Part shown: positions 1 through 64,000 of the stretch, piece after piece | Layout of the letters: every line of letters starts with the position of its first letter | Position numbering within the stretch: position 1 is the first letter of the stretch | Origin: Microbacterium sp. 8M | Lineage (GTDB): Bacteria > Actinomycetota > Actinomycetes > Actinomycetales > Microbacteriaceae | Assembly (NCBI RefSeq): GCF_902506375.1 | Contig: NZ_LR733284.1 | Coordinates: 3,323,771 to 3,387,770, forward strand | Direction: 5' to 3' | Length of the DNA: 64,000 bases | Notes under the pieces: model-generated | The model's database searches: none | Told to the model about the DNA's origin: nothing | The model's input: the letters and a program-made list of their open reading frames with translations, nothing else | Program-made: the position numbers and the translations under genes

Positions 1-62
1 GCCCCGCCGCGCCTCGCGCGCCCTGCCCTCGCGCCCCCGCGCCGCGCCTCGCGCCGTTCGTC

Positions 63-147
63 TGCCGAGCCACCCCTTTTGCGCGGAGCCACCCCCTTGA
101 ATGCGGCGCACAGAGGGGTGGCTCGCGCAAAGAGGGGTGGCTCGGCG
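63..147. repeat. Nested palindrome with 19-bp word spacing
   Basis: The word GAGCCACCCC occurs at 67-76 and 86-95 and its reverse complement GGGGTGGCTC at 115-124 and 134-143. Direct copies are 19 bp apart and so are the inverted copies, so the whole forms a nested inverted repeat with arms of about 36 bp. There is no T-tract typical of a rho-independent terminator. A second element with another word but the same 19-bp geometry lies at 55351-55429. The first 62 bases hold only GC-rich sequence without a supported gene. Confidence 0.85.
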
Positions 148-207
148 AACCAGGAGCAGGAGCGGGAGATGCGGAATGGATCCTGGATCCATTCGGTTGC
201 ATAGACG

Positions 208-1080
208 GTGACCATCCCCTCCGCCGACCTCCTCGCCGCCGACACTGCGATGGGTGCGGTGACGCTGCTCGTCGCCGATCTCGACGCCATGACCGCGTAC
301 TACCGCGACGCGGTGACGCTGCGGGTGCTGTCGGCCGGCGGCGACCGCGTGGTCCTCGGCCGCGGCACGACCCCCGTCGTGATCCTGCAGCACAGCCCCG
401 ACCTGCGTCACGCGGCGCCGCGGTCCGCAGGGCTGTTCCACACCGCGATCCTGTTCGAGACCCAGGCGGCCCTCGCCGCGGCTCTGTACTCGGTCGCGCG
501 CCGCGCCCCCGGCACGTTCACCGGCAGCGCAGACCATCTGGTGAGCCAGGCCTTCTACTTCACCGACCCGGAGGGCAACGGCGTCGAGCTGTACTGGGAC
601 CGCGACCGCACCCAGTGGAGCTGGACGCACGGCCGCATCGAGATGGACACCCTGTACCTGGATCCGAACGCGTTCCTCGGACAGCACCTCACCGAGGCCG
701 GCACCGAGGACCCGGTGATCGGCGGCGCCGTGGTCGGGCACGTGCACCTGTCGGTGGGCGACGTGGCCTCGGCACGCGAGTTCTACGTGCGCCGTCTCGG
801 CTTCGAGACCACCGCGGAGCTGGGCGGATCCGCTCTGTTCGTGAGCGCCGGCGGGTATCACCACCACATGGCGATGAACACCTGGAACAGCGCCGGCGCC
901 GGCCCGCGCACCCCGGCGCTCGGCCTCGGCCGCGTCGACATCGTGCTGCCCACGGCGGACGACCTCGGATCCGTCGCCGAGCGCATGACGCATTTCGGCG
1001 CCCCCGTGCGCGACGACGGGCAGACGCTGGCGTTCGAGGATCCCTGGGCGAACTCCATCCGCCTCACCGCCGCGGCCTGA
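208..1080 (+). CDS. Two-domain VOC family protein, CatE-like dioxygenase
   Basis: The 290-residue protein starts at GTG 208. It has two vicinal-oxygen-chelate modules, at about residues 10-130 and 170-285, the layout of extradiol dioxygenases such as Bacillus CatE. The first module carries FHTAILF and DPEGNGVELYWDR, and the second carries GHVHLSVGD and YHHHMAMNTW, which hold His residues of the kind that bind the metal in this family. The role is therefore probably metal-dependent ring cleavage or a related VOC reaction in the cytoplasm. The substrate cannot be read from the sequence. The gene is on its own: a palindrome lies upstream and a 16-bp minisatellite downstream, so it does not obviously belong to the sugar locus that follows. 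A glyoxalase- or resistance-type VOC role is possible but less likely for a 290-residue two-module protein. Confidence 0.8.
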   Translation: MTIPSADLLAADTAMGAVTLLVADLDAMTAYYRDAVTLRVLSAGGDRVVLGRGTTPVVILQHSPDLRHAAPRSAGLFHTAILFETQAALAAALYSVARRAPGTFTGSADHLVSQAFYFTDPEGNGVELYWDRDRTQWSWTHGRIEMDTLYLDPNAFLGQHLTEAGTEDPVIGGAVVGHVHLSVGDVASAREFYVRRLGFETTAELGGSALFVSAGGYHHHMAMNTWNSAGAGPRTPALGLGRVDIVLPTADDLGSVAERMTHFGAPVRDDGQTLAFEDPWANSIRLTAAA

Positions 1081-1140
1081 CGCGCGCATCGGTTGGCGGA
1101 GCCGCCGGCCACAGCACGCGGACGCGTCGGCTCCTGCGCT

Positions 1141-1276
1141 CAGCCGACCCTGCGCGCAGCCGACCCGGGCTCAGCCGACCCTGCGCTCAGCCGACCCCGG
1201 CGTCAGCCGACCCTGCGCTCAGCCGACCCCGGCGTCAGCCGACCCTGCGCTCAGCCCACCCGGGCTCAGCCGCCCC
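1141..1276. repeat. 16-bp minisatellite (about 9 copies)
   Basis: The word CAGCCGACCC starts at 1141, 1157, 1172, 1188, 1204, 1220, 1236 and, degenerate, at 1252 and 1267. The period is 16 bp with one 15-bp step, and units ending CTGCGCT and CCGGCGT alternate. The array fills most of the convergent gap between the VOC gene and the DUF2264 gene. There are no unique spacers, so it is not a CRISPR. Confidence 0.85.
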
Positions 1277-1323
1277 GCCCACCCGCACGCGGCCCACTCG
1301 CACGCCGCCCACTCGCCGCGCGC

Positions 1324-3312
1324 TCAGCCCGGCAGCTGCACGGCCGAGACCGCACCGTCAGGCCACGTGACGCACACGGTCGCACCGCCGTCAGCCGCCG
1401 GCACGACCGCCGCGCTCGGCGCCGCCTCGGCACCCCGCCCGAGGCGCACCGCGGCGACGACCACGTCGCCCTCGGCGACCGCGGCGAACTCCAGCCGAGG
1501 GATCGCCGTGACCTCCCCGATCGGCGACGTGCCCGTCTCCGTGCGCGCCGACGCGGTGACCGCGCCACCGCCGATGCCCGACAGCACCCGCAGCTCGGAC
1601 CGCACCCCGTCGAGCGCGACGACGACCGCATCGCCCTGGACGTCCGCCTCGCCCTCGGTCGCAGCGCTCAGCGGCCACCCGCTCACCCGCACCGGGAGCG
1701 GCTCCGCAGAGACGCCGTCGCGGGGCAGGCGCCGGGTCGCGCGCACCTCCCACGAGCCCCGCACGACGCTGGCCGTCGCGAGCAGCGGCCCGTCCGTCAC
1801 GACGCCGGGTCGGCCGGATCCGTGGTCGTAGGTCGGGCCATCGGCGCTCGAGTCCACCCAGTGCGCGTCGGCCACGGAGACCGCGTAGGCGGCCACGCCG
1901 TCGTCGCCGATCGCACCGCGCGCGAACCCGGTGCGGTGCGTCGAGCGCCCTGCGGCATCGAGCGCGCCCACCATGCTGTCGACGGGGTCGTCGATCGTCG
2001 CCCCGGTGAGCGGCGGCAGCGTCGCACTGGAGTAGCCGAACCGCGCGTACAGCGGCGAGTCTCCGCTGCGGTCGCCCTCGAGCGCGTGATCGGCTCCGTG
2101 GTTGATCACCCGCACGATGCCGTCGGCGGCGGTGCCGCTGACGAGCCAGCCGGCCGCGCGGATCACGCGGCGCACGTCGCCGCGCTCGATCGGCAGGGGC
2201 TCCTCCACCGCGGTCCACACCGGGTGGTCGGCGGGCAGCAGCAGCCCGAGGAAGCCCTTCGACCCCCAGTACGGCGAGCCGGCGCCCGAGTACGTCTGCG
2301 CCATGGCGGGCCACTCGCCGAACAGACCCATCGTGAGCAGGCCGCGCTCGTCGATCGCACCGCGCTCCACGAAGGCGCGCAGCTCCGCGGAGGCGGCACG
2401 GCGCAGCGTTCCCAGCGACAGCCGGGTGGCGCCCGTGACCGCGCCCATCCACAGCGGCGCCGCCGTGGCGAACCGGTAGATCAGGCTGCGCCCCTGCAGC
2501 AGGGGCATGCCATCGGCGCCGATCAGCGACGCGCAGTCGTCGAGGAAGTCGGCCAGCCGCGCCCGGAAGACCGGGGCGAGCGTCGCGGAGCCGAACCCCT
2601 CCGAACCTGCGGATCCGGCCCACAGCAGCGGGTACAGGTGCATCGCCCAGCCGCAGTAGTGGTCGTAGTTGCGCATCGGTCCGTCCGCCCACCAGCCGTC
2701 GGTGCGGTAGTAGTCCTCGATGCGGGCGAGGTCGGCGGTGATGCGGGCGGGATCGTGCGGGCCGCCGACGGAGGTCAGGAAGGTCTCCACGGTGATCCGG
2801 AACCAGAGCCAGTTGTTGTCCGGGTACCAGCCCGCAGGGCTCAGGGCGAGCCACGCCACGATGCGCTGCCGCGCGTCCGCGTCGAGCGTGTCCCACAGCC
2901 ACGGCCGGGTGAGCTGCAGTCCGAGCGCGATCGACGCCGCCTCGACCTCGGCCTGCGCCTGCTCGGCGGGGAGGATCCAGCGCTCCGGGTTGTCAGGATC
3001 CGTCCCGGCGACGAGCCCGTCACGGTACCAGTCCAGGAAGCCGTGCGGATCCGCTCCGCGCTCCCCGGCGAGGCGGAATGCGAACAGCATGAACGAGCGT
3101 GCGAACCCCTCGAGGCCGTCGCTGTCCGCGCCGCTGCTGCTCACCTGCCCGGGCAGGCGCACCTGGCTGCGGGTCGGGGTGAAGTACGGCCTCAGCGAAA
3201 GCAGCAGGTGGTCGGCGACGGCCTCCCAGTGCGCGCGCGTCCAGCCGGTGTGCGGTGAGAGCGTGCGGTCCTCGGGAGGCAGGGCCAGGCGTGCGGGGTC
3301 GAAGACGGTCAC
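1324..3312 (-). CDS. DUF2264 domain protein
   Basis: The 662-residue protein starts with GTG at 3312, which overlaps the stop of the upstream regulator by 4 bp (GTGA). The reading frame stays open far upstream, but similarity to the family begins just after this start. The N-terminal stretch PEDRTLSPHTGWTRAHW is the hallmark of DUF2264, whose members have an alpha/alpha-barrel-like N-terminal part (here to about residue 400) and a beta-rich C-terminal part. The biochemical function of DUF2264 is not established. It often sits beside polysaccharide lyases, and here it is the last gene of a heparinase-regulator-DUF2264 operon, so I infer a role in processing uronate-containing oligosaccharides. 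There is no signal peptide, so it should be cytoplasmic. Confidence 0.85.
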   Translation of the reverse strand: MTVFDPARLALPPEDRTLSPHTGWTRAHWEAVADHLLLSLRPYFTPTRSQVRLPGQVSSSGADSDGLEGFARSFMLFAFRLAGERGADPHGFLDWYRDGLVAGTDPDNPERWILPAEQAQAEVEAASIALGLQLTRPWLWDTLDADARQRIVAWLALSPAGWYPDNNWLWFRITVETFLTSVGGPHDPARITADLARIEDYYRTDGWWADGPMRNYDHYCGWAMHLYPLLWAGSAGSEGFGSATLAPVFRARLADFLDDCASLIGADGMPLLQGRSLIYRFATAAPLWMGAVTGATRLSLGTLRRAASAELRAFVERGAIDERGLLTMGLFGEWPAMAQTYSGAGSPYWGSKGFLGLLLPADHPVWTAVEEPLPIERGDVRRVIRAAGWLVSGTAADGIVRVINHGADHALEGDRSGDSPLYARFGYSSATLPPLTGATIDDPVDSMVGALDAAGRSTHRTGFARGAIGDDGVAAYAVSVADAHWVDSSADGPTYDHGSGRPGVVTDGPLLATASVVRGSWEVRATRRLPRDGVSAEPLPVRVSGWPLSAATEGEADVQGDAVVVALDGVRSELRVLSGIGGGAVTASARTETGTSPIGEVTAIPRLEFAAVAEGDVVVAAVRLGRGAEAAPSAAVVPAADGGATVCVTWPDGAVSAVQLPG

Positions 3313-4550
3313 GGGGTGTCCTCCAGGACGGGTTCGGCGACGGGTCCGGCAGCCGGCGGGACGGGTTCGGCAGCGGGCGGGACGGGGTGCGAGGCAGCGG
3401 GCGGGACGGGGTGCGAGGCAGCGGGCGGGACGGCGGAGTCGACGTCGATGACGGGACGCAGCGACGACTCGCGCACGTGCAGCTCGGGGCTGAGCTTCAC
3501 GCGGAACGCGGGGCGCCCGCTGCCCGACTCGAGCCTCGCGACGAGCAGGTTGACCGCCTCCCGGCCGACGTGCTGCTTGGGCGGACGGACGGCGGTGATG
3601 GCGGGGTCGCCGAAGCGGGCGACGTCGTCGTCGTAGGCGACGATCGCGAGGTCGTGCGGCACCCTGATGCCCCGGTCCAGGGCGTGCTGCTCGAGGGCGA
3701 TCGCCTGCGGATCCGGCAGCACGATCACGGCCGTGGTGCCGGTCTCGCGGATCCGCCGCAGCGCCTCGTCCATCTCCCGCTCGCGTCCCGGAGCGTCGAA
3801 GCGCACGCCGCTCAGCATGGCGACGTCGAACGGCAGGCCGAGCGCGCGCAGCGTGTCGCGCCAACCGCGGCGCACGTGCCGTCCGGTCGGCATCTCGCTC
3901 TCCAGGATGAGACCGATCCGCTCGTGACCCGCCTCGTGCAGGTGCCGCACCGCGAGGGCGGCGCCCGCCGCATGGTCGGAGACGACCGACTCCAGATGCG
4001 GCGCGGCCGCCGCCGCGCGCACGCGCCGCTCGGCGAGCACCACCGGCACGGGGAGCGAGTCGAGCCACTCGAGCATCTGCACGCCCGCCTCGCCTGCGGT
4101 GTCCGGGGCGACGATGAGTCCGTGCAGTCCCGGCGTGTTCAGCAGCGCCTCGACCTGACGGCGGTTGTCGCGCAGCTCGTAGGTGGAGGCGCGCAGCAGC
4201 AGCCGGGCGCGCAGCTGGGCGGCCTGTGCCCTGGCCCCGTGCACGATCGGCGGCCAGTAGTAGTCGAGCGAGGGCACGACCATGCCGATCGTGTAGCGGG
4301 TGACGCCCGGGTCGTGGCCGGCGAGGGCGGGGCTCAGACCCGGTTCGATCGAGCTGCGCAGCGTCGCACCGCCGTGCACGCGGGTGACGAGTCCCTGCTG
4401 GGCGAGCGTGTTGATGTCGCGGCGCACGGTGAGTTCGCTGACGCCGAGGCGCCCCGCGATGGCGGAGACGCTGACGGATCCGTGCTCGCGGATCTCGTCC
4501 ATGATGCGCTCCCGGCGCTGCAGGGCGAACAGCGGATCCTTCGCGCTCAT
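3309..4550 (-). CDS. DeoR-type HTH fused to LacI-type sugar sensor, transcriptional regulator
   Basis: The 413-residue protein starts at ATG 4550, overlapping the heparinase stop by 4 bp. Residues about 8-60 are a DeoR-type winged helix (RRERIMDEIREHG, then SELTVRRDINTLAQQGLV and RVHGGA). Residues about 85-375 are a periplasmic-binding-protein-like sensor of the LacI/GalR kind (GMVVPSLDYYWPP, GHERIGLILE, AIVAYDDDVARFGDP). Classic DeoR proteins instead carry a DeoRC sugar-phosphate sensor, so this is a hybrid architecture. The last 35-40 residues are a proline-rich tail with the repeat PPAASHPV, encoded by a 24-bp minisatellite at about 3370-3440. It sits between the lyase and DUF2264 genes and probably controls this operon and the divergent ABC operon in response to a sugar. 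The ligand is unknown. Confidence 0.85.
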   Translation of the reverse strand: MSAKDPLFALQRRERIMDEIREHGSVSVSAIAGRLGVSELTVRRDINTLAQQGLVTRVHGGATLRSSIEPGLSPALAGHDPGVTRYTIGMVVPSLDYYWPPIVHGARAQAAQLRARLLLRASTYELRDNRRQVEALLNTPGLHGLIVAPDTAGEAGVQMLEWLDSLPVPVVLAERRVRAAAAAPHLESVVSDHAAGAALAVRHLHEAGHERIGLILESEMPTGRHVRRGWRDTLRALGLPFDVAMLSGVRFDAPGREREMDEALRRIRETGTTAVIVLPDPQAIALEQHALDRGIRVPHDLAIVAYDDDVARFGDPAITAVRPPKQHVGREAVNLLVARLESGSGRPAFRVKLSPELHVRESSLRPVIDVDSAVPPAASHPVPPAASHPVPPAAEPVPPAAGPVAEPVLEDTP

Positions 4551-6592
4551 GAGAGCTCCTCGATGACGGTGGTGAGCGTTCCGGTGCGCCCGGGGACGGC
4601 GTATCCGAGGCGGGTGAGGCGCGGCCCCCAGATCCCGACGAGCTCGGGGTCGTCGAGCTCCCACACCTCGAGCGCGGGCTCGACGGGCGCGTCGTCGCGG
4701 ACCGCGGTGACCCGGATCCGGTGCTCGTCGGCGGCGATCTCGACACCGCCGTCCGTGCGCGCGACGGCCCCCGCCGCGACGAGGTGCACCCGGTTCGCGC
4801 CCGCCTCGTGCAACCGCCACACGTCGGCGACCTCGATCCGCCGGACGGGCTCCCCCGCGGGGGCCGTTCCATCCGCGCGGCCGACCCGGAAGGTGCGCCG
4901 CCAGGAGTCGCCGTCGGGGAGCGGGTACGCACCCGACAGCTCGAGCTCGAGCGACGGATCGGCCTCGACCCCCGGCCCCGCCTCGGTCGCGGGATCCGGC
5001 TCGCCCCGCGGCGCACTGACCACCTGCGCCGAGAAGGCAGGCCCCTCGCCCTGCTCGAGACCGAGCGGAGCAGGCGCGTTGTGCCAGCCGCTCTGCATCG
5101 CGCGGATCCCGTACCGCTCGGCGCTGAAGGTCTGCGCGGTGTAGGTCGGCTTGCCGACATCAACGAGCAGCGGCCGCCCGCCGGCCGCGACGATGAAGGA
5201 TCCCAGGTCCTTGTGGTTGTGGTTCTCGTCGTTCGTGCCGCCCTTCGCGGCGAGCGCGAGCCCCTCCGCCGAGCCCGCCGCTCCCCGGCGCACGAGCACT
5301 TGCACCGATCCCAGCCACACCGCCTCCGGAAGCGGTGGCTCCGCCGGCGTCGCGTCGCGCCAGGCGTCGTCGACGAGTGCGCGGACGAGGCGGGGCAGAC
5401 CGCCGGACGCGTCCGCCACGGGCTCCCCCGGGCGGCGTGCGGCGCGTGCCCAGGCGGTGACCCGCGCGTCGCCGATGAGCCCGCCCCAGCGGAACGGCAG
5501 CTGCCACGGCTCATGCCCGCGCGAGCGGGCCCAGCCGTCGGCCACGTTCACGTACCACTGCCCGCCCAGGTGCATGCGCATCGGGAAGCGCAGCGTCTCG
5601 GCCACGACCGGGACGGTGCGCGCATCGAGACCCCCGTCGGTGAGGGACGTCACGAGGTCGAGCAGCTCGAGCATCCGTCCCGCGCCGTTCCACCAGTACG
5701 CGACCCCCTCGTCGATCGCGCCGTCGGCGGGCAGCTCAGCGAGGTAGCGGTCGAGGCTGTCCAGCGCCCGCGCGAGCAGACGCGCGATGCGTCCGGCGTC
5801 GTCGAGCAGCAGCACCGCGGCGAGCAGCACGTTGCCGAGGATCCACGGGTTCCAGTTGTTCACCTCGCGCCAGTAGCCGAGCCACCACAGGTCGTCGCGG
5901 GTCTCGAACGGGGTGAACACGCGCACCTCGGCCTCGTGCCGGATGCGCTCGCGGAGGCCCGGCCAGCTCTCGTCCCACCGCGGCCCCAGAATGCGGTCGG
6001 CGACCGCGAGCTGCGCCACGATCTCGCCGGCGACCAGGTCGAGGTACGGCGCGGTGACGTCCGGGAGCACGAACCCGCGCCGGGCGTGCGCGTCGTCATG
6101 CGCAGGCAGTGACCAGGTGCTCTGCTCGCACAGCACCACGACGCCGTCGGCCGCCTCATCGATCCAGCGCTGCTCCTCGGTCGCCGCGGCCGCGATCACG
6201 GCGCGGGTGAGCCGCTGCTGGCGCTCCGACACCGCGCCCTCGTAGGTCGCGCGGTCGCCGTCGCGCACGTAGCGGGCGAAGAGCGAGCCCAGCGCGTCGG
6301 GCCAGGGCCGGCCGAGATCGGCCTGCGCGGCGCTCCGGATCCGTTCGAGCGTGATCGGATCCGCCTGCGCCCACACGTCGCGGCGCGTGATCGGCGGGAT
6401 CCCCGACCGCTGCCGGAGGCGCTCCGGCGGCACGTCGCCGAGGGCCGCGTGCAGCGCGGCCTCGCGCATGGCGTCGCCCCAGGCGGCGAACAGCGGGCCG
6501 CGGAATTCCGCGGTCTCCACGACCGTCCCGGGCGGCGGTGTCGCGTGCGCGCTGACCCGGGAAAGGGCGTCCGCCTCGAGGTTCCGCGTCAT
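4547..6592 (-). CDS. Heparinase II/III-like polysaccharide lyase family protein
   Basis: The 681-residue protein has an alpha-helical N-terminal half with conserved aromatic patches (LWWLGYWREVNNWNPWI, AYWWNGAGRMLELL) and a beta-sheet C-terminal half opening with NENHNHKDLGSFIVAAGG at about residue 455. This H-x-H-x-D-x-GSF motif marks the heparinase II/III fold shared by PL12, PL15, PL17 and PL21 lyases, which cleave uronic-acid glycosides by beta-elimination. No signal peptide is visible, so it probably acts on imported oligosaccharides as an exo-lyase. It is the first gene of the minus-strand operon and diverges from the dehydrogenase/ABC operon. Substrate assignment (alginate, glycosaminoglycan, ulvan or pectin-like) is not possible from sequence alone. 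Confidence 0.82.
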   Translation of the reverse strand: MTRNLEADALSRVSAHATPPPGTVVETAEFRGPLFAAWGDAMREAALHAALGDVPPERLRQRSGIPPITRRDVWAQADPITLERIRSAAQADLGRPWPDALGSLFARYVRDGDRATYEGAVSERQQRLTRAVIAAAATEEQRWIDEAADGVVVLCEQSTWSLPAHDDAHARRGFVLPDVTAPYLDLVAGEIVAQLAVADRILGPRWDESWPGLRERIRHEAEVRVFTPFETRDDLWWLGYWREVNNWNPWILGNVLLAAVLLLDDAGRIARLLARALDSLDRYLAELPADGAIDEGVAYWWNGAGRMLELLDLVTSLTDGGLDARTVPVVAETLRFPMRMHLGGQWYVNVADGWARSRGHEPWQLPFRWGGLIGDARVTAWARAARRPGEPVADASGGLPRLVRALVDDAWRDATPAEPPLPEAVWLGSVQVLVRRGAAGSAEGLALAAKGGTNDENHNHKDLGSFIVAAGGRPLLVDVGKPTYTAQTFSAERYGIRAMQSGWHNAPAPLGLEQGEGPAFSAQVVSAPRGEPDPATEAGPGVEADPSLELELSGAYPLPDGDSWRRTFRVGRADGTAPAGEPVRRIEVADVWRLHEAGANRVHLVAAGAVARTDGGVEIAADEHRIRVTAVRDDAPVEPALEVWELDDPELVGIWGPRLTRLGYAVPGRTGTLTTVIEELS

Positions 6593-6734
6593 GACTCAAC
6601 CTTCGTTTGTGCTGGTATCTGTTCGACTTTGAATGTTTGATTTCGTCTCGAACGAGTCCGAGTATCTACTGAGTTCAGCGACGATGCAATGCCCTGCTTC
6701 GTCGGGTTCAGACGAAGGATGGGAACCGCCGGCG
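6593..6734. promoter_or_regulatory. Divergent promoter region with inverted repeat
   Basis: This 142-bp gap must hold the promoters of both divergent sugar operons. A 7-bp inverted repeat CTTCGTC-N7-GACGAAG lies at 6697-6717, just before the dehydrogenase start. Further TTCGT/AACGA half-like words occur at 6602-6606, 6642-6646 and about 6649-6654. Such words resemble DeoR-family sites, so the hybrid regulator is the natural candidate to bind here, but this is inference. Confidence 0.4.
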
Positions 6735-7754
6735 ATGACCGCATCCACCACCCCCAACGCTCTTGTCGTGATGTCGCGAGAGGTGTTCGAGCGGCAGTTC
6801 GACGACGCCCGGATCACCCGCCTCCGCCGTCTCGCGACGGTGCCGGATCCGGTCTTCACCGACGACCTCGACGACCCGGCCCTCGCCGGACGGCTGGCCG
6901 AGGTGGAGGTGCTGCTGACCGGCTGGGGCGCCCCGCGCCTGGACGCGCAGCGGCTGGCCCGCCTGCCGAAGCTGCGCGCGATGCTGCACTGCGCCGGATC
7001 GATCCGGCCTCAGGTGAGCGACGAGTTCTGGGCGCGCGGGATCCGGGCGGCCTCGGTCGCCGACGTCAACGCCGCACCGGTCGCGGAGTTCACGCTCGCG
7101 GCCGTGATCTTCGCCGGCAAGAAGGCCCCCTTCATCGCCGCCGACCCGGCCTCGCGCCGGCTGAACGGTCTGCAGGCGGAGCGCTTCGGCGAACTCAGCA
7201 ACTTCGGGCGCACGATCGGCGTCGTCGGCTTCAGCCGGGTCGGCCGCCGCGTCGTGAGCGTGCTCCAGCAGCTCGACGACGTGACTGTGCTCGTCGCGGA
7301 CCCGTACGCGGATCCGGACGAGATCGCCGCGGCCGGCGGCGTGCACACCTCGCTCGAGGCGCTGCTGCCGCGCGTCGACGTGCTCTCCCTGCACGCGCCA
7401 GAGCTGCCCTCCACCCGCCACATGATCGGCGCGGAGCAGCTGGCCGCTCTGCCCGACCACGCGACCGTGATCAACACCGCGCGCGGCAGCCTCATCGACA
7501 CCGCCGCCCTCGAGCGCGAGTGCGGCAGCGGCCGGCTGAACGCGATCCTCGACGTGACCGACCCCGAGCCGCTGCCGGAGGGCTCCCCGCTGTTCCCGCT
7601 GCCGAACGTCATGATCACGCCGCACCTGGCCGGATCCCTGGGATCCGAGCTGTTCCGCATGACCGACGCGGCGCTCGACGAGCTCGAACGCTACGCCGCC
7701 GGCGAGCCGCTGTGGGAAGAGGTCACCCTCGACGCCCTGCAGCTGAGCGCCTGA
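6735..7754 (+). CDS. D-2-hydroxyacid dehydrogenase (NAD-dependent)
   Basis: I place the start at ATG 6735, giving 339 residues. The frame is open from 6633, but those 34 extra residues look like non-coding sequence and overlap the promoter region. The protein has the substrate-domain and Rossmann layout of the D-isomer 2-hydroxyacid dehydrogenase family. It carries the nucleotide-binding loop GVVGFSRVGRR, the catalytic Arg in NTARGSLID, an acidic residue in DVTDPEPLP and the catalytic His in TPHLAGS. It would reduce or oxidise a 2-keto/2-hydroxy acid with NAD(P)H in the cytoplasm. As first gene of the ABC-transporter operon opposite a lyase, it may process a keto-acid from unsaturated uronate breakdown. 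The actual substrate is not visible. Confidence 0.85.
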   Translation: MTASTTPNALVVMSREVFERQFDDARITRLRRLATVPDPVFTDDLDDPALAGRLAEVEVLLTGWGAPRLDAQRLARLPKLRAMLHCAGSIRPQVSDEFWARGIRAASVADVNAAPVAEFTLAAVIFAGKKAPFIAADPASRRLNGLQAERFGELSNFGRTIGVVGFSRVGRRVVSVLQQLDDVTVLVADPYADPDEIAAAGGVHTSLEALLPRVDVLSLHAPELPSTRHMIGAEQLAALPDHATVINTARGSLIDTAALERECGSGRLNAILDVTDPEPLPEGSPLFPLPNVMITPHLAGSLGSELFRMTDAALDELERYAAGEPLWEEVTLDALQLSA

Positions 7755-7816
7755 GGCCCGTCCCCACTCGCACCACCCGATCCGCATCACCTCATCCGTT
7801 CAAAGGAGAACCCCGC

Positions 7817-9103
7817 ATGAAGAGAAGGCTCATCGCCGTCGGCACCGTGGCCGCCGCAGCGCTCGTGCTCGCCGGCTGCGCCGGCACGTCCGCGCCCGCG
7901 TCCACCTCCACGAGCACGGAGGACGGCGCGCCCGCCACCGTGTCCATCGCGCTGTGGGACCTGCAGAAGACCCCCGAGTTCACCGCGCTGATCACCGCCT
8001 TCCAGAAGGCCAACCCGAACATCACGATCCAGCCGGTGGACATCCCGTCCGTCAACTACGAGGACAAGATCACGACCATGCTGGCAGGAGGCGACAGCAC
8101 CGACATCATCACGGTGAAGAACCTCACCGACTTCGGCGGCTACATGCAGAAGCAGCAGTTCCAGAAGGTGGACGACGTCATCGCCGCTCTGCCGAAGGAC
8201 AAGATCCCCGCCACCGAGCAGTACAAGTACAAGGGCGCCTACTACGCCGCGCCCTACCGGCAGGACTTCCACGTCCTGTACTACAACAAGGACCTCTTCA
8301 AGGCCGCGGGCGTCGAGGATCCGGACAACCTGACCTGGGACGAGTTCGCGGCGGCCGCGAAGAAGCTCACCACCGGCGATGGCGCTTCCAAGACGTACGG
8401 TGCGTACATCCACACCTGGAACTCGATGGTGCAGGGCTACGCTGCGGCGCAGCAGGACAAGCCGTACGACAAGGCGGACTACTCCTGGATGTCCGACCAG
8501 TACGACGTCACGCTGGAGATGCAGAAGGCCGGATCCACCATGGACTGGGCCACCGCGAACAGCACGAAGACCGGGTACGCCAACATGTTCGAGACCGGCA
8601 AGGCCGCCATGGTGCCGATGGGCACGTGGCTGATCGCGCCGCTGCTGGCCGACAAGAAGGCCGGCACGACGAGCGTGAACTGGGGCATCGCCCCGGTCCC
8701 GCAGCGCAAGGCCGGCGGCAAGATCACCACGATGGGCGGGCCGACCGGTTTCGCGATCAACAAGAACGCGAAGAACGCCGCCGCCGCGAAGAAGTTCCTG
8801 GAGTTCGCCGCGGGCCCGGAGGGGGCCGAGGCGGTGGCCGGCGCGGGCATCGTCCCGGCGTACCACAGCGACGAGATCACGAAGGCGTACTTCGCCCTCG
8901 AGGGCATGCCGCAGGACGCGCTGTCGAAGAAGGCCTTCGCGCCCGACACGATCCGCGCCGACGGCCCCACCGGACCGGATGCCGCGGCGATGGGCGGCGT
9001 CCTCAAGCAGGAGCACGAGCTCATCATGACGGGCAGCAAGTCCGTCGACGACGGCCTCGCCGAGATGGCGGACCGCGTGAAGAACGAGGTCCTGCAGCAG
9101 TGA
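7817..9103 (+). CDS. CUT1 sugar ABC transporter substrate-binding lipoprotein
   Basis: The 428-residue protein starts at ATG 7817 behind a strong AAAGGAGA ribosome site. The signal peptide ends in the lipobox LVLAGC, so Cys of about residue 21 is lipidated and the protein is tethered outside the membrane. A Thr/Ser-rich spacer (APASTSTSTED) follows, then a family 1 extracellular solute-binding fold (TVSIALWDLQKTPEFTAL, YYAAPYRQDFHVLYYNKDLF). It hands a sugar or oligosaccharide to the two permeases encoded just downstream. The gap to the permease gene holds a large palindrome (9122-9199) that could protect or terminate the transcript and favour the binding protein. No ATPase gene is present. 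Confidence 0.92.
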   Translation: MKRRLIAVGTVAAAALVLAGCAGTSAPASTSTSTEDGAPATVSIALWDLQKTPEFTALITAFQKANPNITIQPVDIPSVNYEDKITTMLAGGDSTDIITVKNLTDFGGYMQKQQFQKVDDVIAALPKDKIPATEQYKYKGAYYAAPYRQDFHVLYYNKDLFKAAGVEDPDNLTWDEFAAAAKKLTTGDGASKTYGAYIHTWNSMVQGYAAAQQDKPYDKADYSWMSDQYDVTLEMQKAGSTMDWATANSTKTGYANMFETGKAAMVPMGTWLIAPLLADKKAGTTSVNWGIAPVPQRKAGGKITTMGGPTGFAINKNAKNAAAAKKFLEFAAGPEGAEAVAGAGIVPAYHSDEITKAYFALEGMPQDALSKKAFAPDTIRADGPTGPDAAAMGGVLKQEHELIMTGSKSVDDGLAEMADRVKNEVLQQ

Positions 9104-9121
9104 CACACGGTCGCTGAGCGC

Positions 9122-9199
9122 CCTTCGTCTCGTCGCTGCGCTCCTCGCTCAGGGACCGGCCCACCACCGGTTCCTGAGCGAGCGCAGCGACGCGAAGGA
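9122..9199. repeat. Dispersed palindrome, CTTCGTCTCG...CTCAGGGACCGG family
   Basis: The left arm (9122-9159) and right arm (9167-9199) are an imperfect inverted repeat of about 33 bp built from CCTTCGTCTCGTCGCTGCGC and CTCAGGGACCGG. Related sequence occurs at 63868-63947 and, in a shorter CTTCGACAAGCTCAGGG form, at 49393-49448. It lies between the binding-protein and permease genes, the position where REP elements sit between malE and malF in enterobacteria. Confidence 0.8.
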
Positions 9200-9240
9200 C
9201 CCGCCGCCCCCGCCACATCCACCCGAGCCGGAGCACCGAC

Positions 9241-10173
9241 ATGACCACGACCGCAGATCGACCACCCGCCACGGCGTCGCCGTCGCGCGCCGCGGCAGGG
9301 CGCCGGATGCGCCTGCGCAGCATCCTCGTCGGCTGGAGCTTCGTCCTGCCGAACTTCCTCGGCTTCGCCCTGTTCACCCTGGTCCCCGTGATCGCGGCGT
9401 TCGGGCTGGCCTTCATGAAGTGGGACGGCTTCAACGACCCCCAGTTCGTCGGGATCCGCAACTTCACCCGCCTGTTCGGCGACGACAACTTCCGCATCGC
9501 GCTGCTGAACACCGTGCTCTACGCCGTCGGCCACGTGCCGCTGACCCTGGCGTTCGCGCTCGGCCTCGCCCTCCTGCTGAACCAGAAGCTGCGCGGCATC
9601 GCCTTCTTCCGAGTGGCGATCTTCTTCCCCTACATCACCTCGCTCGTGGCGATCGCGATCGTCTGGAACATGCTGTTCAACCCCACCAGCGGACCGATCA
9701 ACCAGTTCCTGCAGACGCTCGGCATCGCCCATCCGCCGGGCTGGACGGCGAGCACGGGCTGGGCACTGCCCGCGGTGATCATCACCGGCGTCTGGCGCGA
9801 CATGGGGTACTACATGGTGCTCTTCCTCGCGGGACTCCAGGCCATCCCGAACGAGTACTACGAAGCCGCATCGGTGGACGGCGCCGGCGGCTGGCGCAAG
9901 TTCTGGAGCATCACGCTCCCGTCGCTGCGCCCCACGACGTTCCTCGTGCTCGTGCTGCTGAGCGTGTCGAGCTTCAAGGTGTTCGACCTGATCTTCGTGA
10001 TGACGCAGGGCGGGCCGGGGCGCGCGACGCTCGTGCTCTCCCAGCTCATCTACCAGGACGGCATCATCAACGGCCAGTTCGGCTACGCCTCCGCGATCTC
10101 ACTCGTGCTGTTCGTGATCGTGCTCGTCGTCACCGTCTTCCAGTTCCGGATCCAGCAGAGGAGGGAACGCTGA
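9241..10173 (+). CDS. CUT1 sugar ABC transporter permease (MalF-like)
   Basis: The 310-residue protein has six predicted membrane segments starting with FVLPNFLGFALFTLVPVIAA. It carries the cytoplasmic EAA loop YYEAASVDGAGGWRKFWSIT, which docks with the transporter's ATPase, followed by PSLRPTTFLVLV. This is the first of two permease subunits of the importer. It starts at ATG 9241 behind CCGGAG and is 137 bp downstream of the binding-protein stop, with a palindrome in the gap. Its last base is shared with the start of the second permease, so the two are translationally coupled. Confidence 0.93.
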   Translation: MTTTADRPPATASPSRAAAGRRMRLRSILVGWSFVLPNFLGFALFTLVPVIAAFGLAFMKWDGFNDPQFVGIRNFTRLFGDDNFRIALLNTVLYAVGHVPLTLAFALGLALLLNQKLRGIAFFRVAIFFPYITSLVAIAIVWNMLFNPTSGPINQFLQTLGIAHPPGWTASTGWALPAVIITGVWRDMGYYMVLFLAGLQAIPNEYYEAASVDGAGGWRKFWSITLPSLRPTTFLVLVLLSVSSFKVFDLIFVMTQGGPGRATLVLSQLIYQDGIINGQFGYASAISLVLFVIVLVVTVFQFRIQQRRER

Positions 10174-11084
10174 TGAGCGCTCTCACCACCGATCTCGTGC
10201 GCGAGGTCACCGGCGCCGACCGGGCCGTCCCGCGGCCGCCCGTTCGCCGCAGCCGCGCCCGCACCCGCACGCGGATCGGCCAGGCCGCGATGTACGTGCT
10301 CCTCGTCGCACTGCTGGGGATCGTGCTGCTGCCGTTCTTCTGGATGCTGTCGTCGTCGCTGAAGAACGACGTCGACGTGCTGACCGTGCCGATCCAGTGG
10401 ATCCCGAAGACGTTTGTGTGGACCAACTACGCGAAGATCTGGACCGAGATCCCGATGGCCGGCTACCTCGCCAACTCCGCGTTCCTGTCGATCGTGATCA
10501 CGACCCTGCAGGTGCTCACCGGCAGCTTCGCCGCGTACGGCTTCTCTAAGGTGCGCTTCCCCGGCCGCGACGCCCTGTTCCTCGCTTACATCGCCACGAT
10601 CGCGGTGCCGTGGCAGGCCTACATGATCCCGCAGTACGTGATGATGCAGAAGGCGGGGCTCACCAACACGTTCCTGGCGCTGATCCTGCTGCAGGCGTTC
10701 GGGGCGTTCGGCGTCTTCCTGATGCGGCAGTACTACATGTCGATCCCGGACGAGCTGACCGAGGCCGCGCGCATCGACGGGCTCACCGACTACGGCATCT
10801 GGGCCCGCATCGTGCTGCCGCTGTCGAAGCCCGCGCTCGCCTCGCTCGCGCTGCTCACGTTCGTGAACACATGGAACGACTACATGGGTCCGTTCATCTA
10901 CCTGTCGAGCAATCAGCTGTGGACCGTGCAGATCGGCCTGCAGTCGTTCATCGGCCAGTACTCCGCGCAGTACGCGATGATCATGACCGGTTCGGTGATC
11001 AGCATCGTCCCGATCCTCGTCATCTTCCTCGCCGGACAGCGCTACTTCATCGCCGGGATCGCGACGAGCGGGATGAAGGGATGA
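10173..11084 (+). CDS. CUT1 sugar ABC transporter permease (MalG-like)
   Basis: The 303-residue protein starts at ATG 10173, overlapping the previous stop as TGATG, behind GAGGAGGGA. It has six membrane segments and the EAA loop LTEAARIDGLTDYGIWARIV. It ends in the MalG-type sequence FIAGIATSGMKG. With the preceding permease it forms the membrane pore of the importer. The next gene overlaps its stop by 4 bp. The system lacks its own ATP-binding subunit, as is usual for Gram-positive CUT1 importers served by a shared MsmX/MsiK ATPase. Confidence 0.93.
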   Translation: MSALTTDLVREVTGADRAVPRPPVRRSRARTRTRIGQAAMYVLLVALLGIVLLPFFWMLSSSLKNDVDVLTVPIQWIPKTFVWTNYAKIWTEIPMAGYLANSAFLSIVITTLQVLTGSFAAYGFSKVRFPGRDALFLAYIATIAVPWQAYMIPQYVMMQKAGLTNTFLALILLQAFGAFGVFLMRQYYMSIPDELTEAARIDGLTDYGIWARIVLPLSKPALASLALLTFVNTWNDYMGPFIYLSSNQLWTVQIGLQSFIGQYSAQYAMIMTGSVISIVPILVIFLAGQRYFIAGIATSGMKG

Positions 11085-11803
11085 GCGCCATGCCGGCGGA
11101 GCGCGGTCGGACCGGAAGGCCGCGGCGCGGGTTCCTGCGGCTGCCGCAGGAGACCATGGAGTCGATGTTCGGATACGCGTACGCGATCCTGATGACGGAT
11201 CTGCTGCTCGTGCTCGCGAACCTCCCGCTCGCCGTGCTGCTGTTCGTCGCCCGCGATGCGCTGCAGGCGTGGCCGAGCGCCCTGCTGGCCTCGCTCACGC
11301 TCGCGCCGTCGCTCGCCGGGGCGTTCGAGGTGTTCCGGCGCCTGCGGGGCGACGAGCCGCCGCGGCCGTTCGCCGCGTTCTGGCACGGCTATCGCCGGCG
11401 CGGTGCGGCCGCCGCGCTGATCGGCCTCGCCACCGCGCTCGTGGTCGGCTTCGTGCTGTACGACGGCGCGATCCTCACCGGCACGCCGTGGGCTGCGCTC
11501 GCCGCCCCCACGCTGGGTGTGGCGGCCGCGTGGGCGGTCGCCACCTGCACGACGGCCGTCGCGGGACTGGTGCTGTACCCGCAGGCGTCGGTCCGGGCGA
11601 TCGTGAAGGCGGCCGTCTATCTCGCGGTGCGGCGCTGGTACTTCAGCGTGTTCGCGCTCGCGCTGCTCGGGACCGCGGCGGCAGCCGTCCTCGTCCAGCC
11701 GGTGCTCGGCGCGCTCGCGCCGGGGCTGCTGCTCTACGTCGTGTTCGCGAACGCCGACTTCGCGTACCGCCGAGCCCTGGAGACCGAGGCCGCTGCGGGC
11801 TGA
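11081..11803 (+). CDS. DUF624 (YesL-like) membrane protein
   Basis: The 240-residue protein starts at ATG 11081 (ATGA overlap), with a second in-frame ATG at 11090. It has about five hydrophobic segments (YAILMTDLLLVLANLPLAVLL, LIGLATALVVGFVLYDGAI and others) and the N-terminal ETMESMFGYAYAILMTDLLL typical of DUF624. Family members such as Bacillus YesL sit in pectin or rhamnogalacturonan gene clusters beside CUT1 transporters. Their function is unknown; a helper role for the transporter is often assumed. Its place as last gene of this operon matches that pattern and supports a plant-polysaccharide substrate. Confidence 0.82.
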   Translation: MSAMPAERGRTGRPRRGFLRLPQETMESMFGYAYAILMTDLLLVLANLPLAVLLFVARDALQAWPSALLASLTLAPSLAGAFEVFRRLRGDEPPRPFAAFWHGYRRRGAAAALIGLATALVVGFVLYDGAILTGTPWAALAAPTLGVAAAWAVATCTTAVAGLVLYPQASVRAIVKAAVYLAVRRWYFSVFALALLGTAAAAVLVQPVLGALAPGLLLYVVFANADFAYRRALETEAAAG

Positions 11804-11847
11804 GCCCGGCCCTGGACGCGAGCCCTGCCGGGGCGCATGCTGGAGCC

Positions 11848-12243
11848 ATGACCGGATTCCAGACCACTCACGCCTTCAGCGGCTTCAGCGTCGACGACAT
11901 CGATGCGGCTCGGACCTTCTACGGCGAGACACTGGGCATGAACGTGTCGACGAACGCGATGGGCTTCCTCGACATCGAGCTGCCGCAGGGCGGGTCCATC
12001 CTCGTGTACGCCAAGCCGAACCACACGCCCGCGAGCTTCACGATCCTGAACTTCCCCGTCGATGACGTCGAGGCGGCGGTCGACGACCTCAACGCCCGCG
12101 GCGTCGTCACGAAGATCTACACGGATCCGGACTTCGGCACCGATGAGAAGGGCATCGCGCACGGCGGCCCCGGTCGCGGGCCGGACATCGCCTGGTTCAC
12201 GGACCCCGCAGGCAACGTGCTTTCGGTGCTCGCGGCGAACTGA
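11848..12243 (+). CDS. VOC family protein (glyoxalase/bleomycin-resistance fold)
   Basis: The 131-residue, single-module VOC protein starts at ATG 11848 with GGAG just upstream. It shows the fold's usual landmarks: HAFSGFSVDDIDAARTFYGE at the N terminus, VDDVEAAVDDLNARGV in the middle and AWFTDPAGNVLSVL at the C terminus. The glyoxalase I metal ligands cannot be assigned with confidence, so it may be a lyase, a binding protein or an uncharacterised VOC enzyme. It is 44 bp downstream of the DUF624 gene but probably has its own expression. The aldo/keto reductase gene follows under a separate promoter. Confidence 0.8.
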   Translation: MTGFQTTHAFSGFSVDDIDAARTFYGETLGMNVSTNAMGFLDIELPQGGSILVYAKPNHTPASFTILNFPVDDVEAAVDDLNARGVVTKIYTDPDFGTDEKGIAHGGPGRGPDIAWFTDPAGNVLSVLAAN

Positions 12244-12255
12244 GCCGGTGATCGC

Positions 12256-12286
12256 TTGACTTAGAGTGCGCTCGAAGTCGTAGCGT
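12256..12286 (+). promoter_or_regulatory. MerR-type promoter and operator
   Basis: A -35 hexamer TTGACT (12256-12261) and a -10 hexamer TAGCGT (12281-12286) are separated by 19 bp, the over-long spacing that MerR-family activators correct by twisting DNA. The spacer is filled by an imperfect palindrome ACTTAGAGTGCGCTCGAAGT (12259-12278), which is close to the operators known for AdhR/NmlR-type and metal-sensing MerR proteins. It drives the aldo/keto reductase gene. No merR gene is present in this window. Confidence 0.8.
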
Positions 12287-12325
12287 GGGGCGCGGCCCGC
12301 ATCACCCCCACTCCGAAAGGCTCTC

Positions 12326-13294
<969 letters not shown>

Positions 13295-13316
13295 CCGGAC
13301 AGCGGCGGTCCGCCCT

Positions 13317-14129
13317 TCAGTCGGCGAACCGCCGCTGCACCTCGGCGTACGGCAGCGCGCCGTCGAGGAACCCGAGCGTGCCGGTGTCGAGCAGTTCGCG
13401 GCCGGCACGCTCGAGCGCAGTGAGTGCGGCGCGTGCCAGGCTGCCGCCCAGGCTCACCCGCCTCACCCCGAGCGCGAAGAGCTCCGGCACCGGGATGACG
13501 TGCGCGGCGAGCCCCGCCACGATGTTCAGCGGGGCCGGGATCTCCGCGGCGAGGCGGCGGATCGTGTCCTCGTCGCCCACCCCCGGCACGAACACGCAGT
13601 CCGCTCCGGCCTCGACGTAGCGCCGCGCTCGCGCCACCGTCTCGACGAACGGATCGTGGGCGCCCGGCCTGAAGTACGCGTCGGTGCGCGCGTTGATCAC
13701 GAACGTGCCGCGGGGCGCCGCGTCGCGCGCCGCCGCGATCCGCTCGGCCGCCTCGTCGACGCCGAACAGCACGTCCTCCACCGCGTCCTCGAGATTGGCC
13801 CCGACCACGCCGACGTCGGTGGCGCGCAGGACCGTGCGTGCCACGTCCTGCGGATCATCGCCATAGCCCGCCTCGAGGTCGGCGGTCACCGGCACGTCGA
13901 CCGCCGCGACGATCGCGGCGACCTTCTCGAGCATCGTGTCGAGGTCGAGCGCGCCCCCGTCCGGCACCCCGAGCGACCAGGCGATGCCGGCGCTGGTCGT
14001 GGCGATCGCCGGGAAGCCGAGCTGGGCCAGGATGCGCGCGGAACCCGGATCCCAGGCGTTCGGCAGCACGAGACCTCCGCTGCGGTGCAGGGCGAGGAAG
14101 GCGGCTGCGCGGTCATCGTTCGAGGCCAT
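13317..14129 (-). CDS. Isocitrate lyase/PEP mutase superfamily protein
   Basis: I choose ATG 14129, giving 270 residues; an in-frame ATG 12 codons upstream adds a non-conserved tail. The protein has the PEP mutase/isocitrate lyase barrel signatures NAWDPGSARILAQLG, DLEAGYGDDPQDVARTV, GANLEDAVED and VINARTDAYF. The Asp/Glu residues of these motifs bind Mg2+ in the family. It lacks the KKCGH catalytic loop of true isocitrate lyase and is shorter, so it is more likely a carboxyphosphonoenolpyruvate mutase-like or oxaloacetate/2-methylisocitrate-type C-C lyase. The substrate cannot be assigned. It shares no clear operon partner. Confidence 0.85.
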   Translation of the reverse strand: MASNDDRAAAFLALHRSGGLVLPNAWDPGSARILAQLGFPAIATTSAGIAWSLGVPDGGALDLDTMLEKVAAIVAAVDVPVTADLEAGYGDDPQDVARTVLRATDVGVVGANLEDAVEDVLFGVDEAAERIAAARDAAPRGTFVINARTDAYFRPGAHDPFVETVARARRYVEAGADCVFVPGVGDEDTIRRLAAEIPAPLNIVAGLAAHVIPVPELFALGVRRVSLGGSLARAALTALERAGRELLDTGTLGFLDGALPYAEVQRRFAD

Positions 14130-14195
14130 GACTCCGGGGTACCGCGCGGGCCCGCGCGACGTCAAGCGCGCGCGGAGGGCGTGTCGCCTTCGGGC

Positions 14196-15293
14196 TCAGC
14201 GCCGCGGGTGCGCATCCGAACGGGGATGGACGATGCCCGTGGCGGCGCCCAGCACCGCCCCGATGAGGGTGTCGACGACCCGCTCCATGATGAGGTCCCA
14301 GGGCAGTCCGCCGCTCACGCCCGCCGCCGAGGAGATGATGAAGAGGACGAGCGGGGTGATGAACACGAGCGCCAGCGCGTAGTTGCGGACCACGAAGATC
14401 TCGACCGCGAACTGCAGGCCCGCCAGCAGGAACGGCAGCACGAAGGACGGGATCGGCACGGATCCGAGCAACGCGAACATGCCCGCGCCGACCAGGGTGC
14501 CGAAGAAGCGCTGACTGCCGCGGATGAACGCGACGCGCCGGCCGACGTTGACGCCGATCACGGCGATGCCCGCGCACACGGTCCAGTAGGCCCGCTGCGG
14601 ATCGACGAACAGCATGCTGAGCAGCGTCCCGACGACCGCGACCAGGGCCACGCGCACGAGCAGTGCGCGCCCGTCCCGGTCCAGATGCGGCCGGCGCGCG
14701 ATCTGCGTGCGCGCCGCGGTCGGCACCGTCCCCCGCGCTCGTGCGATCAGGAGCGCCGCCACGGCGATCGCGTACGCGATGACGATGCCCACGGCGAGCG
14801 CGCCCAGGAAGCGGAGCGGCTCGACGACCCGATGCCCGCCGGACACCGCCGTGAGGTGGGTCGCGAGCCCGTAGACGAGCACGAAGAACACCGGACCCGG
14901 CGGACCCAGCCGGAAGCCGTAGTGCAGGGCGGCGGTGACGACCGACAGCACGACGAGCCCGATCGCAGCCGCGACGGGGAACGGAGCGAGCACGGTGCCG
15001 ATCGCCGCACAGCCGAAGATCGCCAGCCCCACGACGGGCAGCAGCCGGATCCGCACGCGCGGCGCGGTGCCGACGAGGTAGATCGCGGTGAAGGCGCCGC
15101 TGGCCGCCATCATCCCCGCCCCGGGCTGCCCGAGCAGCGTGAACAGCCCGGCCGGGATGAGCATCGACAGCGCCGCCTGCAGCGCGATCGGCCAGCGCCG
15201 CGACGGCGCGGGAGCCAGGAGGAAGTGGCTGCGAGCCCAGACCCGGATGAGCGCCGTCGGCGGGCGCGGAGGATCCGGAACCTGTGCGGTCAT
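14196..15293 (-). CDS. FUSC family membrane protein (aromatic-acid-exporter-like)
   Basis: The 365-residue protein has two blocks of hydrophobic helices, at about residues 35-185 and 210-355. Each has the flavour of the FUSC fold, and the second block contains DPQRAYWTVCAGIAVIGVN followed by RGSQRFFGTLVGAG. That RxxxRxxGTxxG stretch is the family hallmark seen in YccS, AaeB and plant ALMT-like proteins. Members are thought to export aromatic acids or other small anions. There is no partner periplasmic subunit, as expected in a Gram-positive. It starts at ATG 15293. Confidence 0.85.
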   Translation of the reverse strand: MTAQVPDPPRPPTALIRVWARSHFLLAPAPSRRWPIALQAALSMLIPAGLFTLLGQPGAGMMAASGAFTAIYLVGTAPRVRIRLLPVVGLAIFGCAAIGTVLAPFPVAAAIGLVVLSVVTAALHYGFRLGPPGPVFFVLVYGLATHLTAVSGGHRVVEPLRFLGALAVGIVIAYAIAVAALLIARARGTVPTAARTQIARRPHLDRDGRALLVRVALVAVVGTLLSMLFVDPQRAYWTVCAGIAVIGVNVGRRVAFIRGSQRFFGTLVGAGMFALLGSVPIPSFVLPFLLAGLQFAVEIFVVRNYALALVFITPLVLFIISSAAGVSGGLPWDLIMERVVDTLIGAVLGAATGIVHPRSDAHPRR

Positions 15294-15392
15294 GCCGCCC
15301 GCCTCCGTTCCGGCCCGGATCCGGGCCTCCTCCAGCCTACGCGCGGCCGTCCGGCCCTGTTGGCGGGAGGCCGACGGGCCCGAAACGGGCGG

Positions 15393-15602
15393 TCAGGCGA
15401 CGCGGACGAACCTCGGGCCGCGGTAGCCGTCGCGATCGACCTGCTCCTCGAACATCGCGAGCGGCCGCGCCCAGAAGCTGTAGTCGTCGTAGAGCTTCCG
15501 ATAGAAGACCAGCTGCTCCTCGGTCTCGCTGTGCCGGCCGACGGCGATCACCTCGTATCGAGCGCCCTTGAAATGCTGATAGATGCCGGGTTCGACGGCC
15601 AT
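15393..15602 (-). CDS. DUF1653 small protein
   Basis: This 69-residue protein starts at ATG 15602 behind GGAGGACG. A longer in-frame start at 15689 would add 29 low-complexity residues, and I reject it because the family begins at PGIYQHFKGARYEV. The motifs RHSETEEQLVFYR and FEEQVDRDGYRGPRF complete the DUF1653 module. The function of DUF1653 is not known; related modules occur fused to nucleotide or ADP-ribose enzymes. It is divergent from the TetR gene with about 160 bp between them. Confidence 0.88.
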   Translation of the reverse strand: MAVEPGIYQHFKGARYEVIAVGRHSETEEQLVFYRKLYDDYSFWARPLAMFEEQVDRDGYRGPRFVRVA

Positions 15603-15750
15603 GCCTCGTTCGTCCTCCCGCCCGCCCGCACCCGTGCCGACGGTCGGCCGGGCGCCGGCGGCTGCGACTCCGATCACCGAGCCTGGCATGCCGGGCGTGC
15701 CATCGCCACCACCTGCCTCGGGCGGCCAGGGCGTGAAACGCGGGCCTCGG

Positions 15751-15762
15751 TATCATCGGGTG
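15751..15762 (+). promoter_or_regulatory. Leaderless -10 element of the TetR gene
   Basis: TATCAT at 15751-15756 is followed by exactly six bases and then ATG 15763, so the transcript should begin at or next to the start codon. The same -10-N6-start arrangement is seen at 48283-48392. Confidence 0.65.
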
Positions 15763-16374
15763 ATGGCCGATTCCTCCGCAGCGCCCCGCAGCACCGGCCG
15801 CTACCGCAAGGGCATCGCCCGGCGCCAGGAGATCCTCGACAAGGCGATCGAGGTGTTCGCCCGCCGCGGCTCGCAGAAGACGAGCCTTCGCGCGATCGCG
15901 CAGGAGGTCGGCGTCACGCACGCGGCCCTGACCCACTACTTCGGATCCCTGGAAGAGCTCCTCGTGGAGGTCTACCGGGAGTCTCAGCGCCGCCCCAGCG
16001 CCGAGCGTCCCCTCCCGCCGGACGCCACGCCCGCGATGGCGATGAGCGCCTCCGCCGAGGCGAACCGCCAGATCCCCGGTCTCGTACAGCTGTACTCGAC
16101 GCTCGTGGCGATGGCGATCGAGGACGACCATCCCGTCGCCCAGGACTTCGCGACCGACCGGTTCGCCCGGCTTCGCGAGGGCATCGCCGAGCAGGTCGTC
16201 GGGCTGCAGCAGTCCGGCCACATCCGCACGGACCTCGATCCGGTCCTGGTGGCCGCGCTCATCATCGCGGCGTCGGATGGCCTGCAGATCCAGTGGCTGC
16301 TCGACGAGAGCGTCAACCACGAAGCGGCGCTGGAGATGCTCGACCGCCTGCTCCGCGGCACCCCTCCCGCCTGA
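15763..16374 (+). CDS. TetR/AcrR family transcriptional regulator
   Basis: The 203-residue protein has an N-terminal TetR helix-turn-helix at about residues 18-65 (RRQEILDKAIEVFARRG, SLRAIAQEVGVTHAALTHYF) and an all-helical ligand domain after it. The C-terminal part (HIRTDLDPVLVAALIIAASD, LQIQWLLDESVNHEAAL) resembles TetR_C_6-type domains. It would repress its target(s) until a small ligand binds. Its target is not obvious; the divergent DUF1653 and FUSC genes and its own gene are candidates. Translation is probably leaderless from ATG 15763. A GTG directly before it at 15760 is a less likely start. Confidence 0.9.
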   Translation: MADSSAAPRSTGRYRKGIARRQEILDKAIEVFARRGSQKTSLRAIAQEVGVTHAALTHYFGSLEELLVEVYRESQRRPSAERPLPPDATPAMAMSASAEANRQIPGLVQLYSTLVAMAIEDDHPVAQDFATDRFARLREGIAEQVVGLQQSGHIRTDLDPVLVAALIIAASDGLQIQWLLDESVNHEAALEMLDRLLRGTPPA

Positions 16375-16386
16375 GGCGCGACGCGC

Positions 16387-16477
16387 GCGCACCGCCTGGA
16401 CGCGCGACCTGCGCACCGCCTGGTCGCGCGACCTGCGCACCGCCTGGTCGCGCGACCTGCGCACCGCCTGGTCGCGG
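16387..16477. repeat. 24-bp minisatellite (4 copies)
   Basis: The word CACCGCCTGG starts at 16390, 16414, 16438 and 16462, each 24 bp apart, with CGCGACCTGC between. The array fills the convergent gap between the TetR gene and the Gfo/Idh/MocA gene. Repeats are contiguous with no spacers. Confidence 0.85.
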
Positions 16478-16561
16478 CACAGGCACCGCGCGATCCCCGA
16501 CATCGCGAAGACCGCGGGCCGCCGGCGTTCTCGCCGGACGACCCGTGGTCTGCGGGATGGA

Positions 16562-17686
16562 TCAGAGCGTGGCGGCGAAGGGGTCGAAGCCCTCCGGCAG
16601 CAGCGGAACGGGACCGACCGTGCTCTCCACCTCGAGCGACCGGCCCGTGCGCGCGGACTCCTGGGCCGACAGCAGCACGTCGAGAACGTGGAACCCGAGC
16701 TCGCCGGAGGCCACGTGCGGCCGGTCCGCCGCGATCGCGCGCACCATGTCGAGCGCGCCGAGGCCGCGGCCGACCTGGACCTCCTCGTGGGGGATCTCCA
16801 CCCACTCCTGCTCGAACGACATGCCGTCGCGCAGGACGCCGAGCGGCTTCACATACGCGATCCGGCCGGCGAACTGGTTGGGATCCGGGATGACGATGGT
16901 GCCCTCGGTGCCATGGATCTCCACGACGCCGTGCCGCTCCAGGGCGGAGTCGAAGCTCAGCAGGCTCTGCGCCTGCGCGCCCTGCTCGAACGCGGTGACG
17001 ATCTGGATCGTCGACGGCACCTCCACTGGGAACAGGGTGCCGGCGTTCGGACCCGTGCGGATCTCGCGCTCCTCCCGTGCTTTGGTGCCGACGGCGGTCA
17101 CGCTCGACACCGGACCGAGCAGGCTCACGAGAGCCGAGAAGTAGTACGGCCCCATGTCGAGCAGGGGACCCGCGCCCTCGGCGAAGAGGAACCCGGGGTT
17201 GGGGTGCCACATGTCCGGCCCCTGCGTCTGGAACACCGTCTGCGCGAACAGCGGGCGGCCGATCACGCCGCTCTCGATCGCCCGGCGCGCGGCCTGGAAG
17301 CCCGGGCCGAGCAGCGTGTCCGGGGCGGATCCGACGCGCAGCCCCGCTGCGGCGGCCTCGCGCAGCAGCTCGGCGGCGCCCTCGCGGTCGAGGCCGAGCG
17401 GCTTCTCCGTCCAGACGTGCTTGCCGGCGGCGATCGCCGCGCGGGACACCTCGATGTGCACGGCGGGGATGGTGAGGTTGATCACCAGATCCACGCCGGG
17501 ATGCGCGAGGACGTCGTCCGCGGATCCGAAGGCCGGAACGCCGTGCTTCTCGGCCTGCGCCTGCGCGCGGTCCAGCAGCAGGTCGCCGACGATGAGCACC
17601 TCGGTGTCAGGGAACCTCGAGAGGTTCTCGAGGTACGTGTCGCTGATGACGCCGACGCCGATGACGCCGATCCCGACCGCGCTCAT
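16562..17686 (-). CDS. Gfo/Idh/MocA family oxidoreductase
   Basis: The 374-residue protein begins with a Rossmann motif GIGVIGVGVISDTY and has the family's EKP motif (HVWTEKPLGLDREGA) at about residues 90-105, whose Lys is catalytic. The C-terminal alpha/beta domain carries GPLLDMGPYYFSALVSLLG, the G-x3-D-x3-H-like segment in which the usual His is Tyr here. It probably oxidises or reduces a sugar or cyclitol with NAD(P). The start ATG 17686 overlaps the isomerase stop (ATGA), so the two are coupled. This pair is a common unit for inositol-like or keto-sugar breakdown, but the substrate is not visible. Confidence 0.9.
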   Translation of the reverse strand: MSAVGIGVIGVGVISDTYLENLSRFPDTEVLIVGDLLLDRAQAQAEKHGVPAFGSADDVLAHPGVDLVINLTIPAVHIEVSRAAIAAGKHVWTEKPLGLDREGAAELLREAAAAGLRVGSAPDTLLGPGFQAARRAIESGVIGRPLFAQTVFQTQGPDMWHPNPGFLFAEGAGPLLDMGPYYFSALVSLLGPVSSVTAVGTKAREEREIRTGPNAGTLFPVEVPSTIQIVTAFEQGAQAQSLLSFDSALERHGVVEIHGTEGTIVIPDPNQFAGRIAYVKPLGVLRDGMSFEQEWVEIPHEEVQVGRGLGALDMVRAIAADRPHVASGELGFHVLDVLLSAQESARTGRSLEVESTVGPVPLLPEGFDPFAATL

Positions 17687-18507
17687 CGGGCGAACCCGCC
17701 CTCGACGAGGAACGCGTAGCTCGCGGCGATGTCGGCGAACACGTCGCCCGGCGCGTGGTCGTACTCGATCACCGCGTACTCGAGGGCGGTGGCGGCGCGC
17801 AGCGCCTCGGCGAGGGGCACGTCGCCGGTGCCGGCGTGGCGCTGGTCGAGGCTTTCGGCGCCGAACGCCGGGGCGTCGGGGGCGAACGGGTTGCTCGCCG
17901 GGACGATGCCGTCCTTGACGTGGACGGCGACGAGGCGGTCCCCCAGGCGCGCGACGAGCGCGGGCACGTCCTGCGCGCCCGTGAGCGCCCAGAACAGGTC
18001 GAGCTCGATCTTGACGCGCTCGTCGGTCAGCGCGACGAAGCGCTCGTAGGCGGTCTGCCCGTCGAAGTCGGCGATGAACTCCTGGGCGTGGTTGTGGTAG
18101 CCGACCTCGATGCCGAAGCCCGCCGCGGTGTCGACGAGGGCGTTGAGGCGGTCGGCGATGTCGGTGACGCCGTCGAGCGTGAGCCAGCGGGCCGGGTCCA
18201 CGAACGGGTCGATGACGGTCTTGATGCCGATCTTCGCGGCGGCCTCGAAGACGACCTCGGGCGCGGGCGTGGGGATGGATCCGTCCGGCGTCCACAGCTC
18301 GTCCGATAGCAGCGGCGCGTGCCCGGTGGGAGCGGCGAGGCCCGCGGCGTCGAGGGCGGCGCGGATCTCGTCGGGGCGGCGCACGAAGTCGAACGCCTCC
18401 ACGTTGCGCAGGCCGATGGCCGCGAGCTTGTCGAGCGAGCCCTGCATGTCGGCGGAGAACTCCGCTGCGAGGGTATAGAGCTGAACAGAGGTTTCTGGCA
18501 GGGCCAC
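17683..18507 (-). CDS. Sugar phosphate isomerase/epimerase (xylose-isomerase-like TIM barrel)
   Basis: The 274-residue protein starts at GTG 18507 behind AAGGAAGG. It has the AP-endonuclease-2/IolE-like barrel with metal-binding motifs typical of the family: EVGYHNHAQEF, VKIELDLFWA, LVAVHVKDG and a C-terminal EYDHAPGD. These supply Glu, His and Asp ligands for a divalent metal used in keto-aldose or epimerase chemistry. It is the first gene of a two-gene operon with the Gfo/Idh/MocA oxidoreductase, under a promoter containing a 16-bp palindrome. Confidence 0.9.
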   Translation of the reverse strand: MALPETSVQLYTLAAEFSADMQGSLDKLAAIGLRNVEAFDFVRRPDEIRAALDAAGLAAPTGHAPLLSDELWTPDGSIPTPAPEVVFEAAAKIGIKTVIDPFVDPARWLTLDGVTDIADRLNALVDTAAGFGIEVGYHNHAQEFIADFDGQTAYERFVALTDERVKIELDLFWALTGAQDVPALVARLGDRLVAVHVKDGIVPASNPFAPDAPAFGAESLDQRHAGTGDVPLAEALRAATALEYAVIEYDHAPGDVFADIAASYAFLVEGGFAR

Positions 18508-18568
18508 GGTGACCTTCCTTGTCTATGAGGAGCCGGGCACTCCCGCCCGTATAGTCACGATAGCAGAA

Positions 18569-18584
18569 ACCTCCATGTGGAGGT
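18569..18584. promoter_or_regulatory. Palindromic operator in the isomerase promoter
   Basis: ACCTCCA-TG-TGGAGGT is a perfect 7-bp inverted repeat. Read on the minus strand, it falls between a possible -35 TTACCT and an extended -10 TGCTATCGT with 18-bp spacing. An additional inverted pair, GAGGTTTCTG at 18489-18498 and CAGAAACCTC at 18564-18573, spans the start region. The regulator is not identified in this window. Confidence 0.5.
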
Positions 18585-18636
18585 AATGGGCGATTCCGCC
18601 CGGATGGCATCACGCGATGGCGGCGTGGCGCCCCGG

Positions 18637-21246
18637 TCACGCGACGGTCGGGCGGATCCGGAAGCGGTGCGCGCCGGGGCCGACCGAATGGGCCTCTCCG
18701 TCCGGAAGACGGACGTCGGCGGTCGTGTTCGCCGGAATCTCCACATCGAAGGTCGTCGCCCCTGGTTCGACGGTCCACGAGCTCGCGACCCGGCCGTACG
18801 GGCTGTCGTACATCGCGGACGCGTGCGTGAGCGTGCCGCCGGGTACAGGCGCGATCGTGAATCGGTTGCCGCCGTCGACACGGATCCCGGCGACGGTGTC
18901 GAAGAGCCATTCGCACACGGCGCCGGGCGCGTAGTGGTTCCGGCTCGCCTCGCCGTCCCAGTCCTCCCAGACCGTCGTCGCGCCGGCTCTCACCTGAGCG
19001 AGCCAGCCGGGCGCCTGCTCGTTCTCGAGCATCCGGTAGGCGACGTCGGGATACCCGGCCTCGGTGAGCACCGGGAGGATGAACGGAGTGGAGAGGAACC
19101 CGGTTCCGATCGTGTGATTCCTGCTTTCCACAGCACGTACGAGACGACCGGCGACACGCTGCGCCGTCTCCCGGTCGAGAAGGCCGAACGCGAGCGGGCG
19201 TACGAGCTTGGCCTGACGGTCGGTGTCGATGCGCCCCGCCCGCACGAAGAGGTGGTTGTACGCCTTCTTCGCGCCCTCGGCGTACTCCGCGTAGCGCTCG
19301 GCATCCTCCGCTCGGCCGAGGTGCGTGGCGATCTCCGTGAGAAGGGTCATCGTGCAGTGCAGATATGCCGTCGCCTCCTCCGTGCAGACCGGACGCGACC
19401 GGGCCGAGACTTCATCCCGGAACTCTTTGGGCTCCAGCCACTCGCCGTAGTGGAAGCCCTTCTCATACGTGTACCTGTTGAAGGGGTTCGCCTTGGCGTC
19501 CCGGCGGCGCTTGTGCCCGGTGCGGGAGATCATGTACCGCGCGTAGCGCGCCATGGCCGGGTAGAACTCGTGGAGGACGCCCTCGTCCCCGTACCGCTTC
19601 CAGAACCGATAGGGCACGAGGACGAGCGCATCGGCCCATCCGACCGAGCCGCCGGATGTGTCGTACATCATCGGCACCCCGCTGTACGGGGCGACCGCCC
19701 GCGGCTTCCCGGAGCGCAGCTGCGAGTCCGTGAGGTCCCGCATCCATTTCCGGAAGAACGCAGCCACGTCCATGAAGTAGGCGGCGGTGTTGAAGAAGAC
19801 CTGCGCGTCGCCGGTCCAGCCGAGACGCTCCCGCGTCGGGCAGTCCGTGGGGACGTCGAGGAAGTTCCCCTTCATGCTCCAGCGGGTGTTCTCAACGAAG
19901 CGGTCGAGGGTCGGATGGGACGACGTGAACGTGCCCGTCTGCTCCATGTCGGAATAGACCGCGACCGCACGGATGGACGCAGGATCCATGTCCACATCCC
20001 CCTCGACGAGGGCGTAACGGAAGCCGGCGACAGTGAAGGCACACTGGTACTCGGTGACTCCGTCGGCGCATGTGATCCGGATCTCCTGCTTCGGTGTCGG
20101 CTCGAGCTCTCCCCGTACGAGACGCTGCTGACCGGTCATGAGCAGGAACTCCGCGATGTGTCCGAACTGCCGAGCCGGCTTGTCGATCTGGATGTTCTCC
20201 TGCGTGAACTCCCCGTGCTCGTCGAGGATCTCGCCCAGCCGGAGGCGGATCCGCTGCCCCGCCGTCCCGTCGACTCTGACCCGGATGAAACCAGCGATGT
20301 TCTGGCCGAAGTCGAGCACCGTCGCGCCGCTCGGGGTGGTGAGGACGGTCGCGGAGAACTCCTCCTGGATGCGCGCTGCGACGTTGTCGGATGCCGTCGG
20401 CACGGGTCCGGCCTTCGCCAGGCGTGCTCGACCGCGGTAGGTGGGCGCTCTGCGGGCGTCGAAGTGCTCTCCGTCTTTGAGGTCCGCGTACCGCAGCGGC
20501 CCGTCATTGCTCCACGCGAAGTCCGGCCCGGTCCCGATCGTCTCCGAGGTGCCGTCCGCGTAGGTGATCTCCAGTTGCGCGCGGAGTGCGGTGGTGTCGC
20601 CGAAGAGGCGCGTGACGCCGTAGGCGCCGACGGCCCCTCGGTACCAGCCGTCCGCGAGTCTCAGCTCGAGGTCGTTGTCTTCGTCCAACATGCGCGTGAC
20701 GTCGTACGTCTGGTACTGCACACGGGTCCGATAGTCCGTGCTGCCCGGGGCGAGCTGGAACTCCCCTACACGGGCGCCGTTGAGGTGCGCGTCATACAGG
20801 CCGAGGGCCGTCGCGTAGAGACGGGCACGCGCGATCGGCCCGCGGATGCGGAACCGGGTGCGGAAGCAGTCGACCGGATATCGCGTGTTCTTCTTCGGCT
20901 GGTAGTCGCCCGTGATCCAGCGCGCCGTCCAATCGTCCGCTTCGAGCAGCCCGAGTTCGAACCAGGATCCGATCGCCTCCTCCGGAACATCATTCTCGTC
21001 CCAAAGCGTCACAGACCAGTCGACGCGGTCGCGGCTGCGCAGCACGGGGCCCTCGTACGGGACGAGCAGCATCTGCGAGGAGGCGACCTTCCCGCTGTCC
21101 CAGAGGGGTTCGCCATCGCGCTCCGCGCGGATCCGATAAGCCGTCTGAGTCGTGCCGCCGGCGCAGTTCCAGGAGAAGCGCGGTGTTCGGACGCCGAGCC
21201 CGAGGGGTTCGTGCAGGTGTTCGGTCTTCAGGCGGATGGCCCGCAT
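18637..21246 (-). CDS. Alpha-L-rhamnosidase (GH78), stand-alone
   Basis: The 869-residue protein starts at ATG 21246 after GAAAGGAA; an upstream in-frame ATG would add 31 unrelated residues. It has the GH78 order: N-terminal beta domains (LNGARVGEFQLAPGSTDYRT, YQTYDV), the alpha/alpha-barrel with DCPTRERLGWTGDAQVF at about residue 460, and VWEDWDGE near residue 755. The acidic residues in these two motifs are the likely general acid and base of this inverting family. No signal peptide is present, so it should act in the cytoplasm on alpha-L-rhamnosides. It is the last gene of the MFS/GH78-GH3 operon, 13 bp after the hydrolase gene, and its CPTRE-RLGW motif differs from the CPQRDERLGW of the fusion enzyme, suggesting a distinct specificity. 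Confidence 0.93.
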   Translation of the reverse strand: MRAIRLKTEHLHEPLGLGVRTPRFSWNCAGGTTQTAYRIRAERDGEPLWDSGKVASSQMLLVPYEGPVLRSRDRVDWSVTLWDENDVPEEAIGSWFELGLLEADDWTARWITGDYQPKKNTRYPVDCFRTRFRIRGPIARARLYATALGLYDAHLNGARVGEFQLAPGSTDYRTRVQYQTYDVTRMLDEDNDLELRLADGWYRGAVGAYGVTRLFGDTTALRAQLEITYADGTSETIGTGPDFAWSNDGPLRYADLKDGEHFDARRAPTYRGRARLAKAGPVPTASDNVAARIQEEFSATVLTTPSGATVLDFGQNIAGFIRVRVDGTAGQRIRLRLGEILDEHGEFTQENIQIDKPARQFGHIAEFLLMTGQQRLVRGELEPTPKQEIRITCADGVTEYQCAFTVAGFRYALVEGDVDMDPASIRAVAVYSDMEQTGTFTSSHPTLDRFVENTRWSMKGNFLDVPTDCPTRERLGWTGDAQVFFNTAAYFMDVAAFFRKWMRDLTDSQLRSGKPRAVAPYSGVPMMYDTSGGSVGWADALVLVPYRFWKRYGDEGVLHEFYPAMARYARYMISRTGHKRRRDAKANPFNRYTYEKGFHYGEWLEPKEFRDEVSARSRPVCTEEATAYLHCTMTLLTEIATHLGRAEDAERYAEYAEGAKKAYNHLFVRAGRIDTDRQAKLVRPLAFGLLDRETAQRVAGRLVRAVESRNHTIGTGFLSTPFILPVLTEAGYPDVAYRMLENEQAPGWLAQVRAGATTVWEDWDGEASRNHYAPGAVCEWLFDTVAGIRVDGGNRFTIAPVPGGTLTHASAMYDSPYGRVASSWTVEPGATTFDVEIPANTTADVRLPDGEAHSVGPGAHRFRIRPTVA

Positions 21247-21259
21247 GCAGGCGTTCCTT

Positions 21260-22144
21260 TCAGGATCGGAGGATGTGGACGACGTGGTCGAAGGCACGCT
21301 TCGCTTCGGGAGTAGCCGAACGCATGAGCCCCACGGCATGGTTCACGTCCGGAGAGTACGCGAGCGTCCCGGCATTGCCCGCCAGGCGCAGGAGGCGGTG
21401 GGCATCCAGCGCCTGCGTCAGGAGCGCATCGCGCCCGCCCGTCACCACGTGCACGGGTGGGAGACCGCTGAATCCTCCGTGGAGGGGGCTGACGGCGGGG
21501 TCGGACGTCGAGAGGTCGCCGGCCCAGGCGCGTCCCCACAGCCGGAGTTCCGCGGGGTCGAGGATGACGTCCCAGCGCTCGAGCGCAGGGACAGCGGGGT
21601 GCGCGAGCTCGACGTCGAGCCACGGGTTCAGCAGCACCGCGGCGCGGATCCCCTCGGGCCGCCGCTGCAGCACGCTCAGCGCCAGACCGCCGCCCGCCGA
21701 GTCGCCGGCGAGATAGACCTGCTCCGCACCTCGCTCGGCGATCGTCTCGTCGAGGACCTGGGCAACGAATCCGTGCGCGCGGGCCGCGTCACCGACAGGA
21801 ACGACCTCGTACAGCGGTACGACGGCGTCGATGCCGGCGGCCAGCGCGTACTGCGCGACGGCGATCCAGTGCGCCGTCGAGACCGGATGCGCGTATCCGC
21901 CGCCGGGGAGGAAGACGACCGCGCGGCCGGGTGGCGCCTCCCGACGACGAAGGGTGACGACGCGCGATCCGGCCACTCGCGCCTCGCCGACGACGAAGCG
22001 CTTGGCGACGGACGCGGGTACAGGCGCCGGCGCGGGTGCCCCGTCCGCGTGACGCCGGGCGATCTCAGCGATGACACCCTGCTTGCCGCCGCGGGACATG
22101 ACGCGTTCGACGATGGCATCCAACGCCAGCGCTCTGATCGACAT
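21260..22144 (-). CDS. Alpha/beta hydrolase, HSL-like esterase
   Basis: The 294-residue protein starts at ATG 22144. It has an alpha/beta-hydrolase-3 fold with the oxyanion-hole stretch FLPGGGYAHP (Pro replaces the His of the classic HGGG), the nucleophile elbow GDSAGGG at about residue 150, an Asp in TGGRDALL and a His in DVNHAVGLM. It would hydrolyse small acyl esters in the cytoplasm. Between a rhamnosidase and an epimerase gene, it may remove acyl groups (acetyl or phenylpropanoyl) from plant glycosides before or after deglycosylation. That role is inference from context. Confidence 0.88.
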   Translation of the reverse strand: MSIRALALDAIVERVMSRGGKQGVIAEIARRHADGAPAPAPVPASVAKRFVVGEARVAGSRVVTLRRREAPPGRAVVFLPGGGYAHPVSTAHWIAVAQYALAAGIDAVVPLYEVVPVGDAARAHGFVAQVLDETIAERGAEQVYLAGDSAGGGLALSVLQRRPEGIRAAVLLNPWLDVELAHPAVPALERWDVILDPAELRLWGRAWAGDLSTSDPAVSPLHGGFSGLPPVHVVTGGRDALLTQALDAHRLLRLAGNAGTLAYSPDVNHAVGLMRSATPEAKRAFDHVVHILRS

Positions 22145-22170
22145 GGGTGCTCCTGGATCGGCAGGTCGGC

Positions 22171-23634
22171 TCAGCGTCGCGCCGGACCGGGCAGCGACGT
22201 GCGCGGCGCGGAAAGCTGGGCGAGGAACGGGTTGCGCTCGGCCTGGCGCTCGTGGCCGGCGCTGTCGCGCGTGCACTCCGGACACCAATGACCGCCGATG
22301 AGGACGAGGAACGGGCTGCCGGCGAAGATGTGCCCGAACGCGCAGCTCCAGATCAGGGGCTCGCGCGGACGTCCGCTCCGCACGACCGGTGAGACGAGCT
22401 CCCCGCCTCGGAACCCCGCGGCCTGGACGTAGTCGGCACGATCCCAGTCGCCGGGTGAGATCTCCTCGTCGAAACCGTGGTCGAGATACGACGGCGCACG
22501 CGAGGGCTCCGGACCGGTGAAGGTCGACCAGTCGCCGATGGCCCGCCACTCCGCCAGCGATCCGAAGTGCGCTCGGATCGCAGACTCGTCGCGCTGCGAG
22601 ATGGCATGCATGGTTCCGCGAGGCATCCGGGTGAGCGGGCGCATCACGAGGTTCTTCACGATCCAGCCGGGCACCCGCCCGGCCGCCCTGACCGAACCCG
22701 GCAGCGTCGCGACGGCGCGCACGAGCGCCTGATCGAAGGTGTCGCGACGGAACGGCACGAGCTGGTCGAGCGTGTCGCTGTCGGTGTACCAGTGCCCGTG
22801 GAAGTTCCGGGTGGCGAACCAGTTGCGGTCGTACCAGCGGCGCACGTCGGCGACACCGAGGGCCCCGCTGATCGCCGTCTGCAGCTGCCAGTTCGTCAGC
22901 CGCCACTGCGCGCCGCCGCCGATGTTGTAGATCCCACCCCAGAACTCCTCGGGCAGCTCTCGTTCGGCGATGCCGGCGAGCAGGCGCGCGGAATCCTCGG
23001 CGGTCACCCATTCCATCACTCCGCCCAGGGTGGAGTGGGTCATGATCGGGTCGCGCAGGGCGAGCATCCCCGGATGGAAGATTCCGGTCTGGCGCAGCCA
23101 CGCCCACCTCGGCAGCGACGATTCGACGAGCAGCTTCTCCGCGACGACCTTCGTCTGGCCGTACTCGTCGAACTGGGACACGCGGATGGGGTCGCCGATC
23201 CGGCCCCAATGGATCGGCGGGGTGCGGTCGCCGGTCTCAGCGACGGAACCGATCCCCACGACGCCGACCGATCCGGGATCGGGCAGGGCCGCTACAGCGC
23301 GGATGATGTTCTGCATGCTCCCGGTGTTGACTCGCTGGGCGAGCTCGGGATGCTCGTCGGCGAGCGGGGAGACCACAGCCCCGACGTGGAGGATCAGATC
23401 GACGTCCTGGACGGCTCGCTGGACGTCGGCGTAGTTCAGCAGGTCGCCCCAGAACACCTCCACGTTCTCCGCGTCGGCGAACTCGTCCAGCACCGCCCGG
23501 TCACGCGGCGTATCCAGCGCGAACGCGATGACACGCATCCGATCGCCTCGTTCATGGAACTCTCGGAGCGCCGCACGGCCCCAGTTGCCCGTGGCGCCGG
23601 TGAGCAGGACGCGGGTTCTCGGGTCGCGGGTCAC
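22171..23634 (-). CDS. SDR-type NAD-dependent epimerase/dehydratase with C-terminal zinc-ribbon-like module
   Basis: The 487-residue protein starts at GTG 23634, overlapping the stop of the fusion enzyme by 4 bp. Residues about 1-300 are an extended SDR: LLTGATGNWGRAAL is the NAD(P) loop and YGQTKVVAEKL supplies the catalytic Tyr and Lys. A further stretch to about residue 430 is rich in Arg and aromatic residues. Near residues 440-465 the sequence reads WSCAFGHIF, then HWCPEC, a C-x3-H...C-x2-C arrangement like the DUF4379 zinc-ribbon-type module (W-x-C-x2-GH...GCPxC). This tail is unusual for an SDR. The enzyme may act on a sugar or on the aglycone released by the neighbouring glycosidases. 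Confidence 0.85.
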   Translation of the reverse strand: MTRDPRTRVLLTGATGNWGRAALREFHERGDRMRVIAFALDTPRDRAVLDEFADAENVEVFWGDLLNYADVQRAVQDVDLILHVGAVVSPLADEHPELAQRVNTGSMQNIIRAVAALPDPGSVGVVGIGSVAETGDRTPPIHWGRIGDPIRVSQFDEYGQTKVVAEKLLVESSLPRWAWLRQTGIFHPGMLALRDPIMTHSTLGGVMEWVTAEDSARLLAGIAERELPEEFWGGIYNIGGGAQWRLTNWQLQTAISGALGVADVRRWYDRNWFATRNFHGHWYTDSDTLDQLVPFRRDTFDQALVRAVATLPGSVRAAGRVPGWIVKNLVMRPLTRMPRGTMHAISQRDESAIRAHFGSLAEWRAIGDWSTFTGPEPSRAPSYLDHGFDEEISPGDWDRADYVQAAGFRGGELVSPVVRSGRPREPLIWSCAFGHIFAGSPFLVLIGGHWCPECTRDSAGHERQAERNPFLAQLSAPRTSLPGPARR

Positions 23635-26600
23635 GAGGCGACCATGCCCAGCTCGGCGGCGCCGCTGAGGCTCAACGCGATCAGCTGCTCGAGCGCTTCG
23701 TCGGGGATCTCCACGCCGGGGAATCGTGCGAACTGGCCCATCGGCATCGACTCGACCATCCGGAGCATGTTGCCGTTCGCTTCGGCGGCTGCGAGCTGCT
23801 CCTCCGTCGCTCCCGCCATCATCGCCTGCATGAGCGCGGGCCCGACCACCGGGTGGCCGAACCAGTCGCCGACCGTGGATTCGAGTGACAGGGCTTTCGG
23901 CGCGTCCACATCGCCCTCGAGGTCGATCACGTGCTCCCCGACGATGTGCTCCGCCGAGTCGCCGAGCTGGACCGCGTAGCGGTCGGGGGCCACCCGCCAC
24001 CTCGACCGCGACGTATCCCAGAAGGCGAACACCCGTCGGTTCAGCGGGATCTCGACCGTGATCGACTCGCCCGGCTCGAGGGTCACCTTCGTGAAGCCGG
24101 CGAGTTCCCGGATCGGGCGTCGAACCGGGGCGCTCTGGGGCGCGACGTACAGCTGCACCACATGCGCACCGGCAACAGCACCGGTGTTCGTGACCCGGAC
24201 GCGCGCGACCGCGCTGTCGGAGCCCGTTGTCTCCACGTCCAGGATGGACTCGAACCTGGTGTAGCTCAGGCCGTGCCCGAACGGATACCGCACGTCACGC
24301 CTCACGGTCGTGTAGTAGCGGTAGCCGACGAAGATGCTCTCGCTGTACCGCACGCCCTCGTTCTCGCCGGGGAAGGAAAGGTACGACGGGGTGTCCTCGA
24401 GCCGCAGCGGGATGGTCTCCGCGAGGCGGCCGGACGGGTTGATCGCCCCCGTGAGCACCGCGGCGAGCGCGTACCCGACGGCCTGGCCGAGCGCCCATCC
24501 CTCCACGATCGCGTCGACGCTGTCGTGCCACGGCTCGAGGGTCACGACACCGCCGTTGGAGAGCACGACGACGGTGCGCGGGGCGACGCCCGCGACCGCC
24601 TGGATGAGACGGACGTGCGCGTCGGGCAGATCGATGTGCGTGCGATCGAAGCCCTCCGACTGGTCCTCCTCGTACAGGCCGACGAACACGACGGCGACGT
24701 CGGCGTCGCCGGCCACCTGGACCGCCTCCTCGCGCAGACCCGCATCGGCCTCCGGATGCTTCCGGTCGTAGCCCGCCGCGTAGGAGACGCCCGCGCCGAG
24801 ACGGGCACGCAGCTCGTCCAGCGGGATGTCCAGCTTCGTCGGGTTGACGTGCGAGCTGCCTCCGCCCTGGAACTGCGGCTCGACGGCCAGCTGCCCGAGC
24901 ACGGCGACCCGCTCGCCCTGCCGCAGGGGCAGCGCGTCGTTCTCATTGCGCAGGAGCACGATCGCCTCGCCCGCTGCCCGCCGGGCCAGGTCGTGATGAG
25001 AAGCCGGGTCGAACGGGTCGCCGCCGCCCGCAGGTTCCGTGCGCTCGGCGAGTCGTGCCAGCCGGGCGACGCTGCGCTCGACCACGGAACGGTCGAGCCG
25101 GCCCTCGCGGACGGCGGCGATGATCGCACGCGCGCCTTCATCGCCGGTTCCGGGCATCTCCAGGTCGAGGCCTGCCTTCAGCGCCTCGACCCGGTCCTTG
25201 ATGGCCCCCCAGTCGGAGACGACGAGCCCATCGAAGCCCCATTCGTCGCGAAGCAGCTCGGTGAGCAGCCACGCGTTCTCGGAGCAGAAGGCGCCGTTGA
25301 CGGAGTTGTAGGCGCTCATGACGGTCGCCGGCTGAGCCTCGGTGACCACCTGCTCGAACGCCGGCAGATAGATCTCGCGCAGTGCCCGCTCATCGACCTG
25401 CGCGTCCACCCGCATCCGCTCGGTCTCCTGGTTGTTGACTGCGAAGTGCTTCAGGGATGCGCCGACGCCGGTGCCCTGCACGCCGTGCACGTATTCGGTG
25501 GCGAGCGCCCCCGTGAGTCGCGGATCCTCGGAGAAGTACTCGAAGGTGCGTCCACCCAGCGGCGAGCGCTTGATGTTGATGGCCGGCCCGAGCAGGACAT
25601 CGACGTCCAGGGTGCGCGCCTCGCGGCCGAGCGCTGCACCGACCTCTCGCACCAGCGCCGGATTCCAGGTGGAGCCCATGCCGACCCCGGGCGGGAAGCA
25701 CGTCGAGGGGAGGCTCTCGTTGAAGCCGAGGTGGTCGGCGTCACCGCCCTGACGCCGCACGCCGTGCGGGCCATCGACCAGCACGAGCGAGCGGATCCCG
25801 TCCCCTTCGCGCGTCGACCAGAAGTCCCGTCCGGTGAGCAGCGCCGCATCACGGGCGAGGGCGTCGTCTTCCGCAGTCGGCTCCGGGGCGGTGATCACGT
25901 CCTCCGGCACCGGTTCGCCCGCGCTGACGGCGGCGAAGCCGCGCTCGAGGTCCGCGAGCACCGCGTCCGGGTTCACGAGCATCCCCGCGATCTGGCGGGG
26001 CGTGACCGCTTCCTGCCCGCGCAGTCCGGACGCCATGTGCTCGGCGGCCTCAGGGATGTGCTTGGTGATCACGCCGGTGAGGACGGCCATCGCCTCTGTG
26101 CTCTCGGCGAGTGTTCCGAGCGGAGTGTCGACCGTGACCGTGACGGGCGCGTCCTGGTCGGTCTCGAACGGCTCCGCGAACTCATGCGCACCATGGCCGA
26201 CCACGTGCCGGCCGCCCGAGGGCAGCATCACCTCGGCCGTGACTCCGACCGGCACGCGCACCGCCAGCCGGATGGAGCCGTCCTGCAGCGTCCACCCGCT
26301 TTCGACGACGCCGTAGGGCGTCATGAGACGCCCGGACGCCGCGGTGAGTCCGCGGCGCGGAGGCTGCGGCGCGACGCGGACCGTCCGGTAGCCGGGTGCT
26401 GCGGGCGCGAGACCCGCCACGACGCGGTGCAGCCAGTCCCCGACCGCGCCGAACGCGTAGTGGTTGAACGACGTCATCCCGGAGGGGTTCACCGTGCCGT
26501 CCGGCAGGAGCGAGTCCCACCGCTCCCAGATGGTCGTCGCGCCCTGCGCCACGCTGTACAGCCAAGACGGCGCTTCGGTCTGGAACAGGAGACGGTACGC

Positions 26601-28694
26601 CGTATCCAGGTGTCCGTTGGCCGAGAGCGCGTCGCAGATGAGCGGTGTGCCGATGAACCCGGTCGAGATGGTGAAGCCGTTCGACCGCACGATCTCGGCG
26701 AGCCGGTCAGCAGCGCGCGTGCGAGCTGCGGCATCCCCGATGAGATCGAACTGCAGCGCGAGCGCGTAGGCGGTCGCCGAGTCCGACAGGAGCCGCCCGG
26801 ATGCGGAGACGTATTCGCGACGGAACGCGGTGGCGACCTCGCCCGCGAGCGCACGGAACCGCTCGCCCTCCGCCCGCCCCAGGAGCTCTGCCGCATCCGC
26901 GACGATGCGTGCCGATCGGGCGAAGTACGCCGTCGCGACGATCTCCGGGTATGTCGCCGCTGCCTCCGGGCGACCGGCGGGCGCCGACGGGTCGAGCCAG
27001 TCGCCGAACTGGAACCCTGCCGACCAGATCCGGTCGGATCCGGCTGCCGCCTCCACCTCGGAGACCCAGGCAGCCATCGAATCGAACTGCCGTGCGAGGA
27101 CACCCAGGTCACCGGACGCCTGATACAGCGTCCACGGAACCACCGTCGCGGCATCCGCCCAGCCGGCCATCGGCCCGGTGTAGCCCGTCGTGATCGCGGG
27201 CACCACCATCGGCGTCCCTCCGTAGCGGGTCTGCTCGGCGGAGAGGTCCTTCAGCCACGACGTCAGGAATCCAGCGGTGTCGAACAGGTACTCCGCGGTC
27301 GGGGAGAACACCTGCAGATCACCCGTCCACCCGAGTCGCTCGTCGCGCTGCGGGCAGTCGGTGGGCAGGTCGACGAAGTTGCCGCGCATTCCCCACACGA
27401 TGTTCTCGTGGAGTCGCTCCAGCCGGGGGTCGGAAGCGGTGAACCAGCCGGTGCGCTCCATGTCGGAGTGCAGAACCTCCGCGACGATCGCCGACGGGTC
27501 CAACTCGCCGGGCCATCCCGTCACCTCGGCGTACCGGAAGCCGTGGAAAGTGAACCGCGGCGCCCACTCCTCCACGTCTCCGCCCCGCAGAACGTAGGTG
27601 TCGGTCGCCTGCGCTCCGCGCAGCGGCTCGGTCGCGAGCTCGCCTCCTTCCAGGACCTCGGCGTGCCGCAGGATGACGGTGTCACCGGCTTCTCCGGCGA
27701 CCCTGATCCGCAGCCGCCCGACGAGGTTCTGACCGAAGTCGAGGATGGTGCGCCCCGACGGCGAGATCGAGACCTCGGCGACCGCGACGGTCTGCGTGGC
27801 CCGCACCGGCGGTCCGTCGGGCGCGACGAGCAGTGCCGGGTCGAGCTCCGCGACTGTCACCGCTGTCCAGCCCTCCGCCGTGCCGCTCGCAGTCGCCCAT
27901 TGGGGGTCGACGAGGCGGGCGTCGAACTGCTCGCCGTTGTAGAGGTCCGCCGAGACGATGGGTCCCGTCGTGCTCTCCCACGAAGAATCGGTCACGATGA
28001 CACGCAGATCGCCGTCCTCGTATTCGACCTCCAGTTGGGCGAGCAGGCCTAGTTCCGTGCCGTACCATTCCCGGCGCCCGTCCCAGCCGAGGTACCCACG
28101 CCACCAGCCATCCGCGAGCCAGGCACCGATGGTGACCTCGCCGCCGCCGACGAGATCGGTGACATCGTAGGTCTGGTACCGCAGCCGTGACTCATACGCC
28201 GTCCACCCCGGTGCGAGCTCGTCGTCTCCGACACGCTGCCCGTTGATCTCCAACTGGTACACCCCGTGGGCCGTGGCGTACACGCGGGCGCGGCGCACGG
28301 GCTTCGCGGGCAGTTCGGCCGTTCGGCGCACGAGCGCCGCCGCTCCCGCGACGGGTGCGACAAGCCGAGCGGTCCAGTCGCCCGGCTGCAGAAGGCCCGC
28401 CTCGACCTGCGCCCAGTCCGACCAGTGGGAGGCGTCCCCGTCCTCACCGATCACGCGCACCCTCACCGACGCGCATGCACGCGACGTCAGTTCGGCGAAC
28501 GGCCAGGGCACGAGCACCGACTCGCGGCTGCCGACGCGGACGACCTCGCCGGATTCGCTCTCGAGCTCGTATGCGCTCTGCACCCAGCCAGGCGGGGCGT
28601 CCTCGACGATCCAGCTCAGCCGCGGTGCGGACTCGCCGATGCCGAGCGCGTCGCGGTGGTGCTCGAAGCGGACAGGAGTGACGGTGACGGTCAT
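23631..28694 (-). CDS. Bifunctional GH78 alpha-L-rhamnosidase / GH3 beta-glycosidase fusion
   Basis: This 1687-residue protein starts at ATG 28694 and has no signal peptide. Residues about 1-840 are a complete GH78 enzyme: beta domains (QLEINGQRVGDDELAPGW, YQTYDVTDL), DCPQRDERLGWTGD near residue 448 and TTIWERWDSLL near 720, which hold the expected acidic catalytic residues. A linker of about 110 residues follows. Residues about 950-1600 are a complete GH3 enzyme: VLVDGPHGVRR, KHFAVNNQETERM, the nucleophile Asp in LVVSDWGAIKD near 1160, the C-terminal sandwich and a FnIII-like domain. A helical tail closes the protein. GH78 removes terminal alpha-L-rhamnose and GH3 removes beta-glucose, so one chain could take apart rhamnosyl-beta-glucosides of the rutinose/neohesperidose type. 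It follows the MFS gene by 16 bp. Confidence 0.95.
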   Translation of the reverse strand: MTVTVTPVRFEHHRDALGIGESAPRLSWIVEDAPPGWVQSAYELESESGEVVRVGSRESVLVPWPFAELTSRACASVRVRVIGEDGDASHWSDWAQVEAGLLQPGDWTARLVAPVAGAAALVRRTAELPAKPVRRARVYATAHGVYQLEINGQRVGDDELAPGWTAYESRLRYQTYDVTDLVGGGEVTIGAWLADGWWRGYLGWDGRREWYGTELGLLAQLEVEYEDGDLRVIVTDSSWESTTGPIVSADLYNGEQFDARLVDPQWATASGTAEGWTAVTVAELDPALLVAPDGPPVRATQTVAVAEVSISPSGRTILDFGQNLVGRLRIRVAGEAGDTVILRHAEVLEGGELATEPLRGAQATDTYVLRGGDVEEWAPRFTFHGFRYAEVTGWPGELDPSAIVAEVLHSDMERTGWFTASDPRLERLHENIVWGMRGNFVDLPTDCPQRDERLGWTGDLQVFSPTAEYLFDTAGFLTSWLKDLSAEQTRYGGTPMVVPAITTGYTGPMAGWADAATVVPWTLYQASGDLGVLARQFDSMAAWVSEVEAAAGSDRIWSAGFQFGDWLDPSAPAGRPEAAATYPEIVATAYFARSARIVADAAELLGRAEGERFRALAGEVATAFRREYVSASGRLLSDSATAYALALQFDLIGDAAARTRAADRLAEIVRSNGFTISTGFIGTPLICDALSANGHLDTAYRLLFQTEAPSWLYSVAQGATTIWERWDSLLPDGTVNPSGMTSFNHYAFGAVGDWLHRVVAGLAPAAPGYRTVRVAPQPPRRGLTAASGRLMTPYGVVESGWTLQDGSIRLAVRVPVGVTAEVMLPSGGRHVVGHGAHEFAEPFETDQDAPVTVTVDTPLGTLAESTEAMAVLTGVITKHIPEAAEHMASGLRGQEAVTPRQIAGMLVNPDAVLADLERGFAAVSAGEPVPEDVITAPEPTAEDDALARDAALLTGRDFWSTREGDGIRSLVLVDGPHGVRRQGGDADHLGFNESLPSTCFPPGVGMGSTWNPALVREVGAALGREARTLDVDVLLGPAINIKRSPLGGRTFEYFSEDPRLTGALATEYVHGVQGTGVGASLKHFAVNNQETERMRVDAQVDERALREIYLPAFEQVVTEAQPATVMSAYNSVNGAFCSENAWLLTELLRDEWGFDGLVVSDWGAIKDRVEALKAGLDLEMPGTGDEGARAIIAAVREGRLDRSVVERSVARLARLAERTEPAGGGDPFDPASHHDLARRAAGEAIVLLRNENDALPLRQGERVAVLGQLAVEPQFQGGGSSHVNPTKLDIPLDELRARLGAGVSYAAGYDRKHPEADAGLREEAVQVAGDADVAVVFVGLYEEDQSEGFDRTHIDLPDAHVRLIQAVAGVAPRTVVVLSNGGVVTLEPWHDSVDAIVEGWALGQAVGYALAAVLTGAINPSGRLAETIPLRLEDTPSYLSFPGENEGVRYSESIFVGYRYYTTVRRDVRYPFGHGLSYTRFESILDVETTGSDSAVARVRVTNTGAVAGAHVVQLYVAPQSAPVRRPIRELAGFTKVTLEPGESITVEIPLNRRVFAFWDTSRSRWRVAPDRYAVQLGDSAEHIVGEHVIDLEGDVDAPKALSLESTVGDWFGHPVVGPALMQAMMAGATEEQLAAAEANGNMLRMVESMPMGQFARFPGVEIPDEALEQLIALSLSGAAELGMVAS

Positions 28695-28710
28695 GACAGG
28701 CCTTCAGGGA

Positions 28711-30051
28711 TCAGCGGACGGAGCGGATGCGGAGGATGACGAGCCCGCCGAGGAGGACGAGCGCCGCGGCGATGATGAACAGCAGGGAGTAGTTCTTCTC
28801 GTGGCCGCTCACTCCGATGAGCAGGATCCCCGAGGCGACGAGCGGGGCCGCCGCCTGCGGGATGGAGGTGGCGAACCCCGTGATCCCCATGAACCGGCCC
28901 GCATCCGTCTCCTTCTCCGGGAGGACGTCGAGAAGGAGAGCCTGATCGACCGCGGAGAACGCGCCGATGCCCGTTGAGACGATGAGCGAGCCCGTGATCA
29001 GCGTGGGCAGGCCCGGCGCCAGAGCCATCGTGAGCATTCCCGCGGCCATCAGCGCGCCGCCGAGCAGGACGAAGACCTTGCGGCGCCGGAAGCGGTCGGA
29101 GAGGAAGCCGCCGCCGATGGCCCCGGCTGTCACCGCGAGCACGCCCGCACCGCCGAGTGCCGCGATGATCCCGGCGACCTCCGTGACGGGCACACCGAGC
29201 CGGCTGGCGAAGAAGAACGCGGTGAAGGTCGTGTTCAGGGTGAGGCCGAAGTAGAAGAGGAACCGCCCGAGCCAGTTCCACGAGAAGTCGGGATAGCGAC
29301 GCGGGTTGTACAGGTACTTGCCGAGGAGTCCGGCGAAGCCGATCCGCTCGCGGGGCAGCCCCCGGCTGTCGTCCTCGTGGACGAGCGTGACGAACAGGGT
29401 GACCAGGACGACGCCGACGGCACCCGGGAGGAGGAAGAGCAGGAGCGGGTTTCCCGTGAACCCGGAGGTGAGGATGACGCCGAAGACGGGCGCGATCTGC
29501 GTGGCGAAGCCGGTGAGGCCGGCGACCTTGCCGCGCTGTGATTCGGGCAGGCGGTCCGCGGTGGAGATGCCCAGGTTGCTGAAGACCGTTCCCCAGCCCC
29601 ACTGCGCCAGGATCCACCCCAGCCCGAGCGGCACGATCGACGGGGCGACCGCCATCCACACGAGCGAGATGACGCCCACGATCATGCCGCCGATCATGAA
29701 CGGCCGGCGACGGCCGATGCGGGTGCGCGTGCGGTCGCTCCACACGCCCATGAAGGGGGCGGTGACCATGACGAACAGGGCGCCCGCGCCGGTGATGTAG
29801 CCCAGGTACTCGTCGTGCCCCGGCGCGATCGCCTGCACTCGGATCGCGAGCGAGATCGCGATCGGGGTGATGAAGGCCATGAAGACGCCGAACTGGGCGA
29901 GGACCATGAACCAGATGTAGCGGGCGCCGACCTTCTCCAAGGTCGACGGGATGCGGTCCTGTTCGTCGAGGATTTCTGCGGGGACGCTCGGGGAGGGCAT
30001 GGCCGTCGGCATCGCGGCGATGACCGGTTCGTCGTCGATCGGGTTCGTCAT
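28711..30051 (-). CDS. MFS transporter, probable glycoside importer
   Basis: The 446-residue protein starts at ATG 30051. It has a cytoplasmic N-terminal tail of about 45 residues and then 12 hydrophobic segments. The first intracellular loop WSDRTRTRIGRRRPFMIGG carries the MFS motif (D-R-x-x-x-R-x-G-R-R). This looks like a glycoside/sugar importer branch of MFS, common beside glycosidase genes in actinobacteria. It is the first gene of the operon, directly behind a LacI-controlled promoter. Because all downstream glycosidases lack signal peptides, this protein most likely brings in the intact glycoside. The exact substrate is inference. Confidence 0.88.
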   Translation of the reverse strand: MTNPIDDEPVIAAMPTAMPSPSVPAEILDEQDRIPSTLEKVGARYIWFMVLAQFGVFMAFITPIAISLAIRVQAIAPGHDEYLGYITGAGALFVMVTAPFMGVWSDRTRTRIGRRRPFMIGGMIVGVISLVWMAVAPSIVPLGLGWILAQWGWGTVFSNLGISTADRLPESQRGKVAGLTGFATQIAPVFGVILTSGFTGNPLLLFLLPGAVGVVLVTLFVTLVHEDDSRGLPRERIGFAGLLGKYLYNPRRYPDFSWNWLGRFLFYFGLTLNTTFTAFFFASRLGVPVTEVAGIIAALGGAGVLAVTAGAIGGGFLSDRFRRRKVFVLLGGALMAAGMLTMALAPGLPTLITGSLIVSTGIGAFSAVDQALLLDVLPEKETDAGRFMGITGFATSIPQAAAPLVASGILLIGVSGHEKNYSLLFIIAAALVLLGGLVILRIRSVR

Positions 30052-30078
30052 TGCGGTGACTCCATCGTCAAGGGTGAG

Positions 30079-30130
30079 CTAGCACGAGCTAGTGATGTCA
30101 CTATAGGGGCGTTAAGCTAGCACGTGCAAG
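30079..30130 (-). promoter_or_regulatory. LacI-type double operator bracketing the MFS-operon promoter
   Basis: On the minus strand a -35 TTGCAC (30129-30124) and a -10 TATAGT (30105-30100) are 18 bp apart. One operator, CTAGCACGAGCTAG (30079-30092), lies just past the -10. A second, CTAGCACGTGCAAG (30117-30130), overlaps the -35. Both are 14-bp near-palindromes around a central CG, as LacI-family operators usually are, and their centres are 38 bp apart. The divergent LacI gene starts 34 bp beyond the second site, so it probably represses the operon and itself. Confidence 0.8.
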
Positions 30131-30163
30131 TGCGGGATAGAGTCGACCTGAGGAAGGAGTGCC

Positions 30164-31171
30164 GTGACGAAGCCGGAAGCCCTGAAACGCGTGACCGCCG
30201 CGGACGTCGCGCGCGCGCTGGGCATCTCCCGCGCCACGGTCGGCTTCGTCCTGAACAACACCCCCGGCCAGACGATCTCCCACGCCACCCGGGAACGCGT
30301 GCTCGCGGAGGCCAAGCGCCTCGGGTACCGGCCGCACGCCGCCGCACGGACCCTCCGCAGCGGGCAGAGCCGGATCGTGCTGCTGATCCTCCCGGACTGG
30401 CCGATGGACTACAGCATGCGCACGCACCTGGACGAGGCCTCGCTCGTCCTGGATCGGGCCGGCTACTCGCTGGTCACCATGACCCCGCACCCCGGCGGTC
30501 AGGCGCAGCCGCTCTGGGAGACTCTCCGTCCCGACGTGGTCCTCGGAATGGCCGCGCTTCCGCGGAAGACGATCGCCGCGATCCACGACAGCGGCGTGCC
30601 GCACGTGATCGCCGAGGTCCTCGAAGACCAGCAGGGCCCGTCCGATGACGGCCTGCGGTATGCGGAGGGGCCGCGTCTTCAGGTCGAGCACCTGCTCGCG
30701 CAGGGCCGCACGCGCCTGGCCTTCGCCGGGTCATCGGATCCGCGGATCGCGGAGCTGGTCCGCACCCGGCGCGCCCTCGCCGTACGCACCCTTCTCGAGC
30801 GGACGGGCCAGGGCTTCGCCGCGGATGCGGACCTGGATCCGACCACTGCCGGGAACGTCGTCGAAGCGTGGCTGGCAGACGGAATCGACGGCATCGTCGC
30901 CTACAACGACGACATCGCCGCCCTCGCGGTGGGCGCCGTCCTCCGCGCGGGACGCACCGTCCCCGGCAACCTGGCGGTCGTCGGCCACGACGACAGCCCC
31001 CTGGCTTCGCTCTTCGTGCCCAGCCTCACGAGCGTGCGCGTCGACACTGCCGGCCTCGGGCGTTACGTCGCGGAGCTCGCACTGAGCGCAGCGACGGATG
31101 CACCGAGGCCGGAGGCGGGGCCCGAGACCGAGGCGCGGCTCATCGTCCGCGAGTCCACCGCCGCGCGCTGA
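30164..31171 (+). CDS. LacI family transcriptional regulator of the rhamnoside operon
   Basis: The 335-residue protein starts at GTG 30164 behind AGGAAGGAG. The N-terminal HTH and hinge are clear (VTAADVARALGISRATVGFV, then AKRLGYRPHAAARTLRSGQS), with a LacI-type sensor domain after residue 62 (IVAYNDDIAALAVGAVL, LAVVGHDDSPLASLFVPSLT, RLIVRESTA). Divergent placement and two matching operators point to control of the MFS-glycosidase operon. The inducer is unknown, probably an imported glycoside or released sugar. It converges on the amylase gene across a strong bidirectional hairpin. Confidence 0.93.
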   Translation: MTKPEALKRVTAADVARALGISRATVGFVLNNTPGQTISHATRERVLAEAKRLGYRPHAAARTLRSGQSRIVLLILPDWPMDYSMRTHLDEASLVLDRAGYSLVTMTPHPGGQAQPLWETLRPDVVLGMAALPRKTIAAIHDSGVPHVIAEVLEDQQGPSDDGLRYAEGPRLQVEHLLAQGRTRLAFAGSSDPRIAELVRTRRALAVRTLLERTGQGFAADADLDPTTAGNVVEAWLADGIDGIVAYNDDIAALAVGAVLRAGRTVPGNLAVVGHDDSPLASLFVPSLTSVRVDTAGLGRYVAELALSAATDAPRPEAGPETEARLIVRESTAAR

Positions 31172-31244
31172 CCGCGTGGCCGCCCGGGCGGACGGGACGC
31201 CCGCTGACGCTCAGGGCTCCCGGTCATATCGTCGGAGCGCAGAG

Positions 31245-31286
31245 CACCGGCTGCACGGCGCGGGGTCGGGCGCCGTGCAGCCGGTG
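31245..31286. terminator. Bidirectional hairpin terminator
   Basis: CACCGGCTGCACGGCG (31245-31260) and its exact complement CGCCGTGCAGCCGGTG (31271-31286) form a 16-17-bp GC-rich stem with an 8-10-base loop. It lies between the stops of the convergent LacI and amylase genes. There is no long T-tract, which is usual for actinobacterial terminators. Confidence 0.8.
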
Positions 31287-31299
31287 GGTTCGGCCGGGA

Positions 31300-33492
31300 C
31301 TACTTCCAGGTGTCGTTGAGCGTCACGGATCCGGACGATCCGGTGGTGTAGCTGCGGTTCGCGCCGCTCTCCCAGGTGACGGCGCCGTTCGCGTCCTTCA
31401 CGATGTACTTGTACTGGAAGGCGGTGGACGCCGGGATGGACACCGTGGCGGACCAGACCGGGTACGACGCCGGGTCCATCTTGATGGCGGCCCCGGTGTT
31501 CCAGCTGCCGAGCGCGGGGATCGATCCGACCACGTACACGTTGCTGCCCCAGGTCGTCGTCTCGTTCTCGTTGAACGTGACGGCGACGGTGGGCGCGGGC
31601 GGCGGCGTCGCCGTGGTGCCGTTCAGCTGATCGGTGAGGGAGGCGGTCGCCCCGCTGCCCGTGGTCGCCGTGTGGTTGCTGCCGGACTCCCAAGTGACGG
31701 TGCCCGATGCGTCCTTCTGGATGTACTTGTACTGGATGGCGGTGCTCTGCGGCAGGTTCACCGTGACGGTCCAGGAGGAGCCGGACTGCGTCATCGGGAT
31801 CGCCGACGCGGGCGCCCAGCTGCCCAGCTCGGCGATGGATCCGACCAGGTACACCGGCGTCGATCCCGTCTCGCCGTTCACGGTGAACGTCTCCGCGACC
31901 TGGCCGGCCGTCGGGGTGGGCGTCGGCGTGCTGCTGCCGGTCGGCGTCGGGGTCGGCGTGGCGGTTCCGGTGAGGCCGTACAGGGCGACCGCGTCCTTCG
32001 CGGGTACCGTCACCGAGGCGTTCCCGCTGCTGTCGACCGTGATCGACGTGCCGGTGCAGGCGCCGGTGGATGCGGTGTAGTCGCCGTGGATCACGTCGCA
32101 GTAGCTGCCGGCCGGGAGACCGGTCGCGAACGTGCGGGTCTGCGCGGAGGTGCCGTTGTTGATGGCCACCCAGGCCTTGCTGCCGCGGCTGAACGAGATG
32201 AGGTTCGCACCGTCGCTGTACCAGTTCGCGACGGGCTGGCCGGTGGCCGCGTTGCGCCAGCCGACCATGTTCGCCACGGCGCGCGTGCGGTCGGTGCAGT
32301 ACCAGCCGTTCGCGCAGTCGGTGTCGGTGACGAACCCGTTCGCGTCGGACGGCGGGGAGTCGTCGGTCGAGTTCCAGGTGAAGCTGGCATACACCTGCGG
32401 CGTTCCGTAGCCCCACGCGAGATGGAAGACGTTCGCGAGCACGTACGTGGATCCGGCCTTGTAGTTGAGGCTCGACCCGTTGCGCTCGGTGTCGTGGTTG
32501 GTCACCATCGTGCCCGAGGAGGCGGAGGGCTCGATGCCCCAGCTCTGACCGAGAGTGGCGAGGTTCGCGATGTTGCCGGTGAACTGGTTCTTCAGCGCCG
32601 TGGCGTAGGTGAACTCGATCACCTGCCCCATGCCCTCGTATGCGCTCGGCGCGAGACCTCCGGATCCGCCCGGCATGACCTCCTGCAGCACATACGGACG
32701 GGATCCGGTCCACGTCGTGTTGTGCACGCCGCTGAGGATCGCGGACAGGTCGTTCGCGTTGATGTGCTTGGCGGCGTCGAGGCGGAAGCCGTCGACGCCG
32801 AGGTCGACGAGCTGGTTCAGATACGCGGTCTCGGTCGAGCGGACGTGGCTGCTCTCGGTCTTCAGGTCCTCGAGCGACACGAGCTCGCACTCCTGGACCT
32901 GGGTCTGGTTGTTCCAGTCGTTGATCGCGAGGTTGCTGTTGGGGCAGTCGTTCGGATAGGCGTGGAAGTCGCTCGCCGTGTAGCCGGGCTGCGCGTAGGA
33001 GTGCGACGACGCGCTGAAGCTGACCCCGCCGTAGGAATCGGTCGTGGTCTGGTTGTCGCCCGCCATGTGGTTGAGCACCGCGTCGACGTACACCTTGACC
33101 CCGGCGTTGTGGCAGGTGGTGACCATCGCGGCGAACTGCGCCGCCGTGCCCATCCGGCTGTTGAGGTCGTAGCCGACCGGCTGGTAGACCTCCCACCACG
33201 GATGGGTCGACTGGTTCAGCCGCACGGAGTCCTGCGGCGGGGCCACCTGCACGGCGCCGTAGCCCTTGGGACCGAGGACGTTCGTGCATTCGGCGGCGAC
33301 CGAGTGCCAGTTCCACTCGAACAGGTTGGCGACGACGTCGCCGCCGTTGGGCGTACTCGCCTGTGCCGCTCCGGACATGGCGAGAGGGACCAGGGCGCCG
33401 ACGGCCAGCGCGCCGGTCAGCATCCAGGCGGCACGAGTGGCCGTGGTTCGTCTCGAGGGCGCGTGTGCGGCAGCTCTGCGGTCGAGGGGCAT
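31300..33492 (-). CDS. Secreted alpha-amylase (GH13) with two CBM20 starch-binding domains
   Basis: The 730-residue protein starts at ATG 33492 behind GGAGCAACG. A signal peptide of about 45 residues ends near AAQA-STP. The GH13 barrel follows with VYVDAVLNHM, the nucleophile in GFRLDAAKH, the acid in VLQEVMPGG and the third acidic residue in VTNHDTERNG, close to Streptomyces-type alpha-amylases. After the C domain a TPTPTPT-rich linker (about residues 505-525) leads to two tandem CBM20-like domains (VYLVGSIAELGSW and VYVVGSIPALGSW) with QYKYI and WESG motifs. It should bind raw starch and release maltodextrins outside the cell for the nearby ABC importer. Its promoter carries cre-like operators. 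A twin CBM20 tail is less common than a single one. Confidence 0.95.
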   Translation of the reverse strand: MPLDRRAAAHAPSRRTTATRAAWMLTGALAVGALVPLAMSGAAQASTPNGGDVVANLFEWNWHSVAAECTNVLGPKGYGAVQVAPPQDSVRLNQSTHPWWEVYQPVGYDLNSRMGTAAQFAAMVTTCHNAGVKVYVDAVLNHMAGDNQTTTDSYGGVSFSASSHSYAQPGYTASDFHAYPNDCPNSNLAINDWNNQTQVQECELVSLEDLKTESSHVRSTETAYLNQLVDLGVDGFRLDAAKHINANDLSAILSGVHNTTWTGSRPYVLQEVMPGGSGGLAPSAYEGMGQVIEFTYATALKNQFTGNIANLATLGQSWGIEPSASSGTMVTNHDTERNGSSLNYKAGSTYVLANVFHLAWGYGTPQVYASFTWNSTDDSPPSDANGFVTDTDCANGWYCTDRTRAVANMVGWRNAATGQPVANWYSDGANLISFSRGSKAWVAINNGTSAQTRTFATGLPAGSYCDVIHGDYTASTGACTGTSITVDSSGNASVTVPAKDAVALYGLTGTATPTPTPTGSSTPTPTPTAGQVAETFTVNGETGSTPVYLVGSIAELGSWAPASAIPMTQSGSSWTVTVNLPQSTAIQYKYIQKDASGTVTWESGSNHTATTGSGATASLTDQLNGTTATPPPAPTVAVTFNENETTTWGSNVYVVGSIPALGSWNTGAAIKMDPASYPVWSATVSIPASTAFQYKYIVKDANGAVTWESGANRSYTTGSSGSVTLNDTWK

Positions 33493-33602
33493 CGTTGCTC
33501 CATCCAATGCGGGCCGGGGTGTCGTCGCACGCCGGCGGAGGGGCGGTCGACGATGCCCTGGACAGGTGTCCGCGCCCACGGGGATGCGGACGCGGACACC
33601 AC

Positions 33603-33759
33603 AATGAAGCACGAGAAGGAGAGCCGTCAAGAGAAATCTGGAAGCGCTTGCATCTTGCGTCAGCTGTGAAACAGGCTGTAACAGCGGAATTCCGCGCCTA
33701 TCCGCGATGACTCTCCATGAAAGGGCAACTGCGAGCCCGTTCTACTGCAAACGCTTACA
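33603..33759 (-). promoter_or_regulatory. Amylase promoter with two cre-like LacI-family operators
   Basis: On the minus strand a -35 TTGACG (33630-33625) and a -10 TTCATT (33608-33603) are 16 bp apart. Operator TGGAAGCGCTTGCA (33639-33652) lies 8 bp upstream of the -35 and TGCAAACGCTTACA (33746-33759) about 110 bp upstream. Both match TGNAANCGNTTNCA at every fixed position. The LacI gene at 33819-34865 is the natural ligand. The rest of the 326-bp gap shows no gene. Confidence 0.7.
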
Positions 33760-33818
33760 TCTCCCCAGTACGATCGTCCGCTGAGGATCGCACCCGGCTC
33801 GCTCACGGCCATCGGACT

Positions 33819-34865
33819 TCACGCCGGCGCGGGACCTGTCGACTCGCGCAGGAGCAGCGCGGTGCTGAGGCGGTGCTGGTGAGTTGGCGCCTCCCCCGTC
33901 GATGAGATGACCTCCACCAGATACTCCGCCGCGAGCCGTCCCTTCGTCGCCACCGGCTGGCGGACGGTCGTCAGGGACGGTGAGGTCCACACGGACTCGA
34001 TGAGGTCGTCGAAGCCGGACACGGATACCTGAGCCGGCACAGAGACGTTCTCTTCCCGGGCTGCGTCGAGCACGCCGACGGCGATGATGTCGCTGAACGC
34101 CACGATCGCGGTCGGCCGCTCGTCACCCGACCAGAGCGCGCGGAAGACGTTGGCCCCACCCTGCCGGGTGTTGGGCGTCTCGAGAACATGCATCCCCGGG
34201 TCTGCGAGGGAGAGCCCGGACGCGGCGAGCGCGCGGCTCGCGCCCTCGATGCGACGCAGGGCAGCTCCCTTCCAGTTCGCGTATCCGCCGTCGGTGCCGG
34301 TCTCGAACGCGACGAAGGCGAACCTGCGGTGCCCGAGGCCGAGAAGGTAGCGGACGACCTCCTCCATAGCCGCGCCGTCGTCGATGTCGACACTGGAGAC
34401 ATCGTCGTGCCACTCGCTGTCGACCAGTACGAACGGGATCCGCCGACGGCGCAGGGCGCTGACCTCTCCACGGTCGTACTCGAGTCCGGTGACGATGAAT
34501 CCGTCGACCGCAGCGTACGGGATGGCCTTCAGCATCGAGCCGCGCAGCGGGGGCGCGAGCAGCAGAGTGAACCCCTCCCGCTGGCAGACCTGGCCGATGC
34601 CCTGCAGGAACAGGGAGTAGTAAGGATTCTCTAACACCCGGTCGAGCTGCTGTGGCAGGAGAAGACCGAGGCTGTCAGTCCGCCGGGTGCGAAGCATGCG
34701 AGCCGCGGGGTCCGCGGTGTAGCCGAGCGTCGAGGCCGCCTCCATGATGTTCGCCACGGTGGCTTCGGAGAGCTTCTTCGCGTCGTTGAAGGCGAGCGAG
34801 ACGGCGGACTTCGACACCTGCGCCAGATCCGCGACGTCCTTCATCGTCGGTCGGCGTTGACTCAT
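33819..34865 (-). CDS. LacI family transcriptional regulator of the maltodextrin locus
   Basis: The 348-residue protein starts at ATG 34865, overlapping the GH13 stop by 4 bp. The HTH and hinge read MKDVADLAQVSKSAVSLAFN and NIMEAASTLGYTADPAARML. The sensor domain has LGHRRFAFVAFETG, ERPTAIVAFSDIIAVGVLDA and QVSVSGFDDLIESVWTSPSL. It is the last gene of the ABC-transporter operon and sits just before the amylase promoter, whose operators fit the LacI/CcpA-like consensus. A role as the maltose/maltodextrin-responsive repressor (MalR-like) of this locus is likely. Confidence 0.93.
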   Translation of the reverse strand: MSQRRPTMKDVADLAQVSKSAVSLAFNDAKKLSEATVANIMEAASTLGYTADPAARMLRTRRTDSLGLLLPQQLDRVLENPYYSLFLQGIGQVCQREGFTLLLAPPLRGSMLKAIPYAAVDGFIVTGLEYDRGEVSALRRRRIPFVLVDSEWHDDVSSVDIDDGAAMEEVVRYLLGLGHRRFAFVAFETGTDGGYANWKGAALRRIEGASRALAASGLSLADPGMHVLETPNTRQGGANVFRALWSGDERPTAIVAFSDIIAVGVLDAAREENVSVPAQVSVSGFDDLIESVWTSPSLTTVRQPVATKGRLAAEYLVEVISSTGEAPTHQHRLSTALLLRESTGPAPA

Positions 34866-36238
34866 TCCTCAGCTCCCGTCACATGCCGCGCGACCAGCAC
34901 CTGCTCCGCTGCAACGCTCCAGAGCGCACTGAGAGGCCTCCCCTGCAGGTCTCGCCACTGCTCTCCTTCACGGAGCTCCGCCACCTGACGCGGGTCTATC
35001 GTGACGCCGTTGCCGCGGTGCACGACCATCATCACTCGTTCTGAGCCGAGCATACGGGTGATGAGGACCGTGTCGGCATCCAGCGCAGATACGTGCTGGG
35101 ATCCGCGGCGCAGAGCCGCGCTCGCCGATCGCATGGCCGAGAACGACCGGATCCCCTCCAGCAACCCCATCGCCCACTTTTCCTCCTGCCAGACCATCGC
35201 CGCCCGGCAGTCGGGATCGTTCGCTCCGGTCATGCCGATCTCGTCCCCGTAATAGATCATCGGCGCACCCTCGGATGCGAACAGGAGCGCGTAGGCGAGG
35301 AGCGCCCTGGTCTCGTCACCGTCGTGCCGCGTGAGCACTCGCTCGGTATCGTGGCTGCCGAGCAGGTTGAGCATCCCTTGACGGAACCCCTCGGGGATCC
35401 GGTCGCGGAGGCGGTTCATCCCTTCGGCGAACGCGAACGCGTCGATGGATGCGTCGGCAGTGAATCCGAGCACGAGATCGCGCAGGGTGTAGTTCATCGT
35501 CCCGTCGGCGAGATCGCCCGTCAGCCAGGGCTCGGGTTCGCGCCACTCCTCCGCCACGATGTAGAGGTCGTCGGAGCGCTCCTTCACCACGCGCGCGAAC
35601 TCGCGCCAGAACGTCTGGTTCACGAAATACGGCACGTCGAGACGCCATCCATCGATACCCTGATCGATCCAATATCGGGCGACGTCGAAGTGATGCTTCC
35701 GGACGTCGGGGTTGTACGCGTTCCACTTCGGAAGGTAATAGCACCCGGAGCACGTGCGGTAGTTGGGCTCGGGGTGTGCGACGATCGGGAACCCCTCCAC
35801 CGAGAACCAGTTCACGTATTCCGAGGCCGCGCCGTTCGCCACCACATCCTTGAATGCCCAGTGGCCGTCGCCGCAGTGATTGAGCACCGCATCCAGCACG
35901 ATCCGGATACCGCGCCGGTGCGCCGCGTCGACCAGGCTGCGGAACGCGTCAAGGTCACCCAGTCGGTGATCGATCGCGAAGTAGTCCACAGCGTCGTAGC
36001 GGTGATTCGTCTCCGCCTCGAAGATCGGCGTCAGGTACAGCGCGTTGACTCCGAGGGAGGTCAGATGATCGAGATTCTGCTCGATGCCGGCGAGGTCTCC
36101 GCCGAAGAAGTTCTCACGGGTCGGTGCCGCGTCCCACGGGACCACGTCCTCCGGATCGAGCGACGGGTCTCCGTTGGCGAAGCGCTCGGGGAAGATCTGA
36201 TAGAAAACGGCATCGGAGAGCCAATCGGGAGCAGACAT
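34862..36238 (-). CDS. Cytoplasmic GH13 maltodextrin hydrolase (neopullulanase/cyclomaltodextrinase-like)
   Basis: The 458-residue protein begins straight at the barrel (WLSDAVFYQIFPERFANGDP) and has no N-terminal CBM34 domain. The conserved regions are visible: RIVLDAVLNHCG, the nucleophile in GWRLDVPYFV, the acid in IVAEEWREPEPW and the third acidic residue in LLGSHDTERVL. An unusual YRTCSGCYYLPKWNAYN loop lies before the nucleophile. Without a signal peptide it should cleave imported maltodextrins or cyclodextrins to maltose and glucose. It directly abuts the second permease gene. Confidence 0.9.
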   Translation of the reverse strand: MSAPDWLSDAVFYQIFPERFANGDPSLDPEDVVPWDAAPTRENFFGGDLAGIEQNLDHLTSLGVNALYLTPIFEAETNHRYDAVDYFAIDHRLGDLDAFRSLVDAAHRRGIRIVLDAVLNHCGDGHWAFKDVVANGAASEYVNWFSVEGFPIVAHPEPNYRTCSGCYYLPKWNAYNPDVRKHHFDVARYWIDQGIDGWRLDVPYFVNQTFWREFARVVKERSDDLYIVAEEWREPEPWLTGDLADGTMNYTLRDLVLGFTADASIDAFAFAEGMNRLRDRIPEGFRQGMLNLLGSHDTERVLTRHDGDETRALLAYALLFASEGAPMIYYGDEIGMTGANDPDCRAAMVWQEEKWAMGLLEGIRSFSAMRSASAALRRGSQHVSALDADTVLITRMLGSERVMMVVHRGNGVTIDPRQVAELREGEQWRDLQGRPLSALWSVAAEQVLVARHVTGAEE

Positions 36239-37063
36239 TCAGTCCTTCGATCCTGTCGTTGCGATTCCGCGCACAAGGGCGCGCTGGAAGAAGAGGAACA
36301 CGATGATGCTGGGGATCGTGGCGCTGAGCGTGCCCGCCATCAGATAGTTCCAGCTCGTGCCGTACCGGCCGACGAACGACGCGAGACCGATCTGGATCGT
36401 TCGCAGTTCGTCGGTGTTCGTCACCAGTAGCGGCCAGAGGAAGTCGTTCCAGGCGAAGAGGAAGCTGAAGATGCCGAGCGTCGCGAACGCAGGCAGCGAC
36501 AGGGGCACGACGATCCGGAAGAACGTCGCGAACCGTCCGCATCCGTCGATTCGCGCCGCCTCCTCGAGCTCGACGGGGATGGACAGGAAGTACTGGCGCA
36601 ACAGTACGATCCCGAACACATCGGCCAGGCGCGGGACGATCAGACCGGCGTACGAGTCGATCCACCCGAGGTCAGCGGTGATCGCATACGCGGGGATCAC
36701 TGTGACGAAGGTGGGCACGATGAGCGCCGCGAGCAGAACCACGAAGAGCGACCTGCGCAACGGGAACCGCAGGCGCGCGAACGCGTAGGCCGCCAGCGCG
36801 TCCAGCACGAGATGGCCGCTGACGATGCCCGCGGCCATGATCAGGCTGTTCAGGTAGTACTGGCCGAAGGGCGCCGACTGCCACGCATGGATGTAGTTCT
36901 CCCAATGCCATGACGTCGGAAGGATCGACGTGTTCGTGTAGGTCTCCGCCTTGGATTCGAGCGATGTCGTGAACATCCACAGGAACGGCACCACGACGAC
37001 GGCCGCTCCAAGGATCAGTACGCCGTGTCTCGTCAGCGACGACGCCAGGGACGCAGGCTTCAT
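36239..37063 (-). CDS. Maltodextrin-type CUT1 ABC transporter permease (MalG-like)
   Basis: The 274-residue protein starts at ATG 37063 behind GGAAGGAGAA and overlaps the stop of the first permease (ATGA). It has six membrane segments, the EAA loop LEEAARIDGCGRFATFFRIV and the C-terminal RGIATTGSKD typical of MalG proteins. It pairs with the MalF-like subunit upstream and receives sugar from the binding lipoprotein. Its operon partners are two maltodextrin enzymes, so maltodextrin is the expected cargo. Confidence 0.93.
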   Translation of the reverse strand: MKPASLASSLTRHGVLILGAAVVVVPFLWMFTTSLESKAETYTNTSILPTSWHWENYIHAWQSAPFGQYYLNSLIMAAGIVSGHLVLDALAAYAFARLRFPLRRSLFVVLLAALIVPTFVTVIPAYAITADLGWIDSYAGLIVPRLADVFGIVLLRQYFLSIPVELEEAARIDGCGRFATFFRIVVPLSLPAFATLGIFSFLFAWNDFLWPLLVTNTDELRTIQIGLASFVGRYGTSWNYLMAGTLSATIPSIIVFLFFQRALVRGIATTGSKD

Positions 37064-38010
37064 CGACGTTCTCCTTCCGCGCCTGACGCCCGCCATTGCA
37101 CGAGCGACACCCCGAGCACGAGGACCAGTGTCACGAATGCGATGGCCGTGCCGTACCCGAAGTCGCCCAGACGGAACGCTTCCCGGTACATGAACATCCC
37201 CAGCACCTCCGTGCCGCCGCGCGGTCCCCCGCCGGTGAGCACGTAGACGAGATCGAATGCCTGGAAGCTCGTGATCAGCGCCTGCAGCACGACGAAGAAG
37301 GTCATCGGCGACAGCAGCGGGATCGTGAGCAGGCGAAGACGCTGCCACCCTGAGGCGCCGTCGAGTTGAGCGGCCTCGTAGATCCCGTGCGGCAGGGCCT
37401 GCAGGGCGGTGAGGTACAGCACGGCGTTGAAGCCGATGTTCTTCCAGACGGTCAGTAGTGTCAACGCGATGAGCGCGAGCCAGCGGTTCTGCAGCCAATC
37501 GGGACCCGCGATGCCCACCTGCGCGAGAAGCGTGTTGACGAATCCGGCGGGATCGAGCATGTACTTCCACACGATCGCAGCAGCGACCGACGAGGTGACC
37601 GCCGGAAGGAAGTAGATGCCGCGGTAGAACCCGCGAGCGCGGATCGGAGCGTCGAGAAGCAGCGCCACTCCCAGTCCGCTCACCACGCTCAGCAGGCAGA
37701 CGCCCACCGCGTACACGACCGTGACCAGCAGGCTGTTCCAGAATTCGGGGTCCCCGGCCAGTCGCACGTAGTTCTCGAACCCGATGAACTCCTTCACCGG
37801 ATCGAATCCGTTCCACGATGTGAGGCTGATGTGCGCGGCGGAGATGATCGGGAACAGGACGAATACCCCGATGACGAGCAACGCCGGCAGCAGGAAGACG
37901 CCTGCCGTGAGTACTTCGTCACGGTGATAACGCGTGCCCCGTGGGGACCTGCGTGCGGGCCCGCCCGGAAGGAGCACTTCCGGGCGGGCCGTGGTGCGGG
38001 AAGAGACCAC
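37060..38010 (-). CDS. Maltodextrin-type CUT1 ABC transporter permease (MalF-like)
   Basis: I place the start at GTG 38010, nine bases after the binding-protein stop, giving 316 residues. The frame runs further upstream only through the binding-protein gene. The tail before the first membrane segment (DEVLTAGVFLLPALLVIGVF) is about 45 residues. The EAA loop is IYEAAQLDGASGWQRLRLLT, and six membrane segments are visible. A perfect 14-bp hairpin (37958-37990) lies inside the first codons if this start is right. A later GTG at 37977 sits in the hairpin loop and has no good ribosome site. The start is therefore less certain than the gene. Confidence 0.88.
   Translation of the reverse strand: MVSSRTTARPEVLLPGGPARRSPRGTRYHRDEVLTAGVFLLPALLVIGVFVLFPIISAAHISLTSWNGFDPVKEFIGFENYVRLAGDPEFWNSLLVTVVYAVGVCLLSVVSGLGVALLLDAPIRARGFYRGIYFLPAVTSSVAAAIVWKYMLDPAGFVNTLLAQVGIAGPDWLQNRWLALIALTLLTVWKNIGFNAVLYLTALQALPHGIYEAAQLDGASGWQRLRLLTIPLLSPMTFFVVLQALITSFQAFDLVYVLTGGGPRGGTEVLGMFMYREAFRLGDFGYGTAIAFVTLVLVLGVSLVQWRASGAEGERR
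37958..37990. terminator. Hairpin between binding-protein and permease genes
   Basis: GGCCCGCCCGGAAG (37958-37971) and CTTCCGGGCGGGCC (37977-37990) are perfectly complementary around a 5-base loop. The hairpin lies 29 bp past the stop of the binding-protein gene on the minus strand. It could act as a partial terminator or mRNA-stability stem that raises binding protein over permease. Confidence 0.6.
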
Positions 38011-38018
38011 GGGTCGGA

Positions 38019-39287
38019 TCAGCCCTTCGCGATCACGTCGTCGACGGCCTTCTCGGCAGCGTCCAGCGCCTCGTCCACGCTCGCCTCTCCAGCCAGTGCC
38101 TTCTCGATCTGCTGCGCGAAGGCGAGCGAGATCTTCGGGTACAGCGGCGTGTTCGGACGGGCATGGGCAGAGGACATCTGTTCCACGAAAGGCAGGAGCT
38201 GAGGCTGGCTGGACTTGACCCAGTCGAGGTAGTCGGAGCTCGTGGCCACCGAGTTCAGCACCGGGAGCATGCCCGTCTTCTCGCTCCACTTCGTCACCTG
38301 CGGCGCCTCGAGGAACCAGGCGAGGAAGTCCGCCGCGGCCTTCGCCTTCGCGTCGGAGTTCTTGAAGACGACCGCCTGCTCACCGCCGAGGTTCGTCGCG
38401 GGAGAGCCGTCCGCCGGATGCGGAACCTTCGCGCTGCCCACCTCGAACGGCGGATCCTGAGCCCAGATCCCGACCATCCAGGATCCCTCCTGCGCGGAGC
38501 CGCCCTGACCCTTCTCGAACTCGCCCCACTTCGCGTAGGGGCTCACCCCCGACTTGATGAGGTCGACCCAGAACTGCAGCGCCTTGCGTCCCTGCGGGGT
38601 GTTGAACGCGGCGGCGGAGTTGTCCTTCTTCAGGAACTCTCCGCCGGCCTGCCAGAGGTTGACCTGGAAGTTCCAGGTCAGGCCCTCACCCGTGTCTCCC
38701 GCCTGGGTGAACAGGTCGTATCCGGGCTTCCCCGTCTTCTCGACGATCTTCTTCCCGTCCGCCATCAACTCCTCCCAGGTCGTGGGCGGCTGCTCGGGAT
38801 CCAGACCGGCCTGCGTGAACAGGGTCTTGTTGTACATGTATCCGAGGTTGTTGGCGGACACCGGGACAGAGATCTGCTTCCCGCCGATCTTGCCGAACGA
38901 GGTGAGCGCCGGATTGATGTCAGAGAGGGAGTCGGCCGGCACCATCGTGGACAGATCCGCGAGCGTGCCCAGCTTGGCGATCTGCGGGACCCAGACCAGG
39001 TCGACGATCGACACGTCCGGCAGCGTCTTCGACGTCGCGGACGCTCGCAGCTTCGTCAGGTAGTCGGCGTTGGGCACGTTCGCGGTCTTGATCTTCACGC
39101 CCGGATGCGCGGCGTTGTACTCCTTGACCATCGCATCGAAGGCATCGGCGTTCGTGCCGTCCCAGTAGTGCCAGACGGTGACGGTGGTGGTGCCGCCCGC
39201 GTCGGCGCTGCCGGGCGACGAACAGCCGGTGAGGACCAGCGCGCCGGCCAGGGTGGCGGCGGCGAGGGTACGGGGTGTGAGGTGCAT
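38019..39287 (-). CDS. Maltodextrin-type ABC transporter substrate-binding lipoprotein
   Basis: The 422-residue protein starts at ATG 39287 behind AGGAGCAACG. Its signal peptide ends in the lipobox ALVLTGC, followed by a short Ser/Gly spacer. The family 1 solute-binding fold begins with TVTVWHYWDGTNADAF and contains WEELMADGKKIVEKTGKP and NLGGEQAVVF. It would capture maltodextrins released by the secreted amylases and deliver them to the permease pair encoded after it. The ribosome site and leader match those of the amylase at 33492, consistent with joint evolution or control. Confidence 0.92.
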   Translation of the reverse strand: MHLTPRTLAAATLAGALVLTGCSSPGSADAGGTTTVTVWHYWDGTNADAFDAMVKEYNAAHPGVKIKTANVPNADYLTKLRASATSKTLPDVSIVDLVWVPQIAKLGTLADLSTMVPADSLSDINPALTSFGKIGGKQISVPVSANNLGYMYNKTLFTQAGLDPEQPPTTWEELMADGKKIVEKTGKPGYDLFTQAGDTGEGLTWNFQVNLWQAGGEFLKKDNSAAAFNTPQGRKALQFWVDLIKSGVSPYAKWGEFEKGQGGSAQEGSWMVGIWAQDPPFEVGSAKVPHPADGSPATNLGGEQAVVFKNSDAKAKAAADFLAWFLEAPQVTKWSEKTGMLPVLNSVATSSDYLDWVKSSQPQLLPFVEQMSSAHARPNTPLYPKISLAFAQQIEKALAGEASVDEALDAAEKAVDDVIAKG

Positions 39288-39348
39288 CGTTGCTCCTATC
39301 GGGTGTGCTGTTTCGGGCGGAGGCCCGGGTGGTGGGTTGTCGGGCGGT

Positions 39349-41037
39349 TCAGCCGCCGCGTGGCGCGAACCACGCGGCCGAGTCGCGAGGGATGACGGTC
39401 TCGGCTTCTGTCGCGGCCGTCGCGATGACCGGGGCGCCGGTCTGCCAATGCGCAAGGACAGCGAAGGGCTGCGCTCCGGTGTTGACGACGCAGGTGGCGC
39501 CGGCGCGCTGGAACGCGAGCACATCGGGGCGCTCGGTGTCCAGCCAGACGATAGGGGCATCGCCGGCGAAGAAGCGGCGGCGCAACGAGATCAGCTGCTC
39601 GTAGATCCGCAGCATGGAGTTCGGCTGCGCCGCAGCTCGATCCCGCGCATAGCGTCCGAACCACTCCGGTTGCGGAAGCCAGGAGGAGTCGCTCTCACCG
39701 AATCCGAAGTTCTTCTCCGTCGCAGCCCACGGGATCGGCACCCGGCATCCGTCTCGTCCGAGCTCCGCGCCCTCAGAGCGGATCCAGATCGGATCCTGCC
39801 GAGCCTCGCGGGGCAGGTCGAACACTTCCGGGAGGCCGAGCTCCTCCCCCTGATAGAGATACACCGTCCCGGGGAGCGCCAGCAGGAGCGCCGCCGCAGC
39901 AGCCGCGCGCCGCGTTCCCTTATCGAGATCGGCTCGTCCGATTCGTCGGGCGGCGGCGATCATGTCAGTCGGATCCGTCGGCTCCAGGATCTGCTCCTGG
40001 CCGTAGCGCGTGACCGTTCGATGCACGTCGTGGTTGGAGAGCGTCCATGCCGGCGCGCTTCCCGCCGCGGCGAGGCCTGCATCGATGGCCGTGCGGAGAC
40101 GGCTCGCATCCCAGGGCTGGACGAGCAGGTCGAAGCTGAATGCCTGATGCATCTCATCCGGCCGGAGATAAGCCGCGAGCCGCTCGATCGAGGGCACCCA
40201 GATCTCCCCGATGAAGTACTTCTTCTCCGGGTAGGAGTCGCCGAGCGATCGCCATGTCCGGTAGATGTCGTGGACGCCCGGCTGATCCCACATCGCGTGG
40301 TTGTGACCGCCGGTCCCGGTCTCCGCGCCCGGCCAGTCGGGCAGCCCGGGTGCCTTCACGTGACCATGGCCGACGTCGATGCGGAAGCCGTCGACCCCGC
40401 GGTCGAACCAGAACTCGAGAACGCGGCGGAAGTGCAGCGATACGTCCGCGGACTCCCAGTTGAAGTCGGGCTGGCCTGAGTCGAAGGAGTGCAGATACCA
40501 CTGCCCCGGACGCCCGGCCGCGTCGGTCACGCGAGTCCAGGCGGGCCCACCGAACACGGACTGCCAGTTGTTCGGAGGCAGCTCGCCCTCAGCACCGCGG
40601 CCGTCGGCGAAATGGAACCGCGCTCGCTCCGGGCTGCCCGGCGCCGCGCGCACGGCGGCGCGGAACCACTCGTGCTCGATCGAGCAGTGGTTCGCGACCA
40701 TGTCCATCAGCACGCGGATCCCGAGGCGGTGCGCTTCCCGGACGACGGCGTCGAAGTCCGCGAGAGTGCCGTAGTCGGGATCGACATCGAAGTAGTCCGC
40801 GATGTCGTAGCCATGATCCCGCTGGGGAGAGGGATAGCAGGGGTTCAGCCAGATCGCGTCGCACCCGAGCGCGGCGATGTCCTCCAGCCCGCGGAGCAGG
40901 CCCTTGAGGTCGCCGATGCCGTCTCCGTCGCCATCGCGGAAGGAGCGCAGATACACCTGGTACGCGACTGCGCCGACCCACCACGGCGAGGTCGATTCAG
41001 CCCTTTCATCAGGGCTCAGAACGTCGATGAGAGTCAT
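39349..41037 (-). CDS. Cytoplasmic GH13 alpha-glucosidase
   Basis: The 562-residue protein starts at ATG 41037. It follows the oligo-1,6-glucosidase/alpha-glucosidase pattern of GH13: WWVGAVAYQVYLRSFRDGDG, then YDIADYFDVDPDYGT, VLMDMVANHCS, the nucleophile in GFRIDVGHG, the acid in FIGEIWVPS and the third acidic residue in LSNHDVHRTVTRYG. The pattern is closest to the actinobacterial GH13_30 type, which acts on maltose and short maltodextrins. It lacks a signal peptide, so it should yield glucose inside the cell. It is first of the operon that continues with the ABC importer. A terminator-like hairpin lies 20 bp before its start. Confidence 0.92.
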   Translation of the reverse strand: MTLIDVLSPDERAESTSPWWVGAVAYQVYLRSFRDGDGDGIGDLKGLLRGLEDIAALGCDAIWLNPCYPSPQRDHGYDIADYFDVDPDYGTLADFDAVVREAHRLGIRVLMDMVANHCSIEHEWFRAAVRAAPGSPERARFHFADGRGAEGELPPNNWQSVFGGPAWTRVTDAAGRPGQWYLHSFDSGQPDFNWESADVSLHFRRVLEFWFDRGVDGFRIDVGHGHVKAPGLPDWPGAETGTGGHNHAMWDQPGVHDIYRTWRSLGDSYPEKKYFIGEIWVPSIERLAAYLRPDEMHQAFSFDLLVQPWDASRLRTAIDAGLAAAGSAPAWTLSNHDVHRTVTRYGQEQILEPTDPTDMIAAARRIGRADLDKGTRRAAAAAALLLALPGTVYLYQGEELGLPEVFDLPREARQDPIWIRSEGAELGRDGCRVPIPWAATEKNFGFGESDSSWLPQPEWFGRYARDRAAAQPNSMLRIYEQLISLRRRFFAGDAPIVWLDTERPDVLAFQRAGATCVVNTGAQPFAVLAHWQTGAPVIATAATEAETVIPRDSAAWFAPRGG

Positions 41038-41056
41038 GTTTCTCCAGCTCCGGAGG

Positions 41057-41092
41057 GCCTGGGCGGCGTCAGGGCGGCCGCGCCGCCCAGGC
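41057..41092 (-). terminator. Hairpin after the second alpha-amylase gene
   Basis: GCCTGGGCGGCG (41057-41068) and CGCCGCCCAGGC (41081-41092) are perfectly complementary across a 12-base loop. The hairpin is just past the stop at 41115 and before the alpha-glucosidase start at 41037. It likely ends or attenuates the amylase transcript. Confidence 0.65.
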
Positions 41093-41114
41093 GGTCTCTC
41101 GGGGTTATGTCCGA

Positions 41115-43001
41115 TCAGAACGATGGGTAGATGTCGATCACCGATCCGCCGGTGCCTGAGTAGTTGCTGCCGCTCGACCATGTCGCATCGTCGATCAGCG
41201 GCTTGAACTGGAAAGACTGCCCCGCGGGGATCCGCTCCAGCTCGAACTCCCACACATCGGGCGCGACGTTGCGCGCGCCCCGGCCCGCCGCCCAGGAGAA
41301 CGGGTACGCGTCGCCGCGGATCGCGATGTTGTGCCCGACTCCGGTGTTGTAGTGGACGCGGATCTTCGTCGTGTTGCGTGCCGGCGGCGTGTAGGCCGAG
41401 ACAGGTGTTCCTGGTGCATAGACCTTCGACTCGTGCTCGCCCAGGGAGACCGTGATCTGCTTCCCGGTCGTGCCGCCGGCAGTGACCGTCACCGTGTCGG
41501 ACGTGTTCATCAGGTTGGTCAGGACCGCACCGACCGGGATGCTGCTCTCCGCGCGCAGCGGGATCGTGCGGGTCTGCGTATTCCACGAGTTCGAAGAGAG
41601 CGTGATCGCCTCCGCCCCCGTCGAATCCACGCGGCGAGAGAATCCGTACACGTTCGCGTCAGCCCACATCTCGCGCTGCTTGCCGATCTGGAGGGCGGGG
41701 TTAGCCTTCTTGATGGCCGTCAGCCGCTGGATGTGCGTGTACAGGGTCGACGTCTGGCTGAAGCTCGTCATGTCCTTGCGGTTGTCCTTGTTCGCGATGG
41801 GGACCTCGGTCGCGTTGCCGTTCCCGTTGTCCGCCTGCTCCGTTCCGTAGTAGATGACGGGAACGCCGCGGGACGTGAGGAGGAACGTGAGCGCCGAACG
41901 GAGCCGCTGATAGTTGTCATCGGCCCAGGTGAGGAATCGCGCACGGTCGTGGTTGTCGAGGAAGGTCTCGAGCCGGTTCGGGTTCACGTACTTGTTGTCC
42001 TGCGCGAAGAGCCCGCTGAGAGCAGTCATGCTCGTGTCTGCGGAGAAGGCGCTGCGCGCCGTGAAGAAGTACGGGAAGTCCAGCACGCCCCACTCGTAGT
42101 TCTGATACGGCGCCACGTAGTCGACATCGCCGACGAAGACCTCGCCGAAGCTCGGAACGCCCAGGGACGACTGGAAGCTGGCGAGCCAGGTTTTCGGGAT
42201 GGAGCGCGCCGCGTCGACCCGGACACCATCGAAGCCCATGTCGACCCAGTCCTTGTAGGTCGTCGTGAGGTAGTTCGAGACTGTTGCGTTGGACTGGTCG
42301 AGATCGTCGAGTCCACCCAGATCGCAGTTCTCGATCTGGGTCTGCGTCTCCGTGCCGTTGAACAGGCAGTCCCCGTTGTGGTGGAAGTACGACGAGTTGT
42401 CGAGCGGGCTGGCGGGCTTGTACGTGCTCGGCGAGTACGTTGTCGAGGTCCCCGCGAGATAGTCCGCCGTGTGGTTGGGGACCACATCGAGGATCATCTT
42501 CAGCCCCTTCGCGTGCGCTGTGTCGATCAGCGTCTGCAGCTCCGCTGTGCTCCCGAAATGTTGGTTCGGTGTCGCGAAGTTCTTGGTGAAGTAGCCGTGA
42601 TAGCTCGCCTCGAGACCGTCACGAGAGAGCGGCTGCTGCTCGGACACCGGGGAGATCCAGATCGCCGTCACGCCGAGGTTGGCGATGTAGTCGAGCTTCT
42701 GCGTGAGCCCCTTCCAGTCACCGCCGTGGTACATCCCGAGGTTGGACGGGTCGTACTCCCCCGCGCCCTGGTTGTTGTTCGTGGAATCCCCATCGGAGAA
42801 CCTGTCCACCAGGACCTGATAGATGACGTCGCCCTCCGCGAGAGGCCCCGGCGACGGCACGGTCGACGTACCAGCCGCGACCGTCTGCGCCGCCACCGCC
42901 GGGCTCGCGAACAGCGTGCCGATCAGGGCGAGTGCACCCCCCGCCGCAAGCAGCTGTCGCACGTGAATCGAAGATCCACGCACCTTTTGCCTCTTGAACA
43001 C
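41115..43001 (-). CDS. Secreted alpha-amylase family glycoside hydrolase (GH13, CGTase/maltogenic-amylase-like)
   Basis: The 628-residue protein starts at GTG 43001 behind AAAGGTGG. A basic, hydrophobic signal peptide ends near PAVAAQTV. The barrel is clear: VIYQVLVDRFSDGDSTN, MYHGGDWKGLTQKLDYIA, MILDVVPNHT, the nucleophile in GVRVDAARSI, the acid in FGEVFVGD and the third acidic residue in FLDNHDRARF. These resemble CGTase and maltogenic amylase-type GH13 enzymes. After a beta domain, the last 90 residues (RVHYNTGVGHNIAIRGD, then GQSFQFKPLIDD) look like a compact Ig-like, possibly starch-binding domain distinct from CBM20. It supplies maltodextrins to the importer and complements the CBM20 amylase. 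Confidence 0.9.
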   Translation of the reverse strand: MFKRQKVRGSSIHVRQLLAAGGALALIGTLFASPAVAAQTVAAGTSTVPSPGPLAEGDVIYQVLVDRFSDGDSTNNNQGAGEYDPSNLGMYHGGDWKGLTQKLDYIANLGVTAIWISPVSEQQPLSRDGLEASYHGYFTKNFATPNQHFGSTAELQTLIDTAHAKGLKMILDVVPNHTADYLAGTSTTYSPSTYKPASPLDNSSYFHHNGDCLFNGTETQTQIENCDLGGLDDLDQSNATVSNYLTTTYKDWVDMGFDGVRVDAARSIPKTWLASFQSSLGVPSFGEVFVGDVDYVAPYQNYEWGVLDFPYFFTARSAFSADTSMTALSGLFAQDNKYVNPNRLETFLDNHDRARFLTWADDNYQRLRSALTFLLTSRGVPVIYYGTEQADNGNGNATEVPIANKDNRKDMTSFSQTSTLYTHIQRLTAIKKANPALQIGKQREMWADANVYGFSRRVDSTGAEAITLSSNSWNTQTRTIPLRAESSIPVGAVLTNLMNTSDTVTVTAGGTTGKQITVSLGEHESKVYAPGTPVSAYTPPARNTTKIRVHYNTGVGHNIAIRGDAYPFSWAAGRGARNVAPDVWEFELERIPAGQSFQFKPLIDDATWSSGSNYSGTGGSVIDIYPSF

Positions 43002-43048
43002 GTGTAACCACCTTTGTTTCGAGTCGGTGTGCGCTCCGGCCGCTGGGT

Positions 43049-43098
43049 TGCACTCGTTTACTAGACCGATCCAACAACCTTGCCGAGAGCACTGTCAA
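43049..43098 (-). promoter_or_regulatory. Putative promoter and cre-like site of the second amylase
   Basis: On the minus strand TTGACA (43098-43093) is a consensus -35, with TTGGAT 18 bp later as a weak -10. AGTAAACGAGTGCA (43062-43049) follows and matches 8 of 10 fixed positions of TGNAANCGNTTNCA. The locus LacI repressor could bind here as at the other amylase. Confidence 0.5.
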
Positions 43099-43607
43099 GA
43101 GGCAGATGGAGAACTGATGCACTCGCGGCCACAACGATCTCCATCACCTCGAACACCCCGCCACGCAAGGGTGTCGCGCTTAGCGCCACCCGCAGACGCG
43201 CCCGCTTCGCGCCTTTGGCCAGGCGGCCGCCCCACTCAGCGCGGGGTGCGAAGCCCTGTGCAATCGACACCAGCGTGGATATGTGGCGTCACCGCCCACC
43301 ACGACGTATCCTGCGGCGTCGGGCGAGGTCGAGGGCATCGACAATGCCGTCGCGCGTCGCCAGAACGCTGCTTGACTTGCCGCAGCTTGGAGACGACTCG
43401 TCGTGGAACTGCCGCGTCGCGAGCCTCAGGACCCTTCGACCCACGCAGTGAGAAATTCCTGCATCGGTGCGAGGTCGTCCTGCGTCGCTCGCTCGAACGC
43501 TTCGGCGCTCGGCAGTGTGCGACTGATCCTGCCGCGACAGGCAGGAGACTACACATCCGTAAGGTCGGGGGGGGGTTGTTCAGCGGCCGATGTGCAATCA
43601 CCCGCAC
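43099..43607. other. Gap without a convincing gene
   Basis: About 510 bp between the divergent amylase and secreted-protein genes contain only short overlapping frames with no recognisable motif and no good ribosome site. A run of nine G lies at 43567-43575, close upstream of the secreted-protein gene. I see no repeat array, tRNA or clear terminator here. Confidence 0.6.
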
Positions 43608-43624
43608 GGGAGTAAAATTCGCGC

Positions 43625-44305
43625 ATGTCACCCCTCGCAATGGCGCGAACAACTCGCGCGGCCGCCTCGATCGCTGCGGCTTGCCTTGCGTTGACCCTTG
43701 CCGTGCTCGCCGCACCGAGCGCGTCCGCGAGTCCTCAGATCCCGGCGGAGAGCACGCCGCCCAGCCCGCGCGTCGAGCCGTGCATCTGGCAACCTACCGG
43801 CGTCGACCTCAACCAGTACTTCGGCGTCTCCACCGCTCTCGTCGTACCGACGAGTGTGGGGTGCCCCACGATCTCGTCCGGCGCGTGGTGGTCCCGACCC
43901 GCCACGTTCTTCCTCGCGAGGACCTGGGAGCACGTGCCCGACGGCTATGTCCCCGTCGGTGCGACGCCGTTCGATGAACTGAAGGCCGACCTGTCCATGG
44001 TGCGGGTGATCGTCGACGAGGGCACCCCGCAGGAGTTCACCGTCGAGCGCTCCGGCGTAGACATCCAGTGGGCGACGGGGCGACAGCAGGCCCTGTTCCC
44101 CGACGATCCCGACTGGCTGCTGGCGGACATCGGATCGCACGTTCTCATCCACCCGCTCTCCGTCGGGACGCATACGGTGCGTGGGGAGTTCTTCATCACC
44201 CGACCGGCGTGCGACGGTACGAGCAGCAGTTGGGACAGCTGCATCCCGGTGGGACTGTTCCCGTACCCGCCGACGCGGACGTTCACTGTCGCTGCGCGCA
44301 ACTGA
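43625..44305 (+). CDS. Secreted protein of unknown function
   Basis: I do not recognise this 226-residue protein. The start is ATG 43625 (an ATG at 43640 is possible). A signal peptide (ARTTRAAASIAAACLALTLA and onward) ends near SASA-SPQ. The mature part has four Cys (PCIW, VGCP, PACD, DSCI), which could form two disulfides, and a beta-rich middle (MVRVIVDEGTPQEFTVERSG, VGTHTVRGEFFI) that looks Ig- or FnIII-like. No membrane anchor or sorting signal follows. It stands alone between the starch locus and a tRNA gene. Confidence 0.7.
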   Translation: MSPLAMARTTRAAASIAAACLALTLAVLAAPSASASPQIPAESTPPSPRVEPCIWQPTGVDLNQYFGVSTALVVPTSVGCPTISSGAWWSRPATFFLARTWEHVPDGYVPVGATPFDELKADLSMVRVIVDEGTPQEFTVERSGVDIQWATGRQQALFPDDPDWLLADIGSHVLIHPLSVGTHTVRGEFFITRPACDGTSSSWDSCIPVGLFPYPPTRTFTVAARN

Positions 44306-44398
44306 GGCACGACTGCGGCCAGCCCGCCGGATCCGCGCGCGTCGGCGGCAAAGCCCCTGGAGATCGTCGAAGAAGACAGCCTCTGATCAGGCGATAAG

Positions 44399-44490
44399 TG
44401 GCGGAGACGGAGGGATTTGAACCCTCGGTCCCCTTGCGGGGACTCCACCTTAGCAGGGTGGTGCACTAGGCCTGACTATGCGACGTCTCC
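44399..44490 (-). tRNA. tRNA-Ser(GCT)
   Basis: Read on the minus strand, a 7-bp acceptor stem GGAGACG/CGTCTCC, a long variable arm (GTCCCC...GGGGAC) and an anticodon loop CTGCTAA give anticodon GCT. The T-loop GGTTCAAATCC is canonical. A 3' CCA is encoded (44401-44399). Confidence 0.95.
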
Positions 44491-44581
44491 AGATGTCCGG
44501 CACGCCGAACACCAGGGACCATCCTAACGGGTCCGCACGGGTGCCGCGAACCGAGCGGCTTCGGACGCCGGTCGGGCGGCG

Positions 44582-45856
44582 TCAGCCCTCGTAGCCGTTG
44601 CCGTTGGAGCAGGTCTGCTGCGCGGCGGACTGGCCGGAGATGTTCTTCGACAGCTCGACCGGACCCGAGGTCGCGCCGGGCGTCGGAGTCGCGCTGGGCT
44701 CGGTAGTGGCGCTCGGATCCGCGGCCGGATCCGTCGGCGTAGGCGTCGCGGAGATCACGGCGTCATCGCGCTGACCGGCCACCTGGATCGGCTCGTTCGC
44801 GGCGAGCGCGGCCCACAGCTGGTCCGCACTGTCCTCGTCCGGGACCACCTTGTTCGGGTCGTCCGGGTCGGTGAACACCGGGTAGTTCACGAAGTTGATC
44901 TGGTCCAGCGGCACGTCCTTCATCGCCAGGGCGATCTGCACGAGCAGCGTCGGACTGGTCAACGTCGTGCTGGGAGTGACATTCGACATCACGGTGTTGG
45001 CGAGCTTCAACAGCGTCCCGGGGTTGCCCAGCACCTTCGCGGAGACCATCTTGCGGGCCAGCGACGACATGTACACCTGCTGGTTGCTGCCACGGCCGAG
45101 GTCGCTGCCGTCTCCCACGCCGTGACGGGTCCGCAGGAACTGCAGCGCCCAGTAGCCCTGCAGCGTGTGCGTGCCCGGCGGGAGGTTCAGGCCGGTGTCG
45201 GGATCCGTGATGCCGTTCGCCACACAGACGTCGACTCCGCCGATCGCGTCCGTGACCTTCATCACGCCGCCCCACGTGATCTTGGCGGCGAACTGGATGT
45301 CGAGCCCGGAGAGCTTGCTGATCGTGCGGGCCACGCAGGCGAGGCCGTTCTTGGGGCCGCCGGTCTCCAGGGTGGTGTTGATCGCCTGCTTCGAGGCGGG
45401 GCTGGTGTCGTTTCCGTCGGAATCGATGCACGACGGGATGGGCACCATGAGGTCGCGCGGGAACGTGATGACCGTCACGCGGCGAGGGCTGTCCGAGATG
45501 TGCAGCAGCAGGTTGGTGTCGTTGCGCTCCCCCGCATTCTCCGGGTCGGAGCAGCGGTCGCCGAACTCGGCCGCGAAATCCGGCTCGCAGGCGTCACTGC
45601 CGACGAGCAGCAGGTTCACGCCGCCCTTGATCGCCCCGATGTCCGGCGGCACCGATTCGCCGCCATCCAGCGCGACGGCCTTCGAGGTGAAGGTGGTGGA
45701 CAGGTCATAGGCGACGTACGCCGCGACGCCGACACCCGAGACCAGCACCACCGCCATGGCGATGCCGAGGATCTTCAGGAGCTGGCTCCAGGCGCTCGGG
45801 CGGCTCAGCTGACCGTGCCCGGCAACGGGGCGTCGGGTTCGGGACGTCGCGCTCAC
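44582..45856 (-). CDS. LCP (LytR-CpsA-Psr) family cell-wall ligase
   Basis: I use GTG 45856 (424 residues), preceded by GAAAGG; the open frame upstream runs toward the tRNA gene and is not coding. A short cytoplasmic tail is followed by one membrane helix (LLKILGIAMAVVLVSGVGVA) and an extracellular LCP domain. Conserved Arg/Asp residues that hold the polyprenyl-pyrophosphate substrate are in VITFPRDLMVPIP, GGVDVCV and FLRTRHGVGDGSDLGRGSNQ. The enzyme transfers glycopolymers such as teichoic acid-like or arabinogalactan-like chains onto peptidoglycan. A Pro/Thr-rich C-terminal tail (SATPTPTDPAADPSATTE) follows. Confidence 0.92.
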   Translation of the reverse strand: MSATSRTRRPVAGHGQLSRPSAWSQLLKILGIAMAVVLVSGVGVAAYVAYDLSTTFTSKAVALDGGESVPPDIGAIKGGVNLLLVGSDACEPDFAAEFGDRCSDPENAGERNDTNLLLHISDSPRRVTVITFPRDLMVPIPSCIDSDGNDTSPASKQAINTTLETGGPKNGLACVARTISKLSGLDIQFAAKITWGGVMKVTDAIGGVDVCVANGITDPDTGLNLPPGTHTLQGYWALQFLRTRHGVGDGSDLGRGSNQQVYMSSLARKMVSAKVLGNPGTLLKLANTVMSNVTPSTTLTSPTLLVQIALAMKDVPLDQINFVNYPVFTDPDDPNKVVPDEDSADQLWAALAANEPIQVAGQRDDAVISATPTPTDPAADPSATTEPSATPTPGATSGPVELSKNISGQSAAQQTCSNGNGYEG

Positions 45857-45909
45857 TCGGTGCCTTTCACGGATCTGCGGGAAAATCGCGCCACCCTGCG
45901 CTCTTTCAG

Positions 45910-45994
45910 CGGAGAGTGTGGGATTCGAACCCACGGAGTATTGCTACTCACTGGTTTTCAAGACCAGGTCCTTCGGCCGCTCGGACAACTCTCC
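45910..45994 (-). tRNA. tRNA-Ser(TGA)
   Basis: On the minus strand the acceptor stem GGAGAGT pairs with ACTCTCC, the variable arm is long, and the anticodon loop CTTGAAA gives anticodon TGA. The T-loop is GGTTCGAATCC. CCA is not encoded. Confidence 0.95.
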
Positions 45995-46129
45995 TCGCCG
46001 TGCCTGCGCACGCCGATCAGAGGTTGAGTCTAACGGAGAACCCGGTAGCGCCCGGTGAGCGCTCCTCCATTCTGCCGCGAACGCCTGGGCGGCCCCTGAA
46101 TGAATGCCCAGGTCACGCCGGGGAAGGAC

Positions 46130-46969
46130 TCAGCCCGCCGCGGGCACTGCGAGCACGATGCGCGCGATCGCGGCTGCCAGACCGCCGTCCGCGACGTCGT
46201 CCGTGACCTCGGTCGCCGCCGCCTTGACCTCGTCCGGCGCCTGCCCCATGGCCACCGCGCGACCGCCGATCCCCTGGGCCCAGGCGAACATCCCGACGTC
46301 GTTGCGGCCGTCCCCGGCGACGAACACCCGGTCGCCGGCGTCGCCGCGCGCCTCCTGGACGCGCCGGAGCGCGGTGCCCTTGTCGACGCCGCGCGGAGCG
46401 ATGTCGAGCCACGCGGTCCAGCCGATCGCGTAGGACACCTCGTTGAGACCGGCGTCCTGCACGAGCCGGTGGAAGTCCTCCTCGTCGTGCCCGGGCGAGA
46501 CCACGACCACGCGCGACACCTGCTCGGCGCTCAGTTCCGGGAACGCGACCTGGCGCCCGCCGTCGAGGGTCCAGTCGTCGAGCACGGCGGTGTACAGGCG
46601 CTGACCGGATCCGAGCTCCACCATGTACCGGGCGTCGGGCAGACGCTCGTGCAGCAGCTCGAGCACGGCCGTGGGATCGAACGTCTCCACGTTCCAGCGC
46701 TCGTAGGCCTCCGACGCCGGGCCGTCGACGGCGTCGTCCTTCCGGCGCAGAGTGACGGCGCCGTTGGAGCACACGACGTACTCGGGGCGGATGGCGAGCG
46801 CGTCGAGGAAGCGGTGCGTGCCCATCCAGCTGCGCCCGGTGGCGAGCGTGACCTCGTGGCCGGCGTCGCGCGCGCGGCCCACCGCCTCGGGCACGCCCGG
46901 GCTCATCGTCTCATCCTGCAGCAGGACAGTGCCGTCGATGTCGAGGGCGATAAGCCAGGGCGAGGTCAT
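46130..46969 (-). CDS. HAD family phosphatase (Cof-like, HAD-IIB)
   Basis: The 279-residue protein overlaps the serS stop by 4 bp. It has the HAD motifs ALDIDGTVL (nucleophile and general-acid Asp), TLATGRSW (motif II Thr), a Lys in DKGTALRRV and [14 protein letters not shown] (motif IV). The cap between about residues 85 and 190 is of the Cof/C2B type. It would dephosphorylate sugar phosphates or nucleotides in the cytoplasm. The natural substrate is unknown. Translational coupling to serS suggests it is simply co-expressed. A weak 7-bp hairpin (46084-46112) follows its stop. Confidence 0.88.
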
Positions 46970-48276
46970 GCGTCCGCGCCCTCGGTCTCCGCGCCGAGCG
47001 GCCGCAGCACCTCGAGGCCGCCGAGATAGGGGCGCAGCACCTCCGGCACCCGGACGGATCCGTCCGCCTGCTGGTGCGTCTCCAGGATCGCGACGATCCA
47101 GCGGGTGGTGGCCAGCGTGCCGTTCAGGGTCGCGACGTGCTGGGTCTTCGCCGCGCCGGTCGAAGGGTCGGCGTCCGGACGGTGCCGAATGTCGAGCCGA
47201 CGCGCCTGGAACGTGGTGCAGTTCGAGGTCGAGGTGAGCTCGCGGAACGCGCCCTGCGTGGGCACCCAGGCCTCGATGTCGTACTTGCGCGCGGCGCTGG
47301 ATCCCAGATCCCCTGCCGCGACGTCGATCACCCGGTAGGACAGGCCCAGCGCGGTGAGCATCTCCTCCTGCAGGCCGACGAGGCGCAGGTGCTCCGCCTC
47401 AGCGTCCTCCGGGGTGGTGTAGACGAACATCTCCAGCTTGTTGAACTGGTGAACGCGGATGATCCCGCGGGTGTCCTTGCCGTACGACCCGGCTTCGCGA
47501 CGGTAGCAGGTCGACCAGCCCGCGTAGCGGAGGGGCCCACGCGACAGGTCGAGCATCTCGCCGGTGTGGTACCCGGCGAGCGCGACCTCGCTGGTGCCGA
47601 CGAGGTAGAGGTCGTCGTCTTTGTCGAGGTGATAGACCTCGTCGGCGTGCTTGCCGAGGAAGCCGGTGCCCTGCATGATCTCGGGACGCACGAGCGTCGG
47701 CACGACCATGGGCGTGAACCCGGCGGCGAGCGCCTTGTCGAGCGCGAGGTTCATGAGCGCGATCTCGAGGCGGGCGCCGATGCCGGTGAGGAAGTAGAAG
47801 CGGGCGCCGGAGACCTTCGCCCCGCGCTCCATGTCGATCGCGCCGAGCAGCTCGCCGATCGCGAGGTGGTCGCGCGGCTCGAAGTCGAAGGTCGGGATCT
47901 CGCCCACCCGGCGCAGCTCGACGAAGTCGTCCTCGCCGCCGGCGGGCACCCCGTCGATGACGATGTTCTCGATCGCCGCGAGCGCCTCGGCGGCGGCCTC
48001 GGAGGCCTCGTTCGACGCGGCCTGCGCCTGCTTCACACGTTCTGCGAGATCCTTCGCCTGGGCGACCAGGGCGGCCTTCTCCTCCTTCGGCGCCTTCGCG
48101 ACCTGCTTGCCGAATGCGTTCTGCTCGGCGCGCAGCTCCTCGAACGCGGCGAGCGCGGCACGACGCGATCGGTCGGCCTCGATCGCCGCATCGACGGTCT
48201 CCGGCGCGTTCCCGCGCGCGGCCTGGGACTGACGGACGAGCTCGGGCTCGTCGCGGAGAAGGGCGAGGTCGATCAC
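46966..48276 (-). CDS. serS: Seryl-tRNA synthetase
   Basis: The 436-residue class II synthetase attaches serine to tRNA-Ser. Residues about 1-100 are the antiparallel coiled coil that grips the long variable arm ([19 protein letters not shown]). The catalytic core has motif 2 in [20 protein letters not shown] and motif 3 in [15 protein letters not shown]. Length matches the family. The GTG start at 48276 is preceded by TAGACT and six bases, so translation is probably leaderless. Two tRNA-Ser genes lie within 4 kb downstream. Confidence 0.97.
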
Positions 48277-48282
48277 CCGACA

Positions 48283-48392
48283 AGTCTAGTCAGGCGCCAG
48301 GACGCGGATTCCCGGGCCGATGGCGCGGACGCACGCTGTCCGGCCCCGAGCGCCCAGCGGGTGACCGGGGATGCGCGGACTAGGCTGACCGC
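48283..48392. promoter_or_regulatory. Divergent leaderless promoters of serS and the DAG-kinase gene
   Basis: On the minus strand TAGACT (48288-48283) is followed by six bases and GTG 48276. On the plus strand TAGGCT (48381-48386) is followed by six bases and ATG 48393. Both fit a -10 box with transcription starting at the start codon, and no ribosome site is visible for either gene. Confidence 0.65.
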
Positions 48393-49388
48393 ATGACTGA
48401 CGACGCCGGACGCCCGCGCGCCGCACTCGTCGTCAACCCGGTCAAGGCCGACGCCCCGCGCCTGACCGGGCTGCTGCGCTCGCTGTCGGCCGAAGCCGGC
48501 TGGGACGAGCCGCTGGTCATCGAGACCTCGGTGCAGGATCCGGGCCAGGGCGCGACGCGCACAGCGCTCGACCATGGCGCCGCAGCCGTGCTCGTGGCCG
48601 GCGGCGACGGCACGGTGCGCGCGGTGTCGGAGACGATGGCCGGCACAGGGGTGCCGCTCGCGATCGTGCCCAGCGGCACCGGCAACCTGCTCGCCCGCAA
48701 CCTCGGACTCGCGCTGGACGCCCCCTCGGCCGTGATCGACGCCGTGTTCCACGGCGACCGCCACCCCGTAGACATCGGCTGGGCGGAGCTCACCCGCGCC
48801 GACGGCGACGTGCACGAGCACGGCTTCGTGGTGCTCGCCGGCATCGGCCTCGACGCGCACATGATCGCGAACACGCGCCCGGGGCTGAAGAAGTCGGTGG
48901 GCTGGGTCGCTTACGTCGACGGCGCCGCACGGTCGCTGCCCGGCGCCAAGCCGTTCCGCATCATGTACGCCGTGGAGGACCGCCGCCTGCACTCCGTGAA
49001 AGTGCACAGCATGCTGTTCGCGAACTGCGGCGCGCTGCCCGCCGGCATCGCTCTCGTCCCGGATGCGTCGATCACTGACGGGGATCTGGACGTGGCGGTC
49101 ATCCAGGCGCGCGGCCCGTTCGGGTGGGTGAAGGTGTGGCGCACGGTGTGGTGGCAGAACTCGGTGCTGCGCCGCAGCAAGGCCGGCCGGCGCGTGATCG
49201 AGCTCACCGGATCCAGCGGCTCGATCCACTACCTGCGCGGGCGCGACGCCGAAGCGGCGACCACCGAGCCCGCCCCGGTGGAGCTGGACGGCGACGAGTT
49301 CGGGGAGGCGGTGCGGATCCGCTGCCGCATCGATCCGGGGGCACTGCTCATCGCGCTCCCGGCCGGGCACGTGATCAACCCGGCCTGA
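48393..49388 (+). CDS. Diacylglycerol kinase family lipid kinase
   Basis: The 331-residue protein has the DAGK catalytic signatures VVNPVKAD near the N terminus, VLVAGGDGTVRAVSE (the GGDGT ATP loop) and VPSGTGNLLARNLG. The C-terminal beta-sandwich contains VPDASITDGDLDV and ELDGDEFG. It phosphorylates diacylglycerol or a related lipid at the membrane and may feed phospholipid recycling. It is monocistronic and probably leaderless. The hexanucleotide palindrome family copy at 49393-49448 follows its stop. Confidence 0.92.
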   Translation: MTDDAGRPRAALVVNPVKADAPRLTGLLRSLSAEAGWDEPLVIETSVQDPGQGATRTALDHGAAAVLVAGGDGTVRAVSETMAGTGVPLAIVPSGTGNLLARNLGLALDAPSAVIDAVFHGDRHPVDIGWAELTRADGDVHEHGFVVLAGIGLDAHMIANTRPGLKKSVGWVAYVDGAARSLPGAKPFRIMYAVEDRRLHSVKVHSMLFANCGALPAGIALVPDASITDGDLDVAVIQARGPFGWVKVWRTVWWQNSVLRRSKAGRRVIELTGSSGSIHYLRGRDAEAATTEPAPVELDGDEFGEAVRIRCRIDPGALLIALPAGHVINPA

Positions 49389-49392
49389 CCCC

Positions 49393-49448
49393 GGCCCCTT
49401 CGACAAGCTCAGGGACCGGTGGGCGCCGGTTCAGTGACCGGTGGGCGC
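49393..49448. repeat. Short copy of the dispersed CTTCG...CTCAGGG repeat
   Basis: CCCCTTCGACAAGCTCAGGG at about 49396-49414 is followed by two direct copies of GACCGGTGGGCGCC (starting 49414 and 49436). It resembles the palindromes at 9122-9199 and 63868-63947. It sits in the convergent gap between the lipid-kinase and lipoprotein genes. Confidence 0.7.
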
Positions 49449-49485
49449 CTGTTCAAGGCCGTCGTCGTTCGACGCGATCGATCGG

Positions 49486-50187
49486 TCAGCCGACGACCTT
49501 CACCTCGCCGTCGAGGTGGTCGCCCTTCAGCGCGAGCGTGTAGCCCGAGGGATCCGCCGGAGGCGTCACGCCGAGCACGGTGATGCGGGGAGCGAAGTCC
49601 ATGGTGCACATCTGCGTCGCGTCGGTCTGGAACGTCACGATCGCTCCCGCCTTCTCCTCCACGACGTCCGACACGACGGGGCGACAGCTCGAGGATCCCC
49701 AGGTCAGCAGGAGGATCCCGCTCGGCGAGAACCAGCCGGCGGTCGGCGCGCCCTGCTTCGGCGCACCGAGAGCGCTGCTCCCCGTCAAGGTCAGCCGGCC
49801 CTGGGATCCGGCCCCGTCGAACGACAGCGTCACGTCCTTCGCCGGGTCGACGCCCTCCGGCACCGCGACGTAGGTCGCCCGCGGCGCGAAGTCGGCTGTG
49901 CATATCGCTTGCGGGTCCGGCTCGGCGAGCATCACTGTCACGGCCTGTCCGTCGGCGTTCACGTCCTGCACCGCCGGGGTGCACGCGGGCGAGGACGAGC
50001 CATAGGTCACCAGGCCGATGCCCCGACCGCCGTCGAGCCAGGCCGCGGCCGGATCCGTGGACGGCTCCGCAGGCGTCGATCCGGTCGGGACGGGCGCGCC
50101 GACCGGTTCGAGCTGCGCACAGCCGGCCAGCCCGATCGACAGTGCGGCGGCGATCGCCGCGATGGCCAGACCGGTGCGGATCCTCAT
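49486..50187 (-). CDS. Lipoprotein with internally duplicated domain, unknown function
   Basis: The 233-residue protein starts at ATG 50187. A signal peptide ends in the lipobox SIGLAGC, so it is anchored on the outer face of the membrane. The mature part consists of two similar units, at about residues 55-135 and 150-233. Each begins with a TYGSSS/TWGSSS-like segment followed by a C-x-P-x-V motif and later CTADFAPR or CTMDFAPR. Each unit thus has two Cys that could pair. I do not recognise the family and cannot assign a function. The duplication suggests a repeated binding module. Confidence 0.8.
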   Translation of the reverse strand: MRIRTGLAIAAIAAALSIGLAGCAQLEPVGAPVPTGSTPAEPSTDPAAAWLDGGRGIGLVTYGSSSPACTPAVQDVNADGQAVTVMLAEPDPQAICTADFAPRATYVAVPEGVDPAKDVTLSFDGAGSQGRLTLTGSSALGAPKQGAPTAGWFSPSGILLLTWGSSSCRPVVSDVVEEKAGAIVTFQTDATQMCTMDFAPRITVLGVTPPADPSGYTLALKGDHLDGEVKVVG

Positions 50188-50258
50188 GGGCACATGGTAG
50201 CCAGGTGCGTGTGCGGTGGCCACGGCCACGGGCCCGGTCCGCGAACTCCTCTCGGCGG

Positions 50259-51719
50259 CTACTGCAGCGACGACGTGAGACGGGCCAGGTTGTCCAGTAC
50301 GGTCGAGCGCAGCGGCTGCTGCAGCCACTCGTCGAGGGTGAGCTCGCGGCTCAGCGCGCGGTACTGGTCCTCCACCGCGCGCACCTCCTGGACGAACGCC
50401 TCGCCGCGCACGAGCATCGAGATCTCGAGGTTGAGACCGAAGGAGCGCATGTCCATGTTGCTGGATCCGATCACGGCGATGTCGTCGTCGATCGTCAGGC
50501 TCTTGGTGTGCAGGATGTACGGCTTGCGGTACATCCAGATCCGCACACCCGCTCGCAGCAGCGCCTCGTAGTAGCTGCGCTGCGCGTGATAGACGACGGC
50601 CTGATCGCCCTCCTCCGACACGAACAGCTCCACCTGCAGCCCGCGGTCGCACGCCGTGGACACGGCGAGCAGCAGGGCCTCGTCCGGGACGAAGTACGGA
50701 CTCACGATCATGATCTTGCGGCGCGCGCCGTAGAGCAGTCCGAGGAACAGCCGCAGGTTGTTCTCGGCCTCGAACCCGGGGCCGGACGGCACGATCTGGC
50801 AGTCGAGGTCACCCGAGCCGCTGCCCTGGGGGATGAAGTCGACGATCTCGGGCACCGTGTCGGTCTCGCTGTACCAGTCGGAGAGGAACACGGCGTTGAC
50901 GCTCGCGACGACCGGACCGTCGACGCGCACCATGAGGTCGACCCAGTGCAGCCCGCGCTTGATGTTCTTCGGCAGGTTGTACGTCGAGTCGGTGACGTTC
51001 TGCGAGCCGAGGAACGCGACCTCGCTGTCGACGACCAGGAGCTTGCGGTGGTTGCGCAGGTCGGGCCGCTGGGTGCGTCCGCGGAAGGGCTGCACCGGCA
51101 GCATCAGGTGCCAGTCCGCGCCCATCGCGTCCAGCCGCCGGATGGTCTCCTTGTATCGCGGCTTCCAGCGGTTCGCCCAGTGGTCCAGCAGCACGCGCAC
51201 CGGCACGCCACGGGCGGCGACCTCCTCCATCGCGCAGAAGAAGTTCTCGGTCGACGCATCCGACTGCAGGATGTAGAACTCCACATGGACGTACTTCTGC
51301 GCGCCGCGGATCGCGTCGGCCATCGCGTCGAGCGACGTCTGGTAGTCGGAGATCAGATGCGCCCCGTTGTCACCGGACAGCGGCAGCGCACCGAGGCGCT
51401 GGTTCATGCGGATGAGCGAGCTCAGCCACTCGGGGGTGCCGGGACGGGGCGTGCCCAGATGCAGCCCCTTGGTGACCTCGGCGATGGTCGAGTTGATGAG
51501 CTCCTGCTTCCTGCGCCGTGCCCGCGGCAGGCGAGGATTCCCGATGAGCAGGAACAGCAGCACCCCGATGTACGGGATGAAGTAGATGGCCAGGAGCCAC
51601 GCGGTCGCGGCGGTGGGGCGCCGGTTGCGGGGCACGACGATGATCGCGATCACGCGGATCGTGATGTCGACCGCGATGCCGAACGCGACGAGCCACCAGG
51701 GCCACGCATCGGACGTCAT
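50259..51719 (-). CDS. cls: Cardiolipin synthase-like phospholipase D family protein
   Basis: The 486-residue protein starts at ATG 51719 behind AGGAGGACG. Two N-terminal membrane helices (LVAFGIAVDITIRVIAIIVV, ATAWLLAIYFIPYIGVLLFL) precede two PLD catalytic motifs, NHRKLLVVDSEVAFLGSQN and HTKSLTIDDDIAVIGSSN (H-x-K-x4-D each). This matches bacterial cardiolipin synthase (ClsA type), which joins two phosphatidylglycerols or an equivalent pair at the membrane. Another PLD-type transphosphatidylase role is possible. The gene lies head to tail with the lipoprotein gene, with 71 bp between them. Confidence 0.9.
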   Translation of the reverse strand: MTSDAWPWWLVAFGIAVDITIRVIAIIVVPRNRRPTAATAWLLAIYFIPYIGVLLFLLIGNPRLPRARRRKQELINSTIAEVTKGLHLGTPRPGTPEWLSSLIRMNQRLGALPLSGDNGAHLISDYQTSLDAMADAIRGAQKYVHVEFYILQSDASTENFFCAMEEVAARGVPVRVLLDHWANRWKPRYKETIRRLDAMGADWHLMLPVQPFRGRTQRPDLRNHRKLLVVDSEVAFLGSQNVTDSTYNLPKNIKRGLHWVDLMVRVDGPVVASVNAVFLSDWYSETDTVPEIVDFIPQGSGSGDLDCQIVPSGPGFEAENNLRLFLGLLYGARRKIMIVSPYFVPDEALLLAVSTACDRGLQVELFVSEEGDQAVVYHAQRSYYEALLRAGVRIWMYRKPYILHTKSLTIDDDIAVIGSSNMDMRSFGLNLEISMLVRGEAFVQEVRAVEDQYRALSRELTLDEWLQQPLRSTVLDNLARLTSSLQ

Positions 51720-52021
51720 GCACGTCCTCCTGAACCGGGGTGCGCCGCCGATCGGCGGCTTCGTCCACAGTAGCGGCTGGTGCGGACAACCCCGGGGAGC
51801 GAGGGCCGGCGGCTTGCGGCCGGCTCACGGTGCTGTTCGCGGGCTCCGGGCTCACTGAGTCTGACTCGCGGTGCGGGGCGCGGACCTCGGGGCGCGGGCT
51901 CGCGATGCCGTGCTGGCGGTGCAGGGCGCGCGGCGTCGTGCGTGGGCCTCGCGGCACCGTGCTGGATGCGGTCGCCCAGCCACCGTACTTCGCCGCAGCG
52001 GGTGCGGCCGTGCAGCGCCGA
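51720..52021. other. Gap without a convincing gene
   Basis: About 300 bp of GC-rich sequence separate the cardiolipin synthase gene from the small membrane protein gene. Open frames exist on both strands but show no conserved motif or ribosome site. I see no repeat or RNA gene here. Confidence 0.6.
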
Positions 52022-52198
52022 TCAGGACGAGCGCGGCGGAAGACCGCGCGCGGCGCGCTCCTCGGCCTCGATGCGGGCGTGCGTCTGCCGTTCGGTGCGG
52101 TCGAAGCGGATGATCCCCCGCAGCACGAACCAGAACACGATGCAGACGACGATCGTGGGGATCACCGACCACGCGGCCGCCACCCAGAACTCGTCCAT
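52022..52198 (-). CDS. Small single-span membrane protein
   Basis: This 58-residue protein starts at ATG 52198 in a longer open frame whose upstream part is a shadow of the DUF4192 gene. It has one hydrophobic helix (AAWSVIPTIVVCIVFWFVLRG) followed by a charged tail (DRTERQTHARIEAEERAARG). Short proteins of this build are common and unnamed in actinobacteria. I cannot assign a function. The gene is divergent from the DUF4192 gene, with 157 bp between the starts. Confidence 0.7.
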   Translation of the reverse strand: MDEFWVAAAWSVIPTIVVCIVFWFVLRGIIRFDRTERQTHARIEAEERAARGLPPRSS

Positions 52199-52355
52199 GT
52201 CCTCGATCCTACCCGCGCCCTTGGTGCGCGGGCTGGGAGCCGTCCACACACCAGGGGCGATCGATCGTTCCGCACATCGCGGATCCCTCAAGGGAGTTTC
52301 CCCCGTTCCGTTCCTGACGCGGAGCCGGATCCGGCGCAGTGCTGATCGTGGATCC

Positions 52356-53633
52356 ATGACAACGATCGTCCATGCCGCGGGCGCCGCAGAGCTGCTCGCC
52401 GCCATCCCCGTGCTCACCGGCTTCACCCCGCGGGACTCCGTGGTGCTGCTGCCCTTCCGACGCTCGCGCACTGCAGGCGCCCTCCGCTTCGACCTGCCAC
52501 CCGGCGCGGTCGCCGCGGGGCCGCCGCCCTCTGCGCCCGCCGCTGCGTCATCGTCCGGCGCGGGTCCCGGGGCGGCGCCGGCCGGTGTGGATCCCGCGGC
52601 GGCGCCGTCCGGTGCGGATCCCGCGGCGGCGGCCTCCGGTGCGGCCGCCGCGACGCCGCCGGTCACCCCGACCGCCGCCGAGTTCGCCGAGGCCGCCATC
52701 GGGCTCACGCGCCGCATCCCCGACGTCGACGGGCTCGCGATCGCCGTCTACGCCGGAGGCGGGGCGGTGAGCGACGAGCCGCCACCCGCCGCAGCCGTCG
52801 TGGAGGCGCTGCTCGGGGAGGCGAAGGCCCGCGGCCTGCACGTCGTGGAGGCGCTGCACGTCGGCGGCGGATCCTGGCGCGACTACCGGGATCCGCTGGC
52901 GCCTCCGCATCCGCTCTCCGAGGTGCCTGCACCTCCACCCGTCCCAGGGTTCGCCGGCCCCGCGCCGGATCAATTCAGCGGGACGGAGCTCCCCGATCCC
53001 GGGCTGTTCGCCACGGAGTCGGTCGGGAGGGCGCTGATCGCCCTGGAGCGGGTGCTGGGTCCGGCCGGGCCGCAGCGCACGCCGCCGGACGGGTCGGCCC
53101 GCGTCGATCCACGGGCGCACGAGACGGCGCTCCTGCTCGACGACCTGCCCTCGTTCCTGGAGGAGCTGCTGGACGCTCCGGAGACCGCGTCGCCGTTCGC
53201 GAGCGCGGCGCTGATCTGGATCCTGAACCGCCCGGCGCTGCGGGACGTCGCGCTCGTACAGTGGGCGAGCAGCATCGACTACGGCGACCGGGCCCTGGCC
53301 GCTCAGCTCTGCCACTGCGCGGCTGGGCTGGAGGTGCCGCCCGACGTCGCCGGCATCCTTGTGGGGCACGGTCCGGCCCCTGACCGCGACCGTCTCGGCG
53401 TCGCGCTGACCCTGATGCGCCGCACCATCGCCCTCGCCCCGCGACAGGCAAGAGGCGGACCCCTGGCCGCGGCGGCGTGGCTGTCCTGGGCGATCGGACG
53501 CGCGACGCACGCCGCGCGGTACCTGGATCAAGCGCAGGCCGTGGATCCGACGCTCGGGTTCACTCAGCTGCTGCGGGCCGTCGTGGACGCCGGCATGCTC
53601 CCGGACTGGGCGTTCCGCGCCGCCGCCCCGTGA
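52356..53633 (+). CDS. DUF4192 domain protein
   Basis: I start at ATG 52356 (425 residues); the frame is open upstream but the family begins at TTIVHAAGAAELLAAIPVLT, followed by GFTPRDSVVLLPF. DUF4192 spans most of the protein, ending in ARYLDQAQAVDPTLGFTQLL. Its role is not established. Between residues about 50 and 95 there is an inserted Ala/Pro/Gly-rich stretch with the repeat GVDPAAAPS/GADPAAAAS, encoded by a 27-bp repeat, and this may be variable. Translation may be leaderless. Confidence 0.85.
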   Translation: MTTIVHAAGAAELLAAIPVLTGFTPRDSVVLLPFRRSRTAGALRFDLPPGAVAAGPPPSAPAAASSSGAGPGAAPAGVDPAAAPSGADPAAAASGAAAATPPVTPTAAEFAEAAIGLTRRIPDVDGLAIAVYAGGGAVSDEPPPAAAVVEALLGEAKARGLHVVEALHVGGGSWRDYRDPLAPPHPLSEVPAPPPVPGFAGPAPDQFSGTELPDPGLFATESVGRALIALERVLGPAGPQRTPPDGSARVDPRAHETALLLDDLPSFLEELLDAPETASPFASAALIWILNRPALRDVALVQWASSIDYGDRALAAQLCHCAAGLEVPPDVAGILVGHGPAPDRDRLGVALTLMRRTIALAPRQARGGPLAAAAWLSWAIGRATHAARYLDQAQAVDPTLGFTQLLRAVVDAGMLPDWAFRAAAP

Positions 53634-53682
53634 ACGCCCGGATCGCCCTCCCGAGGCGCGATGCCCCGGAACGGAGGGCGCG

Positions 53683-55236
<1,554 letters not shown>

Positions 55237-55350
55237 GGGTGGGGCTCCTCGAAAGTCGCCGACCAGTCTACCGGCGCGCGCCTTCGCCCCCGCCGCGCCG
55301 GATCCGCCCTCTCCCCGTCCCGACGCGGGCCCGACGTCACCGTCGGGCTC

Positions 55351-55429
55351 TGACCGCGAGACTGCAACGGGACGACGAGACTGCAACAGACTGCTGCAGT
55401 CTCGTCGCGTGGTTGCAGTCTCGCGGTCA
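55351..55429. repeat. Nested palindrome with 19-bp word spacing
   Basis: GAGACTGCA occurs at 55358-55366 and 55377-55385, and TGCAGTCTC at 55395-55403 and 55414-55422. The outer arms TGACCGCGAGACTGCAAC (55351-55368) and GTTGCAGTCTCGCGGTCA (55412-55429) are perfect complements. Direct copies and inverted copies are each 19 bp apart, as in the element at 63-147. Three imperfect 20-bp copies of GCGGTCAGGGGAAGGGG (from about 55423 to 55476) follow and run over the DUF2520 stop codon. Confidence 0.85.
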
Positions 55430-55466
55430 GGGGAAGGGGCCCGCGGTCAGGGGAAGGGGGCCGCGG

Positions 55467-56177
55467 TCAGGAGAAGGGATCGGCGGGAGTCAGGGGATCC
55501 GGCGGGGACGCCTCGCGCAGGGCGCGATCGAACGTCGACGAGACGAGGGCCGACAGGTAGCCGCCGGGGTTCTCCACCCCGATGCCGCGGAGGATCCCCG
55601 TCGCCTGGCCGACGATCGAGCGCGCGAACTCGGATGCGGTGGCGATGGCCTCTGCGTACGCGGGGCGGTCAGCCTCGTCGATCACGACGGGCTCGCAGCC
55701 GAGTTCCACGGCGAGGGCCTGCGCGATGGGCAGCACCATGGCCGGCGCGGTCACCGCGGCGTACGCCGCCTGGAGCTGGCGGAGGTCGAGCGTCGTTCCG
55801 GTGAAGGAGATCGCCGGATGCACGGCGAGCGGGATGGCGCCGCTGCGCGTCACGGGCTCCAGCACGTCGGTGCCGTAGCCGGGGTCGGTGTGCAGCACGA
55901 GCTGCCCGGGTTGCCACGCCCCCAGCTCCGCGAGGCCCGCCACGAGCCCCGGCAGCTGATCGTGCGGCAGCGCGAGCACCACGAGCTGGGACGCACGCAC
56001 GAGCTCGGGCGGGTCCATCACCCTGACCGCGGGCAGCACGGCGGCCGTGCGGTCGGGGTCTGACCCCGCCGTCACGCCGACGAGCGCGTGCCCGGCGCCG
56101 GCGAGGGCCGCGCCGATCACCGGCCCCACATGCCCCGCCCCGACGATCCCGACCTCGAGCCGCCCCGCACGGGTCAT
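55467..56177 (-). CDS. Rossmann-fold DUF2520 domain protein
   Basis: The 236-residue protein overlaps the PH-domain gene stop by 4 bp. It has a Rossmann loop VGIVGAGHVGPVIGAALAGAG and the DUF2520 signature VHPAISFTGTTLDL, then a helical C-terminal domain like ketopantoate/6-phosphogluconate dehydrogenases. Its enzyme activity is not established, though this family often lies next to pantothenate genes. Here it lies downstream of the folate/PH genes and before lysS. A 20-bp tandem repeat covers its stop codon. Confidence 0.9.
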   Translation of the reverse strand: MTRAGRLEVGIVGAGHVGPVIGAALAGAGHALVGVTAGSDPDRTAAVLPAVRVMDPPELVRASQLVVLALPHDQLPGLVAGLAELGAWQPGQLVLHTDPGYGTDVLEPVTRSGAIPLAVHPAISFTGTTLDLRQLQAAYAAVTAPAMVLPIAQALAVELGCEPVVIDEADRPAYAEAIATASEFARSIVGQATGILRGIGVENPGGYLSALVSSTFDRALREASPPDPLTPADPFS

Positions 56178-58126
56178 GACGCGCCTCCCGCGGCGGTGCC
56201 GTCCGCACTCCCCGCGGTCCCCCCGACGGCGCCCGTCGTGCCACCGAGACTACCGAGGCCGCCGAGGCCCGCGCTCCCCGCGGTTCCCCCGCCGCTGCCC
56301 GCGGTGCCGCCGAGCCCCGCACTCCCCGCGGTCCCCACGCCGCTGCCCGCGCTCCCGCCGAGCCCCGCCGGCAGGGCGTGCCCGTGCGCCGCGGCTTCTC
56401 CGGCTGCCTCACGCTCTTCCGCCCAGCGGTGCGCGCGATCCGCGGCCGCCGCCCGCGCTGCGGCCCCCGGCAGTGCGCTCAGCATGCCGAGCAGCACCTC
56501 GGCGTCCAGCCCGGAGACGCTGCCACGCACCGGCCCGATGGCCGAGTGCGCCTGCGCCTTGGCGACCCGCTGGGCGCGGTCGATCGGGCCCTGATGCAGC
56601 GAGAAGCCCTGCAGCCGCGCGAGCGGGAAGACCGCCAGCTGCCGCCAGAGACGTCCACGGCGCAGCAGCAGCGCGAAGTCGGTCAGCGCCAGCCCGTGCC
56701 GGCGCCAGGACAGCGGTCGGCGCCACCACGCCCGCCGCGGGATGGTGGCGTAGGGGTCGCCTGCTACCGGCCCCAGCACGCCCTGCTCCCAGATCAGCGG
56801 CAGCACGTCGGCGGGCACGTCGGGCAGGATCAGCCCGAGCACCCGTTCGACGTCGGCCCGGACGCCGACGGGCAGCACGATGTTGAACTGCTGGCCCTGA
56901 CTGGACTGCTGCTGGGATGCGGACTTGCCGCTCATCCGGTTGATCCGCACCGACCACCAGCCGAACGGGCGCCACAGCAGCGGCTGCATCACCTCGACGG
57001 CGAAGATCCGTCCGGGCGGGATCGTCTCGGTCACAGTGGTGAACAGCCCGAACGTGATCCGCACGCCGTCCGGCGTCGGCGCGATCGAGTAGCGCAGGGC
57101 CCGCGCGATCCGGCTCCAGGTGACCGCGATGGACGCCAGCAGCAGCGGGATCCCCATCGCCAGCGCGATACCCCCTGCGACCACTCCCCCGGCCGGACCC
57201 GCGTCGTTCAGCACCGCGGGCAGCGTGCCGATCATCGCGCCCACGAAGATCACCGCGAACACGGCGAGCCACACGAGGCCCGACAGCACGTGGGAGCCGA
57301 CAAGACGACCGGTGGGGATCCGCAGCACGTGCTCCGGCGCGATGTCGTCGAGATCGACGCCCGCGAGCAGGCCGGTGACCCCCGCGTCCATCGACGCCGC
57401 CAGCTGGGCGCGCATCGTGCGGGCCGCCGCAGGATCGGCGACGCCCCTGGTCGCCTCACGGGCGTGCCGCGCTCCCGACGCCAGGCGCAGGATGTCGGTG
57501 CGCACCGCCTCCGCCCGGGCGGTGGAGAGGTATTCCAGCGGCACGTTGGCGTCGTTGCCGGCACCGTCGACCTCGAGCTTCGCCAGTCCGATGAGGCGGG
57601 CGGGGAACGGCCGGGTGAGGTTGACCCCCTGCACACGATCGAGCGGCGCGCGGCGGTGCGAGCGGAAGATCACGCCCTTGCGCACCTCGACATGCGCCTC
57701 GGTGATGCGGAACTGGTGGAAGCGCCACATCAGCCAGAACAGGGCGATGAGGAGCACGGCCAGGGCCAGCACGCCGAGCAGCACCACGATGACGAGGTTG
57801 TTGTCGACGACCCAGTCGACCGGGTCGCCACCGAACTCGGGCAGATGCGCCGGCGTGACGAGGGAGATGAACCACTCCAGGATCCGCTCGCGAAGGTTCG
57901 CGATGAGATAGCCCAGCACGATCACCAGCACCAGCCCGCCCTTCAGCAGCGGGGTGAGCGGATGCATCCGGTGCCACTCGCCGTCCGCGAGCGTCGGAGC
58001 AGCGGCCCGCGGCGTCGGACCGGACCCCGACGGCGGAACCGTGGACCCAGCCGGAGCAGGAGCGCCCGACGGAACCGGCGATTCCGCGCGCGGAACGAAG
58101 GCGCCCTGCTGCTCGGGGGTGCTCAC
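56174..58126 (-). CDS. Bacterial PH-domain (DUF304/bPH2) membrane protein, large
   Basis: I start at GTG 58126, overlapping the upstream stop by 4 bp (GTGA); the 650-residue product begins with a Pro-rich tail. Several hydrophobic pairs (LLKGGLVLVIVLGYLIANL, LVIVVLLGVLALAVLLIALF, VLSGLVWLAVFAVIFVGAMI) alternate with bacterial PH modules (FRITEAHVEVRKGVIFRSH, RAPLDRVQGVNL, IPPGRIFAVEVMQPLLWRPF, ALTDFALLLRRGRLWRQLAV). This is the YdbT-type layout with about three PH modules. The function is unknown, presumably in the membrane. The C-terminal 70 residues are Gly/Ala/Ser repeats such as GTAGSAGLGG. Confidence 0.85.
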   Translation of the reverse strand: MSTPEQQGAFVPRAESPVPSGAPAPAGSTVPPSGSGPTPRAAAPTLADGEWHRMHPLTPLLKGGLVLVIVLGYLIANLRERILEWFISLVTPAHLPEFGGDPVDWVVDNNLVIVVLLGVLALAVLLIALFWLMWRFHQFRITEAHVEVRKGVIFRSHRRAPLDRVQGVNLTRPFPARLIGLAKLEVDGAGNDANVPLEYLSTARAEAVRTDILRLASGARHAREATRGVADPAAARTMRAQLAASMDAGVTGLLAGVDLDDIAPEHVLRIPTGRLVGSHVLSGLVWLAVFAVIFVGAMIGTLPAVLNDAGPAGGVVAGGIALAMGIPLLLASIAVTWSRIARALRYSIAPTPDGVRITFGLFTTVTETIPPGRIFAVEVMQPLLWRPFGWWSVRINRMSGKSASQQQSSQGQQFNIVLPVGVRADVERVLGLILPDVPADVLPLIWEQGVLGPVAGDPYATIPRRAWWRRPLSWRRHGLALTDFALLLRRGRLWRQLAVFPLARLQGFSLHQGPIDRAQRVAKAQAHSAIGPVRGSVSGLDAEVLLGMLSALPGAAARAAAADRAHRWAEEREAAGEAAAHGHALPAGLGGSAGSGVGTAGSAGLGGTAGSGGGTAGSAGLGGLGSLGGTTGAVGGTAGSADGTAAGGAS

Positions 58127-58800
58127 AGGCCCGTCCGGCGCATCTCGGCGACGTCGATGAGAGTGTCCCGCAGCGACTCTGCGGCGTCCTCGGTCATACC
58201 GGGGATCTCCACACCCGTGGTCGCGGCCGCCGTGACGAGCTTGAGCTTCGCGATCCCGAACGCCCGGTCGACGGGCCCGCGGGTGATGTCGACGAGCTGC
58301 ATCCGCCCGTACGGCACCGCGATCATGCGCTGCCACAGGATCCCGCGCCGGAACACGATGTCGTCGGCGCGGAGCATGTATCCGATCGCCTTGGCCTGCC
58401 GGGGCAGGATCACCAGCTCGATCAGGATCCCGACCGCGATCACGCCGGCCGCGGTCCACGCCCACGGCCACGGCTGGGACATGAGCGTCGTGGCGGCGTA
58501 CGCGCCGACAGCCACGATGACGAGGAGGATCACGCGCAGGAGCACCTCGGCGACGACGTACTTGGGCGAGATCTGATGCCAGGATCCGTCGAGGGCGAGC
58601 GCGCCTCGCCCCTGCGGCGTGCGCAGCGCGGGATACGTGCCGTCATCCAGCACCGGTGCCGCGACCGGGGCCGTGTGTCCGACCGGCGCCGTGTGCGGGG
58701 CCGGCGCCGTGTTCCCGGCCTGTGCGTCTGCGAGCGTCCCGGCGGATGGCGTGCGGGTGGTGTCAGGATCCGGAGTCTGCGGCGGCTCGGGAATCGTCAT
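58123..58800 (-). CDS. Bacterial PH-domain (DUF304/bPH2) membrane protein, small
   Basis: The 225-residue protein has a Pro/Thr-rich N-terminal tail of about 55 residues and two membrane helices (LLRVILLVIVAVGAYAATTL, AWTAAGVIAVGILIELVIL). A single PH module follows (YMLRADDIVFRRGILWQ, AVPYGRMQLVDITRGPVDR, FGIAKLKLVTAAATTGVEI). It is the YdbS-type partner of the larger protein and the two probably work together. Its start at 58800 overlaps the 3' end of the DUF3180 gene by 38 bp, an unusually long overlap, so a later start is possible. Confidence 0.87.
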   Translation of the reverse strand: MTIPEPPQTPDPDTTRTPSAGTLADAQAGNTAPAPHTAPVGHTAPVAAPVLDDGTYPALRTPQGRGALALDGSWHQISPKYVVAEVLLRVILLVIVAVGAYAATTLMSQPWPWAWTAAGVIAVGILIELVILPRQAKAIGYMLRADDIVFRRGILWQRMIAVPYGRMQLVDITRGPVDRAFGIAKLKLVTAAATTGVEIPGMTEDAAESLRDTLIDVAEMRRTGL

Positions 58801-59287
58801 CGTCGTCCTCCAGGCGCGGCCCGTTCTGGCCGTCGGGGTCGTGGGGCCCGTCTCCGGGCAGCATGCAGAAGCTTTCGGCGATCACCGCGGCGATCGTGAG
58901 CACGAGCGCGGCGGCAGTGGTCGCGATGATCGCGCCGATCGGCGGCGTGATCGGGCGGGAGAGCAGGTATGCGCCGAGCCCGGCGCCGAAGCCGGTGATC
59001 CCCGCGCCCACCAGGCTCGAGGCGCGTGCGAGCATCGCGATCCGCACGGCGCGGAAGGGGTCGACCCGGCGGCGCGTGGTGGAGCGGGTGGTCGCGCGCG
59101 TGCTGCGGCGGATCGGCCAGGCGAGCGCGAGCACCGCGATCGCGAGCAGGGCCAGGAAGATCGGCAGCACGATCGACGGCGTGAAGGTCGGCCGCCCGGC
59201 GGTGGTCAGGGCGTGGTCGAGGAGGAAGCCCACCGCCGCGCCGGCGAGCGCCAGCACGAGCAGCAGCGCCGGAGAGATCCGCTTCAT
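58763..59287 (-). CDS. DUF3180 membrane protein
   Basis: The 174-residue protein starts at ATG 59287, overlapping the folK stop (ATGA). It has four hydrophobic helices (ALLLVLALAGAAVGFLLDHA, SIVLPIFLALLAIAVLALAW, SLVGAGITGFGAGLGAYLLS, GAIIATTAAALVLTIAAVIA) and an acidic tail (LEDDDDDS). DUF3180 follows folK in many actinobacteria and its function is unknown. Its 3' end overlaps the next gene by 38 bp. Confidence 0.88.
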   Translation of the reverse strand: MKRISPALLLVLALAGAAVGFLLDHALTTAGRPTFTPSIVLPIFLALLAIAVLALAWPIRRSTRATTRSTTRRRVDPFRAVRIAMLARASSLVGAGITGFGAGLGAYLLSRPITPPIGAIIATTAAALVLTIAAVIAESFCMLPGDGPHDPDGQNGPRLEDDDDDSRAAADSGS

Positions 59288-59841
59288 GAGCCGTCCTCGA
59301 GCGCGGCCAGCAGGTCGGCGACGCGGCCCCGGCCCGGCAGCACCGCATCCGGATCCACGTCGAGCCAGGGCTCCAGCACGAACGCGCGCTCGAACGCGCG
59401 CGGGTGCGGCAGCAGCAGGTGCTCGTCGTCGCTCACCACGTCGCCGTACGTGATCAGATCGAGATCGAGGGTGCGGTCGCCCCAGCGCTCGGCGCGGATC
59501 CGGCCGTGCTCCTCCTCGATGGCGTGCAGCATGCCGAGCAGCACCTGCGGGGCCAGGCGCGTCGTCACGATCGCGACGGCGTTGGCGAACCGCGGGGCGT
59601 CCGGATCCGGTCCGTCCGGCCGCAGCGCGACCGTGGTGAAGACGCGTGACACGCGCACGTCGTCGACCAGCGGCAGTCGGCGGATCGCACGCACGGCCTC
59701 CTGGATGGTGGCGGCGGTGTCGCCGAGGTTCGAGCCGAGGGCGACGACGGCCTCGACCGGCGCCTCCTCGGGACGCGGGTCGAGCGCCGGCAGCCGGCGC
59801 CCACGGGGCACCGGGGGAATCGGACGGATCGGCGGAGTCAT
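59284..59841 (-). CDS. folK: 2-amino-4-hydroxy-6-hydroxymethyldihydropteridine diphosphokinase
   Basis: The 185-residue enzyme transfers pyrophosphate from ATP to hydroxymethyldihydropterin in folate synthesis. After an N-terminal extension of about 30 residues the family pattern is plain: VVALGSNLGDTAATI, FANAVAIVTT, and the core AERWGDRTLDLDLITYGD with the Asp pair that binds Mg2+, then LPHPRAFERAFVLEPW. It overlaps folB by 4 bp. Confidence 0.95.
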   Translation of the reverse strand: MTPPIRPIPPVPRGRRLPALDPRPEEAPVEAVVALGSNLGDTAATIQEAVRAIRRLPLVDDVRVSRVFTTVALRPDGPDPDAPRFANAVAIVTTRLAPQVLLGMLHAIEEEHGRIRAERWGDRTLDLDLITYGDVVSDDEHLLLPHPRAFERAFVLEPWLDVDPDAVLPGRGRVADLLAALEDGS

Positions 59842-60287
59842 GCTCCTCCTGCCGTGGCATGCTCGCGGGCGCCGGACGCGGGCCGCAGCTGGGCGCCCGA
59901 CACGGGGCGCTGCTCGTGCCCGTGCTGCACGCGCTGCACGGTGACCGCCACATCACCGAAGTTCAGCGGGATCGGCGCCTGCGGCTTGTGCACGGTGACC
60001 TCGACGATCCGCACCCGCTTGTCCTCGAGCACGGTGTCGGCGATCCGCACCGCGAGCGTCTCCAGCAGGTTCACCGGCTCGCCGGCGACGATCGCGGCGA
60101 CCCGTTCGGCGAGCTCGCCGTAGTGGACGGTGTCGGCGACGTCGTCGCTCGCCGCAGCGGCACGCAACGGGAGGTGCAGACGCAGGTCCACCACGAAGTC
60201 CTGCCCGTTCTCACGCTCGTGCGCGTACACGCCATGGTGACCGAACACGGTCAGGCCCGTGAGCGTGATGCCGTCGAGGAATTCCAT
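59838..60287 (-). CDS. folB: Dihydroneopterin aldolase
   Basis: The 149-residue enzyme cleaves dihydroneopterin to hydroxymethyldihydropterin and glycolaldehyde. The start of the fold is ITLTGLTVFGHHGVYAHER and the catalytic or binding residues lie in TVHYGELAERV, NLLETLAVRIADTVL and EVTVHKPQAPIPLNFGDVAV. About 25 extra residues at the C terminus (HATAGGA at the end) are non-conserved. It is coupled to folK by overlap. Confidence 0.95.
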   Translation of the reverse strand: MEFLDGITLTGLTVFGHHGVYAHERENGQDFVVDLRLHLPLRAAAASDDVADTVHYGELAERVAAIVAGEPVNLLETLAVRIADTVLEDKRVRIVEVTVHKPQAPIPLNFGDVAVTVQRVQHGHEQRPVSGAQLRPASGAREHATAGGA

Positions 60288-60392
60288 GCCCCCAGCCTAC
60301 GGCGGGCCGCCCCGGTACGGTCCCCGAACGTGACCGCCGCCGTCTGGTGGGCGCCCGCATGGAGCCGCCGTGCCCGTGACGAGCGGTCGCGG

Positions 60393-61184
60393 TCAGCCGT
60401 CCCAGGCGCCGAGCACGGCGAGGGCGTCGCGGGTCGCGGCGACGTCGTGCACCCGCACGGCCCAGGCGCCGGCGCGCGCGGCGAGCACGCTCGTCACGGC
60501 GGTCGCCAGATCCCGGCGGCGCTCGTCGGCGCCGTCCCCGAGCACTTCGCCGAGGAACCGCTTGCGCGACGTGCCGACGAGCACGCGCGGTCCCAGCGCG
60601 ACGACGTCGGAGAGCTCCCGCAGCAGCTCCCAGTTCTGGCCGGCGGTCTTTGCGAAGCCCACCCCGGGGTCGACGATGATGCGCGACGGCGCGATGCCCG
60701 CCGCAGCCGCCGCGGCCACGCGCTCCCGCAGCTCCGCGGCCACCTCGCGCCCGACCCGCGTGTACTCGGCACGCGCGTACATGTCCGCGGACGGGCCGCG
60801 CCAGTGCCCCAGGGCGATGTCGGCGCCGGTCTCCGCCACGGCCGCGAGCATCTCCGGATCCGCGAGGCCGCCGGACACGTCGTTCACGATCCGCGCCCCC
60901 GCCCGCGCGGCGGCGACTGCGGTGGACGCGTTCAGGGTGTCGACGCTCACCGGGATCCCCTCGGCGGCGAGCCGTTCGATCACCGGCAGCACCCGCCGCT
61001 GCTCCTCGGCCACCGGCACGCGCTCGGCGCCGGGACGGGTCGACTCCCCGCCGATGTCGAGCACGTCGGCGCCCTGCGCGCGCAGCAGGAGCCCGTGCGC
61101 GACCGCGCTGTCCGCGTCGGCGTAGCGCCCGCCGTCGCTGAACGAGTCGGGGGTGGCGTTTACGATCCCCCAGATCGCGGTCAC
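60393..61184 (-). CDS. folP: Dihydropteroate synthase
   Basis: I take GTG 61184 (263 residues), which overlaps the folE stop (GTGA). The enzyme joins p-aminobenzoate to the pterin pyrophosphate. The barrel motifs are clear: GIVNATPDSFSDGGRY, DVLDIGGESTRPGA, VSVDTLNAS, IVNDVSGG, IIVDPGVGFAKT and LVGTSRKRFLG. The strand usually written as VLMHxxG reads ALGHWRGPSADM here, with Gly in place of Met. Known sulfonamide-sensitive loops look ordinary. A 105-bp gap without a gene separates it from folB. Confidence 0.95.
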   Translation of the reverse strand: MTAIWGIVNATPDSFSDGGRYADADSAVAHGLLLRAQGADVLDIGGESTRPGAERVPVAEEQRRVLPVIERLAAEGIPVSVDTLNASTAVAAARAGARIVNDVSGGLADPEMLAAVAETGADIALGHWRGPSADMYARAEYTRVGREVAAELRERVAAAAAAGIAPSRIIVDPGVGFAKTAGQNWELLRELSDVVALGPRVLVGTSRKRFLGEVLGDGADERRRDLATAVTSVLAARAGAWAVRVHDVAATRDALAVLGAWDG

Positions 61185-61774
61185 GTGCCGGACCCCGAGC
61201 CGATGAGGGCGATGAGCTCCGCCCGCGCGACCGGATCCGTGTACACGCCGCGGGCGGCGATCGTGAGGGTCGACGCCTCGGTCTGCCGTCCTCCGCGCAT
61301 GGTGACGCAGCCGTGCACGGCGTCCATGACGACGAGCACGCCCTGCGCGTCCAGGTGGGACGCGATCGCATCGGCGACCTGCTCGCCGAGCCGCTCCTGC
61401 ACCTGCGGGCGGGACGCGAGGATCTCCACGACCTTCACGAGCGCGCCGAGGCCCACGACGTGCTCCCCCGGCAGGTACGCGATGTGCGCGTGCCCCGCGA
61501 ACGGCAGCAGGTGGTGCTCGCACACGGAGCGGAACCGGATCCCGCGCAGCAGCACCGCGCCCGAGGGCAGGGTGTCCGGGGCGGGTCCGTGCGAGACGCT
61601 GATCGTGTGCGCGAGGGGCGCCGCGGGGTCTTCGCCGACCCCGGTGAAGAACTCGGCGTACAGATCGGCCATACGCGCCGGGGTCTGCTTCAGCCCCGGA
61701 CGCTCCGGATCCTCTCCGATCGCGAGCAGCAGCTCACGGGTGAGCGCTGCGATGCGCTCCCGGTCGACGGTCAT
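61181..61774 (-). CDS. folE: GTP cyclohydrolase I
   Basis: The 197-residue enzyme makes dihydroneopterin triphosphate from GTP, the first folate step. The zinc ligands are visible in RSVCEHHLLPFAGHAHIAYL and in the Cys of VHGCVTMRGG, and the GTP-binding Lys/Glu lie in LGALVKVVEILASRPQVQER. Length is typical. It is three bases after the ftsH stop and overlaps folP, so all are co-transcribed. Confidence 0.96.
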   Translation of the reverse strand: MTVDRERIAALTRELLLAIGEDPERPGLKQTPARMADLYAEFFTGVGEDPAAPLAHTISVSHGPAPDTLPSGAVLLRGIRFRSVCEHHLLPFAGHAHIAYLPGEHVVGLGALVKVVEILASRPQVQERLGEQVADAIASHLDAQGVLVVMDAVHGCVTMRGGRQTEASTLTIAARGVYTDPVARAELIALIGSGSGT

Positions 61775-61777
61775 CGC

Positions 61778-63778
<2,001 letters not shown>

Positions 63779-63867
63779 GATCCGTTCAGCGTAGCGCGGC
63801 GCTGCTTGGCCCCTCCTGGGGATTCGCCCACGGCGTACCGGGAGCCGGCCCCTGTCGAAGGACCCCG

Positions 63868-63947
63868 GGGGCTCTCCGGTCCCCGAGCCTGTCGAAAGGA
63901 CGTGGCGCTCACCGGTCCCTGAGCGAGCCGAAGGCGAGACGAAGGGC
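63868..63947. repeat. Dispersed palindrome family, copy between hpt and ftsH
   Basis: CCTGTCGAAGGACC and CCTGTCGAAAGGAC (about 63853 and 63890) precede ACCGGTCCCTGAGCGAGCC and GGCGAGACGAAGGGCG. Reverse-complemented, the last part reads CGCCCTTCGTCTCGCC followed by GGCTCGCTCAGGGACCGG, matching the copy at 9118-9159. It lies in the gap between hpt and ftsH, together with the ftsH promoter. Confidence 0.75.
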
Positions 63948-63953
63948 GCCGCC

Positions 63954-64000
63954 TCAGGCGTAGACGTGCGGGGCCAGCACGGCCACGTCGCGCAGGTTGC
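63954..64000 (-). CDS. hpt: Hypoxanthine phosphoribosyltransferase, 3' end
   Basis: Only the last 14 residues are inside the window, [14 protein letters not shown] with stop at 63954. This is the usual C-terminal end of actinobacterial Hpt, where [10 protein letters not shown] precedes a short tail. Hpt salvages hypoxanthine or guanine with PRPP and lies before ftsH in many actinobacteria, so gene order agrees with the call. The rest of the gene is off the edge. Confidence 0.75.

Follow-up and report, generated by a model that had tools for sequence, protein, structure and literature searches.

One open reading frame encodes a GH78 and a GH3 enzyme

The window (the whole stretch of 64,000 nucleotides from Microbacterium sp. 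8M that was analyzed) carries on its minus strand a GH78-GH3 fusion gene of 1687 codons (23631..28694), which starts with an ATG at 28694, ends with a TGA at 23631 and contains zero internal stops. A sequence-only reading of this DNA had claimed a complete GH78 enzyme followed by a complete GH3 enzyme in a single uninterrupted frame of 1687 residues; frame reading and Pfam bore this out, placing the GH78 enzyme at residues 5-833 and the GH3 enzyme at about 945-1600, and the two motifs named at the time, DCPQRDERLGWTGD and VVSDWGA, were both located in the frame. All Pfam matches in the two halves exceeded their gathering scores.

The GH78 part (residues 5-833; 26196..28682, minus strand) is made of five Pfam domains, Ig_Rha78A_N (5-103), Bac_rhamnosid_N (131-301), Bac_rhamnosid (312-409), Bac_rhamnosid6H (PF17389; 413-759, 405.7 bits) and Bac_rhamnosid_C (761-833), so that the six-hairpin domain typical of the family comes with four more domains. 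Its closest solved structure by sequence is 6gsz (773 bits over residues 4-839), a GH78 alpha-L-rhamnosidase from Aspergillus terreus that has its catalytic motifs in common with the fusion but stands on its own, without a GH3, and that we take to be an enzyme of small glycosides. A Foldseek search with the AlphaFold model of residues 1-965 (mean pLDDT 79.6) also ranked 6gsz first (TMt 0.91, 44% identity). Two glutamates, E452 (27339..27341, minus strand) and E724 (26523..26525, minus strand), align with glutamates of 6gsz and 3w5m and are presumed, from the GH78 literature, to be the general acid and the general base, respectively. Since the pLDDT falls below 50 at residues 444-461 and 716-734, the stretches that hold these two residues, the model is silent on the geometry of the active site. 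The NCBIfam model for Streptomyces-type alpha-L-rhamnosidases (NF041573) gave 794.1 bits, below its curated score of 1720.

The GH3 part (residues about 946-1581; 23952..25859, minus strand) comprises Glyco_hydro_3 (997-1215), Glyco_hydro_3_C (1245-1478, 183.1 bits) and an Fn3-like domain (1511-1581). D1161 in VVSDWGA (25212..25214, minus strand) and E1347 in SEGFDR (24654..24656, minus strand) are the residues that we take, again from the literature, to be the nucleophile and the acid/base, so that the N and C domains and both catalytic residues of a GH3 enzyme are in place according to Pfam and to an alignment of 15 fusions. The nearest solved structures by sequence are the beta-glucosidases 7ms2 (668 bits), 5wab and 8j9f, and Foldseek with the AlphaFold model of residues 835-1687 (mean pLDDT 79.0) returned 9lql, 7ms2, 8j9f and 5wab at 43-46% identity; the models of both halves thus retrieved the same structures as sequence comparison did. 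These BglB-type enzymes (7ms2, 8j9f/9lql, 5wab) are separate proteins without a GH78, unlike the fusion, and the sequence match of 7ms2 and 8j9f takes in the C-terminal tail of its GH3.

The fusion is conserved in at least 13 genomes

Genome-wide searches scored two or three candidates per genome, so that counts of fusions are lower bounds. Of 366 genomes from the genus, at least 12 have the full-length fusion, one being that of the window and the remaining 11 encoding proteins of 69-83% identity; among 398 genomes sampled from the family, at least one more, of another genus, has it (G944, 74% identical). No further full-length fusion was seen among the matches listed from samples of the order (396 genomes) and of the phylum (396 genomes). 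The 13 full-length fusions, the window's included, are called type A hereafter, and the fusions of two other genomes (G161 and G330) are called type B. A query with type B reached the cut-off in 1 of 179 and in 1 of 197 genomes, both times the same genome (G418), with its GH78 only.

A stop codon or frameshift between the two domains was looked for and none was found: the orthologous loci of the genus read as one open frame in 11 cases out of 11, and an apparent TGA inside the match in G080, G261, G384 and G283 proved by its coordinates to be the gene's own 3' stop. Because full-length orthologues are conserved in 12 other genomes (11 of the same genus and one of another), a mis-assembly, a chance frame, a frameshift or a chimera is ruled out. 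E452, E724, D1161 and E1347 are identical in all 15 fusions that were aligned (13 of type A and two of type B) and Pfam and the structure-linked alignments agree, in keeping with the earlier claim that both catalytic sets are intact. Compared with the nearest orthologue (L160), dN/dS was 0.14 for the GH78 part, 0.14 for its tail and the linker, 0.16 for the GH3 part and 0.09 for the GH3 tail; compared with L184 and L161, the tail and linker were looser (0.30 and 0.43) than the GH78 (0.20 and 0.23) and the GH3 (0.19 and 0.26). No close plasmid copy was found, as all 453 plasmid records with a match, among which records very near the fusion's own genome were perhaps omitted, were below 60% identity.

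Helical tails follow both enzymes

The region between the two enzymes might have been taken for a new linker. This idea was for the most part rejected, since the stretch is largely a tail that is found on separate GH78 proteins: residues 841-925 align with the C-terminal tail of GH78s from operons in which the two enzymes are encoded by split genes. Helices at residues 859-862, 866-879, about 882-890, 899-904 and 909-925 appear in both AlphaFold models, which have the 13 type-A rows of their alignments in common, and we annotate residues 859-925 (25920..26120, minus strand) as a GH78 helical tail that now lies between the enzymes. A second helical tail, seen in the AlphaFold model, closes the GH3 half (residues about 1604-1680; 23655..23885, minus strand).

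Comparing profiles of the two tails gave a probability of 81-85% locally and of 57% in global mode, with a score of 33.8; none of 100 column shuffles scored as high (maximum 17.0) and a reversed profile scored 10.7. The comparison used 61 of 184 GH78 rows and 33 of 34 GH3 rows, with limits on tail length and leaving out the two type-B rows and two cases from metagenome bins (L026 and L034), and it still gave 81% without the type-A rows. Because this score lies far above those of the shuffles, GH78 and GH3 enzymes probably carry related helical tails, two of which the fusion would hold. That the tails serve as docking modules is our guess.

The fusion lies beside a transporter and a divergent LacI-type regulator

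Upstream of the fusion, at a distance of 16 bases, lies a gene for an MFS transporter (28711..30051, minus strand; Pfam MFS_1), followed by a divergent gene for a LacI-family regulator (30164..31171, plus strand; Pfam LacI and Peripla_BP_3), and all 13 type-A loci have the two genes. On the 3' side, the GTG start of an SDR/NAD-epimerase-like oxidoreductase gene (22171..23634, minus strand) overlaps the stop of the fusion (GTGA), as its Pfam match and our reading of the junction indicate. An alpha/beta hydrolase gene (Abhydrolase_3; 21260..22144, minus strand) and then a gene for a second, separate GH78 of 869 residues (18637..21246, minus strand) come next, and both are probable members of the operon. 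The SDR-like gene occurs in 5 of the 13 type-A loci (the window, L160, L166, L167 and L184), with a partial match in L165; its product in the window matches 3Beta_HSD weakly, and a pair of cysteines can be seen by eye close to the C-terminus. Inspection by eye found no signal peptide at the N-terminus of the fusion.

A motif scan revealed two operator-like palindromes without strand assignment between the LacI and MFS genes of the window, CTAGCACGAGCTAG at 30079..30092 and CTAGCACGTGCAAG at 30117..30130. The common form, CTWGCNCGNGCWAG, sits in this spacer in 22 of 26 loci, a count that left out L176 (its operon being closely like that of L175): twenty loci have two copies that are 37-44 bases apart, one (L179) has a single copy and one (L095) has three. 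No palindrome was found at the tested place in L027, L189, L173 and L174. The motif was derived from these same spacers, and the rest of each locus was therefore used as the control: these loci contain 47 sites that deviate from the motif at one position at most, and 44 of them fall in the stretch between LacI and MFS. The two spacer sites of the window are among its four matches to a longer form of the motif with at most two mismatches, for a chance mean of 0.34. Elsewhere, two overlapping copies with one mismatch each lie away from the fusion at 19020-19046 of L160, beside a gene whose product is 34% like the second LacI-type protein of the window. This operon and its palindromes, the nature of the inter-domain region as a GH78 tail, and the split and otherwise fused relatives had not featured in the sequence-only reading.

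Split relatives occur in a like gene setting

Separate GH78 and GH3 genes were found in a like setting in six genomes of the same genus (G001, G337, G140, G230, G364 and G377), in another member of the family (G915), in another member of the order (G663) and in Saccharopolyspora flava. Arthrobacter sp. 135MFCol5.1 has such a pair with an SDR gene between the two, and the pair of Actinomadura rifamycini lies in a more loosely similar setting. Seven of the 11 split junctions that were read are ATGA overlaps of stop and start. In the stretch examined from Arthrobacter sp. S39 (L036), a GH78 matched but no GH3 did, so that it gives no direct link to the potato glycoalkaloid clusters.

On plasmid pLRE138 of Rhodococcus erythropolis R138 (L189, NZ_CP007257.1), a strain from hydroponic potato pots, genes annotated as L-rhamnose isomerase, rhamnulose-1-phosphate aldolase/dehydrogenase and rhamnulokinase directly precede the genes for MFS, GH78 and GH3; transposase genes lie on both flanks of this run. 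A plasmid of Lactiplantibacillus plantarum (L190, NZ_CP042259.1) has the order GH3, GH78, MFS, adjoining genes for a rhamnose isomerase, an aldolase and a mutarotase. The fusion's own genome has a counterpart of the rhamnulose-1-phosphate aldolase/dehydrogenase (76% identical) next to two further GH78s, in a second GH78 cluster at G000:C2:3061442-3071023 that lies some 275 kb away. A search of this genome for PF06134, the isomerase of the E. coli type, had no hit.

One GH3 clade is paired with three GH78 lineages

In a GH3 tree of 34 distinct rows, from 52 frames that cover more than 85% of the core, one clade (97/94) unites the fusions of type A (13) and type B (two) with the GH3s of the split pairs in G001 and G915; its sister (100/99) is a row from an Ancrocorticia metagenome bin (L026). 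GH78 trees were built with 66 and 49 rows, from 184 distinct rows out of 203 frames. In the tree of 66 rows, made with a quick method and SH-aLRT values only, type A forms a clade of its own (100), type B falls in another lineage together with a separate GH78 from the window's genome (100) and the split-operon GH78s except that of Actinomadura make up a third (100). The GH3 clade is thus paired with three GH78 lineages and, because the GH78s of types A and B belong to separate ones, our sequence trees place it in fusions with at least two.

Instead of several separate fusions, one could picture a single ancient fusion in which another GH78 later replaced the original one. The common GH3 clade would fit such a history, and so would an AU test that leaves the order inside the clade unsettled, as it rejects neither type A alone as a clade (p 0.121) nor A plus B (p 0.187). 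We nevertheless consider it rather doubtful, given that the two GH78s are of separate lineages in the quick tree, that the domains of type B are some 32 residues apart and without the GH78 tail that type A has there, that the MFS gene near type B differs (33%) and that no match to the LacI gene was found at type-B loci. For the split genes of G001 and G915, the tree hints at fission of an older fusion, which the AU test does not show.

Two weaker cases of fusion, each from a single metagenome bin and left out of the neighbor clusters, came to light. In L026, a GH78 that belongs to the split-operon lineage has its C-terminal half in frame with the GH3; in L034 (Propionicimonas), another GH78 is joined to a remote GH3 (36%), with a frame change near the end. 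Within L026 (4449-13834), the GH78 match ends near residue 394 and resumes about 4.66 kb further on (5342 to 10001), a gap that may reflect an insertion, a mis-assembly or pieces of two genes. Further GH78 pieces lie at 2151-4227.

A two-step exo-glycosidase for imported rhamnosyl-hexosides is the favored reading

We propose, with a probability of roughly 0.7, that the fusion is a cytoplasmic two-step exo-glycosidase for imported rhamnosyl-hexosides. The MFS carrier would let in an intact rhamnosyl-hexoside, from which the GH78 domain would take off the terminal alpha-L-rhamnose, and the GH3 domain would next take the exposed beta-linked hexose, most likely glucose, off the aglycone, while the LacI protein would repress the operon at both palindromes until an inducer binds. 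The fusion would then fix at 1:1 two enzymes whose genes elsewhere lie next to each other, often with an overlap, and have the same LacI and MFS neighbors. That rhamnose is released inside the cell is best argued from pLRE138, where rhamnose catabolic genes run into those for MFS, GH78 and GH3. The aldolase/dehydrogenase of the fusion's own genome also speaks for the proposal, and the missing PF06134 isomerase and the four loci without a palindrome speak against it.

Candidate substrates are of two kinds. Flavonoid rutinosides or neohesperidosides would fit the resemblance of the GH78 half to 6gsz, whose substrates are small glycosides. Steroidal glycoalkaloids or saponins with a rhamnosyl-hexose would fit because the split relatives resemble glycoalkaloid-degrading clusters; the GH78 lineage of the fusion differs from that of the split operons, so that substrates need not agree. 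One paper describes degradation of alpha-chaconine and alpha-solanine by Glutamicibacter halophytocola S2 with clustered GH78, GH3 and GH2 genes, and reports that RhaA and GluA can each remove several sugars alone (PMC9597252); two potato-peel Arthrobacter strains bear glycoalkaloid-degrading clusters (PMC6473145) and work on Arthrobacter S41 and Glutamicibacter is cited (PMC10653915). Going by families and gene sizes, which is how we compared them, the RhaA-GluA-GalA locus of strain S2 is like our split relatives in its clustered GH78 (2487 bp) and GH3 (2340 bp), and it differs from the fusion in having separate genes and a GH2. A GH2 also lies near GH78 and GH3 genes in L179, L056, L057 and L061, which match the published clusters in family make-up. 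Two points tell against the glycoalkaloid reading: the several sugars that RhaA and GluA can each remove, and the window's lack of this three-gene (GH78, GH3 and GH2) make-up of a locus for trisaccharide glycoalkaloids, as judged from a single GH2 query, that of L179, which had no match there at an E-value of 1e-5. Among seven genomes presumed to be near Glutamicibacter, one GH78 match (L188) was found. In the Geodermatophilaceae loci (L056, L057 and L061), the GH2 adjoins a GH3 like that of the fusion, and two GH78 matches lie a few kb off.

The sequence-only reading had seen in the fusion the classical naringinase pair. Its single chain, domain order and presumed catalytic sets stand, but the channeling that it proposed is a conjecture and a rutinoside or neohesperidoside substrate fits no better than steroidal glycoalkaloids or saponins do. 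Likewise, the beta-glucosidase label agrees with the nearest solved structures, but the best NCBIfam model for the GH3 half is an exo-alpha-(1->6)-L-arabinopyranosidase (NF041610), at 839.4 bits, below its curated cut-off of 1300, while the beta-d-glucosidase model NF052330 gave 482 bits (curated 1300). The GH3 half might thus be mainly an alpha-L-arabinopyranosidase or a beta-galactosidase, the pair then stripping rhamnose and arabinose or galactose from saponin-like chains. NF041610 is also the top NCBIfam model for six other GH3s tested (796-919 bits for those of L189, L179, L173, L057 and L026, and 143 for the partial one of L034); all seven nonetheless score below the cut-off and beta-glucosidases are nearest by both sequence and fold, which makes this specificity unlikely. 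We give still less credit to a role in the breakdown of pectin (rhamnogalacturonan) oligosaccharides, which we regard as highly improbable. GH78 enzymes are also active in breaking down pectin, but no pectinase family turned up among the 8 window proteins and 10 related-locus proteins scanned, and the GH78 half is closest to the presumed small-glycoside enzyme 6gsz.

A more serious rival, to which we nevertheless give somewhat less than even odds, is that the two domains do not cooperate on one molecule, the fusion fixing co-expression only and the halves working without channeling. Between the domains lie a helical tail and a linker, and, as three GH78 lineages pair with the GH3 clade, no tight fit between domains seems to be needed; against this, the pairing recurs in the same order, and type A and most split loci lie beside the same LacI and MFS genes. 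Enzymes with rhamnosidase and glucosidase activity in one domain have been reported (PMC9597252; PMC10071772), so that two domains need not mean two activities. Beyond the favored two-step reading, one may speculate that a LacI-switched glycoside operon of Actinomycetota keeps its GH3 and swaps its GH78, that overlapping genes were joined into single chains on several occasions, each time with another GH78 lineage, and perhaps came apart again (G001 and G915), and that related tails dock the separate pair, the fusion making a non-covalent complex permanent; we consider this scheme rather unlikely.

Relation to known enzymes

The two families and the idea of combining them are already known, as are single enzymes with dual activity and artificial fusions. 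PMC12155574 terms naringinase a complex of enzymes and cites engineered fusion naringinases (Luo 2024), artificial rhamnosidase-glucosidase fusions made for aglycones such as naringenin. Naringinase has the same two activities that would be expected of the fusion, and the engineered form is, in that source, also one chain; the chain described here is natural. No natural GH78-GH3 chain was found in our literature search, which covered listings of papers and passages of two reviews. What tells more is that GH78 and GH3 are paired repeatedly in one gene setting. Nature supplies both a chain conserved in at least 13 genomes and, as ready-made controls, split versions from the same gene setting, so that one can test whether fusion brings faster two-step deglycosylation or equal dosage only. 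The loci form a group by which soil and plant bacteria may import plant glycosides and eat or disarm them.

Next to the locus, at 31300-33630, lies a gene for an alpha-amylase with two CBM20 stretches; past it, up to 36238, the translations show by eye another LacI-type gene and an amylase-like gene.
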